This document shows, in pieces, positions 1-64,000 of a stretch of DNA of 64,000 bases. The notes under the pieces were generated by a model. It was not told the origin of the DNA. It worked only from the letters and a program-made list of their open reading frames with translations, and made no database searches. Origin of the DNA: Diphasiastrum complanatum (lineage: Eukaryota; Streptophyta; Lycopodiopsida; Lycopodiales; Lycopodiaceae). Positions within the stretch are counted from its first letter, which is position 1. Every line of letters starts with the position of its first letter. The translations under genes were made by a program, and so were the position numbers. Location of the stretch: positions 54,240,268 through 54,304,267 of the forward strand of contig CM055103.1 of NCBI GenBank assembly GCA_029204225.1, given 5' to 3'.

Positions 1-696
1 TGATCAAGCAAACCTATACATCAAGAGAATAAAAAACTATAGAGTTAAGAGCAAGAAAAAGGAAGAAACCCTAGAGGTAAGAAACAAAGAAAAACTATGT
101 CAAATTTTCATTTCAATTTGAATAAATAAGAAAATGTCTAGTTTTAGATATTCAACTTCTGTTATTTCCCACAGTCGTTGCAAGGATGAGATTAGCAAAT
201 ATTTCTTCAATAGAGCATGGATGCTAGACAGAGGAAAGAACTTTGGGTAAAACTTTTTGTTCATGATCTATGGGTAAAATTTTGGTAATTCAAAATAAAT
301 ACGAAAGCCATATTAATAAATCTTAGTGCGGTTCTGCTCATTGATGATGTTTTTTAGGGTGGGATTGACAGGAGAAGAGGAGAACATACGGGGTGGGTGG
401 AGTGCAGGTGTGGTCCCTAATGGTTAAAAGCAAGTTGTTGTGGCAAGAGGCCGATGGTTTAAGTGCTGGGAGATGGTGGGTGGGGTTTTGCCATGTGACA
501 AAAAAGGGCGAGGGAAAGATATGCTCCTGCCCTTAAAAGCCTAAGTTTTTTTTTTTTTGGCGGGGGGAGAATTTCTTTTTTGATGGGGAGCCAAAAAGCC
601 CCTTCACTTTTTTGTTTTATGGAGAGTGGGGGTTCACATTTTTAAGTGGATTTACATTCATATTTTTTTATGAGAGGTTTACATTTAAGAAAAAAA
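1..696. other. Intergenic DNA, no gene recognised
   Basis: AT-rich sequence with short homopolymer runs, including a T13 tract followed by G-rich sequence near 548-570. No coding frame or repeat family could be recognised. Confidence 0.5.
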
Positions 697-778
697 GTGT
701 GTGTGTGTGTGTGCGTGCGTGGGGGGGGTATAAATATTGATATATTCACTTTTAATGGAATGGAGGCACCCCCTTGTT

Positions 779-810
<32 letters not shown>
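697..810. repeat. (GT)n and (CA)n microsatellites
   Basis: A (GT) run at about 697-720 and a (CA) run at 782-810 lie on opposite phases of the same strand. They can pair with each other as the arms of a simple inverted repeat. Short ORFs through them are repeat artefacts. Confidence 0.9.
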
Positions 811-811
<1 letters not shown>

Positions 812-889
812 TTTGACCTTCTTCATTTTTTTTAGGGGCATGGAGGGACCTCCCTCCCTCTATGGTGGTTGGTCGGCCTGTGGGGGGGG

Positions 890-936
<47 letters not shown>
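890..936. repeat. (GA)n microsatellite
   Basis: About 23 uninterrupted GA dinucleotides after a poly-G run. This is a purine-only tract that could form a triplex (H-DNA). Confidence 0.95.
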
Positions 937-939
<3 letters not shown>

Positions 940-1033
940 GGGGCCTATGGGAAAGAGAGAAGGATAAAAAAGGACTCTAGACTCTATACTTCATACAATA
1001 TATCTCATCCACAAAAGGTTTTTTATATGGAGA

Positions 1034-1199
1034 TGTGTGTGTGTGCGTGCGCATGCGCACACACACACACGCATTCGTTGTGTCGGGGGTCACACATACA
1101 CAATGAACACGCACACACGCACACACACATAGGCGCACACACACACACACATAGGCATGCGCGCGCGCACACACACACACTCACTCACTCACTCACTCA

Positions 1200-1235
<36 letters not shown>

Positions 1236-1240
1236 CACGT
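1034..1240. repeat. Compound TG/CA/CG/CACT microsatellite, alternating purine-pyrimidine
   Basis: A 200 bp block of (TG), (CA), CGCG and (CACT) repeats. It starts with a self-complementary segment at about 1034-1070 centred on GCGCATGCGC and ends with (GT)15 at 1204-1233. The near-continuous purine-pyrimidine alternation favours Z-DNA. The ORFs across it are low complexity and not genes. Confidence 0.9.
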
Positions 1241-1838
1241 GTATTCCAAATCCCCCTCCTCCCCTATTTTTCTCTTTTCATTGTCTCTTTTTACTCCCCT
1301 CACCCCATCCCCCTACTTTTTTTTTAATTGTGCATTTTTTGGCCCATGGATAAAAGCTTGTGGGTAACGATTCAGGATTAAAGCTAGTGAGTTCGGGCTT
1401 GTGGTTAAACATTCTTGAAAATGGCAGGCTAAGATAGGAATTTGAAGGATTGAAAAAAAAAAATCGGTTTAAGGTAGTCAATTTTTTTTTTATGTTAATG
1501 ATTTATGGGTAAAACTTTGATAATTTGAAATAAATAAGAAAGCCAAGTAATAAAGATTATTGGCTAAAGTTTAAAGCACATTGAAGTGTGTGAAGAAAAA
1601 TAAAACCTGAACTTCAAAATTTAAGTATTTGAATTTAGTAAGTGTGAGGGAGGGGGTGAGGAATCTTTTTGGGGTCCACCTCTCAATGCACACAATGTGC
1701 AAATGTATGGGGGTATGCACATTCCTCATACATGCATCCTTCTCTCCAAGTTTTTTAGTTAGAAAAAACTCATGCATGGGTGAGGGAGAAGGATGCATGA
1801 GTGCACCCATACCCATGCGCAAAACTGTACAGAAGTTT
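1241..1838. other. Intergenic DNA, no gene recognised
   Basis: No gene supported. A short T-rich stretch is followed by AT-rich sequence. The ORFs on both strands across 1571-1960 are created by the neighbouring TA repeat. Confidence 0.5.
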
Positions 1839-1840
1839 AA

Positions 1841-1858
1841 ATATATATATAGATATAT

Positions 1859-1898
<40 letters not shown>

Positions 1899-1945
1899 CT
1901 ATATGTGTATATACATATAGCTATATATATATACACATATATATA
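1841..1945. repeat. (TA)n microsatellite with TATG/TACA variants
   Basis: An alternating TA tract with a pure (TA)n core at about 1867-1894, interrupted by GTATCT and TACACA variants. The composition is self-complementary. Confidence 0.9.
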
Positions 1946-1949
1946 AATT

Positions 1950-2830
1950 TTATGTCCCATTTAAAAAAAAAATTATTAAGGTGAAATCCTTTTAAATCTT
2001 TCTAGATTTTTTTTTGTACAATATTTAAGTTTCTTGGAGGTTTTAAGTTCTTATTACGGTTTTCTTAAGATTTTGTCCCATTTTTAATAAGACTCATTAA
2101 TTTTCATTTTTTAAAGCTTTTTTTTAATTATTTACAATTTTTTAAAATTATCCATCTTTTTTTCTATTTTTATGATTTTATTATTTTTTTAAATTTGTTA
2201 ATTGTTTTTGGAGTTTTTTTTTTGTTTGTTACTTTTTTGAGTTTTTTTTTAATTTTTTGGTACAATTTTCAATTCTTATGTGTTTTTTTCTTAGCATTTG
2301 AATATTTAGTTTTATTACATTTTATTTTTAGATTTTGTACCATTTTTTATATTTTTTTTAGGGATTTTTTTACATAGTTCTGATTTTTCTAGAGTTTCGG
2401 GAGATTTTGCATAGTTTTTCTTTTAAAATTTATTTTTGGTTATTTTTTTCGAGATTTTTTTATATAAAATTATTGTTTTGATATTTTTAACTATTTTGAG
2501 TATTTTAAATTTTTTCGTTTTTTTTAGCATATTTTTTTTTCTTTGGAAGTTCTTTTGAAAAAAAAAATTATTTTTTTTGGATTTTTCTACACTATTTTGA
2601 TGTTTTTAGATTTTTTTTTTTAAAAGCTTATTTTTGGTTTCTTTTGGATTTTTTAGAGGAAGGATTTTTTTTTATTATTTTGGGATGTTTTTACACTATT
2701 TTGATCTTTTAAAGCTTATTTTGGGACTTTTTACACTTTTTTAGTTGGCATTCTTAGCTTTCCATAGTTTTTTGAATTATTTTTTTTTTCAAGTTTTTTT
2801 CCTACTTTTGAATTATCAAGTTCATAGAAG
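1950..2830. repeat. T-rich low-complexity tract
   Basis: Nearly 900 bp dominated by T-runs separated by short GAT/TTTAG words on the + strand, a strong strand asymmetry. The 60-residue Phe/Leu-rich ORF at 2195-2377 is a by-product of composition. The tract may be an expanded pyrimidine-rich part of an old element, but no element could be named. Confidence 0.75.
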
Positions 2831-3178
2831 GGATGAGGAGAAAAGAGAAACAATTTTTAAACTAGTTCATTTTGCAAAGATTGGGGGCATGAATTTCCAT
2901 TTTACTAAAATGGATTAAAAAATACTCTTCATTCTCAATTAACTTTTATTTGGAAATCTTAGATGCTCTTGACACGTGGCATTAGCATTCTTCCCATAAG
3001 GATTTATGGAAGTTGACTATTGGAAAAAAACAAAACTTCTTTACTTTGTTTTCTAAAACTTATCTCAAAGTGAATTGCAACTTGTTTCAAATTTTCTTGC
3101 TCTAATATGGCTCATAAGCAAATTTTCTTTCAAGTTTTTTAGATAGTTTTTTTCAAGTTTTTTTTAAATAGTTTATTT

Positions 3179-3183
<5 letters not shown>

Positions 3184-3230
<47 letters not shown>

Positions 3231-3370
3231 GACAAAAAGTCAAAAAACGAGGACCCGCTGCAGCGAGTGGGCTCTCTCTTCATTTTTTTTTGGTTAAGTT
3301 AAAATATATATATATATAAGTAAAAATTGAGGAGCCCACTTGCCTTGGCAGGTGGACTCTTTTTTTTTTG

Positions 3371-3428
<58 letters not shown>
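3184..3428. repeat. (CT)n-(AT)n microsatellites with two related hairpins
   Basis: (CT)n at 3184-3212 runs into (AT)n at 3213-3230, and (TA)n recurs at 3303-3318 and 3372-3428. Between them are two related ~80 bp segments, each with a GC-rich hairpin: one around 3251-3273 containing CGCTGCAGCG, and one around 3336-3356 pairing CCACTTGCC with GGCAGGTGG. Each is followed by a T-run. They look like a diverged tandem duplication. Confidence 0.7.
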
Positions 3429-3431
<3 letters not shown>

Positions 3432-3439
3432 ATTATTAT

Positions 3440-3650
3440 TTATAATATTCATATATATATATTTGAGTGTAGGGTGTAGCAAGTAGGTGGTGAGCAGCCC
3501 TCCGCTTGTCAAAAGGGTTAGAACACTAAGATAGGATCTTAACTTAGCCAAGTTGGTAGATTTAGATGCTTTCTACTTTCCTCTAACACTACCCCACTCT
3601 AACACTACTTTTCCTATCACTAAGCACATCCACAAACCATGATTGAGAGT

Positions 3651-3709
<59 letters not shown>

Positions 3710-4170
3710 TTAGCTCACTTGCTCATTATGCATGCCAAAGAACAATGAAAAATAGAGAGCAAAAGAGAAAGCAACATAATAGCATTAGCAATGATTGAAT
3801 AGCAAATGATGATGTTTGCTCTCCAAAATGGTATAGTTTTCTCCTTTTCATTAAGCATGAAAAATGGTTACAAATGGTGTCTTTTTATCTTTGGGGTGGC
3901 CCTTGCCCCTTGCTTTCCATTGGCTACTTGCAAGAAGGTGGGATTGAAATCTACACCCTTCACAAGAAACACAAACAAATCTATGGTGTAAGAAGGAGCA
4001 CACCCCACCTACCACCATTTGAGTTTGACTAGTTTGCAAAACTTAGAACTTAAGTTTAAGCTTAACTTTGGCCTTCTAATATTATTTTTAATTACATGGT
4101 CCAAAGTCAAGTTTATGTCCATAATTATTTATTTACAAGTGTTCATTGGGCCATGGGCTTACGCACACAA
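3440..4170 (-). mobile_element. LTR-like fragment, inverted relative to 53.57-54.4 kb
   Basis: Read in reverse complement, this matches the LTR-like sequence at 53573-54409. Shared blocks include AAGCCCATGGCCCAATGA, the segment around TTTTTCATGCTTAATGA, the ACCATTTTGGAGAG-type block and the GTTCTAACCCTT block near the end. A (GA)n microsatellite has grown inside it at 3651-3702. The end corresponding to the LTR start is missing near 4170. It is an old, diverged single LTR. No coding region of its own is recognised. Confidence 0.65.
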
Positions 4171-4174
4171 GATG

Positions 4175-5000
4175 CCACGACCCTCGCAACTATCTCTGAC
4201 TAAATTGGACAGGCCACAATACATCAAAGGGCTCAAGCTGAATAAAGAAACGAGCGAAAAATGGCCCAATTTTATCAGGAACTATTAGGCATTCTCGGTA
4301 GTCAGCTCGTCGAACCATTGAAAGGAAGGCTGCCATTGAATACTTTGAATCAAACATTTGAGAAATACACCATAATAACTTTTTGAAAGTTATGAAGAAT
4401 TATGTGGCCGGGTCTCTTCCATACGATGAGCTAGAGTTCGCACCTCAACGTCAAAAGACCCTTTCACTCACTGTCAGATTTTTCAGATCGTTGCGGTACT
4501 TGCTCGGACCCAATTTGTAATAGGGTATGCAAAAAACTCTTGGAGGGCCAATTTATTTTGGCAAAAAAATAAAGAAATACATTGAAGATGGTGTGGCGAC
4601 AATCATCAAGGAAACGACAACTTTGCACATTGTAAAGTTTTTTATTTCTTTGGACAATGATCTGCTATTGGTATGGCAAAGAGGCAATAAAGCACCTATC
4701 CCTATCTATCAACAAAAAAGTTTGCTTGTGATTGAATTAGAGCGGCTACAAGAAGTAGCAAAAGTATATCATCGAAGCTGCAGACTAATATACCACCCTC
4801 CCTAATGCAATTTGTTGAAAAAATAAAAGAAAGACTAAATCAGAGACAAGGTCATGGTGGGAACAGTGCCGCACTTCTGGAGATTTTTTTGCGAAGTGAA
4901 GACCTCAAAAGCAAATATGGTATAGATCCAAAATGGCATGGGATAGCTACAAAGCTTTGGTTCCTCATAAAAAATTATGAGAATAGCTACACATAGCTAT
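4175..5000 (+). pseudogene. Decayed ORF of unknown family
   Basis: Several short plus-strand ORFs follow one another in different frames (about 4180-4290, 4395-4520, 4527-4805 and 4805-4996), as expected for a frameshifted coding sequence. The peptides are not low complexity (for example a segment with SLPYDELEFAPQRQKTLS near 4410 and one with IPIYQQKSLLVIELERLQEV near 4700). No domain was recognised. It adjoins the LTR fragment at 3440-4170 and could be an element's internal region or a host gene relic. Function unknown. Confidence 0.35.
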
Positions 5001-5039
5001 AAAGTTTGAGGTAGCTCGAGGTACAACCACATTCATCCA

Positions 5040-5265
5040 CCTTTCAATCACATCTAAAGTGAAAACTAGAGTCTAAGTGACATTGTCACATCTCATGCAT
5101 GTATCTCTACCTACTTTTACCAAGTGTCCTACTTCTAAATAGAATTGTACAAATCATCATGCATGTGTCCATTTCACTTTGTGCATGCCTTGCATGTCAC
5201 TATGGATCACTTACAATAAATGCATGTGATATGCCACGAGTTTCTACAAGCATATTAATGTTGCC
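5040..5265 (-). repeat. Partial LTR copy, repeated at 5.80-6.03 kb
   Basis: This segment and 5800-6030 share ordered words: ATGCATG near the start, GCATGTGTCCAT, GCATTGCAT/GCCTTGCAT, and a TTTCTAC block followed by CATATTAA. They are two diverged direct copies. The second abuts a polypurine tract, which makes it an LTR, so this one is probably a fragment of the same LTR type. It joins directly to copia RNase H sequence at about 5265. Confidence 0.5.
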
Positions 5266-5508
5266 AACTATAGAAAGATCTTCACTTTTATACAACAAAC
5301 TATAATCAAAAGCTGAAGATATGTATCTAAGCACTCTCTTGGCCATTTTCCAATGATGAATACTAGGATTTTGCATAGTGATGTCCACGAAGGATCTTTC
5401 ATCACCTTTGTTAGGGTCTTTTACAATCAAAACCAATTCTAGATTGAAAATTAAGATCTGAGTTCTAGGATTTATGACTAAAACACAATCTAGCATGCTA
5501 ATAATCAA
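5265..5508 (-). pseudogene. Ty1/copia reverse transcriptase/RNase H fragment
   Basis: The minus-strand peptide contains VKDPNKGDERSF..DIT followed by IHHWKMAKRVLRYISSA.DYSLLYK and LSIVG. These are the end of the copia RT domain and the start of RNase H, as in the better copy at 21.6-21.8 kb. The stretch between DIT and the IHHWK block is missing, so it is internally deleted as well as truncated at both ends. It cannot encode a working enzyme. Confidence 0.85.
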
Positions 5509-5749
5509 AGAATGGTTACTTTTGCACTAATGGGGAAAGTACAAAGAAATTTAATGCATTAGCAAAGTCTCCTCCTCGAACTAGAGAGAGAGTGAAAAAT
5601 TCAAGCTTACAAGGCAAAAAATCAATATGACATGAGAATAGCTTCAATGCTTGATATATCATCAAATTTGTGAGAGAACCCACATACATTTATAATGATT
5701 GTACTAGATCGAGCTAGATCAAGCATGCAACCTTATTTCTCGCATGCAA

Positions 5750-6070
5750 CCTTATTTCTCCACCTCTAAAAGTGGTTTCTACCAAAATATTGACACCTAT
5801 CACTATGCATGCATGAGAAATGACACTAGTCCTATAATATTCTACACGTGTCACTATCTAGAATACAAATGTACAATTTAACTTGCATGTGTCCATAACA
5901 ACTTTTGCATGCATTGCATCTCACATCAGACAACTTGGACATTATGCATGTGTAGTACCTCAAGTTTCTACTAGCCCAAATTTGGCCATTTTATGATGTA
6001 AAACTACATGCATATTAAAAACTTTATGAACCCCAAAAGTCAAGATACATGGCTTTTTTTATTTTCAACA
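5750..6070 (-). mobile_element. 3' LTR (part) of the minus-strand non-autonomous copia
   Basis: The right boundary is placed at 6070 because the reverse complement starts TGTTGAAAAT immediately after a purine tract (CTCCTCCT on the + strand, 6071-6078). This is the usual order of polypurine tract then 3' LTR. A 19 bp tandem duplication around GCATGCAACCTTATTTCTC lies near 5731-5768. The left LTR boundary is not determined. Confidence 0.55.
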
Positions 6071-8097
6071 CTCCTCCTAAAAAGTTATCTATTTGACTTG
6101 TTGGATAGCTCCTTTGGTGTGATTCACCATTGCCATGAGAGAACTTCCTTGATGGAAATCCAATACCATTCTCTTTGATGACTTTTCCACCATTCCTTCC
6201 AGACTTGAAGAAGAACTTTGATTCGAAAACTCCTATTCTTTGAAAATAGTTGCACCATGATGGAAATCCGAGGCCTCCATGCCTCAGAAAGATGATAAGG
6301 ATCATTAAGATCAATATCATTAGATGAACAAATGTGTTTATCATCAAGATTAAGCATACTAGCTTGACTAGTCCACATACTATGAACTTTATCCAAAATG
6401 GATCTAATCTTGAAATCAAATGCTAACTTGATCTTTTTGAGGCTAAATACTTTCTGAAGGATATAAGTGTTCTCATTGGATGTTTCAATTAATCTCAAGA
6501 TAAGTTTACAAAATGCCTCATAACATGAAAAAACATGATTTTTCATTCTATGAGTTTTAAACTCATTCTTGCTCTTTCTAGATCCAAGAGCAAACTTTTT
6601 ACGACACAATATCTTGCTTTCAAAATGTTTCAGAAAATATCTAAGTCAACAATGACAAGAAATATGTCCATACAAAGGACAACATCAAAAACTAGAATTG
6701 CCTTGAAATTTGAGATGTACAAATCTCAAGAAAGCAAGATGGTACATCAAATAAAGAAAGAGAAGCATAAGTGTGAATACCACCTGAAACTTTTCCTTTC
6801 TTTATCATGAAAAAATAACCACAAGGACTCGGCCATGCATCTTGAAGATCCCCTTGAATACAAATGTTGAGGATGCTCCTCCTCAAACCTCGACTCCATC
6901 ACAACTTGACTATCTTCAATAGGAATGATTTGTGATGCATCTTGAGATGCTTTGATCTCGGCCCCTTCCAAGAGTGAATATTGATCTTCATAAAATATGA
7001 CATCTCTATTCTCAATTACCTTTGAGTAGAGAGTATAAAGTCTTTGTAGGCCTCCTTGGTGGATAGGCATCCACCAACCATGATCTATGAACTTGGATCA
7101 CCTTCCTTCCTTATTTCCAAGAGAAAATATGCAAAGAAAAAGATTTCAAGTACACCAAGGTAATCAACCGTAGGCCTATTGTAGAACAAGACTACATATG
7201 GTGTACTTCCTCCAAGAGCTCCACCACTCCTCAAAGATTTGGTCTTCAATGAGAACTCCATCTCAACATATGCTTTAAATAATAGAAACAATCAAGTGCC
7301 ATAATCTTGAAGAAAGAAGATATAACATTGTCCATCTTGTGAAATCATCAATACAAGTTACAAAGCAAGTGGCATGTCCCTTGCTTTTAGATGATGAAAA
7401 ATGTACATCTGAGTGTGTCAACTCGAATGGATGTGTAGTCTTGATAGAAGACATTGGATATGGCTTCTTATGTGACTTTGCTATTGCACAAGCCTCACAT
7501 GGCTTGATCTCTTTGGAAAGTGATCTTGGTAAGCCAATGGATTTTGCATCCTTGACCATAGAAAGCATGGATTTGAAATTGGGATGATCCAATTTCCTAT
7601 GCCATAATTCCTCCTTGGAAATACTTTCTTCAAAACAACATCACAAGAACTTGCACTGTCATGTGGATTTAGATTGAAAATGCCACCGTAATTAGATCCA
7701 TGTGCTAGGATGTCATCACCTTTCTTAATAGTACAAGTATTGTTATTGAATTCCACATCAAGACCAGCATCAAGCAACTTTCGAACACTTATAACATTCT
7801 TTGTGAGTTTAGGAGCATAAAGAACATTGGAAAGAGACAACACATTAGAAGATGTAAGTTTCAAGGGAATACTCCCAATTCCTTCAATAGTACATCCAAG
7901 ACCACTTGCTGTGTATATTGATTTTTTAATTCTTTGATAAGGTACAATGGAATCAAAAGAATTCTTGGAGAAACACATGTGTGATGAAGCACCACTATCA
8001 ACAAAACCATGATCCATCCTTCTTGAAGGATGTTGAGGAGAAACTTGATACCATGAAAGATCATTCTCCTTCACTTGCAATGGTTTTTATGTGGAAT
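6071..8097 (-). pseudogene. Non-autonomous Ty1/copia internal region, copy 1
   Basis: Reading leftwards from 8097: protease with VDSGASSHMC (about 8000-7975), the GAG-pre-integrase segment, the integrase HHCC zinc region with CEACAIAKSHKK (about 7500-7455), and the start of the integrase core with THSDVHF and CIDDFTR. The core then breaks off. Near 7240-7200 the peptide jumps from LRS to GAL.G.TPY.VLF, deleting the part that holds the second and third catalytic acids. A linker follows (6690-7070), then a ~550 bp tail (6071-6620) shared with the copy at 57.8-58.5 kb, with no reverse transcriptase or RNase H. Several frameshifts occur. Gag is missing because the copy is cut at 8097 by another element's LTR. 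Confidence 0.85.
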
Positions 8098-8575
8098 TGT
8101 AGTGCATTTTTTTGGTCAAAATTTCAAGAATTCAGCAACTATAATCATTGATGCTGATTTTCTAGAAGAAAATGTGCTAGATGTATCTCATATGTGCAAA
8201 ATCTGCTATTATGCCACTTTTTACTAATATACGAATGTGGTTATGTTAAAGAGTTGCTATGAAATTCTATGGCATGTTCAAATGTCATAATCAATTTTCA
8301 AATGACAGTTATATCAGACAAATTAGAGCTATTTTTATTACGTTACTATTTTTAGTAAGTTTGTTAAATAGCAATAAGCTATTTTTAGCAACACTCATAA
8401 GTGAATTTGATGGATGATAATATCGACAATTGCTAAGTAGTTTTATTAAATGGCAATTTTTTGCCATATTGTAATGATAAAATGTACTTTATATCATGAT
8501 TAATAAAAGATGCCCATGTACCTTTAAGGCACTGACTTAAGTTTCAAGGAAAGGTCCAAAGGCTAAGGGTCCTGC
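8098..8575 (+). mobile_element. 5' end of an LTR of the gag-only (30-40.7 kb) family
   Basis: It begins TGTAGTGCATTTTT and follows the first ~480 bp of the LTRs at 30060 (+) and 38578 (-), including the ATTGATGCTGATTTTCTAGA block and the AAGTTTCAAGGAAAGGTCC block. Similarity is lost near 8575 at the AAGGGTCC position. It has inserted into, or recombined with, the copia copy to its left. Confidence 0.8.
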
Positions 8576-9689
8576 AAACAACGACAAGCAAAGTTCAGTT
8601 CAAGACAGACAACAAACCAGTGAAAATACCCTTTTGAAGATTAAGGATGTCCTTGAATAATTAGGATCATGACCTTATCATAAGGTCCAAAAAGATTCCA
8701 CAAAATAAAATACGTTGGCAAGTTCAAAATCATTCAAACAGTAACTAACCACGATCCATCAAAGATTATCGAGAAAAATTTGGAGTTCTAGCTCAAATCA
8801 AGGATTTAGTAACATTGCTTCACAATTGAAGAGGTTCTGGATAAAAATCGATGAATCCTTATCGATTGAGGACACTGCAAAATATACCAGTCAAAATAAA
8901 ATTTTGCAGGTGAAAATGCTTATAAGACATTCAGGTGTCCTGGAAGAAAAGAATTGACGAGGTCAAACAATGGGAATGACCGAAATATACTAGGATGATC
9001 AATTTCAAAATTATGTTGAGAGGCCAAACGGATATTCATGTGATGGGTTTCAAAATGAAACAAAGAAATGTTATGAGATCTACTAATAGCCTTATTGAAG
9101 GTTAGTTTTGAAGAACTCACCCTTGTGAATGTTGTTGGAAGAGGATACACCAAGGATAATTCAAAGCCAACAACTCCTTAATGGACATATGTTAAATGGA
9201 CTTAAAATTTATTTCCAAAATGAGTAAATTCGAATTCTATGGAAGGGATTCAATGGGAAACAAGAATAGGATGGTGTTTGGAAGTGAGCGGTTGGTAACC
9301 TCTCTAGTTCTCTCTCACGAGGCATTCTGAAAGGGAGGCATTCATCAATTCATTCGTTCCAGTGTTCGTTCCAGTGTAGAGGAGAGGCTTGCTTTTGTTA
9401 TGAGCGAAGAGCATTCTAGTAATCTGGTTATGAATAGAGGCATGGATTCTTCTACTGCATTCTCTTTCTTAATGATTTGATATTATGTTGATTGATCCTG
9501 GAATATGATCATGGAGAAGACTTTTATGCAGATCTGCCCGCGCTCCTACCTATAGCTCTCTTGCTGGTCAGTCTGCGCTGGACAGAGATTTATCTCTCCT
9601 TTTCTATCTGCGCTGAATAAACATACCTTGATAAGATAAACCCTACGAGGAAATATCCATACATCAAAGGATTATTGGGAGGCTTATGT
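8576..9689. other. Unassigned sequence, possibly diverged LTR
   Basis: No gene supported. The stretch near 9290-9410 has CTCTCTCACGAGG and GTAGAGGAGAGG words resembling the middle of the 30.06-32.2 kb LTR. This could therefore be the rest of a diverged LTR, but the resemblance is too weak to assign. Confidence 0.35.
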
Positions 9690-10172
9690 ACATTGTAACA
9701 GGAATGGGGAACATATACTAGTGAGATCTTGGCACAATACATGTCCAGACCTTCAAAAATACATTGGGTGGCAACCAAAAGGCTAGTAACATATATAAAA
9801 GGAAGTACTGAATTCGAAGATTCAATACAAAGCACAAACGGAAAGGCAACATACCTTGTTGGTTACACAGATTCCGATTGGGGTGTAGACAGGAGTGACC
9901 GGAAATCAGTTTCAAGATATTGTCTTCAATATCAACCGGGGTTGCATTAGCTGGAGTACTAAAACGCAAAGCTCAACAACATTATGAAGCATAATACACG
10001 GCGGCTATTCCAGAAGCAAGCACATTGATGTGCAACATCATTTTCTGAGAGAAAGACTAGCAAACAAAGGATCGATTTAGTGTAACATCTAGCAAATATG
10101 TGTACTAAATCCCTTGCAACAGGAGAACATCTTTTGTTGTGCAGAAAATTACACCTTCCCGCTAACATCTGA
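9690..10172 (+). pseudogene. Ty1/copia RNase H fragment of a second lineage
   Basis: The peptide from 9729 has MAQYMSRPSKIHW, then YIKGSTEF and VGYTDSDWGVDRSDRKSVSRY, the copia RNase H core with its first Asp residues. In other frames after 9950 come SWSTKTQSS, an EA..YTAA-like segment and IDVQHHFLRERLANKGSI (10023-10080), the normal order towards the RNase H C-terminus. Several frameshifts are needed. The wording differs from the other copia copies in the window, so this is a separate lineage. Confidence 0.85.
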
Positions 10173-10394
10173 TAGTGACATAAAACAGCAAATTGATTAG
10201 TCAGTTAGCTAAACAAACTACAGCTTCAAAGATTGAAAGAACGTGGAGCAAGTCTTCGTCAGGCCCACGTGTCAAGTCAGGATGATATAGACCACTACTT
10301 CAAATTAGAATGCCATGAAACACTTTGTTCTGTGCCTGAATATCAGAATGGCTTCTCCATAACTGTGTTACTGGTTCTTTCATGATGAATGCGA

Positions 10395-10915
10395 TTGAAT
10401 GGTTAGAGCACAACGAGGAGCGGAGTCGTATTGCCAGAATTATCATAAAAGACACTCTCAAGAATATCCATCATAAAAACTACTCTCAAGAATATCTAGT
10501 CCACATGAAATGCTTGCCGTTTTGAAACTAGTATCACGTAAATTATTTGCGAGTACGAATTCTACTGCAGCAATGTCCGCGTCAATATCTACGGCCTCCG
10601 GTACCATTCCTAGCTTTGATAAGTTGTGCTCGCATTGTGATAGTGCCTGCGGATGGCTTAGCCGGACGCGTTTGAACTCCTCCATTGCAATCCCTAGAAG
10701 TGCGAGGAGGCAGTGACAGACAGGAAGGTGCACCCTCATCTAATACGTGCAATCGATGGCGTAACAGCAGATCGTAGTTTTTTGTGAAATGCTTCCGCCA
10801 GTAGAATTCTGTATTGGTAGCACTGCTCTATCTGCCGACGGCGTCAAAGGGAATGTCACATTTACGGCATGGCAATGACTTGCAGTCGGGATAAGCTTTG
10901 GTGGCCTGAGGGACC
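10395..10915 (-). pseudogene. ADT-like: Arogenate/prephenate dehydratase pseudogene
   Basis: The minus strand reads through the prephenate dehydratase domain in three frames: ATKAYPDCKSLPC (10905-10867), then DRAVLPIQNSTGGSI, KNYDLLLRHRLHVLDEG, and an open frame 10739-10458 with CHCLLAL, LSHPQALSQCEHNLSKLG, EAVD, ANNLRDT and GLDILE. These match the substrate-binding and catalytic blocks of plant arogenate dehydratases (phenylalanine synthesis, plastid), including the NLRDT block that carries the catalytic Thr. A tandem duplication of about 28 bp (GATATTCTTGAGAG repeated, around 10500-10455) shifts the frame, after which YDNSGNTTPLLVV resembles the end of the domain. The transit peptide, domain N-terminus and ACT domain are not recognised. 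Not functional as it stands. No introns are evident in the remnant. Confidence 0.8.
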
Positions 10916-11047
10916 AGGATGCGTTCCTCTGAGGGCAGTAGATCTTTTAGTACTTGAAGCAGTCAGGTAACGTAATTGATCGAAAAGGAGCAAAAGCGCG
11001 TGAGAGCAGCCACAAAAGCTTATCCCGACTGCAAGTCATTGCAATGC
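10867..11047. repeat. Inverted repeat made from dehydratase sequence
   Basis: The segment 10867-10905 and the reverse complement of 11010-11047 are almost identical, sharing GCAATGACTTGCAGTCGGGA and the following TAAGCTTT. Arms of about 38 bp are separated by about 104 bp. The left arm is part of the dehydratase pseudogene (KAYPDC codons, minus strand). The right arm carries the same codons on the + strand, so a piece of the gene was copied in inverted orientation. Confidence 0.85.
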
Positions 11048-11059
11048 TGAGATCCAGGA

Positions 11060-12900
11060 GGAAATTACGAAAAACAAGAAAACAAACACGCAGAAAGCAA
11101 AACAATCAGGGGAGCTAACAGGAAACATGTTCTTATAAGATGCAGTAAGTCGATCAGCTCAGGGCTCAGCACAACAGGCTAATCAAATGCTTAAAATGTA
11201 ATGAAAATCGCACTGCCTTATTTTAAACATGAATGGATTAACTAAACTGATCGATACATCTATGTGATCAATTCTTTATGGGGTCACCCAGAAGCAGCAA
11301 CCTAGCTTCTGGGGTTAATGGACAGTGCCGTCACTGGCTTCCAGGAGGATAAAGTTCTTAGCACCGCTTGATTACTAGAAGTGGCGTTCTTTTTTATTAC
11401 TTCTATGGCAACTGATGTTGCTTTAATAAGAACAAAAGATCAAAGTTCACCAAAGCCCAGCTGCCCGCTGCTGCTGAAGGCGAAGGAGCGAGTGAGATGT
11501 CATTCACCTTCGCTGGAAGATGCGAAGCTCTTTCTGTCTTCCCCTTCGTCGAAAGAGCATTGGCAGTTCCTTTCGTCAATTTTCGGTCCACTTGAGAAGT
11601 ATTTGCATATGTATGTATGTTTATATATATATATATACATCACCTTGTTAAGGACCAAATCAAATGGAAGGACGAAAGAGTTCTTGCATGTGATTTATGC
11701 ATGACACTTCTATACTTTTGTTTGTTAGTAAAAGTGGATACTAGGTGTACTATTGATTTAGCCTTTCCTTTCTCTTAAAACGTATAAAGGTCGTCTTGTG
11801 TGTGAAATCTTCATGGCCTTGAGTTTGCTTTGCGTATTGGAGACCCTCTTTAGGGTTTTAGTCGCCTCAAAAAGTTTTGGTTGTATAAGCAATTTTCAAC
11901 TTTGCATGGGGTTCTCCGAAAGTGTAACTTTTTTATGTACATGGCTTTTAGTTGTAACATCATTGATACATCTTATGTTACGACGTATAAGCCCATAACT
12001 TTTAGAACCTTGGTACAGTGTGGACTGGGGTCAAGCTGTAGTCAGTTTAAGAATGGTGATTTATCTACCTAAATTGACTTAGACAGATTTCTCTAGTCCA
12101 CAATCGGAGGAATGGCTGAAGGAATATTTTTTGCCTTTGTGTAAATTCTAACTAGGAACTTATGAACCAGGCTCTTAATATGGGATTAGCGGCAAATTAA
12201 CAATTCTTTACGAAATGGTTCCCAAGCATGTACCTAGTAAACAAAAATTTGATTTTTTGGCACTATGTTTTTTTTTAATGATTTAATTTTGGAGTAAGAT
12301 ATTGCCAAAAAATTGTACTTAAATTTACTTTAGGATTTTTACTTAAATTTACTTAAATTGTACTTGAGGATTTTTATATATAATCCATATTTATTCCTTT
12401 TCGGTTGATAATGTACCGATTGTTTTTTTGCTTTTGTCTTCTAATTGATTTTGATCATTAGGAAAGGACTGGCAAAAAGCTTTTAACAACAAAAGAGATT
12501 TGACATCATGTTACGATTTCTGTTACATTTACATTTGCAGTTATATACTAGATGCATTATGAGTTACCTAGTAAAATTTAGTGCTAATCAATCCTACATT
12601 GCACCTTTACCCTGGGTTACCACACAAGGTGAGCAAGAGTTAAGGCCTAAATGTAGGTCTCATTTTCATAGACTATTGTAGGTTATTTGCATAGACTATA
12701 ATAGGTAACTAATAGGTAAGTTACAAAGTACAACTAGAGTAGGGTTAGTATAGGATGACCTTTCATTGTCCTAACTACAATAGGACCCTAGGCATTGAAA
12801 CTAGTATATGCCTAATAAAGCTTATATCATGGTTAGTTCACATTGAACTTTGACCATTTGATTAAGGTATATTGTAAAGTTCTACATAGATTCTTTTGAG
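11060..12900. other. Unassigned AT-rich sequence with small ORFs
   Basis: A 10 bp-stem hairpin lies at 11286-11315 (ACCCAGAAGC pairing with GCTTCTGGGG). ORFs on both strands across 11381-11704 have mixed composition and no recognisable domain. A GC-richer patch at 11450-11590 could be a relic exon. Short direct words such as ATAGGTAA recur at 12700-12720. No gene supported. Confidence 0.4.
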
Positions 12901-14006
12901 AAATTCGACATCTTCAAGATGACAACCAAGTATCACTTACATGTGAAATTAGAGAAGGATTATGCGACAACCAAACCTGCATGGGGTGTTAACTTAAATC
13001 CGTATGAGATGCATTGTTGGAGATTAGAAGGCAAAAAACATATTGACCTATGGGTAAGAGGTGATTTATACCCCTGCAATCCACTAGTAGATGTGCCTCC
13101 TAAATAATATGATGTACATAGTTTGTTAAAGTTCATTGGGGATGGTGGTAATGGATTCCTTGGCTATTGTCAAGCAATGGATTCTCGAAGAATTCAAGCT
13201 GACATTGGCAAATATGGCAAACATTCATATATTGAGTATGAATGACAATTTAAAGTCATTACATGGAATAAATATGAAATTGGAACAAGAGATAAATGAT
13301 TTAAAAATAGAGCTTGCCAGTTCTGTCGCAAAAATTGAAGAATTGAAATCTTCAATCAGTATATTTGAGAGGACAATATATGGCTTACAACGAAAGCGTG
13401 GAGTCTTAATGGATCAGCAAGCACAAAATGAGAACACTAAAAGACACAAACTAGAAGCTTTGGCACCAGGTGGTGGTGCCAGTAAAAGACGTATGAGAGA
13501 CACAAAAGAGTTCTTGCAAAAGATGGTTGGAAAATATTTTATTGCTGGAAAATATATGAAAGATTTTCTGAAGGGTAAAGATTTGATTAAAATTGTGGAA
13601 GATGAAACAAGTGATTCAATTCGCTTGAGAATTGCAAAAGAGCTAGTCAACAAGCTCAAGCCAAATCCAAATGTTAAAGAGATGATGTACGCATGTGACC
13701 AAGGAGGTGTGAGTTGCAAGGGGTATAGAGCTTTAAAGAAGTATATGAAACGCTCTGACAAAAATGGGTTAAAACACCATCAGATAATACCTACTTATAA
13801 ACTTGTTGAATCCATCAAACGAGAATGCAATTCGATTTTGCTCTCTAAATTAGGAGAGTTTCAGCATATTGAGGATTCATTTACAATAACCAATAAGAAG
13901 AAAGGACCTGCGACTTGTTTTCATTATCATCAAGGCAAGAATATATTCTTAGATCTGGAAAAGGTCCAAGCAATGATGATCTGACATTACGAAGTTAAAA
14001 CAAATG

Positions 14007-14093
14007 GTAAGAACATTTCTTGTAGATTCCGATTTTCAGTTGTATGCTTCTCTTCAACTGATATGTTTTCATAATGAAAATTTTGTTTTATAG
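14007..14093 (+). other. Predicted spliceosomal intron 1 (87 bp)
   Basis: The donor is G|GTAAGA at 14007 and the acceptor TTTTATAG at 14086-14093, after a T-rich run. Removing it joins ...EVKTN to DCGGKVIFVIK in phase 1, in the same reading frame as both flanking ORFs. Confidence 0.75.
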
Positions 14094-15095
14094 ATTGTGG
14101 AGGTAAAGTTATATTTGTTATTAAGTTGGACGAAGTGAAAATCGTAAAAGGGCGTAAACTTGAACGTGTCACAATCACCTTGATGAACCATGAATTGCAA
14201 TAGTTTGGCGGAAGTTATTGTAAAGAATTTAGTGTGCAATCCGAAAATCACATATGGTGGATAGCTATATTTGAAGTTGCTAAGGAGTCTCATGAAGTAT
14301 TGAAGTGGCTATTTGAAAAATGTAGTATATCTAAGATAATACATGCACAAAATGAAGGCAAATTGCTCAATGTTGAAGGAGAAAGCTTTGTTGTAGAACG
14401 ACACCTAGCTGCTGATTTGAAGACCTTGAAATGTATGTACGGTTGTGGTCTCGATGCAAATGAAAGCATTTTTGTATATATTGTATGTTTGAATCTGGAC
14501 GAAACAGAAGTATTTTGAATTGCAACCAACGTCTTGCACCAAATAGGCACAATCTAGACAAAGCTTGGAGCCTTGTGTTGAACACTCCTCTCCAAAGAGT
14601 CCATTTTGGTGAATTACAAATACTGGACAAATTATTATTTTTGCATTGTTGTTACACATGGAACATGCAGCCCAAATCAAGAGCAGATGTTAGCGTTAGA
14701 AATCTAGAGATAATTTTATCTAATATGAGATTGCATGGGGTCCATGTGGGTCTTACCAAAGACGTTGAGATGAATGGAAAAATGCAAGATGTTCCAACAA
14801 AATTTTCAATGGGTGGTGCGAAAGCAAGACACTTATGTCAACTCATATTGTACGCAAAAGCAGTGTTGAATGGGAATACTGGAAGAAATTATGTCAATGC
14901 ACAACAAATATTGGCTCAGATCCTCGCATGGCAAGTATAGGTGCTAAGGTCTGGCAAGCATTTGATGCCTTGTCACAAACTATCAACAAAAAGATGATGA
15001 GAGATGAAGATTTGGATAGATACACAAGAGAAGTCAAAACATTCATGCAATTGATGATCGATGCATGGGGAGATACACACATAACTCACTATATG

Positions 15096-15174
15096 GTATG
15101 TGTGTATCATATTTTTTACTTTTGTATTTATGTATTTATAAAGATTTAAACTAATACAAATTTTATTTGAACAG
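15096..15174 (+). other. Predicted spliceosomal intron 2 (79 bp)
   Basis: The donor is ATG|GTATGT at 15096 and the acceptor TTTGAACAG ends at 15174, after a T-rich stretch. Removing it joins THYM to HIFYANGPW in phase 0, keeping the frame of the flanking ORFs. Confidence 0.78.
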
Positions 15175-15559
15175 CACATCTTTTATGCTAATGGACCTTG
15201 GTTTATAAAAACCTATGGATCACTAGCTATTTGGAATATGCAAGGGATGGAGAAGAGTCATTACAGGGCAAAGGCTGCAAATTTCAAAAATTCACGCCAT
15301 GGCGGAGGAAAGGGTCTTAGTAATGCATTGGTTGAGATATTCCAATGGTTTTACAGAGGAGTTTTGGGCCGAGGACACTTTGAAAACACAAGAACTGAAG
15401 AGTTGAGTTCAATGATCTCCAATTCAAATTCAGTTAGAAAGACCGCATGGCAATCCTCTAATGCTAAAACAAGACACCAAGAATGGAGGATATCTAGAGT
15501 CCGAGTTGGAAAGAGATGGATGCTGAGGCCACCAACATCCAATGTTTTGTAAAACAATG

Positions 15560-15940
15560 CTAGAGAAGCAACAAAAATTGATGTGATGGAATAGAAGCAA
15601 TTTATGTTAGATTGTACTTCGAATATTCCTTTGTGATAAATATTATTGACTAATTGTTGTTATAAATAAAAACTGTTTAATTTTATTTTATAATAATATC
15701 TATTTTTGAAAACATGTCCTTCTATATAAGAGTGTGAGTTCTCATTCTGTTGTCACTTCCTGCTCTGTTGAAATTTCTTCCCTCGTAGTTTAACTTCTCT
15801 CGTGTAATTAGACTAGTAATTTGCTGGTAAATTAGTTGTGAAAAAAGTGGATCTTGAATGGATCCAAACTCCTAAATTACTTGGCTAAGATCTTTGCACA
15901 ACAAGCTACAAAAGCTAGAAATGGCAAAGCATCCTAATGC
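15560..15940. other. Unassigned AT-rich sequence
   Basis: Nothing recognised. It lies between the decayed intron-containing gene and the copia fragment that begins near 15950. Confidence 0.4.
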
Positions 15941-15949
15941 TACCTTTGA

Positions 15950-17650
15950 TACACATGAACTTGACAAAGCATTCAAGTGCTCATTTCCTTGGCACATTCA
16001 CAAAGGGTTCTATTCTTCCTTTTTGCCACTCCATTCTGTTGTAGAGTCCTAGGACTAGAGTACTCCCTTCCCATGTGCTATGCAAAAATCTTTGAACTTA
16101 CTTGAAGTGTATTCCCCTCCAGTATCTGATCTCAAGCATTTGATCTTTGTACTAAATTAATTTTCCACTTCATTCTTAAACTTGACAAATGCAGCAAACA
16201 CTTCATCATTGGTTTTAAGAAGATAGACCCACATTAGAAAAAATTTGAGCACAAAAGGGGCCTTTCAAAAAGACACCTTTTATTTTTTTTCTCAAAATTT
16301 TCTTCCACATGGTCCAATGAAAACACTCAAATTTGAAATCTACATAACGTAGCTCCTTCAAATTGATTTTCATTTCTTTTTTAAAGAAATGTAATTTTGC
16401 GTCGGGGGCAACCCGTAAATAAGCCATTTTATTTGTAGTATAGTATGCAACTCAGCAAAAAAATAGTGTAACTTTTTACCGGCAACTCGGATTGAGACAA
16501 TTATGGTGCCATTAGAAAGCCCTCGATGAGAGCTTTTCAATGACACCAACATGACCCAGTTCCAAGCTACAGTGAAGAAGTTATGCTAGTCCAAGTTTTG
16601 GTCGGTCAACACTTGGTCAACCCGATATCTCTTTCAAGCGCAGTTGACCGGTTTGACCAAGCTACGGTGAAGAAGTTATGGCCAGTTAAAGTTTTGGTAG
16701 GTCAACACTTGGTCAACCCGATATCTCTTTCAAGCGCAGTTGGCCGGTTTGTCACGATATATCTTTCAAGCGCAGTTGACCGATTTGACAAACCGATCAA
16801 CTACGCTTGAAAGCGATATCGGGTTGACCAAGTGTTGACCTACAAAACTTTGATTGGCCATAACTTCTTCATCGTAGCTTGGAGCTGTCATGTTGGGTGT
16901 CGTTGAAAAGCTCTTGTCGAGGGCTTTCTAATGGCACCGTAATCGTCTCAATCCGAGTTGTCGTTCAAAAGTTATGATTTTTTTCAGTCACAGACTATAC
17001 TACCTACATAATAGCTAATCATCGAAGACTGTGTGGACAGGACTGCAGGCAGAAAAAGACTTTATTTTAGTATTTTACATTGCCAAAAAATTGTCATCCT
17101 ACGTGGCAATCCTTATAGGGCCCTTTCCAAGTCCAAATTTTCTCTAATGAGTATACCTACTAAAGTCATCAATTAAAGTTGCATACATTTTTACCCCACC
17201 ATTGCTAGTTGTACTAAAAGAATGAAGATCCGAGTTGAAAAACTACTTTAGATCTAGAAGTAGATCTAGTATAAGCAAGTCTACGAGATTTGGACAAGGC
17301 ACCATGTTCACAAAATGTATTATTTGGAACAAGACTTTTAGGGAGACCAAGAATATGCTCTTTCTTTTTCATTACCTCCAAAGATTTGAAGTTGGGATGG
17401 CCCAACCTCTTATGCCAAACTTCTTGGTTTGTCAATTGTTCTCTAGCCATACAGCCTTCATTCTTAGAGATCACACAAGCATCCAGTTTGAAAAGTTTAC
17501 CATGCCTTCTTCCTTTAGCAATCAAGGATCCACACTTACTTATCAAACAAGCATCTCCAATGAACTCAACATCAAGTCCCTTGTCAATCATTTGACTAAC
17601 AATAAGCAAGTTCTTAGTGATTGAAGGAATGTACAATACATTTTCAAGAT
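15950..17650 (-). pseudogene. Ty1/copia GAG-pre-integrase/integrase fragment split by a MITE
   Basis: On the minus strand, 17636-17214 encodes ITKNLLIVSQMIDKGLDVEF and VWHKRLGHPNFKSLEV, ending in a degraded zinc region. The frame resumes after DDFSRYT (about 17170). The 918 bp element at 16232-17149 interrupts the integrase core exactly there, and the other side continues WVYLLKTNDEVFAAF and LRSDTGGEYTSSKFKDFC with stops (16231-16030), fading after KNRTLCECAKE near 15950. It resembles the intact 45.6 kb polyprotein more than the non-autonomous family. Dead. Confidence 0.85.
16232..17149. mobile_element. Foldback/MITE-like DNA element A
   Basis: The ends are inverted repeats: 16232 reads CATTAGAAAAAATTTGAGCA, and the reverse complement of the other end reads CATTAGAGAAAATTTGGACT, each followed by an A-rich, GGGCC-containing block. 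Inside is a second palindrome with ~200 bp arms at about 16426-16640 and 16797-17000. Between them are tandem copies of a ~110 bp unit containing GGTCAACACTTGGTCAACCC and TCTTTCAAGCGCAGTTG. It encodes no transposase. No target duplication is evident at its copia target. Confidence 0.8.
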
Positions 17651-17699
17651 TTACTTGTTGATACCAAGATCTCCTTAGGAAAGGAATTCAAAATACAAG

Positions 17700-19084
17700 A
17701 TCTTGTTGGCATAAATGACGGCTTCTAAAAAATTGTCAAATAAACTAGAATAAATGACGATTTTCTAGGCCGTCATTTATTCCAGTTTTTGCAAGAATTG
17801 ATGTTTAAGTCTATGTATCACATATACTTATCATAATAGGCAGTTATCCAACCATTCATGTGTAAATTTACCTACTTGGGTTATACATGGGATATTATAC
17901 CTATCGACGTGTTCTATATTGTCGGATTTAACACTAACACATATCATCGATGTGCATCAAACAATATATGACACACTTATATCAATTTAAGGGCATGTTA
18001 TACTATCATATCCATCTAAATACTTTTATTTGCCCACTTATCTACCCAGTAAGCCAAAAAACATAAAGAAACATTATTTTGGCATAAATGACGGCTTCTG
18101 AAAAATTGTCATATAAACCAGATTAAATGATGGTTTTTGTAGGCCATCATTTAATCAATTTTTTTACATGAATTGATATATATGTGTATTTATCACATAT
18201 ATTTATCATAATAGGTAGTAATCCATCCATTCATGTGTAGATTTAGATACTTGGGTTATGCATGTGATATTATACCTATCCACGTGTTCTAAACTGTCAG
18301 ATTCAACACTAATACATATCATCAATGTATATCAAACAATAAATGACACTTGTATCAATTTAAAGGCATGTTATACTATCCTATCCATCTAACAATTTTT
18401 ATTTGCCCACTTATCTACACATGAAGCTATAAAACTTCAAGAAAATATAATTTTTGGCATAAATGACTGCTTCTGAAAAACTGTCATATAAACCAGAATA
18501 AATGACGGTTTTCTAGGCCGTCATTTATTCCATTTTTTACATGAATTGATATTTAAGTCTATGTATCACATATACTTATCATAATACGCAATAACATATC
18601 CATTCATGTGTAAATTTACCTACTTTGGTTATACATGGGATAGTATAACCATCAATGTGTTCTATATTGTCGGTTCAACACTACTACATATCATCGAAGT
18701 GTCTCAAATGATATATGACATTCACTTATATCAATTTAAAGCCATGTTATACTATCATATTCGTCTAACAACTTCTATTTGCCCACTGATCTACACATGA
18801 AGCCATAAAACTTAAAAAAAATGTAATCTTTGGCATAAATGACGGCTTCTGAAAAACTGTCATATAACCCAGAATAAATGACAGTTTTCTAGGCCGTCAT
18901 TTATTCCATTTTTTGCATGAATTGATATATAAGTCTATGTATCACATATACTTATCATAATAGACAGTAATCCATCCATTCATTTGTAAATTTACCTACT
19001 TGGATTTTACATGGGATATTATACCTATCGACGTGTTGTATATTGTCGGATTCAACACTAACACAAATCATCGACATGCATTAT
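17700..19084. repeat. ~374 bp satellite array, left block
   Basis: Tandem units begin with GGCATAAATGACGGCTTCT-like sequence at 17708, 18081, 18456 and 18832 (periods 373, 375 and 376). Each unit has a hairpin pairing AAATGACGG with CCGTCATTT around TTTTCTAGG. The last unit is cut near 19085 where copia gag sequence starts. The array resumes at 28350. Small ORFs inside (for example 18606-18800) are repeat by-products. Confidence 0.92.
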
Positions 19085-22000
19085 ACACTTGGGATACTCT
19101 CAAGTCCATCCATGAGGCAAAGAATACTTCTACACTTCTAACACTAAGAAACCAAATTTTTCAAAGTGTACAGAGAAGTGATGAATGTGCTTCAGCTTAT
19201 GTAATGAGAGTTAAAGACCTCCATAGAGAATTGTCATGCATAGGAGACTCCATCAACTGAAATGAACTTGTTCAAGTCATACTTAATGGGTTAAAGGAGG
19301 AATATGACAACCTTGTTCAGAGTTATGCCATTAAGGAGGAGCTACCAAGTTTGGAAGCACTCCAAAGTGTGCTCATTTTTGAAGAATCAAGACAAGAGTA
19401 TAAACTCTTGAAAATGGAGAGACTGTCTCTCAACATTGATGGTAAAGCCCTCTTTACCAAAGACAAGCACAAGACAAGAAGTAAGAATCAACACCAACCC
19501 TCTTCAAGTAAGAACAATCTTATTTCCAAGGAGAAAGGAGAAGAGGATGAGTCCTCTCAAGCTTCCACATCCAAGCAGAAGAAGAAAAACAAATTGTTTG
19601 ATAGTGGACTAGATGTGAATTTCAATGTTGATACATGTACAATCAAGAAGCATGATGAGATCCTTGCATTTGGGTCTAGGTATGGTGGAATCTACAAGCT
19701 TGATCCCAAAGAGTATGCTAACTCTTGTGATGGTGCTTTTGCTTCTCATATTTCTCTGGAGGAACTTTGGAATAGAAGGTTGGGACATCCTAACTATAGT
19801 TCTATGGTGTCCATGGTCAAGAAAGCCAAAGCTACTGGCTTGCCAAATCTTATCTCCAAGAATTTCAAGCCATGTGAGGCTTGTGCCATATCTAAGTCCC
19901 ATAAGAAGTCTTTTTCAAAGTCATCTATCAAGACTACACATCCATTAGAGCTCATACACTCGAATGTGCACTTCTCATCTTCAAAGAGCAAGGGTGGTGC
20001 TACTTGCTTTGTAACTTTCATTGATGATTTCACTAGATTTACTTGGTTATATCTTCTAGCTTCAAAGTCTATGGTGTTTGACTATTTCCTAAAGTTCAAA
20101 GCTCTAGTTGAAAAGCAATTTTCATACAAAATCAAGATTCTTAGAAGTGATGGAGGTGGTGAGTACACTTCCAATAAATTTCATGATTATTGTGAGCTTG
20201 AAGGCATTAAAAGGGAGTTTTCTTGTGCATATACACCATCTCAAAATGGGGTGGCTAAAAGAAAGAATAGAACATTGTGTGAATGTGCCAAAACCATTAG
20301 AATTGAGACATCCTTCATATGAAGCACTTTATTTGAAGAAACCTAAGGTTGATCACCTTAGAGTATTTGGATGCATATGCTTTGTCCATATTCCCTTGGA
20401 AACGAGAAAGAAGGATGATCCTTGTGCAAGCAAAGGAGTAATGGATTCATCCAACAAGAAAGCCTATCGAATCTACATGCTCTCTACTTCTAAAGTAATT
20501 GATAGTAGAAATGTAGTTTTTCTTGAAGAAGAAAAGTCCAATCTTGGAGGGGTCGAGATCAAGCAACCTCAAAATCTATCACCTTTTGTTATTGAAGACA
20601 ATCAACATATGGAAGAGTCGAGATTTGAAGATGGAAGTCCTCGGATTTTCACTCCTAGAAGATCCATGAGGGAGAGATCCGAGCCTAAGAGGCTCACTTA
20701 TGATGACAAAGGAAAACAAGTGGATCTTGATTCCACTTATGCTTATTTTATTTCTAATGAGGAGCCCAAAGATGTCCAAGAAGCCCTCAATACCAAGGAG
20801 TGGTATGAGGCCATGAAGATTGAATATGATGCCTTGATCAGCAACCACACATGGGAGCTAGTGGATCCACCACCTAACATGCATATTATTGGATGCAAGT
20901 GAGTGTTCAATATCAAGTACAATCATGATGGCTCCATCAACAAGTACAAGGCAAGATTATGTGCTAAAGGCTTTGCACAAATATATGGCCTTGACTATGA
21001 AGAAACCTTTGCTCCTATAGCAAAGATGGTAACAATAAGAATTATAATCTCTCTTGCCTTATTTTTTAAGTGGAAACTGTTTCAACTTGATGTCTCCAAC
21101 GCTTTTTTGAATGGCTATCTTGAGGAGGAGATATACATGGAACAGCCTCAAGGATTTATCAAGGATAAATCTAAGGTGTGTTTGCTATTTACAAGTCTTT
21201 GTGGCTTGAAGCAAGCACCTAGATCATGGTATTCAAGACTCAACAACTTTCTACTTTTATTAGGATTTGTGCTTAGTGACTATGATCCTTCTATGTACTT
21301 AAAGTTTGATGGTAGTAATATTGTCATTCTTCTAATCTATGTAGATGACATTATTCTTAGTGGAAGTTGTTTGATGGTAGTTCAAGAAACCAAAGATGCA
21401 TTAGGAAAAGAATTTAAAATGCAAAATCTAGGAGAGATTCATTACATTTTGGGCCTTGAGATTGATTTTCATGAAAAGTATGCTTTTATTTGTCAATCTA
21501 GATATGTCTTTTCTATGTTGAGAAAATTCAATATGCAAAATTGTAAAGGCATAGATACTCCCATGGAGCAACATGTAAAAGATCCTATTAAAGGTGATGA
21601 AATATCCTTCGAGGACATCACACTTTATAGGAGTCTTACAGGCTCTTTAATTTGGCTTACTATCACTAGACCCAATTTGAGCTATTGTGTGCACAAATTG
21701 AGTCAATTCATGCAAGATCCTAAGATCCAACATTGGAAGATGGCCAAGGGAGTTCTAAGATATGTATCTTCTACTCAAGATTATGGTTTATTGTACAAGA
21801 ATGAAGATCTAACCATTGTTGGCTACTCGGATTCCGATTTTGCAAGTGATAAAATGGATCGAAAGTCCATTAATGCATATAATATCTTTCTTGGAGGCAA
21901 TCTTGTGTCTTGGCTTTCAAAAAAGCAAGATACCATATCTCTATCTTCTTGTGAAGCCAAGTACAAAGCACTCACTACAACAACTAAATAGGTGCTTTGG

Positions 22001-22128
22001 ATCAAGAGGTTAATCATGGAGCTAAAGTGCATCAAAGAGGATGATCTTCCCTTGATCAAATGTGACAACATATCGGCCCAAGCTCTTGCAAACAATCCTA
22101 TTTTTCATGCAAGAAATTTAGAGCATTA
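19085..22128 (+). pseudogene. Ty1/copia polyprotein pseudogene with RT and RNase H
   Basis: Gag (WDTLKSIHEAKNT onwards) is followed directly by KQKKKNKLFDSGLDVNF, so the CCHC knuckle and protease are deleted near 19595. The integrase has a zinc region (HPNYSSM, CEACAISKSHKK), the first Asp replaced by Asn (HSNVHF), the second Asp in LRSDGGGEY, and QNGVAKRKNRTLCE, in which the catalytic Glu position reads Lys. A deletion at 20310-20325 removes the integrase C-terminal core. The linker, RT (FAQIYGLDYEETFAP, FLNGYLEEEIYMEQP, LLIYVDDIILSG near 21335) and RNase H (YSDSDFASDKMDRKS) follow. Stops are at 19258 (TGA), 20900 (TGA at a GCKW position) and 21989 (TAG). It ends inside RNase H (HARNLEH). 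No LTRs remain. It belongs to the same family as the non-autonomous copies and is the best local candidate for their former helper. Confidence 0.9.
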
Positions 22129-22130
22129 GG

Positions 22131-22170
22131 GCATTCCCACACGTGTGAAAATTTCACATGGTATCAGAGC
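22131..22170 (+). mobile_element. LTR 3' terminus and tRNA-Met-type primer binding site
   Basis: About 28 bp of LTR end (..CACACGTGTGAAAATTTCACA, ending 22158) is followed immediately by TGGTATCAGAGC (22159-22170), complementary to the 3' end of plant initiator tRNA-Met as used by copia elements. The rest of this 5' LTR is gone, the truncated element to the left joining here. Confidence 0.85.
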
Positions 22171-22893
22171 CTACCTAAGTGTCTAATGCTTGTTTCATCC
22201 AAAGTTCCAAAAAGAGAGACTAGTTTGCATCTCCCATGCTATCTCAAGAAAAATTGGATCAAAATGGTTCATAATCATAAGGATTGGATCATTTTTTATA
22301 TTGTATTGATTTTCTTGTTCAGACACATGTGAAGGACAGCCCAATTCAATTTGGTGGTTCTCTTCCATGTGTGATCCAAAATTGGTGCTTGATAGCTAGT
22401 TTCAAAGCTATTTGAGCTAGTTTGTGTAGCAATTGACTTCGTAGTGATTGGATCTCCCATCATAAGTTATAGTCAATTTAATCAAGGTGGTCGGGGCACC
22501 CAACCTAGTTGGATACTTTTACTTTTGACTCTATCATGCTTGTTTGATCAAAAATCTCACTTCTAGGCTTGCCAATCTTGTTTTCTTGAGATCTAGTCAT
22601 CATCTTGAAGTCATAGCCACTTTTTTTCATACAATTGGTTTGTATTTGAGTGATTTGTGGATTCTTGGAGTGTTTCCCATGTGCCAAAGATAGCTTGACC
22701 CAAATTTAGCCCATATTTCATCAATTGAAGTGAGATTGATCTAAATTAAGAGAGATTGGAAAAGCTAGTGAGGTTTATCGCACATTTTGTTGCAAGATCT
22801 TGCATAGGACTTCGTAGTACACCTTTCAAGGATCCTATAGTGAGAGATAAGCAACATTTATTCTCTCATTACAAGGAGTCTTCACTACTTTTT
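22171..22893 (+). other. Copia untranslated leader
   Basis: Sequence between the primer binding site and the gag start. It shares a TTTGGTGGTTCTCT block with the leader at 28127-28349, so the two elements are related. No coding region supported. Confidence 0.6.
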
Positions 22894-23620
22894 ATGGCAT
22901 CCATGGGTCCCTACCTATTGGAATCTAGTGAAAGACTATCTACCTCCAACTATTCTATTTGGAAGGTTAGAATGGAGTCAATCTTGATACTTCAAGATGT
23001 GATGGGCATTGTACTTGGGATTGAGGAGGAGCCCCAAGTCCTTCAAGAAGTACAAAATTATAATAAGAGGGATAGGATGGCTCTCCATTATATCAAGATG
23101 AATGTCTCTAATGAGATTTTGAGAGAGATTGGTGACTGCAACTCGGCCAAGCAAGCTTGAGGTACTCTCAAAGCTATTTATGAAGCCCAAAATACTCTAG
23201 GCTACTCACTCTTAGAAATCAAATCTTCAAAAGTTCTCAAAAGAGTGATAAGAGTGCCAATAATTATATGTTGAGAGTGAAAGATACTCATAGGGAGCTT
23301 GCTTGCATTGGAGGATCTATAAATCAAAGTGAGCTAGTCCAAGTCATACTTAATGGCTTGAGGCATGAGTATGAGAACCTTGTCCTATCCTATGCCATCA
23401 AGGAGGAGCTACCTACTTTGGAGGCTTTGCAAGGAGTGCTAATGGCTAAAGAATCAAGGCGTGAGAGCAAGCTATTTAGGATGGATAAGTTGTCACTCAA
23501 TCATAATGGTGAAGACAAAGTTTTATTTGCCAAGCACAAAGAGAGGAGCAAAAGACAACACCAACACTTCTCTAAGGACAAAGAAAAAGACCAATATGGA
23601 GAGGATGATGATTCCTCTTG
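22894..23620 (+). pseudogene. Ty1/copia gag fragment
   Basis: It starts MASMGPYLLESSERLSTSNY and follows the same gag as 60461-59148 (YSIWKVRMESILILQDV, RMALHYIKMNVSNEIL). A TGA at 23158 and a frameshift follow (QNTLGYSLLEI is out of frame). Gag resumes at 23268 (LRVKDTHRELACIGGSINQ) to DDDSS at 23618. It stops before the zinc knuckle, where it joins minus-strand integrase-linker sequence of the same family. Not functional. Confidence 0.88.
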
Positions 23621-23624
23621 ATAT

Positions 23625-23962
23625 TCTATACCTTCAAAAGTGATAACTTGTGATGCTTCTTGAGAAGCCTTGATCTTGGCCACTTCCAAGGTCGAATCTT
23701 CATGCAATATGACATCTCTATTCACACCACTTTTGAAATAGAGAGTGTAAAGACACTAAAGGCCTCCTTAATGGATGAGTATCCAATCATGATCCATGAA
23801 CTTGGATCGTCCTTCCTCTTTGTTTCCAAGGGAATATGTGCAAAGCAAGCACTACCAAGTTCACTAAGGTGATCAACTTAGGCTTCATCTTGAATAAAAC
23901 TTCATATGGTGCTATTCCTTCAAGAGCTCCAATACTCCTCAAATATTTGATCTTCAATGAGA
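23625..23962 (-). pseudogene. Non-autonomous copia integrase-linker fragment, copy 2
   Basis: The reverse complement encodes FSLKIKYLRSIGALEGIAPYEVLF then the linker with NRDVILHEDSTLEVAKIKASQEASQV, nearly the same as 59045-58720. It carries the same integrase deletion junction (LRS to GALEG) as the copies at 7, 41 and 59 kb. It is fused tail to tail with the plus-strand gag at 23620. Confidence 0.88.
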
Positions 23963-23964
23963 AT

Positions 23965-25124
23965 TAGAAACGAACACGAAAAGAAGCAAACTCGAAAAGA
24001 AACAAACTCGAACAAAAAATATTCGTGCGCAGTGGAATAAGCTATGTCACTCTTTCCTCAAGCAGGGTTACGCCTAGCAATCTCAAACAAAACATTAGTG
24101 ATAAAAATCACATTCGATCTGATTACATAGCCAAACATTAAGCATCAAAATATCAGACAAATAATTTGTCACAAAGAGCAGACAGCCAGACAAAGCAATT
24201 AGAAAGCCAGACAGAATGTAAAAAAGCATGGCAATATTGACACAAACCTGAACGTAGAAAAAACAGAGTTGTAATCAGATTAAGTATAACGAAATATACA
24301 GGTCAATAATGCAGGTGAACACAAAAGAATGACGGACATAGCCGATGCTTCACAAAGCTAATCACACAATTTGTAAAGGTGATGAACCTATTACTAAGAA
24401 TACATCTGGAAGAAAGAATCAATGCACAAAGTCATCTACAAGTGTATGTCTCTGATTACAAGTGATGTTTCATTCTATTTTCTATTCACATTTAATATTG
24501 AAATGATATTCAATATATATATATATACATAATTTTTACACTTGTGCAGATGAAGAAGGTACAAAAGTGGTTGTGTTGTCTGTGGGAGATCGTGAGTGAC
24601 TGCTGTGGTTGTCAAATCTGATTGCACAGTGCATGGAACGAGCGTGAGGAGGCCGCGACGTCGGGCTTCACTAATATTGACACTAATGAAAACATGAAAA
24701 TTGCGACACTCTATCCAATGCCTTAGAAAAATGATTTACAAGGTACCTTCATCTTTCTATAAGGGCACATTTGGCTATTGTAGGGCACCTTTGGCATTTG
24801 TAAAGTAGTGTCGCCTTTTTCGCCTGCCATAAATTACGTGTAAAAACACAGTGTCGTCTTTTTGCATTTTTTGCCTGTTCAAATTTTCTTGTAGTGTTGC
24901 TTCCGTGGAAGTGCTGCAAACACTTAGTTGCTTAGGGTGGCCCAAAGGTGAAAAAGCGACAGTGCCACGTTTTTTCCCTGTGGAAATTCCCGAGTAAAAA
25001 TACAGACTGTAGTGACAATCAGTTGAAATATGCAGACTGTGCGACAACATGATTAAAAGTACAACAGCATGAATGGAACCAGATTGACATAGGATTTAGG
25101 AGAGTAGAGGAGATAAATCCAACA
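23965..25124 (-). mobile_element. 3' LTR (left boundary uncertain) of the minus-strand 25.1-27.6 kb copia
   Basis: The right edge is well defined: the reverse complement reads AAGGGGGGG (polypurine tract, 25125-25133) then TGTTGGATTTATCTCC from 25124. Most of the stretch to the left lacks coding sequence and has a short (TA)n at 24514-24525. The LTR end (a TG on the + strand) could not be placed with confidence. The lower bound is simply where the neighbouring copia fragment ends. Confidence 0.5.
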
Positions 25125-27605
25125 CCCCCCCTTAATCTGGATCCATGAATGCCTTGATCTTCAAACTAAGCAATGTACAAAACTTGTTGTGTGTATTAAT
25201 ACTTAATGCCTTTGTAAATATATCTGCAACCATGTCCTATGTTCTACAGTACGTTAAGCTTACCTCCTTGTTGAGAACCTTGCCCCTAATATAGTGATAC
25301 CGGATTTCAATGTGCTTATTCCTAGAGTGAAATCTAGGGTTGGCTGATAAGGCAATAGCACTCTGATTGTAGCTCTGTATTGATTCAAACTAATGTCTGG
25401 TAATAAATTTCTCAACCAAAATGCTTATTTGATAGATTGAGAAGCAGCTATGTATTCTGCTTCTGTAGATGAAAGAGCGATAAAGGTTTGCTTACGATTG
25501 TTCGATGAGATAGGACCGTCATTAAAGAAGAATGTAAATCCAAATGTGGACTTACGATTGTCTACATCTCCTCCCCAACTTGCATCAGAATATCCACTGA
25601 GCTAATGAAGATTGTCATTGTTGACCTTTTTATAGTAGATGCACTAGTCCACGGTAGCTTGAATATACCTCATGACTCTTATGAGAGCCTTCCAATGGGT
25701 AATGCCAGGATTAGCCATATATTGGCTGAGTGAGCTTACTACAAAAGAGATATTAGGTCTTGTATAGACCATTGTGTACATGAGAGATCCAAGTATTGAT
25801 TAATAAGGATACTCTCTCATCTGCTCTTCTTCCTGCTTGGTCTGGAAAAATTGGTCTTTTGACAAACGCAGGCCTAGATCCATCGGTGAGTGAGCTAACT
25901 TACAGTTCATCAGATTATATATGTCAAGAATATTGTGAAGATACCTTTGTTTAGCTATATAAATCAATCGTTTTGCTTTGTCTTTTTGGATTTGAATGCC
26001 CAGACAAAAGTGAGCTTCACCCAGATCAGTTATGTCAAACTCAAAAAACAACATCTGTTTAGAATCCTTAACCAAATTGGTATTGTTGTTGAAAAGCAAT
26101 GTATTATCCACGTATAAGGTGATGATAATAAAGGATTGCTACACCGACTTGGAATAGACGTTGCAATCAGCAGTGCTTGGTTTGAAACCTTGTCCAATGG
26201 AAATGTGTTGATCCTTTGAAATCAAGCTTTGGCAAATTGTTTCAAGCCGTAAAGTGACTTATGGAGCTTACACACATGATTCTTCATACCTTTCAGAATA
26301 TATTCTTTGGGTTGGATCATGTAGATGTCTTCTTGTATAGCTCCATTCAGATAAGTTGTTTGTACATCAAGTTGATGCAGTTCAAGGTCGACTGCTGCAA
26401 CATATGATAGGAGGGCTCGAATCGATGAATGCTTGACTATTGGACTGAAAGTCTCACTATAGTCAACGTTGGAGATCTAAGTGAATCCTCATGCTACTAG
26501 TCTTTCCTTCCTTCGATCAATCGCTCCATTGGCATTGTACTTGATCTTAAAGATCCATTTGCAATCAATGATATTGCAACCAGTAGGAGCTTCGACTAAT
26601 GACCACGTTTGGTTCCTGATCAGAAAGGAATACTCTCTGTCCATGGCTTCTCTCCATAGATCAGAGTCTGGTTGGCTAAGTGCCTCTTCGACTGTTGTCG
26701 ATTCCTATATCAAGAGACATGCAGACTCAAAAGTATACCTTGTGGGCTGTGTGCACACTTGGCTTGATCTTCTGGGAGGAATTGACTGATGAACCACTCC
26801 CGGGACTTGTGGCTGGGTAGCAGCAACATCTTCGTCTGATTTGCTGTCGAATAGGGGATTGACATTGGACACGCTTGAGCCTGAAGTTCGAATAGTGGTG
26901 TCAATGATTGATAAAAATTCTTCTGGAACAATATCGTTGCTTTTGATGTTGATGAGCTGATCCTCGATAAAGATTGTATCCCGGCTGTATAAGATTTGCT
27001 GGGTATCGAGATCATACAACTTGTATGTGTTATCAGATGAAGTATACCCAATCAGGATGGTCTTGAGACCTTGGAAGTGGAATTTCTTCCTCGTGTCTTT
27101 CAAGATCTGCGTGTAGGTGATGCATCCAAACACTCATAGGTTCTTCACAGAAGGCTTAGAGCCTATCCACACCTCATGGGGTGTTTTGCCTGAGAGGGCC
27201 TTGGTTGAACATTTGTTTTGGACATAAGCTGAAGTGGAGACAGGTTTGGCCCAGAAGCTCTTGGGCAGTGATACATGCACTAGCATACATTTTGCTTATT
27301 CAACTAGAGTATGGTTCTTTCTCTCAGCTAAGCCATTTGGCTAAGCCATGTCTTGGCTCTGGCAGTACTCCTTAAATTCAATAGAGATATACTCTCCACC
27401 ATTGTCATACCTTAGGGCCTTGATCGTCCTTCTAGTCTCTTTTTTAGCACGCTCCTTGAAGATTTTGAAGCAATTGAATGCTTTTGATTTCTTATTGATA
27501 AAATACACTATAGTCCTTTCAAAAAATTCATCAATAAAAGTTATAAAATACTTTGCATCCTTCAGAGAAGGATTCATTGTCAAAATATTGGAAAAATCTA
27601 TCTAA
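25125..27605 (-). pseudogene. Ty1/copia pol remnant, third lineage
   Basis: Reading leftwards from 27583: integrase core KYFITFIDEFFERTIVYF and ALRYDNGGEYISIEFKEYC, GLAERKNHTLVE (about 27320), WIGSKPSVK, FGCITYTQI and LIGYTSSDNTYKLY (27133-26970). The acidic linker follows (26950-26710). RT is scrambled by frameshifts (TYLNGAIQEDIYMIQP and KSLYGLKQ around 26360-26230), then DLGEAHFCLGIQIQKD (25999-26040) and RNase H GYSDASWGGDVDNRKS and LSSTEAEYIAAS (25605-25435). Gag, protease and the integrase zinc region are absent. It is a different lineage from the other copia copies. Many stops; dead. Confidence 0.88.
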
Positions 27606-28114
27606 TGTTGTGAGTAGGGGTCCTAAAAATGCCAAAGATGAATTAAGCTCTTTTGGCTTAGTAAAGACTCATCTTAGAATAAAATATTCAAGGTAGGTAG
27701 AAGTAGAAACTCGAGCTACCATAGGAATTGCCATTTGTACTTTGCATGCCACATTTAATGCATGAAAAGACTAGGTGGCACAATTAGACATATTGAGGTG
27801 GCTTGAATAAGTCTATATAGCTTGAGAGTTGGGTGATGTACTCTCATTGAGAAAATGATGAAATTTGTGTGTAATGCAAATTTGGAGACAAGCTCTTTGT
27901 GCCCTCTCTCTATATTCGAGTTTTGTACTATCATTTTCTCTCTCTAGCCGAGTTGAGGCATTTATTATGCTTAGTTTCATGTTTTGTTGACAGATCTTGC
28001 TTGTAACACAATAATATTTCTTGTATGATCAGCTTTCCTATTGTCAACCAATGCTAGTCTGATCTTTATGGTATCATTGGGCTTAGGAGATCAAACACAC
28101 ATGTGAATTCAACA
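27606..28114 (+). mobile_element. Copia 5' LTR (509 bp)
   Basis: It starts TGTTGTGAGTAGGGG and ends TGTGAATTCAACA, immediately followed by TGGTATCAGAGC (28115-28126), the tRNA-Met primer site. Only LTR and leader survive. The element stops at about 28349 where satellite sequence resumes. Confidence 0.82.
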
Positions 28115-28349
28115 TGGTATCAGAGCCTACCTAAGATTTACAAGCAAATCTAATCAAAAAGTTTGCAAATTTGATCAGATTTTAAGCTAGGAATTGTCTA
28201 GATTCTACTTTCTAGCTAGTTTTTTTTTGCAGTTTTTTGGTGATTTAGAGCTTCAAACCACTAGAAGGTCCAGATCATTTACTGTATGGAATTTCAGGTG
28301 CTGGCACGTGTGAAATCTGCCCATTTTCAGTTTGGTGGTTCTCTCTATG
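28115..28349 (+). mobile_element. Primer binding site and truncated copia leader
   Basis: The primer site TGGTATCAGAGCC starts at 28115, followed by leader related to that at 22171-22893 (TTTGGTGGTTCTCT near 28330). It ends abruptly against the satellite. Confidence 0.8.
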
Positions 28350-30059
28350 ACAGACTTATATCAATTTAAGGGCATGTTATACTATCATATCCATCTAACT
28401 ACTTTTATTTTCTCACTTATCTATCCATCAAGCCATAAAACTTTAAAAAATGTCATTTTTCGCATAAATGACGGCTTCTGAAAACTGTCATATAAACCAG
28501 ATAAATGACGATTTTTCTAGGCCATCATTTAATCCATTTTTTGCATGAATTGATATATAAGTCTATTTATCAAATATATTTATCATAATAGGCAGTAATC
28601 CATCAATTCATGTGTAAATTTACCTACTTTGGTTATGTATGAGATATTATACATATCCACATGTTCTAAACTGTCAGATTCAACACCAATACATATCATC
28701 GACGTGTATCCAAAAATATATGACACACTTATATCAATCGAAAGACATATTATACTATCATATCCATCGTACAACTTTTATTTGCCCACTTATCTACACA
28801 TGAAGCTATAAAACTTCAAAAAAATGTAATTTTTGGCATAAATGACAGCTTCTGAAAAGTTGTCATATCAACCAGAATAAATGACGGTTTTCTAGGCCGT
28901 CATTCATGTGTAAATTTCCCTACTTGGGTTAAACATGGGATATTATAACTATCGATGTGTTCTATATTGTCGGTTCAACACTAATACATATCATCGACGT
29001 GTCTCAAACAATATCTGACTTTCACTTATATCAATATAAAGCCATGTTATACTATCATATTCGTCTAATAACTTTTATTTCCCCACTTATCTACACATGA
29101 AGCCATAAAACTTCAAAAAAATATAATTTTTGGCATAAATGACGGCTTCTGAAAAACTGTCATATCAGCCAGAATAAATGACAATTTTCTAGGCCGTCAT
29201 TTATTCCATTTTTTGCATGAATTGATATTTAAGTCTATGTCTCACATATACTTATCATAATAGGTAGTAATCCATCCATTCAATTTAAAGGCATGTTAAC
29301 CATTCACTTATATCAATTTAAAGGCATCTTATAGTATGATATCTATCTAATTACTTTTATTTTGCCCACTTATCTACACATGAAGCCATAAAACTTTTTA
29401 AAAAAATTCATTTTTGGCGTAAATGATGACATCTGAAAAACTGTCATATAAACTAGAATAAATGACGATTTTTCTAGGCCATTAAACTACTTTTTGCATG
29501 AATTGATATATCAGTCTATCTATCACATATATTTATAATAATAGGCAGTAATCGATCAATTCATGTGTAAGTTTACCTACTTGGGTTATGCATGGGATAT
29601 TATACCTATTCACGTGTACTAAACTATCAGATTCAGCACCAATACATATCATTGATGTGTATCAAACAATATATGAGACACCTATATCAATTTAAAGGCA
29701 TGTTATACTATCATATCCATCTAACAATTTTTATTTGCCCACTTATTCACACATGAAGCTATAAAACTTCAAAAAATGTAATTTTTGACATAAATGATGG
29801 CTTCTGAAAAACTGTCATATAAACCAGAATAAATAACGGTTTTCTAGGCCGTCATTTATTCCATTTTTTGCTTGAATTCATATTTTAGTCTATGTATCAA
29901 ATATATTTATCATAATATGTAATAATTCATCCATTCATGTGTAAATATACCTACTTGGATTATACATGAGATATTATAACTATCGATGTGTTCTATATTG
30001 TCGGATTCAACACTAATACATATCATCGACGTGTATCATACAATATGTGACCCATTTAT
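28350..30059. repeat. ~374 bp satellite array, right block
   Basis: Units begin at about 28461, 28835, 29132, 29416 and 29787 with GGCATAAATGACGGCTTCTG-like sequence. Two units are shortened to 297 and 284 bp by internal deletions. The same AAATGACGG/CCGTCATTT hairpin is present, intact in some units and mutated in others. The LTR at 30060 is inserted in the last unit. Confidence 0.92.
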
Positions 30060-32195
30060 TGTAGTGCATTTTTATAGTCAAAATTTTAAAATTTCAGCAA
30101 TTACAATCATTGATGCTGATTTTCTAGAAAAAAATGTTCTAGATGTATCTCATATGCGCAAAATCTGCTAATATGCCACTTTTTACTGATATACGAATGT
30201 GGCTATGTTAAAGAGTAGCTATGAAATTCTATGGCATGTTCAAATGTTATAATCAATTCTCAAATGACAGTTATATCAAACAAATTAGACCTATTTTTAC
30301 TACGTTACTATTTTTAGTAATTCTGTTAAATAGCAATAAGCTATTTTTAGCACACTCGTAAGTGACTTTGATGGATGATAATATCGACAGTTGCTAAGTA
30401 GTTTTATTAAATGGCAATTTTTTGCCATATTGTAATGATGAAATGTACTTTATATCATGATTAATAAAAAATGCTCAGGTACCTTTAAGGCACTGACTTA
30501 AGTTTCAAGGAAAGGTCCTAAGGTTAAGGGTTCGACGATGTTCAGTTGCGGTTTACAGTGAAGAGTAGTTTGTGACTTAAAAAATCTTGTTACTGGAAGA
30601 AGTGAAATGAAAACGGCAGTTTAAAAAATTGTTGATGCAAAGTAAAATGCAGACTTACAACTCGAACTTGTTGGGTTGATGTCAGACAAGTTTTCCGAGT
30701 TCGAAATATTGATATTTTGGTAATTTCCCTTGGTGGGGATGACGATTGATTATACCGAGTGTCGGTTTGTATGTGATGCTGAGTTGCCAGTTTTATGATG
30801 GTTCATGTTGAATACGAAGTCACGAGTAACACAGACAAGAATGAAAGGAATGGTGATACCTACGAGACAGTTCAACATCCGGGAAAAAATCGGAGTTTCG
30901 AAAACCCAAAAGTGGGAAAATGGTTTTGAAGGCCAAAATGTTCAAGATAGGCCTTTAGTGAAAAGTTAGTTATGAGGCACCTCCTCTCTCACGTGAAGGC
31001 AGGGAAAGAGGAAAGAAGGGATTCATTCTACGTAGAGGAGAGAAGAGATTCATTCTGTGTAGAAGGAAGAAGAGTGTAGAGGTTGTGGATGCAAGAACTG
31101 TGTGTCAGGAAAGTGATCACAGTGCATTCAACCCCTCTCATTTCCAGTATGAATGTTCACCAATGTGTGTACTGATTAATGTCAATGACACGAATACTCA
31201 ATGAATCTTGTCTGAAATTCAAATGCAGTCTGGTAATGATCAAGAAACACTGAAGTTCTGTTTGGACAGCGATCTGATCTGGAGAATGCACAATGATTGG
31301 CAACTTGAAGAACAAAAATGAAGGCCGTTTTACAACGATTTGTGTGGCATTCAACAACCTCTGTTACATGCAATCATTAACAAAGACATCTGATTGTTTT
31401 CCATGTGAACATGAATGCTAGATAGTTTGCAGACTCTCTATCCATTGGTGGCAACCCTTTGTCAGATCTCTGTGTGATCGATGCTGATGGGCGACTTTCA
31501 GCACTGGGTCTACATTATATATTCACCTGTAGAGATAGAAATCAGCGTGAAAGACTGTTGGAAGACCTGCGGGGCTGCTGCAGATCAACGAACCAGCTTC
31601 TGAGCCTTGGGTGCAGAACTTCCGATCAGTATGGAGGGCGGATTGCAAACTCGTGGGTTGTAAACGTTGAGTGGCGGCCCGTCGCTGATCCTATTTGAAA
31701 CCCGTATGCAGACCAACGAGCTGTAGATAAACGAGGATGCATCAAACCTGTGACAGAAGTGTGTAGAAGGAAGGTGCAGAAGAGCAATCAAACGAGAGAG
31801 AAGAACGCGATCCAGAAAGGTGAAGAGGGTGACCATTTGCGGTTCTAATCCACGCGACCCTGCTATGTGCCATCCCTGTGTATATTTGTGAAGGGTGAGA
31901 AGAGCTGCACATCGCTGATCGCTGACTATCACGCGATCCAGACCACGCCCCTTGCTGGAAGGCTGACCCGCGACCTGCTCCACGAGATTTTTGGAAAAAA
32001 TGAAGAAGATGACCCGGTAAAGAATAAGATGGAAGAAAAATAGAGAGTGACTCAAATGTGGAAGGCATGACTTTATCTCAAGGACCCTCCTTGAAATTTA
32101 AGTCAGAGCATAAGGATTTGAGGTGAAATCATTTATCTTTTTACTGTATTTTTTTTGGTTTAATCATGTGGTTAAGCATGTAGATTGGTTTTTTC
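30060..32195 (+). mobile_element. 5' LTR (~2.1 kb) of gag-only LTR element, left copy
   Basis: It starts TGTAGTGCATTTTT inside satellite DNA. It matches the reverse complement of 36474-38578 over its whole length at very high identity, with a ~95 bp indel at about 31095-31190 present here only. The 3' boundary is set by loss of that match near 32195. The two copies share a ~150-residue open frame (minus strand, 32055-31585; + strand 36616-37146). It resembles no protein I know and is probably chance in a conserved LTR. Confidence 0.82.
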
Positions 32196-33827
32196 GATTA
32201 TTATGAATACTAAGTATTTTTTTTTTTTAATCTAAAAAAAAAAATGGATTCATGTGCTCATATTGAACCTATAACCCAGAGTATACAGTAAATGGTATGT
32301 TTTTAGAGTCTAATGAATTACAGATTTACCTTCTGCTATAAAATCTCCAAAAAATAAAGAACAATGAGATTCTGTTTTTATAAGGGAATATTATATATGC
32401 TTTGCAAGAGTTAAAATTATTAAGGATTTTCAAATGGCTATAACTTCTACTCCATAACTCCGATATGAATGATCCAAAAAGGTAAATTGATTCTTAGAAC
32501 TCATAGAATTCACTAAGATTGATAAAAATGACTTTTAACAAAATCTTGTCATAAATTTCTCAGGTTGAGTGATGTGTAATGCTTAACAAATATACTTAGC
32601 ATGATAAACCAGCTATTGCTAATCCATTGAAAAACCTGGAGAAGCTATTGCTCAAAGTGGTTGAAAAACACCATTAGAGCTATATAAGTATATTATATAT
32701 TTCCAAAACCACATACATTATCATGATAAAACCATTGAAAAAGATGCTCAAGCTTTCATAGATAAATCATGGCAATTGCATCAAAGATTGAATCAAATTA
32801 AGTTTGCTTGATTGGAGAGAATACAAGAATTAGTAAATGAAAAACATTTATATCATTGAAAAGAATATTTGAGATGGATTATTTATGAGGTGAATGGGTT
32901 CGAACTTAAGTTACCTTCTAGTACAATCTCTGACAATATTTGAACTAGAAACCCAATGACTGGCTTCATAATCATACACACTATTAAGCAACACAACAAA
33001 ATGTACCACATGTTTTATGGCGACCACAATGGGATTTAGATCCATGAAAGCCAGATGCTTTAGTGGTATCCTAGTTCATACTGCCATAGAGGATTTAGAA
33101 GGTTTAGAAGTGTTATCAATGCTCCTAATGTGAAAAAAATTGGACAAATACGAAAGGGAAACATACATCTTGATGAAAAAGAAGAAGAAAAAAAAAATTT
33201 GAATATTCCACATGGAATTGACCTCGTGAAATCCTTTATATGTGTTTTGATTTTGAATGGACAATCATTATTTAATGATTGTATAGATGAAAAATGAATG
33301 AATGTAACTTTTAATCATGATGGTATTGTGTCATAAAAATTGTTGTTTGGACTTGGTGATATTTGTGAGATGTGTGAGCAAGATTGAATGTTTTCGTGAT
33401 TGAGTAGTACAACAGTTTCAAGATTTGTAGAAGAAATAATGTATAGTGTTGGACAGAGAGGTGTAGGTGTGAAGCCTAGTCCCACCATCCTAGCCTAGTG
33501 GGTGCCATCTTGAAGTAGACAAGGAAAGTCACTCAAGAGGACCGTATCGAAATTGCATGTCCTGAATGAGTGTTATTCATACTTGATAAACAAAAAGAAG
33601 AAAAAAAAAATTGTGAAAAAAGAAGAAGAAGAAAACACTTTGAAATGAAAGATGAAGAGAACTAGCTAAAGAAGCTATAAGTATTACAAACTAAGTCCAA
33701 TTCAAAATTGAAATCAATCATTATCACCAAAGCTATAATTGCAAAAAAAATAAAAATAAATCATTTCTACAATCATTTCACAATAATCCAATAGAACATA
33801 AGAAATTAAAAAAAAAAAACAATATCA
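32196..33827 (+). other. Leader of the gag-only element
   Basis: AT-rich sequence between LTR and gag with no supported coding region. Poly-A runs occur near 32220-32250 and 33185-33200. No primer binding site could be identified with confidence. Confidence 0.45.
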
Positions 33828-34520
33828 ATGGATGAAGAAAGTGCCAGTCTAACCAGTTTTAATGGAAACGAAGATGAAGATGCAGATCTACATATTCAAA
33901 GGTTCATAAATGTGTGTAGACAAAATTACGAAGAAGAAGATGATATGTTTAGATTATTTCCAGTAACATTGGATAATGTTGCTCTTGAATGGTATTCTAT
34001 ATTGAATCAAAAGAAAATTTGCAATTGGACAAAACTTAAAACAAGCTTCTTGGATAGATTTAGAAGATGGAATTACTCTTTTGATATTATCAAATTACTA
34101 AGTGAAACTAAATTGAAACAAAATGAACCTATCAAAAGCTTTGTTGATAGAATAAATTGTTCGGCTAAAAGATTAAGTGAAAGACCAGGAGAAGAGTTTT
34201 TCTTATCTTGGTTTATATCAGGTTTGCCTGATGACATGGCATATGGTATTCTCTCAAAAGTTCCTAAGACTTTTGAGGAAGCTATCTCAAGGGCAGTTGC
34301 TTCAGAACATGCTGATAAGATGATGACAGAAATAGAAGAACTTGATAAGAAGAGTTGGATAGATAGATCCTTGGATGAATTTGATGTAGAAATCCCTTCC
34401 TACTATGATACAACATCATCTATTCCTAAAATTCTTACAGAAAATGAATCTTGTTATTCTGATGATCCTATTCAAACAAATCAGCTTTTTAAAATTAAAG
34501 AACATATTATGATGTCATAA
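33828..34520 (+). CDS. Retrotransposon gag (Ty3/gypsy type), 230 residues
   Basis: This has the retrotrans_gag fold signature: DADLHIQRFINVC near residue 20, LFPVTLDNVALEWYSIL at 44-60, NWTKLKTSFLDRF at 67-79 and ETKLKQNEPIKSFVDRI near 91-107. This is the capsid-like core of Ty3/gypsy gag proteins, which packages element RNA in the cytoplasm. No zinc knuckle is visible. The start at 33828 (ATGGATGAAGAA) follows an A-rich stretch and is the first Met. The stop is TAA at 34518, but the same frame continues coding-like to about 34705, so the natural protein was probably longer. No protease or RT follows. It may still be expressible, but the element lacks enzymes of its own. Confidence 0.8.
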   Translation: MDEESASLTSFNGNEDEDADLHIQRFINVCRQNYEEEDDMFRLFPVTLDNVALEWYSILNQKKICNWTKLKTSFLDRFRRWNYSFDIIKLLSETKLKQNEPIKSFVDRINCSAKRLSERPGEEFFLSWFISGLPDDMAYGILSKVPKTFEEAISRAVASEHADKMMTEIEELDKKSWIDRSLDEFDVEIPSYYDTTSSIPKILTENESCYSDDPIQTNQLFKIKEHIMMS

Positions 34521-35734
34521 GGATGTAGTAAAAATGTTGAATATGACTATAAGATTGATCAATCAAATGAAATTACTGTTGTGATTAAAGAAAACAATTG
34601 TTGTGAAGATACTCAAGATGTGGTGCATTCCATTGATGTCTACCCGGAACTGATGGAGTCTTTATATAATGATAATGAAAAACTGAAAATATATATGATG
34701 CTATAATTGATAAATATGCTATTGAGGAAGTAGAACAAGAAGGTCAATCAAATTTTGTTGATTCTAACTTGTTGCAAAGTCAATGTCTTTTGAAGGAAGA
34801 AATGATACCAAATGACATATGGATATTACATCATGAAAGCCAAATATTACCATTATTAGAGAATGATCAAGAAATTGATGATGGTTTGGTTGGAGTAGAA
34901 GAATTTATAAAGGAAATCATTACTTCCAATATGGGTGGCATTGATGAAAGGTTTCAAGGTCAAAATATAACTTCCACTCTTCCCAAGGAAAAAAATGATG
35001 ACCCATCTGATTCAAAGAAAGATCAAAAGGATTTATCATCTAAGATGGATGAGTTACAAGTTGTTCATGAATATGATGAAGAGTTAGAATTAGAATTATC
35101 CAAATTGGATCACTCATCTTTGAAGCTGATTAATAATGAGCTATATGAAGAAACTAATGTGGAAAACCAGAATGAAAGAGAAATGGAAGATTCTAAAAAA
35201 ATAAATTCAATATACGATAATGAGATTTGTACCAAGAATACAAATGAAAATGTTTTTCAAGAGTTTAGCCATTGAAATAATGACTATGTTAATTCATTGT
35301 ATGGTACAGATATTGAAATATCAATCGATGATAAATTAGTGTTTACACTTGTGGATCAAAATGTTATACATGATAAATTGATCAATGACATATCTACTAA
35401 AAAGGAATTGAATGAAAATATTTTTAATAAATATATGGTAAATGAATCTTTGGATGTATTACCATATCAATATAGTATTATGTTATCATTTATAATAATA
35501 ATACTATCAAAATTTATGAACTCGGAAAAATATAACTACATACGAGCATTAAAACCTCTAATTGACGAAATACTAAGAAATCATGATAAGAGGTGGAGAA
35601 GTAATTATGACTACAAAAGAGATAAAGATACTCAAAATAAAGTCTATGAAAAAATGGTGAATATCAAAGAAAATCTGAAAAAATCAATGGTTTCAAATAT
35701 TACAAGATTATTTGTAATGACTGGTATAATATGA
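34521..35734 (+). pseudogene. Acidic gag-downstream ORFs without pol domains
   Basis: After the gag stop the frame continues to about 34705, then moves to 34769-35275 (168 residues, rich in Asp/Glu, with KIN/ENQNEREMEDSKKIN-like stretches) and, past one stop at 35273, on in the same frame to 35297-35734. The last part is more structured and basic: LDVLPYQYSIMLSF, NYIRALKPLIDEILRNHDKRWRSNYDYKRDK. No protease, integrase, RT or RNase H motif is present. The copy at 40655-40420 repeats the LDVLPYQYSIM to DKRWRSNYNYKRD segment, so it is a genuine conserved part of the element. Function unknown. Confidence 0.6.
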
Positions 35735-36187
35735 TATTAAGTCATCATAAATATGAGATGCTTCATGATAATTATCATAAGAAATATCCATATATTGATA
35801 TAATTATGATGATGTAGATGTATATAATATGATAGTTTTTTCTTTTAAAAATACAACAAAAAAAAAACAAAAAAAAAAAATCCTAAATTTGAAAAAATAT
35901 AAAAAGACTATTAGAAAAATATATCTATTCGATATTGAAAAGAAGAAGAAAAAAAAAATCATATAAACGATGGCATGACAATGAGATAATTTAGAAAAAT
36001 GACTATCATCCAAAGTTGTTACCTTGATCGATTAGACACATAATTTGGCGACATATTTTAATATGTGAATGGAGGATTAGAAAATTTACGTATCAATGTG
36101 AACTTCATGTTTGAAATATATATGAGCAACCTATGAAGATATTGTTTTAATAGAATATACAATATGCAATGACAGCTTGAATGTAGG
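35735..36187 (+). mobile_element. 3' internal tail of the gag-only element
   Basis: Noncoding tail with A-runs, matched in reverse complement by 39885-40350. The match ends at GTAGGA (36187), where a copia RNase H fragment begins. The left copy therefore has no 3' LTR next to it. Confidence 0.7.
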
Positions 36188-36473
36188 ATAGACTGACTGG
36201 TCTCAAGGCCACCAACACGTGCTGGGCATTGTGCCTGGCTCGTGCTGGTATAATAATCTCTTGATCCAAAGTACTTCTTTGGTGGTTGTAGTAGACTTTC
36301 GATCCATCTTGTCACTTGCAAAATCCGAATCCGAGTAGCTAACAATGGATAGATCTTCACTTTTATAAAGTAGACCATAATCACAAGATGAAGATACATA
36401 TCTTAGAATCCTCTTGGCCATCTTCCAATGATGAATCTTAGGATCTTGCATAAATTGACTCAATTTGTGTAAC
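36188..36473 (-). pseudogene. Ty1/copia RNase H fragment
   Basis: The reverse complement encodes LSQFMQDPKIHHWKMAKRILRYVSSSCDY, LLYKSEDLSIVSYSDSDFASDKMDRKS and, after a deletion, TTTTKEVLWIKRL. It is close to 21700-21990. The segment between DRKS and TTTTK (the SWLSKKQ..LSSCEAEY region) is missing. It is wedged between the two inverted gag-only copies. Confidence 0.88.
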
Positions 36474-38578
36474 AAAAAAAACCAGTCTACATGCTTAACC
36501 AAATGATTAAACCAAAAAAAAATACAGTAAAAAGGTAAATGATTTCACCTCGGATCCTTATGCTCTGACTTAAATTTCAAGGAGGGTCCTTGAAATAAAG
36601 TCATGCTTTCCACATTTGAGTCACTCTGTATTTTTCTTCAGCAGCCCACATAATTCCTTGCCAGAATGCCGGTTCCCATCTTATTCTTTACCGGGTCATC
36701 TTCTTCATTTTCCAAAAATACAAGAAAACGGCCTTCAGTCTCGTGGAGCAGGTTGCGGGTGGTGGAGCAGGTCGCGGGTCAGCCTTCCAGCAGGGAGCGT
36801 GATAGTCAGCGATCAGCGATGTGCAGCTCTTCTCACCCTTCACAAATATACACAGGGATGGCACATAGCAGGGTCGCATGGATTAGAACCGCAAATGGTC
36901 ACCCTCTTCACCTTTCTGAATCGCGTTCTTCTCTCTCGTTTGATTGCTCTTCTGCACCTTCCTTCTACACACTTCTGTCACAGGTTTGATGCATCCTCGT
37001 TTATCTACAGCTCGTTGGTCTGCATACGGGTTTCAAATAGGATCAGCGACGGGCCGCCACTCAACGTTCACAACCCACGAGTTTGCAATCCGCCCTCCAT
37101 ACTGATCGGAAGTTCTGCACCCAAGGCTCAGAAGCTGGTTCGTTGATCTGCAGCAGCCCCGCAGGTCTTCCAACAGTCTTTCACGCTGATTTCTATCTCT
37201 ACAGGTGAATATATAATGTAGACCCAGTGCTGAAAGTCGCCCATCAGCATCGATCGCACAGAGATCTGACAAAGGGTTGCCACCAATGGATAGAGAGTCT
37301 GCAAACTATCTAGCATTCATGTTCACATGGAAAACAATCAGATGTCTTTGTTAATGATTGCATGTAACAGAGGTTGTTGAATGCCACACAAATCGTTGTA
37401 AAACGGCCTTCATTTTTGTTCTTTAAGTTGCCAATCATTGTGCATTCTCCAGATCAGATCGCTGTCCAAACAGAACTTCAGCGTTTCTTGATCATTACCA
37501 GACTGCATTTGAATTTCACACAAGATTCATTGAGTATTTCTTGCATCCACAACCTCTACACTCTTCTTCCTTCTACACAGAATGAATCTCTTCTCTCCTC
37601 TACGTAGAATGAATCCATTCTTTCTCCTTCCCTGCCTTCTTCACGTGAGAGAGGAGGTGCCTCATAACTAACTTTTCACTAAAGGCCTATATTGAACATT
37701 TTGGCCTCCAAAACCATTTTCCCAGTTTTGGGTTTTCAAAACTCCGATTTTTTCCCGGATGTCGAACTGTCTCATAGGTATCACCATTCCTTCCATTCTT
37801 GTCTGTGTTACCCGTGACTTTGTATTCAACACGAACCATCATAAAACTGGCAACTCAGCATCGCGTACAAACCGACACTCGGTATAATCAACCGTCATCC
37901 CCACCAAGGGAAATCACCAAAATATCAATATTTCGAACTCGAAAACTTGTATGACATCAACCCAACAAGTTCGAGTTGTAAGTCTGCATTGTACTTTGCA
38001 TCAACAATTTTTTAAACTGCCGTTTTCATTTCACTTCTTCTAGTAACAAGATTTTTTAAGTCACAAACTGCTCTTCACTGTAAACCGCAACTGAACATCG
38101 TCGAACCCTTAACCTTAGGACCTTTCCTTGAAACTTAAGTCAGTGCCTTAAAGGTACCTGAGTATTTTTTTATTAATCATGATATAAAGTACATTTCATC
38201 ATTACAATATGGCAAAAAATTGCCATTTAATAAAACTACTTAGCAACTGTCGATATTATCATCCATCAAAGTCACTTACGAGTGTTGCTAAAAATAGCTT
38301 ATTGCTATTTAACAAACTTACTGAAAATAGTAACGTAGTAAAAATAGGTCTAATTTGTCTGATATAACTGTCATTTGAAGATTGATTATGACATTTGAAC
38401 ATGCCATAGAATTTCATAGCTACTCTTTAACATAGCCACATTCGTATATCAGTAAAAAGTGGCATAATAGCAGATTTTGCACATATGAGATACATCTAGA
38501 ACATTTTTTTCTAGAAAATCAGCATCAATGATTGTAATTGCTGAAATTTTGAAATTTTGACCAGAAAAATGCACTACA
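36474..38578 (-). mobile_element. 3' LTR (~2.1 kb) of gag-only element, right copy
   Basis: The reverse complement starts TGTAGTGCATTTTTCTGG at 38578, preceded by a polypurine tract AAGTGGGGGGAAAA (38594-38581). This proves the repeat is an LTR and gives its orientation. It ends at about 36474, where copia sequence starts. It lacks the ~95 bp segment found in the left copy. Confidence 0.85.
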
Positions 38579-38580
38579 TG

Positions 38581-38594
38581 TTTTCCCCCCACTT
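38581..38594 (-). other. Polypurine tract
   Basis: The reverse complement reads AAGTGGGGGGAAAA, then CA and the LTR start TGTAGTGC. This is the plus-strand primer site for LTR element replication. Confidence 0.8.
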
Positions 38595-39884
38595 AAATGT
38601 GAAGCGTCCCTGCGAACAGAGGGTAGAGTCTTTGACATTTGAATTTGTATCATAAAGCCATTGATTGAGCTTTACGATTTTTTATCTTTTCAACATTTCA
38701 GGGTTTTCTTTGTCAATTAATGGGCTCAGCACACAATATAGTGTGATGCTAACCATTATTATTCAACAACATGAATCCAAAGGCCATTGATTCAACCTTT
38801 AGATCTTTCAACAACATTGTCTTTATCCAGAATAAAAATCCTGCATTACATCCAACCCGTGTCTGAAGAAAATATGGTCCCACTCCCATCAAATCATAAT
38901 GTAATGCCCATCATCAAAACCATGCACTGTTGGGAAATGTTGGTGCAATCTTCATTGTCGTAACAAGATATGAATGCAGTTTCTCAGCTTTGGGTCTAGG
39001 TCTTCATATAATGTAGTGCGTGCAATGCAACCTATTCTAAAAGTTGGATCTTCGTCATTCACATTGTGAATCTATCTCATTCTCATAAAAACCTATTCAC
39101 TCCCTTAAATAATAGATAGATTTTTTTTTTTCAAGCAAATATTCATGTTATACCTCACATTTCTACTTTCATAGATAGATTTTGAATGAGATCTGATATT
39201 TTTTATTCTTACCAAAGAAAATCTATGATCCAATTATAATTCTGAAGACCTTATGAACAACAAAATAGAAAACACTCATCATATTCTCTCCACTCATTTT
39301 TCCACTCATCACTCAAAAGATCTCACAAATATTCTCAATAAAAGATCCAAGATGGTCTTCAGCAGCAACAGATGTCTTCGACATAGATTCATAATCATCA
39401 ATAGGTTTTTTTTTTTTTTTTTCACTCACCTCCCCACTGGTAATGTTATATCCATTCCAAATCTTCATATTTCCTCTCAATACCACCCTCATGACACTAT
39501 TCAACAAAAATACCCATCCAAGGCATTAGAACATTGCATCTCATCTTCAGATCAATGCATAATGCAAGTAGACATGAAATGCAAGGTCTTAGATTTTTCA
39601 TCAAATGGATGCATACACCACTGTGTCTAATTGATGCAAGTGTAATGTGTGTGGATATTTTACGTCCAATCTTCATATAGAGTGTATCACCTTCCAAGAT
39701 GTATATTATATTTTTCTCAAATAAGATGAAATATTTTTCTCAAGATAGCCTCTCACACATTTGTGTCATAAAACTAAAGTTAGTTGTTCAATTCATGGTA
39801 GTTGAACCACTAGTTTTTTTTTGTAATCTGTGCATCTCATCTATAAACACACACTATATTTGAATTTGTATTGGATCCTACATT
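38595..39884 (-). mobile_element. 3' noncoding internal region of the gag-only element, right copy
   Basis: AT-rich, with a poly-T run at 39405-39422 and no convincing ORF. It has no counterpart beside the left copy, which stops at 36187. It must lie between the conserved tail and the polypurine tract of a full element. Confidence 0.55.
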
Positions 39885-40740
39885 CAAGCTGTCATTGCAT
39901 ATTGTATATTCTATTAAAACAATATCTTTATAGGTTGCTCATATATATTTCAAACATGAAGTTCACATTGATACGTAAATTTCTTAATCCTCCATTCACA
40001 TATTAAAATATGTCGCCAAATTATGTGTCTAGTTGATCAAGGTAACAACTTTGGATGACAGTCATTTTTCTAAATAATCTCATTGTCATGCCATCGTTTA
40101 TATGATTTTTTTTTTTCTTCTTCTTCTTTTCAATATTGAATAGATATATTTTTCTAGTAGTCTTTTTATCTTGTTTCAAATTTAGGATTTTTTTTGTTTG
40201 TTTTGTTTTTGTTGTATTTTTAAAAGAAAAAACTATCATATTATATACATCTACATCATCATAATTATATCAATTTATTTGGATATTTCTTATGATAATT
40301 ATCATGAAGCATCTCATATGTATGATGACTTAATATCATATTATACCAGTCATTACAAATAATCTTGTAATATTTGAAACCATTGATTTTTTCAGATTTT
40401 CTTTAATATTCACCATTTTTTTCATAGACTTTATTTTGAATATGTTTATCTCTTTTGTAGTTATAATTACTTCTCCATCTCTTATCATGCTTTCTTAGTA
40501 TTTCATCAGTTAGAGGTTTTAATGCTCGTATGTAGTTATATTTTTCTAAGTTCATAAAATTTTGATAGAGTAGTATAGTTATAAATGATAACATAATACT
40601 ATATTGATATGGCAATACATCAAGATAAGAAAAACTCTTCTCATAGTCTTTCACTTAATCTTTTAGCCAAACAATTGATTCTATCAGCAAAGCATTTGAT
40701 ACGTTCATTTTGTTTCAATTTAATTTCACTCCAAGAGCTC
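39885..40740 (-). pseudogene. Internally deleted gag and tail of the gag-only element, right copy
   Basis: The reverse complement from 40740 reads KLKQNERIKCFADRINCLAKRLSE (gag) then, in a shifted frame, EEFFLS joined to LDVLPYQYSIMLSF, so about 1.25 kb between gag and the last ORF is deleted compared with the left copy. It continues with SNYNYKRDKHIQNKVYEK and the noncoding tail to 39885. Gag starts abruptly at 40740 against a copia fragment, so the 5' half of this copy is missing. Confidence 0.8.
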
Positions 40741-41475
40741 CACCACTCCTCAAAGCTTTGATCTTCAATGACCATCTCAACATATGCTTTGAATAATAGG
40801 AACTAATCATGCACCATAAATCTTGAAGAAAAAAAAAATGTGCATATTGTGTGATCATCCTCCTTTAAAGACTTGGATACATAAGCAACATCAAGAGATT
40901 TTTCACTCCCTCTTGGGTTCAATTTGTAGATGCCTTCATGTCTAGATCCATATGGAAGATCTCTCCATCCTTCTTGATCACACAATTGCCAATGTTGATA
41001 TTGAGATCAAGACCACCATCAAGTAATTTTTCAACACCTATAAGATTCTTTGTAATCTTGGGAACAAAAAGAGCCTTTTAAGAGACAGAACTTTCGACGA
41101 TGCAAGCTTCAAGGGACAACTCCCTACTCCTTCAATTTTGCACTCTTGATCACTTGCAATATATATGGACTTCTTGATTCCCTCATAAGGCATAATAGTT
41201 GTAAAGGAATTTTTGGAGCTACACATATGTGATTATGTTCCACTATCAATATACCAAGAGTCATCCATCTTGAAGGTGGAAGAGGAGAATTTTGATGCCA
41301 TAAGTAAGCATTCTCCATCACTTGCAATAAAGTCTTCTTTGTCATGAGAGATGTTGGCTTGCTTGAATTGATTCTTCTTCTTGAAGCAATTGGTGGCATA
41401 GTGGCCTTTCTTGCCATAAAAGAAGCACCTAACATCTTTTTTCTTCTTCTTTGAAGTAGAATATTCAGCAGCTCT
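40741..41475 (-). pseudogene. Non-autonomous Ty1/copia fragment, copy 3
   Basis: From 41475 leftwards: a zinc knuckle with the second Cys replaced (RCFFYGKKGHYATNC), protease SWYIDSGT, MCSSKNSFTTIMPYEGIKKSIYIASD, a frameshift in the FPRLQ region, then GIYKLNPRGSEKSLDVAYVS fused to KSLKEDDHT (HHCC zinc region deleted), and the LRS/GAL.G-type integrase junction at 40741-40770. Both deletions are shared with 59.0-59.2 kb. Gag upstream of the knuckle is lost at the gypsy junction near 41475. Confidence 0.85.
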
Positions 41476-41499
41476 AGGGTATTGTCCCAGACCTACATA

Positions 41500-42150
41500 G
41501 AATTCTGTGAGAGTTAGTTCCAAGCAGATTGCAAAAATCAGAGAAAAAACCATAAAAATTTAAAAAAACCTTGTAAAAAATCAAAAAAATTCAAATTTTC
41601 ATAAGAACTCTCATAGAGCTCTCTGAAGTTCCATCTCATTGAGACAAGGACATAGAGAAGCTTGCAAGAGTTAGTTCTAGTGCAAGTGCCAGTGCGAAGT
41701 TTCCCAATGATAAAAAAGAGAAAAAATCCATCAAATCCCTCGCAGACACAAAAAATTTCAGTTTTAGTAGTCAAGAACCCTTGCAGAGAATTCTAAAATT
41801 CCATCTCAGTGAGACCAGGACACATAAGAGTCTACGAGAGTTAGTTTGTTTCTAGTGAGCAAAAAATTGGATTTAAGTTTTGAAAAATCACTAAAATTTG
41901 AAGATTCAAAAAATCCTTACAAAAGTAACTCTCGCAGATGGCTCCAATCAATCTAGAATATCATTTTTCATCAGTGATAAAATCTGCGAGAGTTAGTACT
42001 GATTATTGGTGAAGATCAGGCCAAAATAATGGTTTTGAACCCTTGCAAATAGTGAAATTTTCACTTTATACGAGAGTTAACCTTTGCAGAGGTTCCAAAG
42101 TTAGATCTATATCAGGTGCAGCTCCTGTAATCCTTGCGACAGTTACTTCC
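41500..42150. repeat. Degenerate ~160 bp tandem repeats with CGAGAGTTA motif
   Basis: A GAGAGTTAGT-type word recurs at about 41510, 41668, 41834, 41987, 42071 and 42136 (one copy reads GACAGTTACT). The first three intervals are 152-168 bp. Between repeats the word TTCCATCTCA-TGAGAC also recurs (41630 and 41800), so these are real diverged units. The same motif reappears at 44053 and 44093, downstream of the gypsy remnant. Probably the leader or LTR of that gypsy element. Confidence 0.65.
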
Positions 42151-42444
42151 CAGTAATATGAAAAAAATCAAGTTTTTGACTAAAAATCAGTGAAAAAACC
42201 TTCTCACATCCAACCCTCAGACGAGTAACCCTCATAGACTAGATCAGTAGTTACATCTGCACTAGATCTAGCTACTGTCAAAATTTCAGGTCAATCAGTG
42301 CAAGGAGTAAAAAGTTATCAAGCAAAAACCACCGTAAGAGGCCTGATTTCTCACTATCGGCCTATCAAATTGATCAGATCCATAAGATCCAGATTGCAAA
42401 CATCTGTATCAGCAAGATCCAACATATTTGGACCATGTCACTGA

Positions 42445-43614
42445 ATGAATCTGAGATCCGAACGATCAATCGCAAGAAGAACAATAGTTTTAGCACCAAA
42501 CCTTCCTAGAGTAGTAGTTGCGCAAATCGAGACAAAGCCAGAAGCAGCACCAATGGATCTAATGGGTCAACCCGTACCTGTCGCACCATTGCAAGTAGTC
42601 CGGAGGGCACCACGGATGGAATTTCCAAAGTACGATTGATCATCAGATTCTTCTAGATCTATGAGCAAGCCTGTGAAATCTACAACGATCGGACACCTAC
42701 AGATCTATGAGCAAGCTTGTGAGATCTATGGCAATCCGACACCTACAGAAAAATTGATGCTGTTCACAATGTCTCTTGTGGCAGTGGCACAAGATTGGTA
42801 CTTCAACGTGTCGGAAGAAGAAAAAACCACCTAGGAAGTAGCTAAAACGGCTCTCATCACGTGTTTTGTACGAGTATTTGATGCTAGGACAACTGCCAAG
42901 TTTCTTTTTGAAAATATCATTGTGCACTTTAGATGTTCGGTGGAGATAGTCAACGATCATGAAAGTCATTTAATCAATGAGACAATCAAGGTCCTATTGG
43001 AGGAATTCTTCGTGATTCATAGAAGCAGTACACCTTATTATCTTTGCGGTAGTGGGTAAGCATAATCATCCAATAAGATCCTATATAGCGTAATCACAAA
43101 AACAGTTGAAGCTAGCAGATCTGATTGGGAACGCAAATTGCATACTGCTCTATGGGCATTCATGACAACATATAAGGGGAGCACTGATCAAATGCCATTT
43201 CAACTAGTCTATGGTCAGGGTGCTATAATGTTAGTGGAGTTTTTGGTTCCTTTATTAAGAATTGCCACAATGCAACGTCTTGATGAATCCAGATCCCTAC
43301 AATTACGCCATGAAGCATTGCATAAACTCTACGAAACACGCTTACTAGCTATACATGCATTGGTAGCTGAAAAAGAACGATGCAAAGCATGGCATGATTG
43401 CCCGTTGCAGAAGAAAGATCCTCGTTCCGGAGACCTAGTCCTCATGTATAAGACCAAGGCGATTAAGGGGAAATTGAACTTCACAGGCGAAGGCCCATAT
43501 CGAATCAAAGAGATCCTCAATCATGGAGCCATGAACCTGGAAAAACTAGATGGGACACTTTTCGACACGCCCATTAATGGTAGCCGTTTACACAAGTATT
43601 GGCCACCCCAGTGA
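42445..43614 (+). pseudogene. Ty3/gypsy remnant: gag start fused to integrase tail
   Basis: 42445 opens with MNLRSERSIARR and a Pro/Val-rich stretch, then gag-like YEQACEIYGNPTPTEKLMLF and AQDWYFN with stops at 42640 and 42832. From about 42920 the sequence is integrase core: CSVEIVNDHESHLINE, VIHRSSTPYY, NKILYSVITKTVEASRSDWERKLH. An open frame at 43138-43614 holds TTYKGSTDQMPFQLVYGQ, then RSGDLVLMYK and FTGEGPYRI, the integrase C-terminal GPY/F module. Protease, RT, RNase H and most of the integrase are deleted. The second catalytic Asp region reads NDHESH, so D and the G of the usual DQGTHF are altered. Confidence 0.82.
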
Positions 43615-44316
43615 AAGAGATCCAGGATGGTGATGGAATGTCACGAAAAGCTCATCTACAAAGTCATCACAGCCAGATCTAGGGAAATCAAGCCAGATCA
43701 AGCCAGATCCATCAAGATCCAACAATATCTAAAAAGTTCCGACAACATTCGACCAGATCTAAATGAGATCTAGATCCCAAAGGGATCAACAAGGAAGCAG
43801 ATCGTCAGATTGACTAATGGATCAACTACCAATATTCTATCAAAACTTCCAGAGAACTACTTATAGTCAGATCCAACCTGGATGCAATGGAATACCAGTT
43901 TTCAGGAGTTAAGAATCAGAGAATCTCAAGATCTCATCAAAAAACACTCAAAAAGAGCGTTTTTTTCATGATTTTTGAAAATCCCTTGGGAATTAGCTCT
44001 TGAAACTTTGAAAGTCACCAGATATGACCCAGATGCATCTATAAAAATATCTACGAGAGTTACTGATAGAAAAATCATCAATTTTGAGTGTGTGCGAGAG
44101 TTCATAGAAGCAGAATTTTCAGAACCTTTGTAGAGCATCAAGATCAGCAAACCAACCTTTGCAAGGGGCATAATTGGAATCAGAGTAGTGAAATTAGCCT
44201 GCCTATTGGTTCTGATCTTGAAAATCCAATGTCGAGTAAGTTGTGCGAGAGATCACTTCCTACGAGCATTGAACCCTTGTAGACAGTTTGAACCCTCGCA
44301 GAACCTTCGCAGGGCA
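43615..44316 (+). other. Gypsy 3' noncoding region
   Basis: AT-rich sequence with GATCTAGATC and AAGCCAGATC words and CGAGAGTTA motifs shared with 41500-42150. It is the target of the intact copia and continues at 50188 (TGAGATCACC). Confidence 0.5.
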
Positions 44317-44321
44317 GTGAG

Positions 44322-44974
44322 TGTGAAAAATTGTCAACTAGTAGTATTTTCCTAACTTGAGATTTTGTAGGCCTATGGCCAAATAAAAGTTAGAGATAGG
44401 TTCATACATGTATGTAGAGGCCCAAAGTATGTGTACACTACTTTTGAGGTCACATTAATTAGAGGAGGTCGAGTGTGGAGCTCTTCTATTGGCTCATAAT
44501 TTGGTGCATTCCTATTTGACCAAATTTCTAGGTATATGGGTGAATCCTATTGGACCCCAATTTTAGCCTATCATAAGACAAGTGGCCAAGAGGCACTATG
44601 GCTGCTATAAATAGCCATCTCCACGAGTATGTACACATCTCATTTTCATTCTATTGAATGAATGTTATGCTCTTTGAAGGTCCATCTTCTTCTCTCTCAC
44701 TTTTTTGTTCATATCTTGCATTCTAGCCACTAGAATTGTGATTTCTTTGTTGCTATGGCTTCACACGTGTGAAATGCAGGTTGTAGGCTCTGAAGTACGG
44801 ACAGGGACAGCAAGTTTCTGTTTGTGGAAGCTTATGATCAGATTTTGATGTTTAGTTGATGTTTAGTATGCTTAACATCACAATTTCTATCATTTTTTCA
44901 ATCTAGATGTGCATAACTTCCATGGCCAAGATCTTTATGAAACTTTAGCATCTTTTGGATCTGAGTTTTTCACA
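44322..44974 (+). repeat. 5' LTR of intact copia
   Basis: It starts TGTGAAAAATTG and ends GAGTTTTTCACA. It contains a TATAAATA box at 44606-44613 that would drive the genomic RNA, and an ACACGTGT palindrome around 44763-44770 (G-box core CACGTG), a possible regulator site. Confidence 0.95.
44606..44613 (+). promoter_or_regulatory. TATA box of the copia LTR promoter
   Basis: TATAAATA in the sequence GCTGCTATAAATAGCC, the only good TATA match in the LTR. It is repeated in the 3' LTR at 49814-49821. Transcription would start some 25-35 bp downstream. Confidence 0.75.
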
Positions 44975-44986
44975 TGGTATCAGAGC
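44975..44986 (+). other. Primer binding site (initiator tRNA-Met)
   Basis: TGGTATCAGAGC directly abuts the 5' LTR. It complements the 3' end of plant initiator tRNA-Met and primes minus-strand cDNA. Confidence 0.92.
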
Positions 44987-45583
44987 ATTAGGCGGCCAAA
45001 TGTGCAGGTTTTGCCAGATTTAGAAGAGATTTGTGGGCGAGTTTGCTTTTGTAGCATTCCAATCAAGTTTCTAGCTAAAAATCTTGTTGATTTATGTGTA
45101 GAAATTGGATCTTTGTGATCAAAACATCATTTGTATGCATTTCAATTGAAGTAGGGCGAATTCCCTCTGTACTTATCAGAATAAGGAGACAAAAATTGTT
45201 TTGGAAAGAGGGAGATGCAAGATCCAACAAGATCCTATTAGTTTTCCATTCTAGCATATAGTTTTTTGATTCAATTTCTTGCTTCTTCATGTCAAAAACT
45301 TCAAAATTGATGTAACCCTCTGATTTTCAGTTTGCTGAATGATTCAAGAGTGTATTTCAATCTTAGGAGTGAGGGAAAAGCAAGTATATTGAGGTTTGGT
45401 CTTGGTTTGATCAAGAAATCATAAAACTAGTGGCTAAAATTAAGGAAAAAGTGAGGAAAAGAGAGAAAAAGTAAGGTTTTAGGTTCCAAATCTTTGTGAT
45501 TTCTTCTTGTGTTTCATTTGTTGATTCAAGAGAGTGCTTAGTGCATTGGAACAGGTCAAAGATCAGAGATCAATCATTGCAAC

Positions 45584-48500
45584 ATGGCTACAAATGGAGG
45601 CTACATGTTGGAAAGCAATGATAGGCTTACCTCCCTCAACTATTCTACTTGGAAAGTAAGGATGGAGTCTTTGCTTGAGATGAATGAGTTGATGGATATT
45701 GTTGTAGGTGTGGAGGAGAGACCTTTGGCACCTCAAGAACAATTGAGGTATGACAAGAGGGCAAAGAAAGCCCTTCACATGATCAAGATGAATGTGACAA
45801 ATGAGCTTATCAAAGAGGTTGGTAAGTGCACATCATCTAGTGAAGCTTGGGAAGCCTTGAAGAAGGTTTATGAATCCAAGTCTACTTCTAGAGTGTTGAC
45901 TTTAAGAAGGCAAATCTTTTCTTGTATGCAAAAGAAGAGTGAGAATGGACATGCTTTTGTTTTGAGAGTTAAAGCATTGAATGATGAGTTAGCATGCATT
46001 AATGATGGCATAAATAATGAGGAGCTTGTTCAAGTGATTCTCAATGGCTTGTTGGATGATCATGCTAATCTTGTTCAAAGTTATGCTATCCAAAAATGTT
46101 TACCAAGTGTTGGAGACTTGCAAGAGGTCTTGTTGGCTGAAGAATTCAGGTTGCAAGCAAGAGTGGGAGCATCTTCTACATCTCAAGGAGGAGAAGAGGA
46201 GGCAATGTTCTCTAAAGGCAAGTTCAAGGGCAAAGGTAAAAGCAATTGGTCTAAAGGGCAAGACCAAGGTGAGCACTCTACTTTTGGCAAAAAGAAGGAT
46301 AGATCTAAGCTAAAATGTTTCTATTGTGGAGTCAAAGGGCATTTTGCTAGTGATTGTTTTAAGAAAAAGAGGGATCAAGGGGAAAAGCAAACCAATCTAA
46401 CTATTGATGAGGGTGGGGATGAGCTTCTTTCAAATGATGCTTTTGTTATGTCATCTTGCTTGTTGGCTAATCATGGAGACATTGATCCTTGGTGGATTGA
46501 TAGTGGAGCCACTTCTCATATGACATATCATAAAGAGTATTTTTCATCTTTAATGGCATTTGATGGTGATAGGAAGGTAATCTATACCGCAAATGATGGT
46601 GAGTGTGCAATCAAGGGGATTGGCACAATTCCTATTTCACTTTCTACAAATAGGAATATAGAATTGAAAGATGTTTTGCTCATTCCATCCATTACCAAGA
46701 ACTTACTTAGTGTAAGCCAAATGCTTGACAAAGGATTCAAAATTGAGTTTGATGGTGATGCTTGCTTGATCAAAAAGGGGTGTAGTATCATTGCAAAAGG
46801 GAAAAGGCAAGGGAAATTGTTCAAGCTTGATGCATGTGTTGTTGCTAACCAAGTTGGATGCATGGCAAATGAACAAATGTCAATTCAAGAGGTATGGCAT
46901 AAAAGGATGGGACATCTCAACTACAAGGCCTTGGAGGTAATAGCCAAAAAGGAGGTAGTAAGGGGACTTCCCAAGTCTCTTACTTGCTTGAATCATGTTT
47001 GTGAAGAATGTGCTTTGTCTAAATCACATAGATTGCCATATACTAGATCTATATCTAGATCTAAGATGCTTTTTTCTCTCTTGCATTCGGATATTCATGG
47101 TGTTACTACAATTAGCAATGGAGGTGCTAAGATGTATGTAACTTTCATTGATGATTTTAGTAGATTTTGTTGGGTTTATCTACTAAAGAGCAAGGATGAG
47201 GTGTTTGATGTGTTTGTCAAGTTCAAAGTTGCTATTGAGACTCAATTTACAACCAAAATCAAATGCTTGAGGAGCGACAATGGTGGTGAATACATTTCTA
47301 ACAAATTCAAAGCCTTTTGCGATGAGCATGGGATCAAGAGGGAGTACACATGTCCAAGAACACCACAACAAAATGGAGTGGCCGAGAGGAAGAATAGAAC
47401 CTTGTGTGAGAGTGCAAAGGCAATGAGATTGAATGCTAATCTTCCTAAACCTTTTTGGAGTGATGCTTTGTTGTGTGCAAATTTCCTATGCAATAGATGG
47501 CCAAGTGTTGTATTGGAAGGAAAAACCCCTTTTGAAGCTTTGTTTGGTACGAAGCCTAATGTCAAGTTTCTAAGAACTTTTGGATGCATTTGCTACTTCA
47601 ACATTACTCTTGATGATAGAACTAAGGAGGATCCATCTTCAAGAAAGGGCATTTTTGTTGGTTATAGTGAAGTAAGCAAAGCATATAGGATTTATGTTCC
47701 TTCAATCAAGAAAGTGTTCACAAGTAGGGATGTCATTTTTGATGAAGGTAACATTCCAAAAGTTGTTTCAAGTGATGATGGTGTTGTTGCAACTAATGTG
47801 CTTGATGACAATGGAGTTGATGACACATTGGATGTGGATGTTGAAGAAGCCTCTTCAAGTCAAATTCCAAGGAGAACTCCAAGGCATAAAGTGAAACCCT
47901 CAAGGCTCACTTATGATGGCAAAGGTAAGCAAGTGGTGGATGGATCCAACTATGCTTTCCTAACTTCTTTTGATGTACCTTCATGTGTAGATGAAGCAAG
48001 GCAAGAAGAGGAATGGATCCAAGCAATGGATCTTGAGTTTGAAGCACTTATGAAGAACAACACATGGAGATTGGTGGAGCTTCCAAAGGGCAAAAGTGCA
48101 ATTGGATGCAAATGGATCTTCAAGGTAAAGACAAATCAAGATGGATCTATCAACAAGTTGAAGGCAAGGTTGGTGGCTAAAGGTTATGCTCAAGAGCATG
48201 GCATTGACTATGAGGAAACCTTTGCACCCGTGGCAAAGATGGTGAGCATAAGAGTAATCATTTCCCTTGCAACTCTTTATGGATGGGATCTTTGGCAATT
48301 AGACATTTCTAATGCTTTCTTGAATGGTGATCTTGAAGAGGAAGTCTACATGGAGCAACCCGAGAGCTATGTTTCTCATAGCAAGCCTAATCATGTGTGT
48401 TTTCTACAAAAAAGTTTGTATGGTCTTAAGCAAGCACCAAGGAGTTGGTATGCTAGGCTTAACTCTTTTCTACTTTCTCAAAACTTCACTATGAGTGAGT

Positions 48501-49534
48501 ATGATCATTCACTTTACTTTAGAATTAGTGCTAATGATGTTACAATCCTTCTAATTTATGTGGATGACATTATTTTAAGTGGAGGGAACAAGGAAGATAT
48601 AGAAGATATCAAGAAAGCACTAAAAAAGGAATTTGAAGTGCATGATCTTGGTCTTTTGAGCTATATCTTAGGAATAGAAGTAATTAGAACTTCTCAAATC
48701 ACTTTTATTTCACAAGAGAAGTATGCTATTTCTATTCTCAATAGATTTCATATGGTAGATGCAAATCCTATTGATACACCTATGGAATCACATGTAAAGC
48801 TAACTATAAGAGGTAATGAAAGATCCTTCGAGGACATTACTCTCTATAGGAAGCTAATAGGTTCTCTTATATATCTAACCATCACAAGACCTGATTTATC
48901 TTATTGTGTTGGTAGATTAAGCCAATTCATGCAAGATCCTAGCATAGAACATTGGAAACTAGGAAAGAGGATCTTGAGATACATCTCGGGAACAAAAGAT
49001 TTTGGCATTGTTTATAGAGGCTCATCACCTAACTTATTTGGTTTTTCAGATTCAGATTTTGCAGGAGACCTTATGGATAGAAAATCCATAAATGCACATG
49101 CTATTTTCATAGGTGATGGAGCTATCTCATGGATGTCGAAGAAACAAGCAACTATATCACTTTCTTCTAGTGAGGCCGAGTACAAAGCTTTGACATCATG
49201 CACAAAGGAGATGGTGTGGATCAAGAGGATGATTATGGAGCTTCATTTGCTGGATTTTTCAGAGAGTCCAATCATCTTTTGTGACAACCTTTCAGCCCAA
49301 AGTCTAGCAAGCAATCCGGTTTTCCATGCAAGGAGCAAACATATCGAGGTGGCTTACCATTTTGTGAGAGAACAAGTGTTGGCAAAAGAGATCAAGCTTG
49401 AACATGTCCCATCAAAGGAATGTGTGGCTGATATCTTTACCAAAGCATTGGGAAAGGACTTATTTTTCAAGCATAGAACAAGTCTTGGTGTACTTTCTAA
49501 ATCTATGCTAAAACTAGTTGAAGAGGGAGTGTGA
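45584..49534 (+). CDS. Ty1/copia gag-pol polyprotein, 1316 residues, intact
   Basis: Single open frame. Gag occupies residues 1 to ~240 (NYSTWKVRMESLL near 25; UBN2-like capsid region). The CCHC zinc knuckle KCFYCGVKGHFASDCF is near 243-258. The protease active site WIDSGATSHM is near 304. The GAG-pre-integrase/HHCC zinc region (VWHKRMGH near 436, CEECALSKSH near 472) precedes the integrase DDE triad near Asp502 (HSDIHG), Asp565 (RSDNGGEY) and Glu601 (GVAERKNR). RT has FLNGDLEEEVYMEQP and YVDD near 991. RNase H has GFSDSDFAGDLMDRKS near 1155 and SSSEAEYKAL. All catalytic residues expected of a copia element are visible. The start is the first ATG after a 600 bp leader and matches sibling gags (MATNGGYMLES). 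The stop codon lies inside the 3' LTR. It should encode virus-like particles, cDNA synthesis and integration in plant cells. Confidence 0.96.
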   Translation: MATNGGYMLESNDRLTSLNYSTWKVRMESLLEMNELMDIVVGVEERPLAPQEQLRYDKRAKKALHMIKMNVTNELIKEVGKCTSSSEAWEALKKVYESKSTSRVLTLRRQIFSCMQKKSENGHAFVLRVKALNDELACINDGINNEELVQVILNGLLDDHANLVQSYAIQKCLPSVGDLQEVLLAEEFRLQARVGASSTSQGGEEEAMFSKGKFKGKGKSNWSKGQDQGEHSTFGKKKDRSKLKCFYCGVKGHFASDCFKKKRDQGEKQTNLTIDEGGDELLSNDAFVMSSCLLANHGDIDPWWIDSGATSHMTYHKEYFSSLMAFDGDRKVIYTANDGECAIKGIGTIPISLSTNRNIELKDVLLIPSITKNLLSVSQMLDKGFKIEFDGDACLIKKGCSIIAKGKRQGKLFKLDACVVANQVGCMANEQMSIQEVWHKRMGHLNYKALEVIAKKEVVRGLPKSLTCLNHVCEECALSKSHRLPYTRSISRSKMLFSLLHSDIHGVTTISNGGAKMYVTFIDDFSRFCWVYLLKSKDEVFDVFVKFKVAIETQFTTKIKCLRSDNGGEYISNKFKAFCDEHGIKREYTCPRTPQQNGVAERKNRTLCESAKAMRLNANLPKPFWSDALLCANFLCNRWPSVVLEGKTPFEALFGTKPNVKFLRTFGCICYFNITLDDRTKEDPSSRKGIFVGYSEVSKAYRIYVPSIKKVFTSRDVIFDEGNIPKVVSSDDGVVATNVLDDNGVDDTLDVDVEEASSSQIPRRTPRHKVKPSRLTYDGKGKQVVDGSNYAFLTSFDVPSCVDEARQEEEWIQAMDLEFEALMKNNTWRLVELPKGKSAIGCKWIFKVKTNQDGSINKLKARLVAKGYAQEHGIDYEETFAPVAKMVSIRVIISLATLYGWDLWQLDISNAFLNGDLEEEVYMEQPESYVSHSKPNHVCFLQKSLYGLKQAPRSWYARLNSFLLSQNFTMSEYDHSLYFRISANDVTILLIYVDDIILSGGNKEDIEDIKKALKKEFEVHDLGLLSYILGIEVIRTSQITFISQEKYAISILNRFHMVDANPIDTPMESHVKLTIRGNERSFEDITLYRKLIGSLIYLTITRPDLSYCVGRLSQFMQDPSIEHWKLGKRILRYISGTKDFGIVYRGSSPNLFGFSDSDFAGDLMDRKSINAHAIFIGDGAISWMSKKQATISLSSSEAEYKALTSCTKEMVWIKRMIMELHLLDFSESPIIFCDNLSAQSLASNPVFHARSKHIEVAYHFVREQVLAKEIKLEHVPSKECVADIFTKALGKDLFFKHRTSLGVLSKSMLKLVEEGV
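49519..49529 (+). other. Polypurine tract, also coding
   Basis: The run GAAGAGGGAG just before the LTR start at 49530 is the plus-strand primer. It also encodes the last residues (Glu-Glu-Gly) of the polyprotein. Confidence 0.85.
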
Positions 49535-50182
49535 AAAATTGTCAACTAGTAGTATTTTTCTAACTTGAGATTTTGTAGGCCTATGGCCAAATAAAAGTTA
49601 GAGATAGGTTCATACATGTATGTAGAGGCCCAAAGTATGTGTACACTACTTTTGAGGTCACATTAATTAGAGGAGGTCGAGTGTGGAGCTCTTCTATTGG
49701 CTCATAATTTGGTGCATTCCTATTTGACCAAATTTCTAGGTATATGGGTGAATCCTATTGGACCCCAATTTTAGCCTATCATAAGACAAGTGGCCAAGAG
49801 GCACTATGGCTGCTATAAATAGCCATCTCCACGAGTATGTACACATCTCATTTTCATTCTATTGAATGAATGTTATGCTCTTTGAAGGTCCATCTTCTTC
49901 TCTCTCACTTTTTTGTTCATATCTTGCATTCTAGCCACTAGAATTGTGATTTCTTTGTTGCTATGGCTTCACACGTGTGAAATGCAGGTTGTAGGCTCTG
50001 AAGTACGGACAGGGACAGCAAGTTTCTGTTTGTGGAAGCTTATGATCAGATTTTGATGTTTAGTTGATGTTTAGTATGCTTAACATCACAATTTCTATCA
50101 TTTTTTCAATCTAGATGTGCATAACTTCCATGGCCAAGATCTTTATGAAACTTTAGCATCTTTTGGATCTGAGTTTTTCACA
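49530..50182 (+). repeat. 3' LTR of intact copia
   Basis: 653 bp, collinear with the 5' LTR at an offset of 5208 bp, with one substitution seen (49559). It holds the polyprotein stop codon (49532-49534) and the second TATA box at 49814. Confidence 0.95.
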
Positions 50183-50187
50183 GTGAG

Positions 50188-50554
50188 ATCACCTTCTGAA
50201 CTATCGCAGACTTCTCTGAGATCTTAGCATTATGTGAAGAAGGACCCTGCAAAAATTTGGTTGGAACTGAGTTAGGAAAAGTGCAATTCGCCTAATACGC
50301 ACTCTAATTTCCTCTGTATAAGGGCAGAATTCGAGTCATTTGTCGCATTACCTAGCGAACCTCTACCCAATTTTGAAATTGAAATTTCCAAGTTCTCCGA
50401 ATGCTTCCAAATTTTCTACCAGCCATCATCTGCACTCTCTGAATTCATATTTGCGCTCAAAACCATTGTTGCCATCATCCGTTGTCCGATTTCCACTTTT
50501 TTGGTTATTTTTTTTAACTTTTTTCTTGTTAACAAAATTTAACTACCATTGCTA
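50188..50554. other. Gypsy 3' flank, no gene
   Basis: Continuation of the pre-insertion sequence interrupted by the copia (GTGAG then ATCACCTTCTG). No supported gene. The ORF at 50340-50555 has no recognisable domain. Confidence 0.45.
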
Positions 50555-52867
50555 ACATGGCCTCTTCTTCATCTTTTGATGAAACTGGCACCAAGTAGGT
50601 CATCACCCGCGATGTGCCATCTGCCACCCAGATCTGGCCTTTGTCTTCTTACGCCTTGATCAGACCTTGGCTTCAGACGACTAGATCTCTTCTTGAAGCA
50701 ATGGATTTTTACCCACGGCTTTTCAGCTCTGACATTAACATGGGTCTCGCCTTACACGCTTACGCCACCTAGGACGTGCTGAAGTCGCATTTCCACATCT
50801 TGTACCAAGGTACCACGTACAAGGTGTGGATTAATGTAGATTCCATGGTCACTGTGGGCATAGTGTCCGGAGATCGTCAACCCATCTCCCATTGCCAGAC
50901 AAAGACCTTGATTAGGCCATTCGTCACCCAGACTACCCCAGAGGTGCCTATCCAAACTAACAACGGGTACCTGATGTCTTACTTTGTATTCCTTGGATAT
51001 ACAAACTATGGGAGACTATCACGGATCCAATAATCCAGATAGTGGCGCATCTGCTGAACAACTTTCTAGTTGTTTGAACATTTTGAAAGGACCGAATCCA
51101 GTCCAAGCTGCTTAGTCAGATTGTGGAGTCATTCTTGGGATTTCCCGGTCCCACAGTAGTGCCATATGATTGGCATACTTTCCTCATCCATGAACTAACA
51201 ATCTCCATCAAACCTAACAACCATGACCGTATCGTAGTAGGCCCCCTGTTGTGTAACTTCGCCTGTGCACTTCTCGAGGTGAGAGTGCACAGGTTCCACC
51301 GCTCAAGCATTTTATCCACCACCATGTCTCATATTAACTTGGATCCTCCATCTACCGCATACACCTTCGTGCACCCTACAGTCACTGACACGACAGCCAA
51401 CAAGAGAATGCATGGCGCCAACCCCTCTTCTTCGTCTCCTCCTAGTACCAGATGCAACACTACCACCACCACTTTTGTTTCCACCACTGCCACAGCTTCT
51501 TCTATTCAACCTTCTACTGCTCCTTTCTTTTCTGTTCCTCTAACTGCATGTTAGTTGTTTCTTCTTCTACCTTCCATCACCATCGCGTCATCCATTCCTC
51601 TTGTTTTCACAACCATCCCTCTCTAGTTGAATTCCACCGATTCTCAACTCTTGCCCGACACCCTGGACTGGATGCAGGTCATCAATTTTACACCGCCACG
51701 CCAGGGTACATCACCAGTTTCTTCTCCCTCCATCCTCCACACCACTCTTCAGTTCCCCTCTGTTCCTTCCATTCTCTCGTTTGGACAAACTTTTCCTATC
51801 CCTGTTTCCACTTTTGCTTCTCTCACACTCCCCACCTCTCCATCAAATCTTGCCAAGGATGGCAAACCGTTGTTTGATGATGCATATATTCAGACAATAT
51901 TTATACCATCACCAAATATGTAGACCTCACCGCACCTGATGGCATGCAATCACCGGAGAAGCTGGTCAAAGATGACGAAAATACGGTAAAGGTCACGGGG
52001 CCTCCACACAACAAGCCCCTGTTAGCACAAGTGTACCTACTGCTCCCTCGGACATCATGACGACCCACCAAGCTTTGGGGACTTATATCCAAGATGCGAT
52101 AGTAGCCAGAGCCTCATTAGATAGCCGGATAGTACATCTGGCAACCAACAACACCCAGCTACGAGCGAAAATCACAAAGCTGCAGCAAGAGTTGATAATC
52201 GCTCAACAACATGAGCAAGAAGGGCACCGGGAGATCACGGAGCTGCAACAAAAGGAGGACGACCTCAATCAGTATATCTAGGGCCTCTCCAAAGCGTCGA
52301 TGGATGCTTCCACAAAGGTGCAGGAGCTTCAATCTGAAGCGTCCCAATGGCTTGCCCCCCTCCAGGTGCAACTCCAGATATATGAAGAATAAAACACATG
52401 CTTGGGAGCATAGGTGCAAGCACTACAAAGCAAAAAGCTCGTCTGTTTAACCAAACCTGCACCTGATTCAAGGCCACTCTCCCTAGTAGAGATGAATTTT
52501 TTCAGTTAGCAGGTATAGGTATATAGTCAGACATTAAACGGCTACCAAGCAGAGTTCGACAAGTATAGCCCAAGAAAAGCAAGCCCTCAAGGCTTGCCAA
52601 CGATTTATGGAACAGAAACCTTAGTTAGCCCCGGTGGCAATCCCATCGCCACCTATCTTTGACGTTGCATAGACAAGCTCCAATTAGGACAAAGAGACAC
52701 AAGCAGCAGGGCAAGCGATCAAGATCAGAGATCAGACACACAAGATCAAGGGCCCTCTGATATAGGAGTAGATACACAAGGCCAAGATCAGGGCCAGGAC
52801 ACGAGTCCGAGTCAAAGCCAAGGGTAGGGTCAAGCCTCCATATCTTGAGGTCCGCGATCCATTTCTA
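50555..52867 (+). pseudogene. Decayed coding region of unknown family
   Basis: Starting ATGGCCTCTTCTTC (50557), the reading frame passes TAG stops at 50597 and 50771, with YALIRPWLQTTRSLLEAMDFYPRLFSS and VLKSHFHILYQGTTYKVWIN, to 51033. In later frames come MESFLGFPGPTVVPYDWHTF (51123 onward), a Ser/Thr-rich tract (51400-51550), and a coiled coil at 52057-52281 (LRAKITKLQQELIIAQQHEQ) continuing past stops to about 52440 (KVQELQSEASQWLAPLQVQL). The layout of globular N-terminus, low-complexity linker and coiled coil resembles large plant element-encoded gag-like proteins, but no domain is assigned. GC content is higher than in the neighbours. Confidence 0.5.
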
Positions 52868-53242
52868 CATTAGAGGAGTTCTAAATCCGAAAAAGACCCT
52901 TTGCAAAGATTCTCTTTATATTTTTTCTCAATTTTTTCCTACACATGGACCAATCAAAACACTCAAATTTGAAATCTACGTAACGCAACTTTTTGAGTCC
53001 ACATTTTTTTAGTACTAAAAATGGCATAACTTTTTAGTGGTAAATCTGAATTTAGTGGAGTTTGGTGCATTAGAAAGCGCTCAATAAGGGCTTTCCAATG
53101 ATATGTTACATGACATATTTTAAAGTACGATTAAGAAGTTATGACAAGTCAAAAGTATTAGTGCTATAATATTTTAATAATATAAACTGCATTTTGCATG
53201 AATTCTTAAAGGGTCTTTTTGGAGCTCAAAACTCCTCTTATG
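52868..53242. mobile_element. MITE-like DNA element B (375 bp)
   Basis: The ends are inverted repeats: CATTAGAGGAGTTCTAAATC followed by CGAAAAAGACCCTTT at the left; reverse complement of the right, CATAAGAGGAGTTTTGAGCT followed by CCAAAAAGACCCTTT. Flanking CTA at 52865-52867 and 53243-53245 is a likely 3 bp target duplication. The interior (AAAACACTCAAATTTGAAAT, then TACRTAACG) matches the left part of element A near 16320-16350. No coding capacity. Confidence 0.82.
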
Positions 53243-53572
53243 CTAGCCGTGCCTTCCGATGCCTAAAGTTTGTGGAGAAGAAAATCAACGAATTCTTATC
53301 TAAATATCCCCACAAGTCTTCAAGAGGTGGCTGACAGATCTCATTTACAGCCCAGACCATCAAAGAAACGAGTTGCAAGCACTACCCCTCCAACCACAAT
53401 CAGAGTGGCATCAGCAGTTGTTTGAACGTGACCCTGCGGCCATCAGAGCATACGAGAATCAATTTTATGGAGGATGTAACTAGTTACCTGATCCATTAGA
53501 GGTGAACCAAGAAAACCTTATTTTGAACCGGCAGAGTGCCGAGGGACCGACACTACTTCAGGCTATGGATCC
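53243..53572 (+). pseudogene. Continuation of the unknown coding region after the MITE
   Basis: The + strand reads VFKRWLTDLIYSPDHQRNELQALPLQP, WHQQLFERDPAAIRAYENQFYGG and LPDPLEVNQENLILNRQSAEGP with one stop (53480) before the LTR at 53573 interrupts it. It is probably the same decayed gene as 50555-52867. No family recognised. Confidence 0.5.
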
Positions 53573-54409
53573 TGTTGGGAGTATTCCCAATACAATGTAA
53601 ATAAATAAATTTGGTTAATAAAGGTGTTGTGAGGGCATGGCTTCCTGCACGTATAAGCCCATGGCCCAATGAGCACGCAAGTTAAATGTAAATAGAAATA
53701 ATAGACTTGGGCCCTTTTGTAATTCAAATAAAACTTGAGGCCCAAAGTCAAGTTAGAACTTAGTATTAAACTTTTTTAAGTTGGGTCCAATTTTGGACTC
53801 ACATGAATTTTGTGATTTCTAATGTACTTTTTGTGGACCCTTGGATTAAGTTGGGTCCAAGATGAATGGATAGGATCAATGCACATATTAGCCAATAGGA
53901 TATTGGGGCAAGGGGCTTCCTCATTTATAAAAGGACACCATTTGTACTCTATTTTTCATGCTTAATGAGAAGGAGGAAACTCTACCATTTTGGAGAGAAG
54001 CATTCTCATTTGCTATTCACTACTTGCTAATGCTCTTTGTGTGTTTGCTTTTGCTTTCTAGCTTACATGTTTTTGGTTTCAATTGTTAATGTTTCTCCAT
54101 TAGCATGCACAATGAGCAAATGAGCTAACATCCTCTTGCTCTACTTCTAACCTCCACCCTCACTCCCTTTCTCTCTTCTCTCCTCTATCTCGTCTACTCT
54201 TCCCTTCACATTCTCTCTCAAATCATGTGGAATGTTAGTTAGTGGTGTAGAGTTAATGGTGGGTAGTGTTAGTGGTGAGTAGAGTTAAGGGAGGAAGTAG
54301 AGAAGTATCTAAAAGTTGCATCTTTACATAGCTAGGCACCTATCCAGCATTCTAACCCTTGTTGAAAGGCGGGAGGGCTACTACTACAAAAGATCTACGT
54401 CCCTACACA
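53573..54409 (+). mobile_element. Solo LTR-like element
   Basis: It begins TGTTGGGAGTATTCCCAA, an inverted terminal motif typical of LTR starts, and ends near CCCTACACA. It is homologous in inverse orientation to 3440-4170. No internal coding region or second LTR is adjacent, so it is probably a solo LTR. A clean target duplication was not found. Confidence 0.65.
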
Positions 54410-54585
54410 ATGTCTTATAACACGTCGATTGACAATCTTATCAACAAGATAAGATATATGGATTTTGGATCATCTTTGGCATTAGACGTCATATTATTGA
54501 TGTCACTAGTCACTACACACCGCATGATGTGAAAGTTATGCATCTTTCCATTCCGCATGTCACTCACTCCACCGCACCTCACATA
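54410..54585. other. Unassigned sequence
   Basis: No gene or repeat assigned. It leads into the minisatellite. Confidence 0.4.
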
Positions 54586-54832
54586 GATCTTTCCATGGAT
54601 TCTATTCATCCCACGATATCACCACACATAGATTCTATTAATCCCGTGACACCTCACATAGATTCTATTCATCCCACAACACCTCACACGATTCTTCTAT
54701 GGATTCTATTCATTACACGATGTCACCGCACATAGGTTCTATCTATCTCATGACACCTCACATCGATTCTATCCATCCCACGACACCTCACATCGATTCT
54801 ATCCATCCCACATCACCTCACATACCTTGTGT
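54586..54832. repeat. ~30 bp minisatellite
   Basis: About eight imperfect tandem units built on CACCTCACATAGATTCTATT followed by CATCCCACGA, with some units shortened. The late units (CACCTCACATCGATTCTATC) are almost identical. The His/Pro/Ile-rich ORFs at 54529-54905 are its translation, not genes. Confidence 0.88.
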
Positions 54833-55104
54833 AGAATATCATCTTCTTCCTATCCCATCTAGATCTACTCTATTAAAAAAAAAATATGACTTGGACGCAT
54901 TTTGACAAGATTTGAAAATGAACATGACTTGGACACATTTTTACAAGATTTGAAAATGAACGACCAAATTTACGTACTTTGACTTATCCAAAATTGTTTT
55001 GAATTCATTGATTGAGTCTCCCCTTCCCCCTACCTAGAAGCATTGGTTAAGCCCTTTGATAGAAAGAAATATTCATGTTGGCCTGATAGAGTACCACTAC
55101 CATT
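54833..55104. other. Unassigned sequence
   Basis: A short ~50 bp duplication containing ATGACTTGGACGCATTTTGA / ACATGACTTGGACACATTTT lies near 54885-54960. No gene. Confidence 0.4.
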
Positions 55105-55560
55105 ATGTGGAACATCATATTCACATTGGGGTCATATGTACATGATCAAGAGCACTTTCCTAACATGAGATTGTGTTTATTTTCTTTGATTAGCATTGAT
55201 GTCCCTTTGAATAGTGTTGTCACATTAATGCCTTATACAAGCCCTCAATACAATTGGGGTGATTGGCATGTTGTGTGTCATCACCAATAGAGAATGTAGG
55301 TTTATGGCTTGAATGCCAATGCTTGTTCTTTAGAAGAGCGGCGCATATGCAAGGAGAGAATGTTTTGAAATCGCATCGTATGTACATTGATGGGCATCCA
55401 GAAAAACATGGCAATATTGTTGCATATATAAATAGTTCCATTGACTCTTCATTAACTAATTAGGATTTTGAGGAACGCACCAATGGAAAGGAAGAATACA
55501 TTTGTAGGAACTCAAAAGGTCCATACGTATCTCATTTACTTTTAAATTAATCATAAAGTT
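55105..55560 (+). pseudogene. Possible gene fragment, weak SET-domain-like text
   Basis: ORFs at 55105-55290 and 55263-55463 overlap in different frames. After ECQCLFFRRAAHMQGENV the second contains IDGHPEKHGNIVAYINSS, and past a stop DFEERTNGKEEYICRNSKGPYV. The HGNIVAYINSS segment recalls the GN-A-FINHS motif of SET methyltransferase domains, but the rest of the domain is not visible. A speculative assignment; it may be chance. Confidence 0.3.
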
Positions 55561-56045
55561 GTTGTTTATCAACATATCATTCACAATAGTTAAAAAGAAA
55601 AAAATATTTATAATAAATTTATTTTGCCACGCGTGGCAAATCTCCAGAGTGTGATCTTTTGATATTGCCACGCGTGCTAATATCAAAATACCACATTTTG
55701 GAATTTTTTCTGGAGATTTGCCATGTGTGAAAAATTTTTAGAGATACATGTCACATGATAAATGGTTAAATAACATGTGTGGCTCCACAACAACACACTT
55801 TAGCGTTTATTTTTTGAATTTTGAGTTTAATATTTTTTCGGCGTCGCGTGGCAGTGCCACGCAAAAATAAAAATATGTTGTTGTACCCCACCTCTAGCCT
55901 GCTGGATTTTATTAGCAGGGTCTTTGGAAAATTTTGGGCGTGGATGTGCCACGTGTGGTAGAGCCATGCAAAAAGAAAATATCAAAATTTCGGCTAAGTA
56001 TCGGATTCTCATGCCAGCATCACATGGCAAAACGCCCATATACGT
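55561..56045. repeat. Region of nested inverted repeats
   Basis: TTTGCCACGCGTGGCAAATC (around 55622) is a near-perfect palindrome. GGCAAATCTCCAGA (55635) pairs with TCTGGAGATTTGCC (55709-55722). GGCAGTGCCACGC (55849) and a ATGTGCCACGTGTGG word (55944) repeat the theme. The run of TGCCACG words suggests an old foldback element. No coding region. Confidence 0.6.
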
Positions 56046-56957
56046 AGTTGTGTTTGCCCTCTAGATCCGACCGATTAGGGAGGCACAGAAAGAGTCCAAC
56101 ATCTTTTTTTGCCTCGATAACCGTTACTGGGGAGACGATGCTAAACAGTCCTAGGAGTGGATTTTTTGTTTGCCATTTTCTCTGTTTTTGACAATTGTTT
56201 AACTCTCCCTGAAGGTTTTTTTCACTTTTTTAATGTTAATTTTTTTGGCCACTATTCTAGTTAGAAAAACTAATTTTTGTCTGAATAATAGTAGGTATAT
56301 CTGATAATGATGATGCTAGGGTAGAACTGGCGAAGGTTCTGTGACTTTTTGTAGCTTGGCAAGGCTTAAATAGACTTTTTGGATAATCTATATGTAACTA
56401 ACCTTCGCCGAACAAAGAGCACTTTTTTCACAAAAATAGCTCAGTATAACAATTGATCTTGACTGAATGTGGTGACCTGGTTTTGGCAATTAGTTAATGG
56501 TTTTAGCCTTTAATTGTTAAATACTAAGTCTTTCTGCTTACCGTAGTGCACAACAAACTCTTAAGAGATATTTAATGCTTTGTGTACTAAAATTTCTTTT
56601 ATGGCACTAAGGCTTCTTTTTTGTCGCTTAATCTCTAGCATATGGCTATGCCTAGTTTTTAATTTTTAAAGTGATATCTGAACGACATAGTCTATACACA
56701 AACCATTTGTAATTAATACTGAGATAATGCTCATGTAAGGCAAAGTTTATTCAAAAAATCATTAGTTAAAGAAGGCATGAAACCAGTCGGCATTCTAGCG
56801 TTATTTGGCTTTGTGTGAGAGTCAAGTTTCAATGGCAATTTTAGAGGCTGACTATAACCCGTCATCTTCGCATTTCCTAAGGGAAAACCGCTGTTTTCAA
56901 AGGCAAGGCACTACAGATCTAAAGGGCCATTGTTGCACATTCCACACTATTCAGGAT
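56046..56957. other. Unassigned sequence, possibly the start of a long gypsy LTR
   Basis: No gene. Because the copia inserted at 56963 duplicated TTTTG, this sequence was originally continuous with 62212 onward (TTCAGGATTTTTG then GAGCCTCATTC). It may therefore belong to the same long LTR that ends at 63936. That LTR's start could not be located. Confidence 0.4.
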
Positions 56958-56962
56958 TTTTG

Positions 56963-57775
56963 TATTGAATTCACACGTGTGGATTGGCCACAACATGTAC
57001 TTGTGATCTCCTAAGGTGTGTAGATGCACCAAGATTAAGATTAGATTGAGATTCAAGATCAATCTTAGATCCTATGGCAAAAACACACTACTACATGCAT
57101 TCAATCACTTCCAACTCACATGTGTGGGAAGTGTTCCAAAAGTATTCTAAGTAAAAACAAGCTACTCTCGTCGGGTAGAGAGAGAAAAACCATCATGAGC
57201 TCTCAGGTAGAGAGAGAAAGCTAGAAATTCAATGACACTCAAAATCCACTCAATCTCAAAATCAATTTTATCCAAATGAGGAGTACAATGATACTAGTAG
57301 ATCCACAAGCTACCACTATGCTTAACTATGATTGGACCACACTTTGCCACCTCTTAATCCTATTGGACCATTGATCCATGCACCTCTAAATTCTATTGGA
57401 CTATATTCAAGCAAACCTCAAATTCTATTGGACCACTCATGGTTCCACCTCTAAATTCTATTGGACCTCTTAAACTTCATCAAACAAAAGCATTACACTT
57501 GTCTACACTCTAATTGGCACGAGTTTGGCCTCCTACTCTATTTTGGCTCAATAGTAGCATTACAAGTGGAAATGGATAATTTGCCATCTATGCCAAATTT
57601 AACCCTATCAACATCCTACACCTAAATGCTTGACTATGAAATTCTATGAGACCCCTATATCAAACTATTTACTTTACAATTCTCCACATGTGGGAACATC
57701 CTCCACACATGTGAGATTAACTTACAAACTTCTATCATAAAAAATACCAAGCTAGATTTTTGCCAATTTCTCACA
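56963..57775 (-). repeat. 3' LTR of non-autonomous copia (813 bp)
   Basis: The reverse complement begins TGTGAGAAATTGGC at 57775 and ends ..GTGTGAATTCAATA at 56963. The terminal CA has become TA. Compared with the 5' LTR it lacks about 250 bp and has many substitutions, so it is much older than the 44.3 kb element. Confidence 0.85.
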
Positions 57776-58580
57776 CTCCTCCTCAAAAGATAGCTTGGAA
57801 AGGTACTAGATCACTTGAGAAGTTTGTAAATCTTTTTGAGTGGATCCTTTGGTATGCATAAGAAGTGAAGATCAGCCAATGGATCCATCATAGCAACATC
57901 CTCACCATATCCATGATAAGATCTCTTTGGTAGAGATCTCTTGCCAATGCCTTTGAAGAGTGCTCCACCAATATGCCACTATGATCATGGGCTTCCTCCA
58001 TGCTTGATGATGATCTTTGCTTTGAAAGTTCCACTTGCATGATGGATGCACCATAAATAGAGAAATCTGAGGCTTCCAAGCCTCATAAGGATCATGGAGT
58101 TCAAGATCATAAGATGTGAAACAATGATGATTATCAAGATTATGCTTTCTAGCTTGACTAGTCCACATACAATGAACTATATCCATGATGGATCTAATCT
58201 TGATATCAAAGACTATCTTGATCTTTTTTAGGCTAGTTATTCTCTCAAGGAATGTAAGTGTCTACTTTGGATGCTTCACTTAATCTCAACAGGAGTTTAC
58301 AATTTGCCTCAAAACATGTGAAAACATGATTTTCAAAAAAGTGAGTACCAAGCTCAATCTTGTTCTTACTAGAACCAAAAGCATACTTTTGACAATACAA
58401 TATCTTGCTTTCAGGAAGTATTGGAAACACATTTAAGTCAATAATGACAAGAAACATGTCCATACCATAAGCATCATACAAAACTAGTATAGCTTTTATT
58501 GAACTTTGAGATCAAAAAAATTCAATGAAGCAAGATAGCATTTCAAGCAAGGGAAGAGAAGCATATATGAATGTGTTGTA
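57776..58580 (-). mobile_element. RT-less 3' tail of the non-autonomous family
   Basis: The tail is shared with copy 1 at 6071-6620. Both contain the NHVF.C.EA.CKL.LRL.E.S peptide block, the MWTSQA block, a DL.DPY block and the EVLSWQW/EILSWIW block. Stops in every frame in this copy argue it is not translated now. It ends in the purine tract GAGGAGGAG next to the 3' LTR. Its conservation between copies shows it is part of the element, not flanking DNA. Confidence 0.7.
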
Positions 58581-59147
58581 CTAGATACAACATGAAAGAT
58601 GCCCATCTTTGCCATGTAAGGTGAGCCATAAGGACTCGGCCATGCATCTTAAAGATCTTCTTGAAATTATATGAAGAAGAAACTCCTCCTCACACCTTGG
58701 CCCCATCATAGCTTGAATACCTTCAAAAAAGATAACTTGTGATGCTTCTTGGGAAGCCTTGATCTCGACCACTTCCAAGATTGAATCTTCATGCAATATG
58801 ACATCTCTATTCACAATCACTTTTGAAATAGAGAGTATAAAGACACTAAAGGCCTCCTTGATGGATGAGTATCCAATCATGATCTATGAGCTTGGATCAT
58901 CCTTCCTTCTTGTTTCCAAGGGAATATGTGCAAAGCAAGCACTACCAAGTTCAGGCTTCATCTTGAATAAAACTTCATATGGTGCTATTCCTTCAAGAGC
59001 TCCAATACTCCTCAAAGCTTTGATCTTCAATGAGAATTTCTTCTCAACATATGCTTTGAATAATAAGGAATAATCATACACCATAATACTTGAAGAGAGA
59101 AGATATGTGTATCTTGTGTGATCATCCTCCTTTGAAATATTGGACAT
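58581..59147 (-). pseudogene. Gutted integrase and linker of the non-autonomous copia
   Basis: The gag-protease ORF stops at 59148. Past the stop the peptide reads ISKEDDHTRYTYLLSSSIMVYDYSLLFKAYVEKKFSLKIKALRS, then jumps to IGALEGIAPYEVLF. The HHCC zinc region and first catalytic Asp are deleted (SLDVS to ISKEDDHT), as are the second Asp and the Glu (LRS to GALEG). The linker (MIGYSSIKEAFSVFILS, NRDVILHEDSILEVVEIKAS) then runs to about 58581. It cannot integrate by itself. Confidence 0.88.
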
Positions 59148-60461
59148 CTAAGAAACATCAAGAGAGTTTGCACTCTCACTTGGATCCAATTTGTAGATGC
59201 CTTCAAATCGTGAACCATATGCAAGGATCTCACCATCCTTCTTGATCACACGATTGTCAATATTGAAATTGACATCAAAGCCACTATCAAGAAATTGGCT
59301 AACACTTAAGATGTTCTTTGTAAGCTTTGGGACAAAAAGAACATTGTGGAGAAAGAGATCTTTAGAAGATGCAAGCTTCAAGGGAATAATCCCTACGCCT
59401 TCAATATTGTACTCATGCTTACTTGCAAAGTATATGGTCTTCTTGACTCCATCATAAGGCAAAATAGATGAAAAAAAGTGCTTGGAGCCACACATATGTG
59501 AAGATGCTCCACTATCAATATACCATGAGTCATACTTGTTGAAGGTGGAAGAGGAGAAGCTAGAAGCCATAAGAGAGCCTTCTCCATCACTTGGAATATA
59601 GTCTTCTTTCTCATTTCTGATGTTGGCTTGATTGAGTTGATTCTTCTTCTTGAAGCAATTGGTGGCATAATGGCCTTTCTTGCCACAATAAAAGCACTTG
59701 ATCTTCTTCTTCTTGAGATTTGAAGTAGAAGCATGAGAGGTATCCTCCTCCTCCTCTTCATCTTGGTCTTTAGCTTTGTCATTAGAGAAGTGATGGTGTT
59801 GCTTCTTACTCCTCTCTTTGTGCTTGGCAAATAGAACTTTGCCATTATCATGATTGAGTGATAGCTTGTCCATCCTCAAGAGTTTGTACTCTTGTCTTGA
59901 TTCTTCAGAAATAAGCACACTTTGAAGGGCCTCCAAACTTGGTAGCTCCTCCTTAATTGCATAAGATTGGACAAGGTTGTCATATTCATCTCTCAAGCCA
60001 TTGAGAATGACTTGAACTAGCTCACTTTGATTGATTGAGTCACCAATACATGCAAGCTCCCTATGAATATCCTTGACTCTCAAAACATAATAAGATGCAC
60101 TCTCATCACTCTTTTGACTACTTTGGAAGATTTGATTTCTAAGAGTGAGGAGCCTAGAAGTGTTCTTAGCCTCATAGATGGACTTGAGACAATCCCAAGC
60201 TTCCTTGGATGTAGAACAATCACCAATCTCCCTCAATATCTCATTAGAGACATTCATCTTAATGTAGTGGAGAGCCATCCTAGCTCTCTTCTTGTATTTT
60301 TGTACTTCTTGAAGGACTTGAGGCTCCTCCTCAATCCCAAGTACAATGTCGATCACATCTTGGAGTATCAAGATGGACTCCATCCTCAACTTCCATATTG
60401 AATAATTGGAAGTAGACAATCTCTCACTTGGTTGCAACAAGTATGAACTCATTGAAGTCAT
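59148..60461 (-). CDS. Ty1/copia gag-protease, 437 residues
   Basis: An open frame starting MTSMSSYLLQPSERLSTSNY, the same start as the other gags in the window. Residues 1-220 are the gag core (SIWKLRMESILILQDVIDIV, ALHYIKMNVSNEILREIGD). A basic-acidic linker precedes the CCHC knuckle KCFYCGKKGHYATNCF (about 257-272). The protease motif WYIDSGASSHMCG is near 314-326, followed by GAG-pre-integrase text (LTKNILSVSQFLDSGFDVNF) to SLDVS and the stop. Because the frame survives while pol is destroyed, the element may have kept gag to package its own RNA. It could still be translated. Confidence 0.85.
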   Translation of the reverse strand: MTSMSSYLLQPSERLSTSNYSIWKLRMESILILQDVIDIVLGIEEEPQVLQEVQKYKKRARMALHYIKMNVSNEILREIGDCSTSKEAWDCLKSIYEAKNTSRLLTLRNQIFQSSQKSDESASYYVLRVKDIHRELACIGDSINQSELVQVILNGLRDEYDNLVQSYAIKEELPSLEALQSVLISEESRQEYKLLRMDKLSLNHDNGKVLFAKHKERSKKQHHHFSNDKAKDQDEEEEEDTSHASTSNLKKKKIKCFYCGKKGHYATNCFKKKNQLNQANIRNEKEDYIPSDGEGSLMASSFSSSTFNKYDSWYIDSGASSHMCGSKHFFSSILPYDGVKKTIYFASKHEYNIEGVGIIPLKLASSKDLFLHNVLFVPKLTKNILSVSQFLDSGFDVNFNIDNRVIKKDGEILAYGSRFEGIYKLDPSESANSLDVS

Positions 60462-61115
60462 GTAGACCTTGTAACAAACTGTGAGATGATTCTCACTAGC
60501 TATCTCAATCCCTACAAAACTAGATCTACTTCACATCAAATGATGGAATATGGGCAAAGTTAGGATCAAACACTCTTAGCACGTGTTAAATACACTAAGA
60601 AACCAAATTTGACTCAACTACAATGATATTGCATGAAACAAAATGGCTAAGATCTCAAACAATGCCTAGATCATATATAGATGAGATTGGTAAGCATTCA
60701 ACTGTGATTTTGGATCAAACAAGCAATCTCTTGACCAAACCAAATGTGTCCACCCAGGTCTAGGTGCCCTAACTAGCCCTCTTCAAAAGCTTACAGCTTT
60801 TGATTATCACAACCAAATGGAATGAAATTGATTGCATTAGAAATCAGACAAAAATAGCTTCAAAACAAGCTATCTAGCAAGATTTTTGGATCAAACATGA
60901 AAGAGAACTCCCAAACTGAAATTGGATGTTCCTCACATGTGTCTGAGCACCTGATTCCGTACAATACCAGGTCAGACACAATCAATGTCCTTTTGATCTC
61001 TTTTGATCCAAAATTGGACAAGATAGCTAGGAAAATGGATCTTGACAATTTCTAGGTCCTAATTAATGAATAGTTTTCACTTAAATGGATCAAAATGCAT
61101 GGTAACCTTAGGTAG
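60462..61115 (-). other. Leader of the non-autonomous copia
   Basis: Untranslated sequence between the primer site and gag start. No gene supported. Confidence 0.7.
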
Positions 61116-61127
61116 GCTCTGATGCCA
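61116..61127 (-). other. Primer binding site
   Basis: The reverse complement reads TGGCATCAGAGC, one base different from the TGGTATCAGAGC used by the other copia elements. It directly abuts the 5' LTR at 61128. Confidence 0.88.
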
Positions 61128-62206
61128 TGTTGATTTCACACGTGTGGATTGTCCACAACATGTACTTGTGATCTCCTAAGGTGTGTAGATGTACCAAGAT
61201 CAAGACTAGATTGAGATTCAAGATGACCTGCATGCTGAAACTACAAAATCAAGAAACAAGAAAATTAATCCACATTTACATTTCAGAAAGCAAGAAAGTA
61301 AGCAGGAAATCTAATTAATCTACAATCAAAAAAAAAAATCAGAACATGTTCATAGGAATTTCACTCAAGAAGATAGCCATGAACAAGGAGCTTCTCAATT
61401 GCCAAGAACTCGTGGAGGATCTTTTTTATTCAATCAAGAGAGATGACAATACAATCAAAATCTCCCTCACAAGAGAGGGGGGGCCCTTAAACTATGGCAA
61501 AAACACACTACTACATGCATTCAATCACTTCCAACTCTCACTCACACGTGTGGGAAGTATTAAAAAATTATTCAAAGTAAAAACAAGCTGCTCTCCTCAG
61601 GTAGAGAGAGAAAAACCATCATGAGCTCTCGGGTAGAGAGAGAAAGCTAGAAATCCAATGACACTCAAAATCCACACAATCTCCAAAATCAATTAGATCC
61701 AAATGAGGAGTACAATGATACTAGTAGATCCACGAGATACCACTATGCTTAACTATGATTGGACCACACTTTGTCATCTCTTAATCTTATTGGACCATTG
61801 ATCCATGCACCTCTAAATTCTATTGGACTATATTCAAGCAAACCTCAAATTCTATTGGACCACTCATGGTTCCACCTCTAAATCCTATTGGACCTCTTAA
61901 ACTTCATCAAACAAAAGCATTACACTTGTCTACACTCTAATTGGCACGAGTTTGGCCTCCTACTCTATTTTGGCTCAATAGTGGCATTACAAGTGGAAAT
62001 GGATAATTTGCCATCTATGCCAAATTTGACCCTATCAACATCCTACACCTAAATGCTTGACTATGAAATTCTATGAGACCCCTATACCAGACATTTTTAT
62101 TTACTTTACAATTCTCCACACGTGGGAACATCCTCCACACATGTGAGATTCACTTACAACTTCTATCATAAAAAATACCAAGCTAGATTTTTGCCAATTT
62201 CTCACA
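61128..62206 (-). repeat. 5' LTR of non-autonomous copia (1079 bp)
   Basis: It runs from TGTGAGAAATTGGC (reverse complement at 62206) to ..CACGTGTGAAATCAACA at 61128. A ~250 bp block at 61237-61490, including ten A residues and a purine-rich GAGAGGGGGGGCCC stretch, is absent from the 3' LTR. Confidence 0.88.
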
Positions 62207-62211
62207 TTTTG

Positions 62212-63936
62212 GAGCCTCATTCATCTTTAGTGCCTACCTCGGAGCACCTCCACGCAGCCAAAGCCTCCCACCTTCGCATTTCTCGAGGCAACTCTCGCAC
62301 ATTTTTCTCACTTCGGACTTCCTAGGGCAGGCTTTGCTCTCCCAGACGCAGATCTGAAGACGGTTTTCCAGCCTTCATCGATTTCTTGCAGCCACCCCAC
62401 GCCCTTCATCTCCAGCCCACCATCGCTCTTCAGCAGCAAGCAGCAGTTGCAGTTAGGATAGTGTTCTAAGCGGCAGCCTTCAATGCATTTCTAGCGACCC
62501 AGTTCATTGCTCATATGCCTGTTTCTAGAAAGTTCCACAATGCCTCCATTCATCCTTCCACGCAGGTAGATCTAATGGGCTATTTTCCTGGTTTTCTTAT
62601 AACTAGCCCACAAGGATATGCGCAGGTCTAAAGACCCTTCCAACAACTGTTTCTAACCAAATGTCAGTTCTGAAAGTAGTTTTGAAGGGCGCCTACATCT
62701 AGTAGTAGATTCAGTGACAGCCTATTGGCAATGTTAGCGCATTCTTCTATACATGGCAATGATGGGTTAAGATAGCCAACAGTCAGCGTTCTTCTACAAC
62801 TCACGATGTGATTTCTAGCCTATCTATAACCATCTTCACAAGTAGGACAATGGCAGTATGATCTTTTGTGACAGCATGCTATTGGATTCTTGTACCTTGT
62901 TCTACATGGCAATGCATCATTGGTCTGTTATTTGTAGACAGCCAGTAGACAGATCTGCATCTTTCACCTTCAGCGAGTTTCTTTTGGGCTGCTTCTCTTT
63001 TCTAAGGACATTCCAACTGCAAATCTCTGTTGGCAGCCTTTTATTGATTTTTGTACACCTTGTTCCACATGGAAAAACCTCATTTGCTTGGTTCTTGAAG
63101 CAGTTGCAGAGGCCTCTTTTCTCTAGCACGTGTTTCTATGGCTATATCATGTTAGGCTCAATCCATTAGCAATCATTCAGACACAATATAGAATAGAGGC
63201 TTACAAGCTCTGTTGGTGCTTTAATGTAGATTTACTGCTTTTGCTATTCATCTACAAGTTCAGAACCTTTGTGTTCTCTGATTTTTGTATAGAGGTGTAG
63301 CAATCCCTCTTCTTTGCGGTGTCTGGACTGTAATGCACATGTCTTTGTACTCTGCAAATGGTGAATACAGATAATGTAAATCTAAGTATTCTGAATCACA
63401 CAATTTGTTTCTATTGTGAATACCTTCTGTGCTTTTCATGGTGATTCAATTTGTTAATAGGAAGTTTATGGCATTGTATTGTTTATGTCTATACACAGTG
63501 ATTTGGACTGGAATTGTCTAGTGAAGTGTTTCTAGCCTACAATCTTATGATTTGCGCAGGTCATAGGAGTTAGATTCATGATAAGCTACTGTCAAGATAA
63601 AGGAACAGATTTCACAGTGTAGCTTCTTCTTTGCCAAAGTATTTGCTTTCTTGAGTTCACTCCCATTTGAATCTGAAAATCATAAAGAAGTATTCATTAT
63701 CTTTCTCCTGGGTGTTTGTTTTCTTTGCAAGGTTGTACTGGCAACCCCTTGTGGAAACATCTGTTGATGACCAGTTTGCAATCACTTCTCCTCTCCTCTC
63801 CATTCATTCTTAGTTATTTCTGGTTTTGCACTAATAATGACAATATTAGTCTTTTTATTGCTCCCCAGTAGGAATGATACCCATTTGTACTACAAATATC
63901 AATTATTTTGTTGTTGGTATGTTACAACATATACCA
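62212..63936 (+). mobile_element. 3' part of a long Ty3/gypsy LTR
   Basis: GC-richer sequence without a supported gene, ending ..ATATACCA at 63936 just before a Tat/Athila-type primer site. It is therefore taken as an LTR whose beginning lies left of the nested copia. ORFs such as 62858-63169 have no recognisable domain. Confidence 0.65.
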
Positions 63937-63940
63937 ATTT

Positions 63941-63960
63941 TGGCGCCGTTGCTAGGGAGC
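63941..63960 (+). other. Primer binding site of a Ty3/gypsy (Tat/Athila-type) element
   Basis: TGGCGCCGTTGCTAGGGAGC, preceded by ATTT, closely matches the TGGCGCCGTTGCCGGGG primer site known from Tat, Ogre and Athila elements. The internal region continues beyond the window. Confidence 0.85.
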
Positions 63961-64000
63961 AATGCCAGATAGGATGTTCTATCATTATTATGATTTTTGT

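Follow-up and report, generated by a model that had tools for sequence, protein, structure and literature searches.

A Broken Three-Exon Gene in a Lycopod Genome Is Probably the Transposase Gene of a Multicopy DNA Transposon That Carries a Histone H3-Like Gene

Results and Discussion

A Broken Gene with Two Introns Lies in the Window

The window analyzed here, a stretch of 64,000 nucleotides from Diphasiastrum complanatum, contains at positions 12919–15552 a single broken gene interrupted by two GT-AG introns (Table 1). In the window copy, the reading frame of exon 1 is disrupted by stops and one frameshift, while the gene itself ends with a TAA stop codon at 15550–15552. The first exon junction is in phase 1 and the second in phase 0. 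We aligned 21 copies of this gene, threading them on the columns of one of them (copy B), and found four stops and eight gapped codons in the window copy relative to these columns, the last of the four stops being located 14 codons upstream of the usual one. An earlier note on this DNA, made from the letters alone, had proposed that the two introns preserve the frame and that intact relatives may exist. Both proposals were borne out: the intron coordinates are right, and once the introns are removed, the whole gene is open over 841 codons, with no stops, in another genomic copy, L011, compared with a longest open run of 143 codons in 500 base shuffles of the L011 coding sequence.

Table 1. Coordinates of the element remnant and of the gene it contains, in window positions
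Feature	Position	Strand	Evidence
Truncated copy of element 1	12575–15836	+	BLAST against 20 genomic copies; common edges
Exon 1 of the probable transposase gene; coiled coil	12919–14006	+	Reading frame and alignment of copies
Intron 1, GT-AG, 87 bp	14007–14093	+	Splice dinucleotides across the covering copies
Exon 2, candidate catalytic core	14094–15095	+	Translation; order of predicted secondary structure
Intron 2, GT-AG, 79 bp, CTAAT branch-like motif	15096–15174	+	Splice dinucleotides across copies
Exon 3, containing the block GMEKSHYRAKA	15175–15552	+	At least 150 matches in the same genome; pN/pS

All 17 copies that cover intron 1 have a GT donor, and 15 of the 17 have an AG acceptor. For intron 2, the donor is GT in 20/21 copies, and the acceptor (window 15173–15174) is AG in 11/21, the others reading AA (eight copies) or AT (two copies); L011 is among the copies without AG. 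This loss of AG (10/21) exceeds the mean divergence of the copies, and the CAG falls in a CHG methylation context. The 10 copies without AG raised the possibility that intron 2 is an artefact, standing for a shorter intron or a frameshift. We rejected this reading and retained the intron because its donor holds in all copies but one and because its CAG acceptor is in a CHG context, which we infer to be prone to G-to-A decay.

Selection on the gene was estimated from 13 of the 21 copies, omitting the window copy, its duplicate L025 (see below) and six partial copies. For the three-exon gene, pN/pS was 0.57, the ratio staying below 1 in 72 of 78 pairs; for exon 3, it was 0.28. Codon positions taken alone show no third-position excess in exons 1 and 2.

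The Gene Belongs to a Long Transposon with Terminal Inverted Repeats

Exon 3 has at least 150 matches in its own genome (1.74 Gb), a lower bound given that 150 were scored out of 5,760 candidates, and its copies are spread over contigs C1 to C24 as well as small contigs. The 20 copies that we analyzed with their flanks match the window over 12575–15836 only, with the exception of L025; their common left edge lies ~67 bp farther out, and they also have a long 3′ extension in common. Two copies were read to both ends, copy A (8,850 bp) and copy C (8,262 bp): both start with CATTAGGGCCC, end with GGGCCCTAATG and are bounded by perfect 37-bp terminal inverted repeats (TIRs). In copy B, both TIRs lack their terminal bases. 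The TIR folds as an 11-bp hairpin stem (z = −5.7 against 200 shuffles), and a 32-bp stretch of it has 653 exact occurrences genome-wide, compared with 0 for the reversed control. No TIR match was found within the window, whose copy is devoid of the outermost ~67 bp (left TIR included) and of the right part, and holds ~3.3 kb of the 8.3–8.9 kb of the complete element. Given the common TIR ends and the shared edges, the window copy is therefore a truncated left-part remnant of a long TIR transposon, which we call element 1. Complete copies contain the three-exon gene, an unplaced ORF on the plus strand (the second gene), a histone H3-like gene of ~405 codons on the minus strand and a fourth gene, also on the minus strand.

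We conclude, with a probability of about 0.8, that the window gene, decayed and truncated, is one copy of the gene that probably encodes the transposase of a large plant DNA transposon. The copy number and the common TIR ends rule out both a lone host gene and a domesticated one. The same two observations dispose of one suggestion of the earlier note, a lone lineage-specific gene; its other suggestion, a captured or domesticated transposon protein, was right in linking the gene to a transposon but not in the nature of that link, the gene being the multicopy element's own. It is very improbable that a host lineage-specific gene merely lies inside a segmental or satellite repeat: although L025 duplicates the window copy at 99.5% identity ~174 kb away, the copies are located on C1 to C24, have unrelated flanks and share their TIR ends. 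L025 (G000:C12:54423200-54433199) duplicates window 9000–19000 with the same truncated element copy inside, suggesting that a copy already truncated was recently duplicated as part of a larger segment.

Insertion Occurs without a Common Target-Site Duplication

We examined seven insertions with two ends: copies A and C, a 1,140-bp copy and four further long ones (7.4 to 11.4 kb). The latter were chosen from the first 100 of the 653 TIR places, three of them being known by an exon 3 match inside and the fourth being the L009 copy; the TIR sites L041 and L042, which point away from each other, were left out as a pair. Directly beside the element ends, 0, 0, 1, 0, 1, 2 and 3 bases match in the seven insertions, and there is therefore no fixed-length duplication common to them. 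An 8-bp target-site duplication, a feature of hAT elements, was found at 0/7 sites, and insertion within AAATTT, the preference of Spy elements, likewise at 0/7.

At three sites, the target sequences join in frame with 0 bp duplicated. The flanks of copy A join in this way inside a copia frame, and an unrelated copia fragment of the window has equal spacing. The joined flanks of copy C form a frame that stays open across all of the 300 bp that were read. For the 1,140-bp copy, a 3-bp AAT repeat is possible, but the length of a copia fragment from L029, an independent sequence, speaks against such a duplication and in favor of 0 bp. At a further site (C2:7.6 Mb), the join exceeds the frame by one base. 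If true, insertion without target-site duplication would imply a blunt or unusual strand transfer, and it may mark a new transposase group. The 1,140-bp copy itself (L032, G000:C1:67871296-67872435) is non-autonomous; its TIR ends are those of element 1, it has a G+C-rich inverted repeat inside, and it is inserted in the RNase H frame of a copia sequence.

The Three-Exon Protein Is a Likely DDE-Type Transposase

Searching Pfam with the three-exon protein gave nothing above cut-off for any part, in line with the earlier note, which could assign it to no family; exon 1 gave weak matches of the coiled-coil type, all below cut-off. For exon 2 alone, matches above cut-off were also absent from NCBIfam and PDB. 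Exon 2 gave weak sub-threshold matches to DUF6866_N (E = 0.011) and Sfum_1244 (E = 0.051). DUF6866_N was rejected as the family of exon 2, its match being below threshold, and a literature search gave no paper that mentions this domain. PF21739 was silent in this genome and likewise in 14 controls, and is hence uninformative. Among the ORFs scanned for a hAT or dimerisation domain, there was no hAT match in Pfam. A viral or polinton-like origin is considered unlikely, as no Pfam match points that way and no relative of the gene was found among the viral contigs searched.

In intact copies, exon 2 harbors a first Asp in KLDEAEI and a second one in HLAADLK, with CxxC and HxC after it, and the GMEKSH of exon 3 is a candidate site for the third acidic residue. 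We take this D-D-CxxC pattern to resemble that of transposon proteins from animals and fungi. AlphaFold gave a poor model for exon 2 (mean pLDDT 43), which for this reason was not used for a fold search. Within this low-confidence model, the order of strands and helices is compatible with an RNase-H-like core, in which the first strand would hold the first Asp and the second Asp would sit just before the helix that follows strand 101–105. Given a poor model and no sequence match, the identification as a transposase relies on position, copy number and motifs, on the basis of which the three-exon protein is likely a DDE-type transposase that moves element 1.

There is about an even chance that element 1 belongs to a known superfamily (e.g., PHIS/Spy, CMC, KDZ or the D...D-CxxC...E group) and that its transposase has diverged too far to be recognized. 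The D-D-(E)-like order, the CxxC and HxC past the second Asp, the perfect TIRs and the weak matches of exon 2 to DUF6866_N and Sfum_1244 all agree with such an origin, which is opposed by the lack of any match above any cut-off and of a common target-site duplication.

Element 1 Carries an H3-Like Gene with a Retained Tail End

The H3-like gene is encoded on the minus strand in the right part of complete copies and is absent from the truncated window copy. Its core matches the Pfam Histone family (E = 1.4e-27) and 176 PDB sequences at E ≤ 1e-3, the best of which is H3.1 (1.3e-25), aligned without gaps over 88 residues and ~55% identical. CenH3 proteins have a longer loop 1. The sequence upstream of the core reads MSEEMARTKQTARDP, and the predicted protein starts with MSEEMARTKQTAR (MSEEM) or, from the second ATG, with MARTKQTAR. 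The first ATG has a C at −3 and a T at +4, and the second a G at both positions; this better context makes initiation at MARTKQTAR plausible.

Residues 1–8 of the canonical H3 tail are ARTKQTAR. The element 1 protein thus resembles canonical H3.1 in these eight residues and in its gap-free core, and departs from it in the replacement of the tail from K9 onward and in a low-complexity linker of ~300 residues, in addition to the divergence of the core. The start of the tail is present in 11 of 20 element 1 copies, the remainder ending earlier or lacking it, and among these 11 tails ARTKQTAR is exact in eight, carries one change in two and two changes in one. Past residue 8, the sequence continues as ARTKQTAR-DP, and the remainder of the canonical tail, including K9, K14 and K27, is missing. 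R2 is replaced by W in 4/12 tails.

None of the 11 tail-bearing copies has an unbroken frame from tail to core, the two being in different open fragments. We checked two additional copies, one of which (L053) joins tail and core and the other (L052) does not. The frame of L053 spans at least 410 codons and continues up to where the sequence read ends (440 codons in the genome-wide set of core copies), has W at R2 and separates tail from core by the ~300 low-complexity residues. The core has at least 150 copies in the genome, and stop-free open frames of 391–440 codons are found in 5 of the 150 listed. Its pN/pS ratio is 0.44, with 44 of 45 pairs below 1, as calculated on 10 of 12 aligned copies (L009 and L028 omitted). 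In the tail region, the first 40 codons of 11 copies are no more variable at third positions than at the other two.

The fourth gene is open over 286 codons in one copy (L010:1143-2000). Copies of this gene have a weak PB1-like C terminus (PF00564, E ~0.09, below cut-off). A split BAH domain, read by eye in the same gene, was discarded, as neither Pfam nor PDB gave support.

A Second, Divergent Family Has an H3 near a Fourth-Gene Homologue

A second set of genes including an H3 adjoins one element 1 copy on G000:C23 (L043:1128-2332 and L028:308-3212). It comprises a 394-codon H3-like frame reading MAHTKQTTR from its first Met, a fourth-gene homologue separated from it by a copia element, and, on the plus strand, an ORF that we read as the counterpart of the second gene. 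At least 150 copies of this second-family H3 were found, and among the 150 listed, 11 have stop-free open frames of 367–448 codons. In the eight copies that we fetched, the tail starts with MA followed by R, H or C, and KQT is kept in 7/8, with a stop at Q5 in the other; MARTKQTT is found in three copies and MARTKQTTR in two, R2 is H or C in five and T3 is changed in one. The R2 changes in both families are perhaps due to CpG decay. Past residue 8, the tail reads ARTKQTTR-L, and here too K9, K14, K27 and what else makes up the canonical tail are missing.

Over the first 122 codons, the second family has a dN/dS of 0.31, with 25 of 28 pairs below 1. In the core, variability at third positions is roughly double that at first and second positions, while the nine tail codons show no third-position excess. 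These codon comparisons, together with those of element 1, show the H3 cores of both families to be under purifying selection. For the tail, selection is suggested by what the two families keep in common rather than by codon positions within one of them.

The H3 cores of the two families are 33–44% identical, and their fourth genes 28.5% identical over 207 aa (E = 8e-18). No significant similarity was found between the second genes (blastp E = 0.077), and the only three-exon gene found near the second family is that of element 1 itself. In 3.4-kb stretches around eight second-family copies, H3 is adjoined by the putative second-gene ORF in four and by the fourth gene in one, and the order and orientation of the genes differ between the two H3-bearing families. 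Given that H3 is found in both families, together with homologous fourth genes, the pairing of these two genes therefore looks old, like a long-standing partnership as far as the sequences tell.

The Transposon-Borne H3 May Act Against Silencing

In both families, tail residues 1–8 of H3 are better kept than what follows, and K9 is lost. Plants silence transposons through H3K9 methylation coupled to DNA methylation of the CMT type, while H3K4 methylation accompanies activity. Based on the retention of residues 1–8, the loss of K9 and the use of H3K9 in plant silencing, we regard counter-silencing, by a K9-less H3 built into the chromatin of the element, as the most likely of three putative roles, albeit with somewhat less than even odds. 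The H3-like protein would pair with H4 and enter chromatin over the element, where it would present lysine 4, the site of an activity mark, without lysine 9. Lacking this residue, the loop between H3K9 methylation and DNA methylation would not be maintained over the element.

Next in rank, and rather unlikely, would be a helper function in transposition, whereby the H3-like protein docks the transposase on nucleosomes, or its free A-R-T-K end, by histone mimicry, recruits host readers of the PHD or WDR5 type that open or target chromatin. The first eight residues of H3 are the stretch bound by such readers, and it is these residues alone that are kept; moreover, the long low-complexity linker of element 1 would hold the tail off the nucleosome. 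However, that both families lack K9 would also be expected under an anti-silencing role.

The third reading, in which the element passively carries an H3 gene that derives from a host histone captured by transduplication and has no role, we consider improbable. Plant transposons often carry host gene fragments. Many copies are broken, the tail codons lack a third-position excess inside either family, and the fungal precedents are described as transduplication (PMC6710886, PMC3538342). Passive cargo would hardly account, however, for two families with such divergent cores that have each retained an H3 core and a start of the ARTKQT type near homologues of the same fourth gene, nor for core ratios (pN/pS or dN/dS) well below 1 in either family and long stop-free frames persisting in 5/150 and 11/150 of the copies listed.

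Returning to counter-silencing, it can be joined with the insertion data into a wider proposal, which we advance with more reserve: a superfamily of plant DNA transposons may long have carried its own H3, which retains the K4-bearing start of the tail and lacks K9, to write chromatin that cannot be silenced, and may insert without target-site duplication by means of an undescribed group of transposases. If true, a natural H3 that bears K4 and lacks K9 would offer a direct test of the dependence of plant silencing on H3K9.

Relation to Known Transposons

Transposon-borne H3 is already known from fungal hAT elements: those of Pyrenophora tritici-repentis carry an H3-like gene, H3L, which is reported to be expressed and to have insertions in its tail and variable helices, and hAT elements with H3 are also found in Mycosphaerellaceae (PMC3538342, PMC6710886). 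Like element 1, these are multicopy TIR transposons in which an H3-like gene lies beside the transposase gene, and the P. tritici-repentis element also has another ORF. Element 1 differs from them in its plant genome, in the lack of a detected hAT domain and of an 8-bp target-site duplication, in its 37-bp hairpin TIRs, in its fourth gene and in the retention of the first eight H3 residues; in addition, there are two divergent H3 families here, with cores under purifying selection. What is new is thus an H3-bearing transposon in a plant, free of hAT features and of a common target-site duplication, with a retained tail and a second family. The literature matches listed include no case of a plant transposon-borne H3, subscription papers being mostly outside the search. 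If true, H3-bearing transposons would have arisen in plants besides fungi, and the annotation of such genomes may count transposon histones as host H3 genes.

Spy elements are distributed in animals. The Spy (PHIS) group leaves no target-site duplication and has a strong preference for AAATTT (PMC4482050). Element 1 likewise is a DNA transposon that shows no common duplication at its seven sites, but it was found at AAATTT in none of them, and no similarity to PHIS transposases was found in Pfam.

Accessory functions directed against silencing have been described elsewhere. VANDAL elements of Arabidopsis encode VANC, a sequence-specific anti-silencing protein (PMC10398659); they are, like element 1, plant DNA transposons with accessory genes and a counter-silencing function, which is putative in element 1, but VANC is sequence-specific, whereas the accessory protein of element 1 is a histone. 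Several lineages of fungal DNA transposons carry TET/JBP genes, proposed to counter silencing (PMC12730594). As with the H3-bearing families, an epigenetic gene is thus found in several transposon lineages, but TET/JBP proteins are dioxygenases acting on methylcytosine, in place of which element 1 carries a histone.

Other Repeats in the Window

The window contains further repeats, and the copia and CACTA-like sequences noted in the analysis agree with a plant host. Two arrays with a repeat spacing of ~375 bp (17683–19184 and 28346–30139) lie ~10 kb apart. Two inverted arms of 755 nt, 98% complementary (31180–31934 and 36797–37551), may represent a large foldback or a pair of elements in opposite orientation, and more inverted pairs are found around them. 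Finally, two pairs of direct repeats, one 99% alike and 5.2 kb apart (44316–44615 and 49524–49823) and the other 97% alike and 4.4 kb apart (57257–57556 and 61684–61983), could be the LTR pairs of young retrotransposons.
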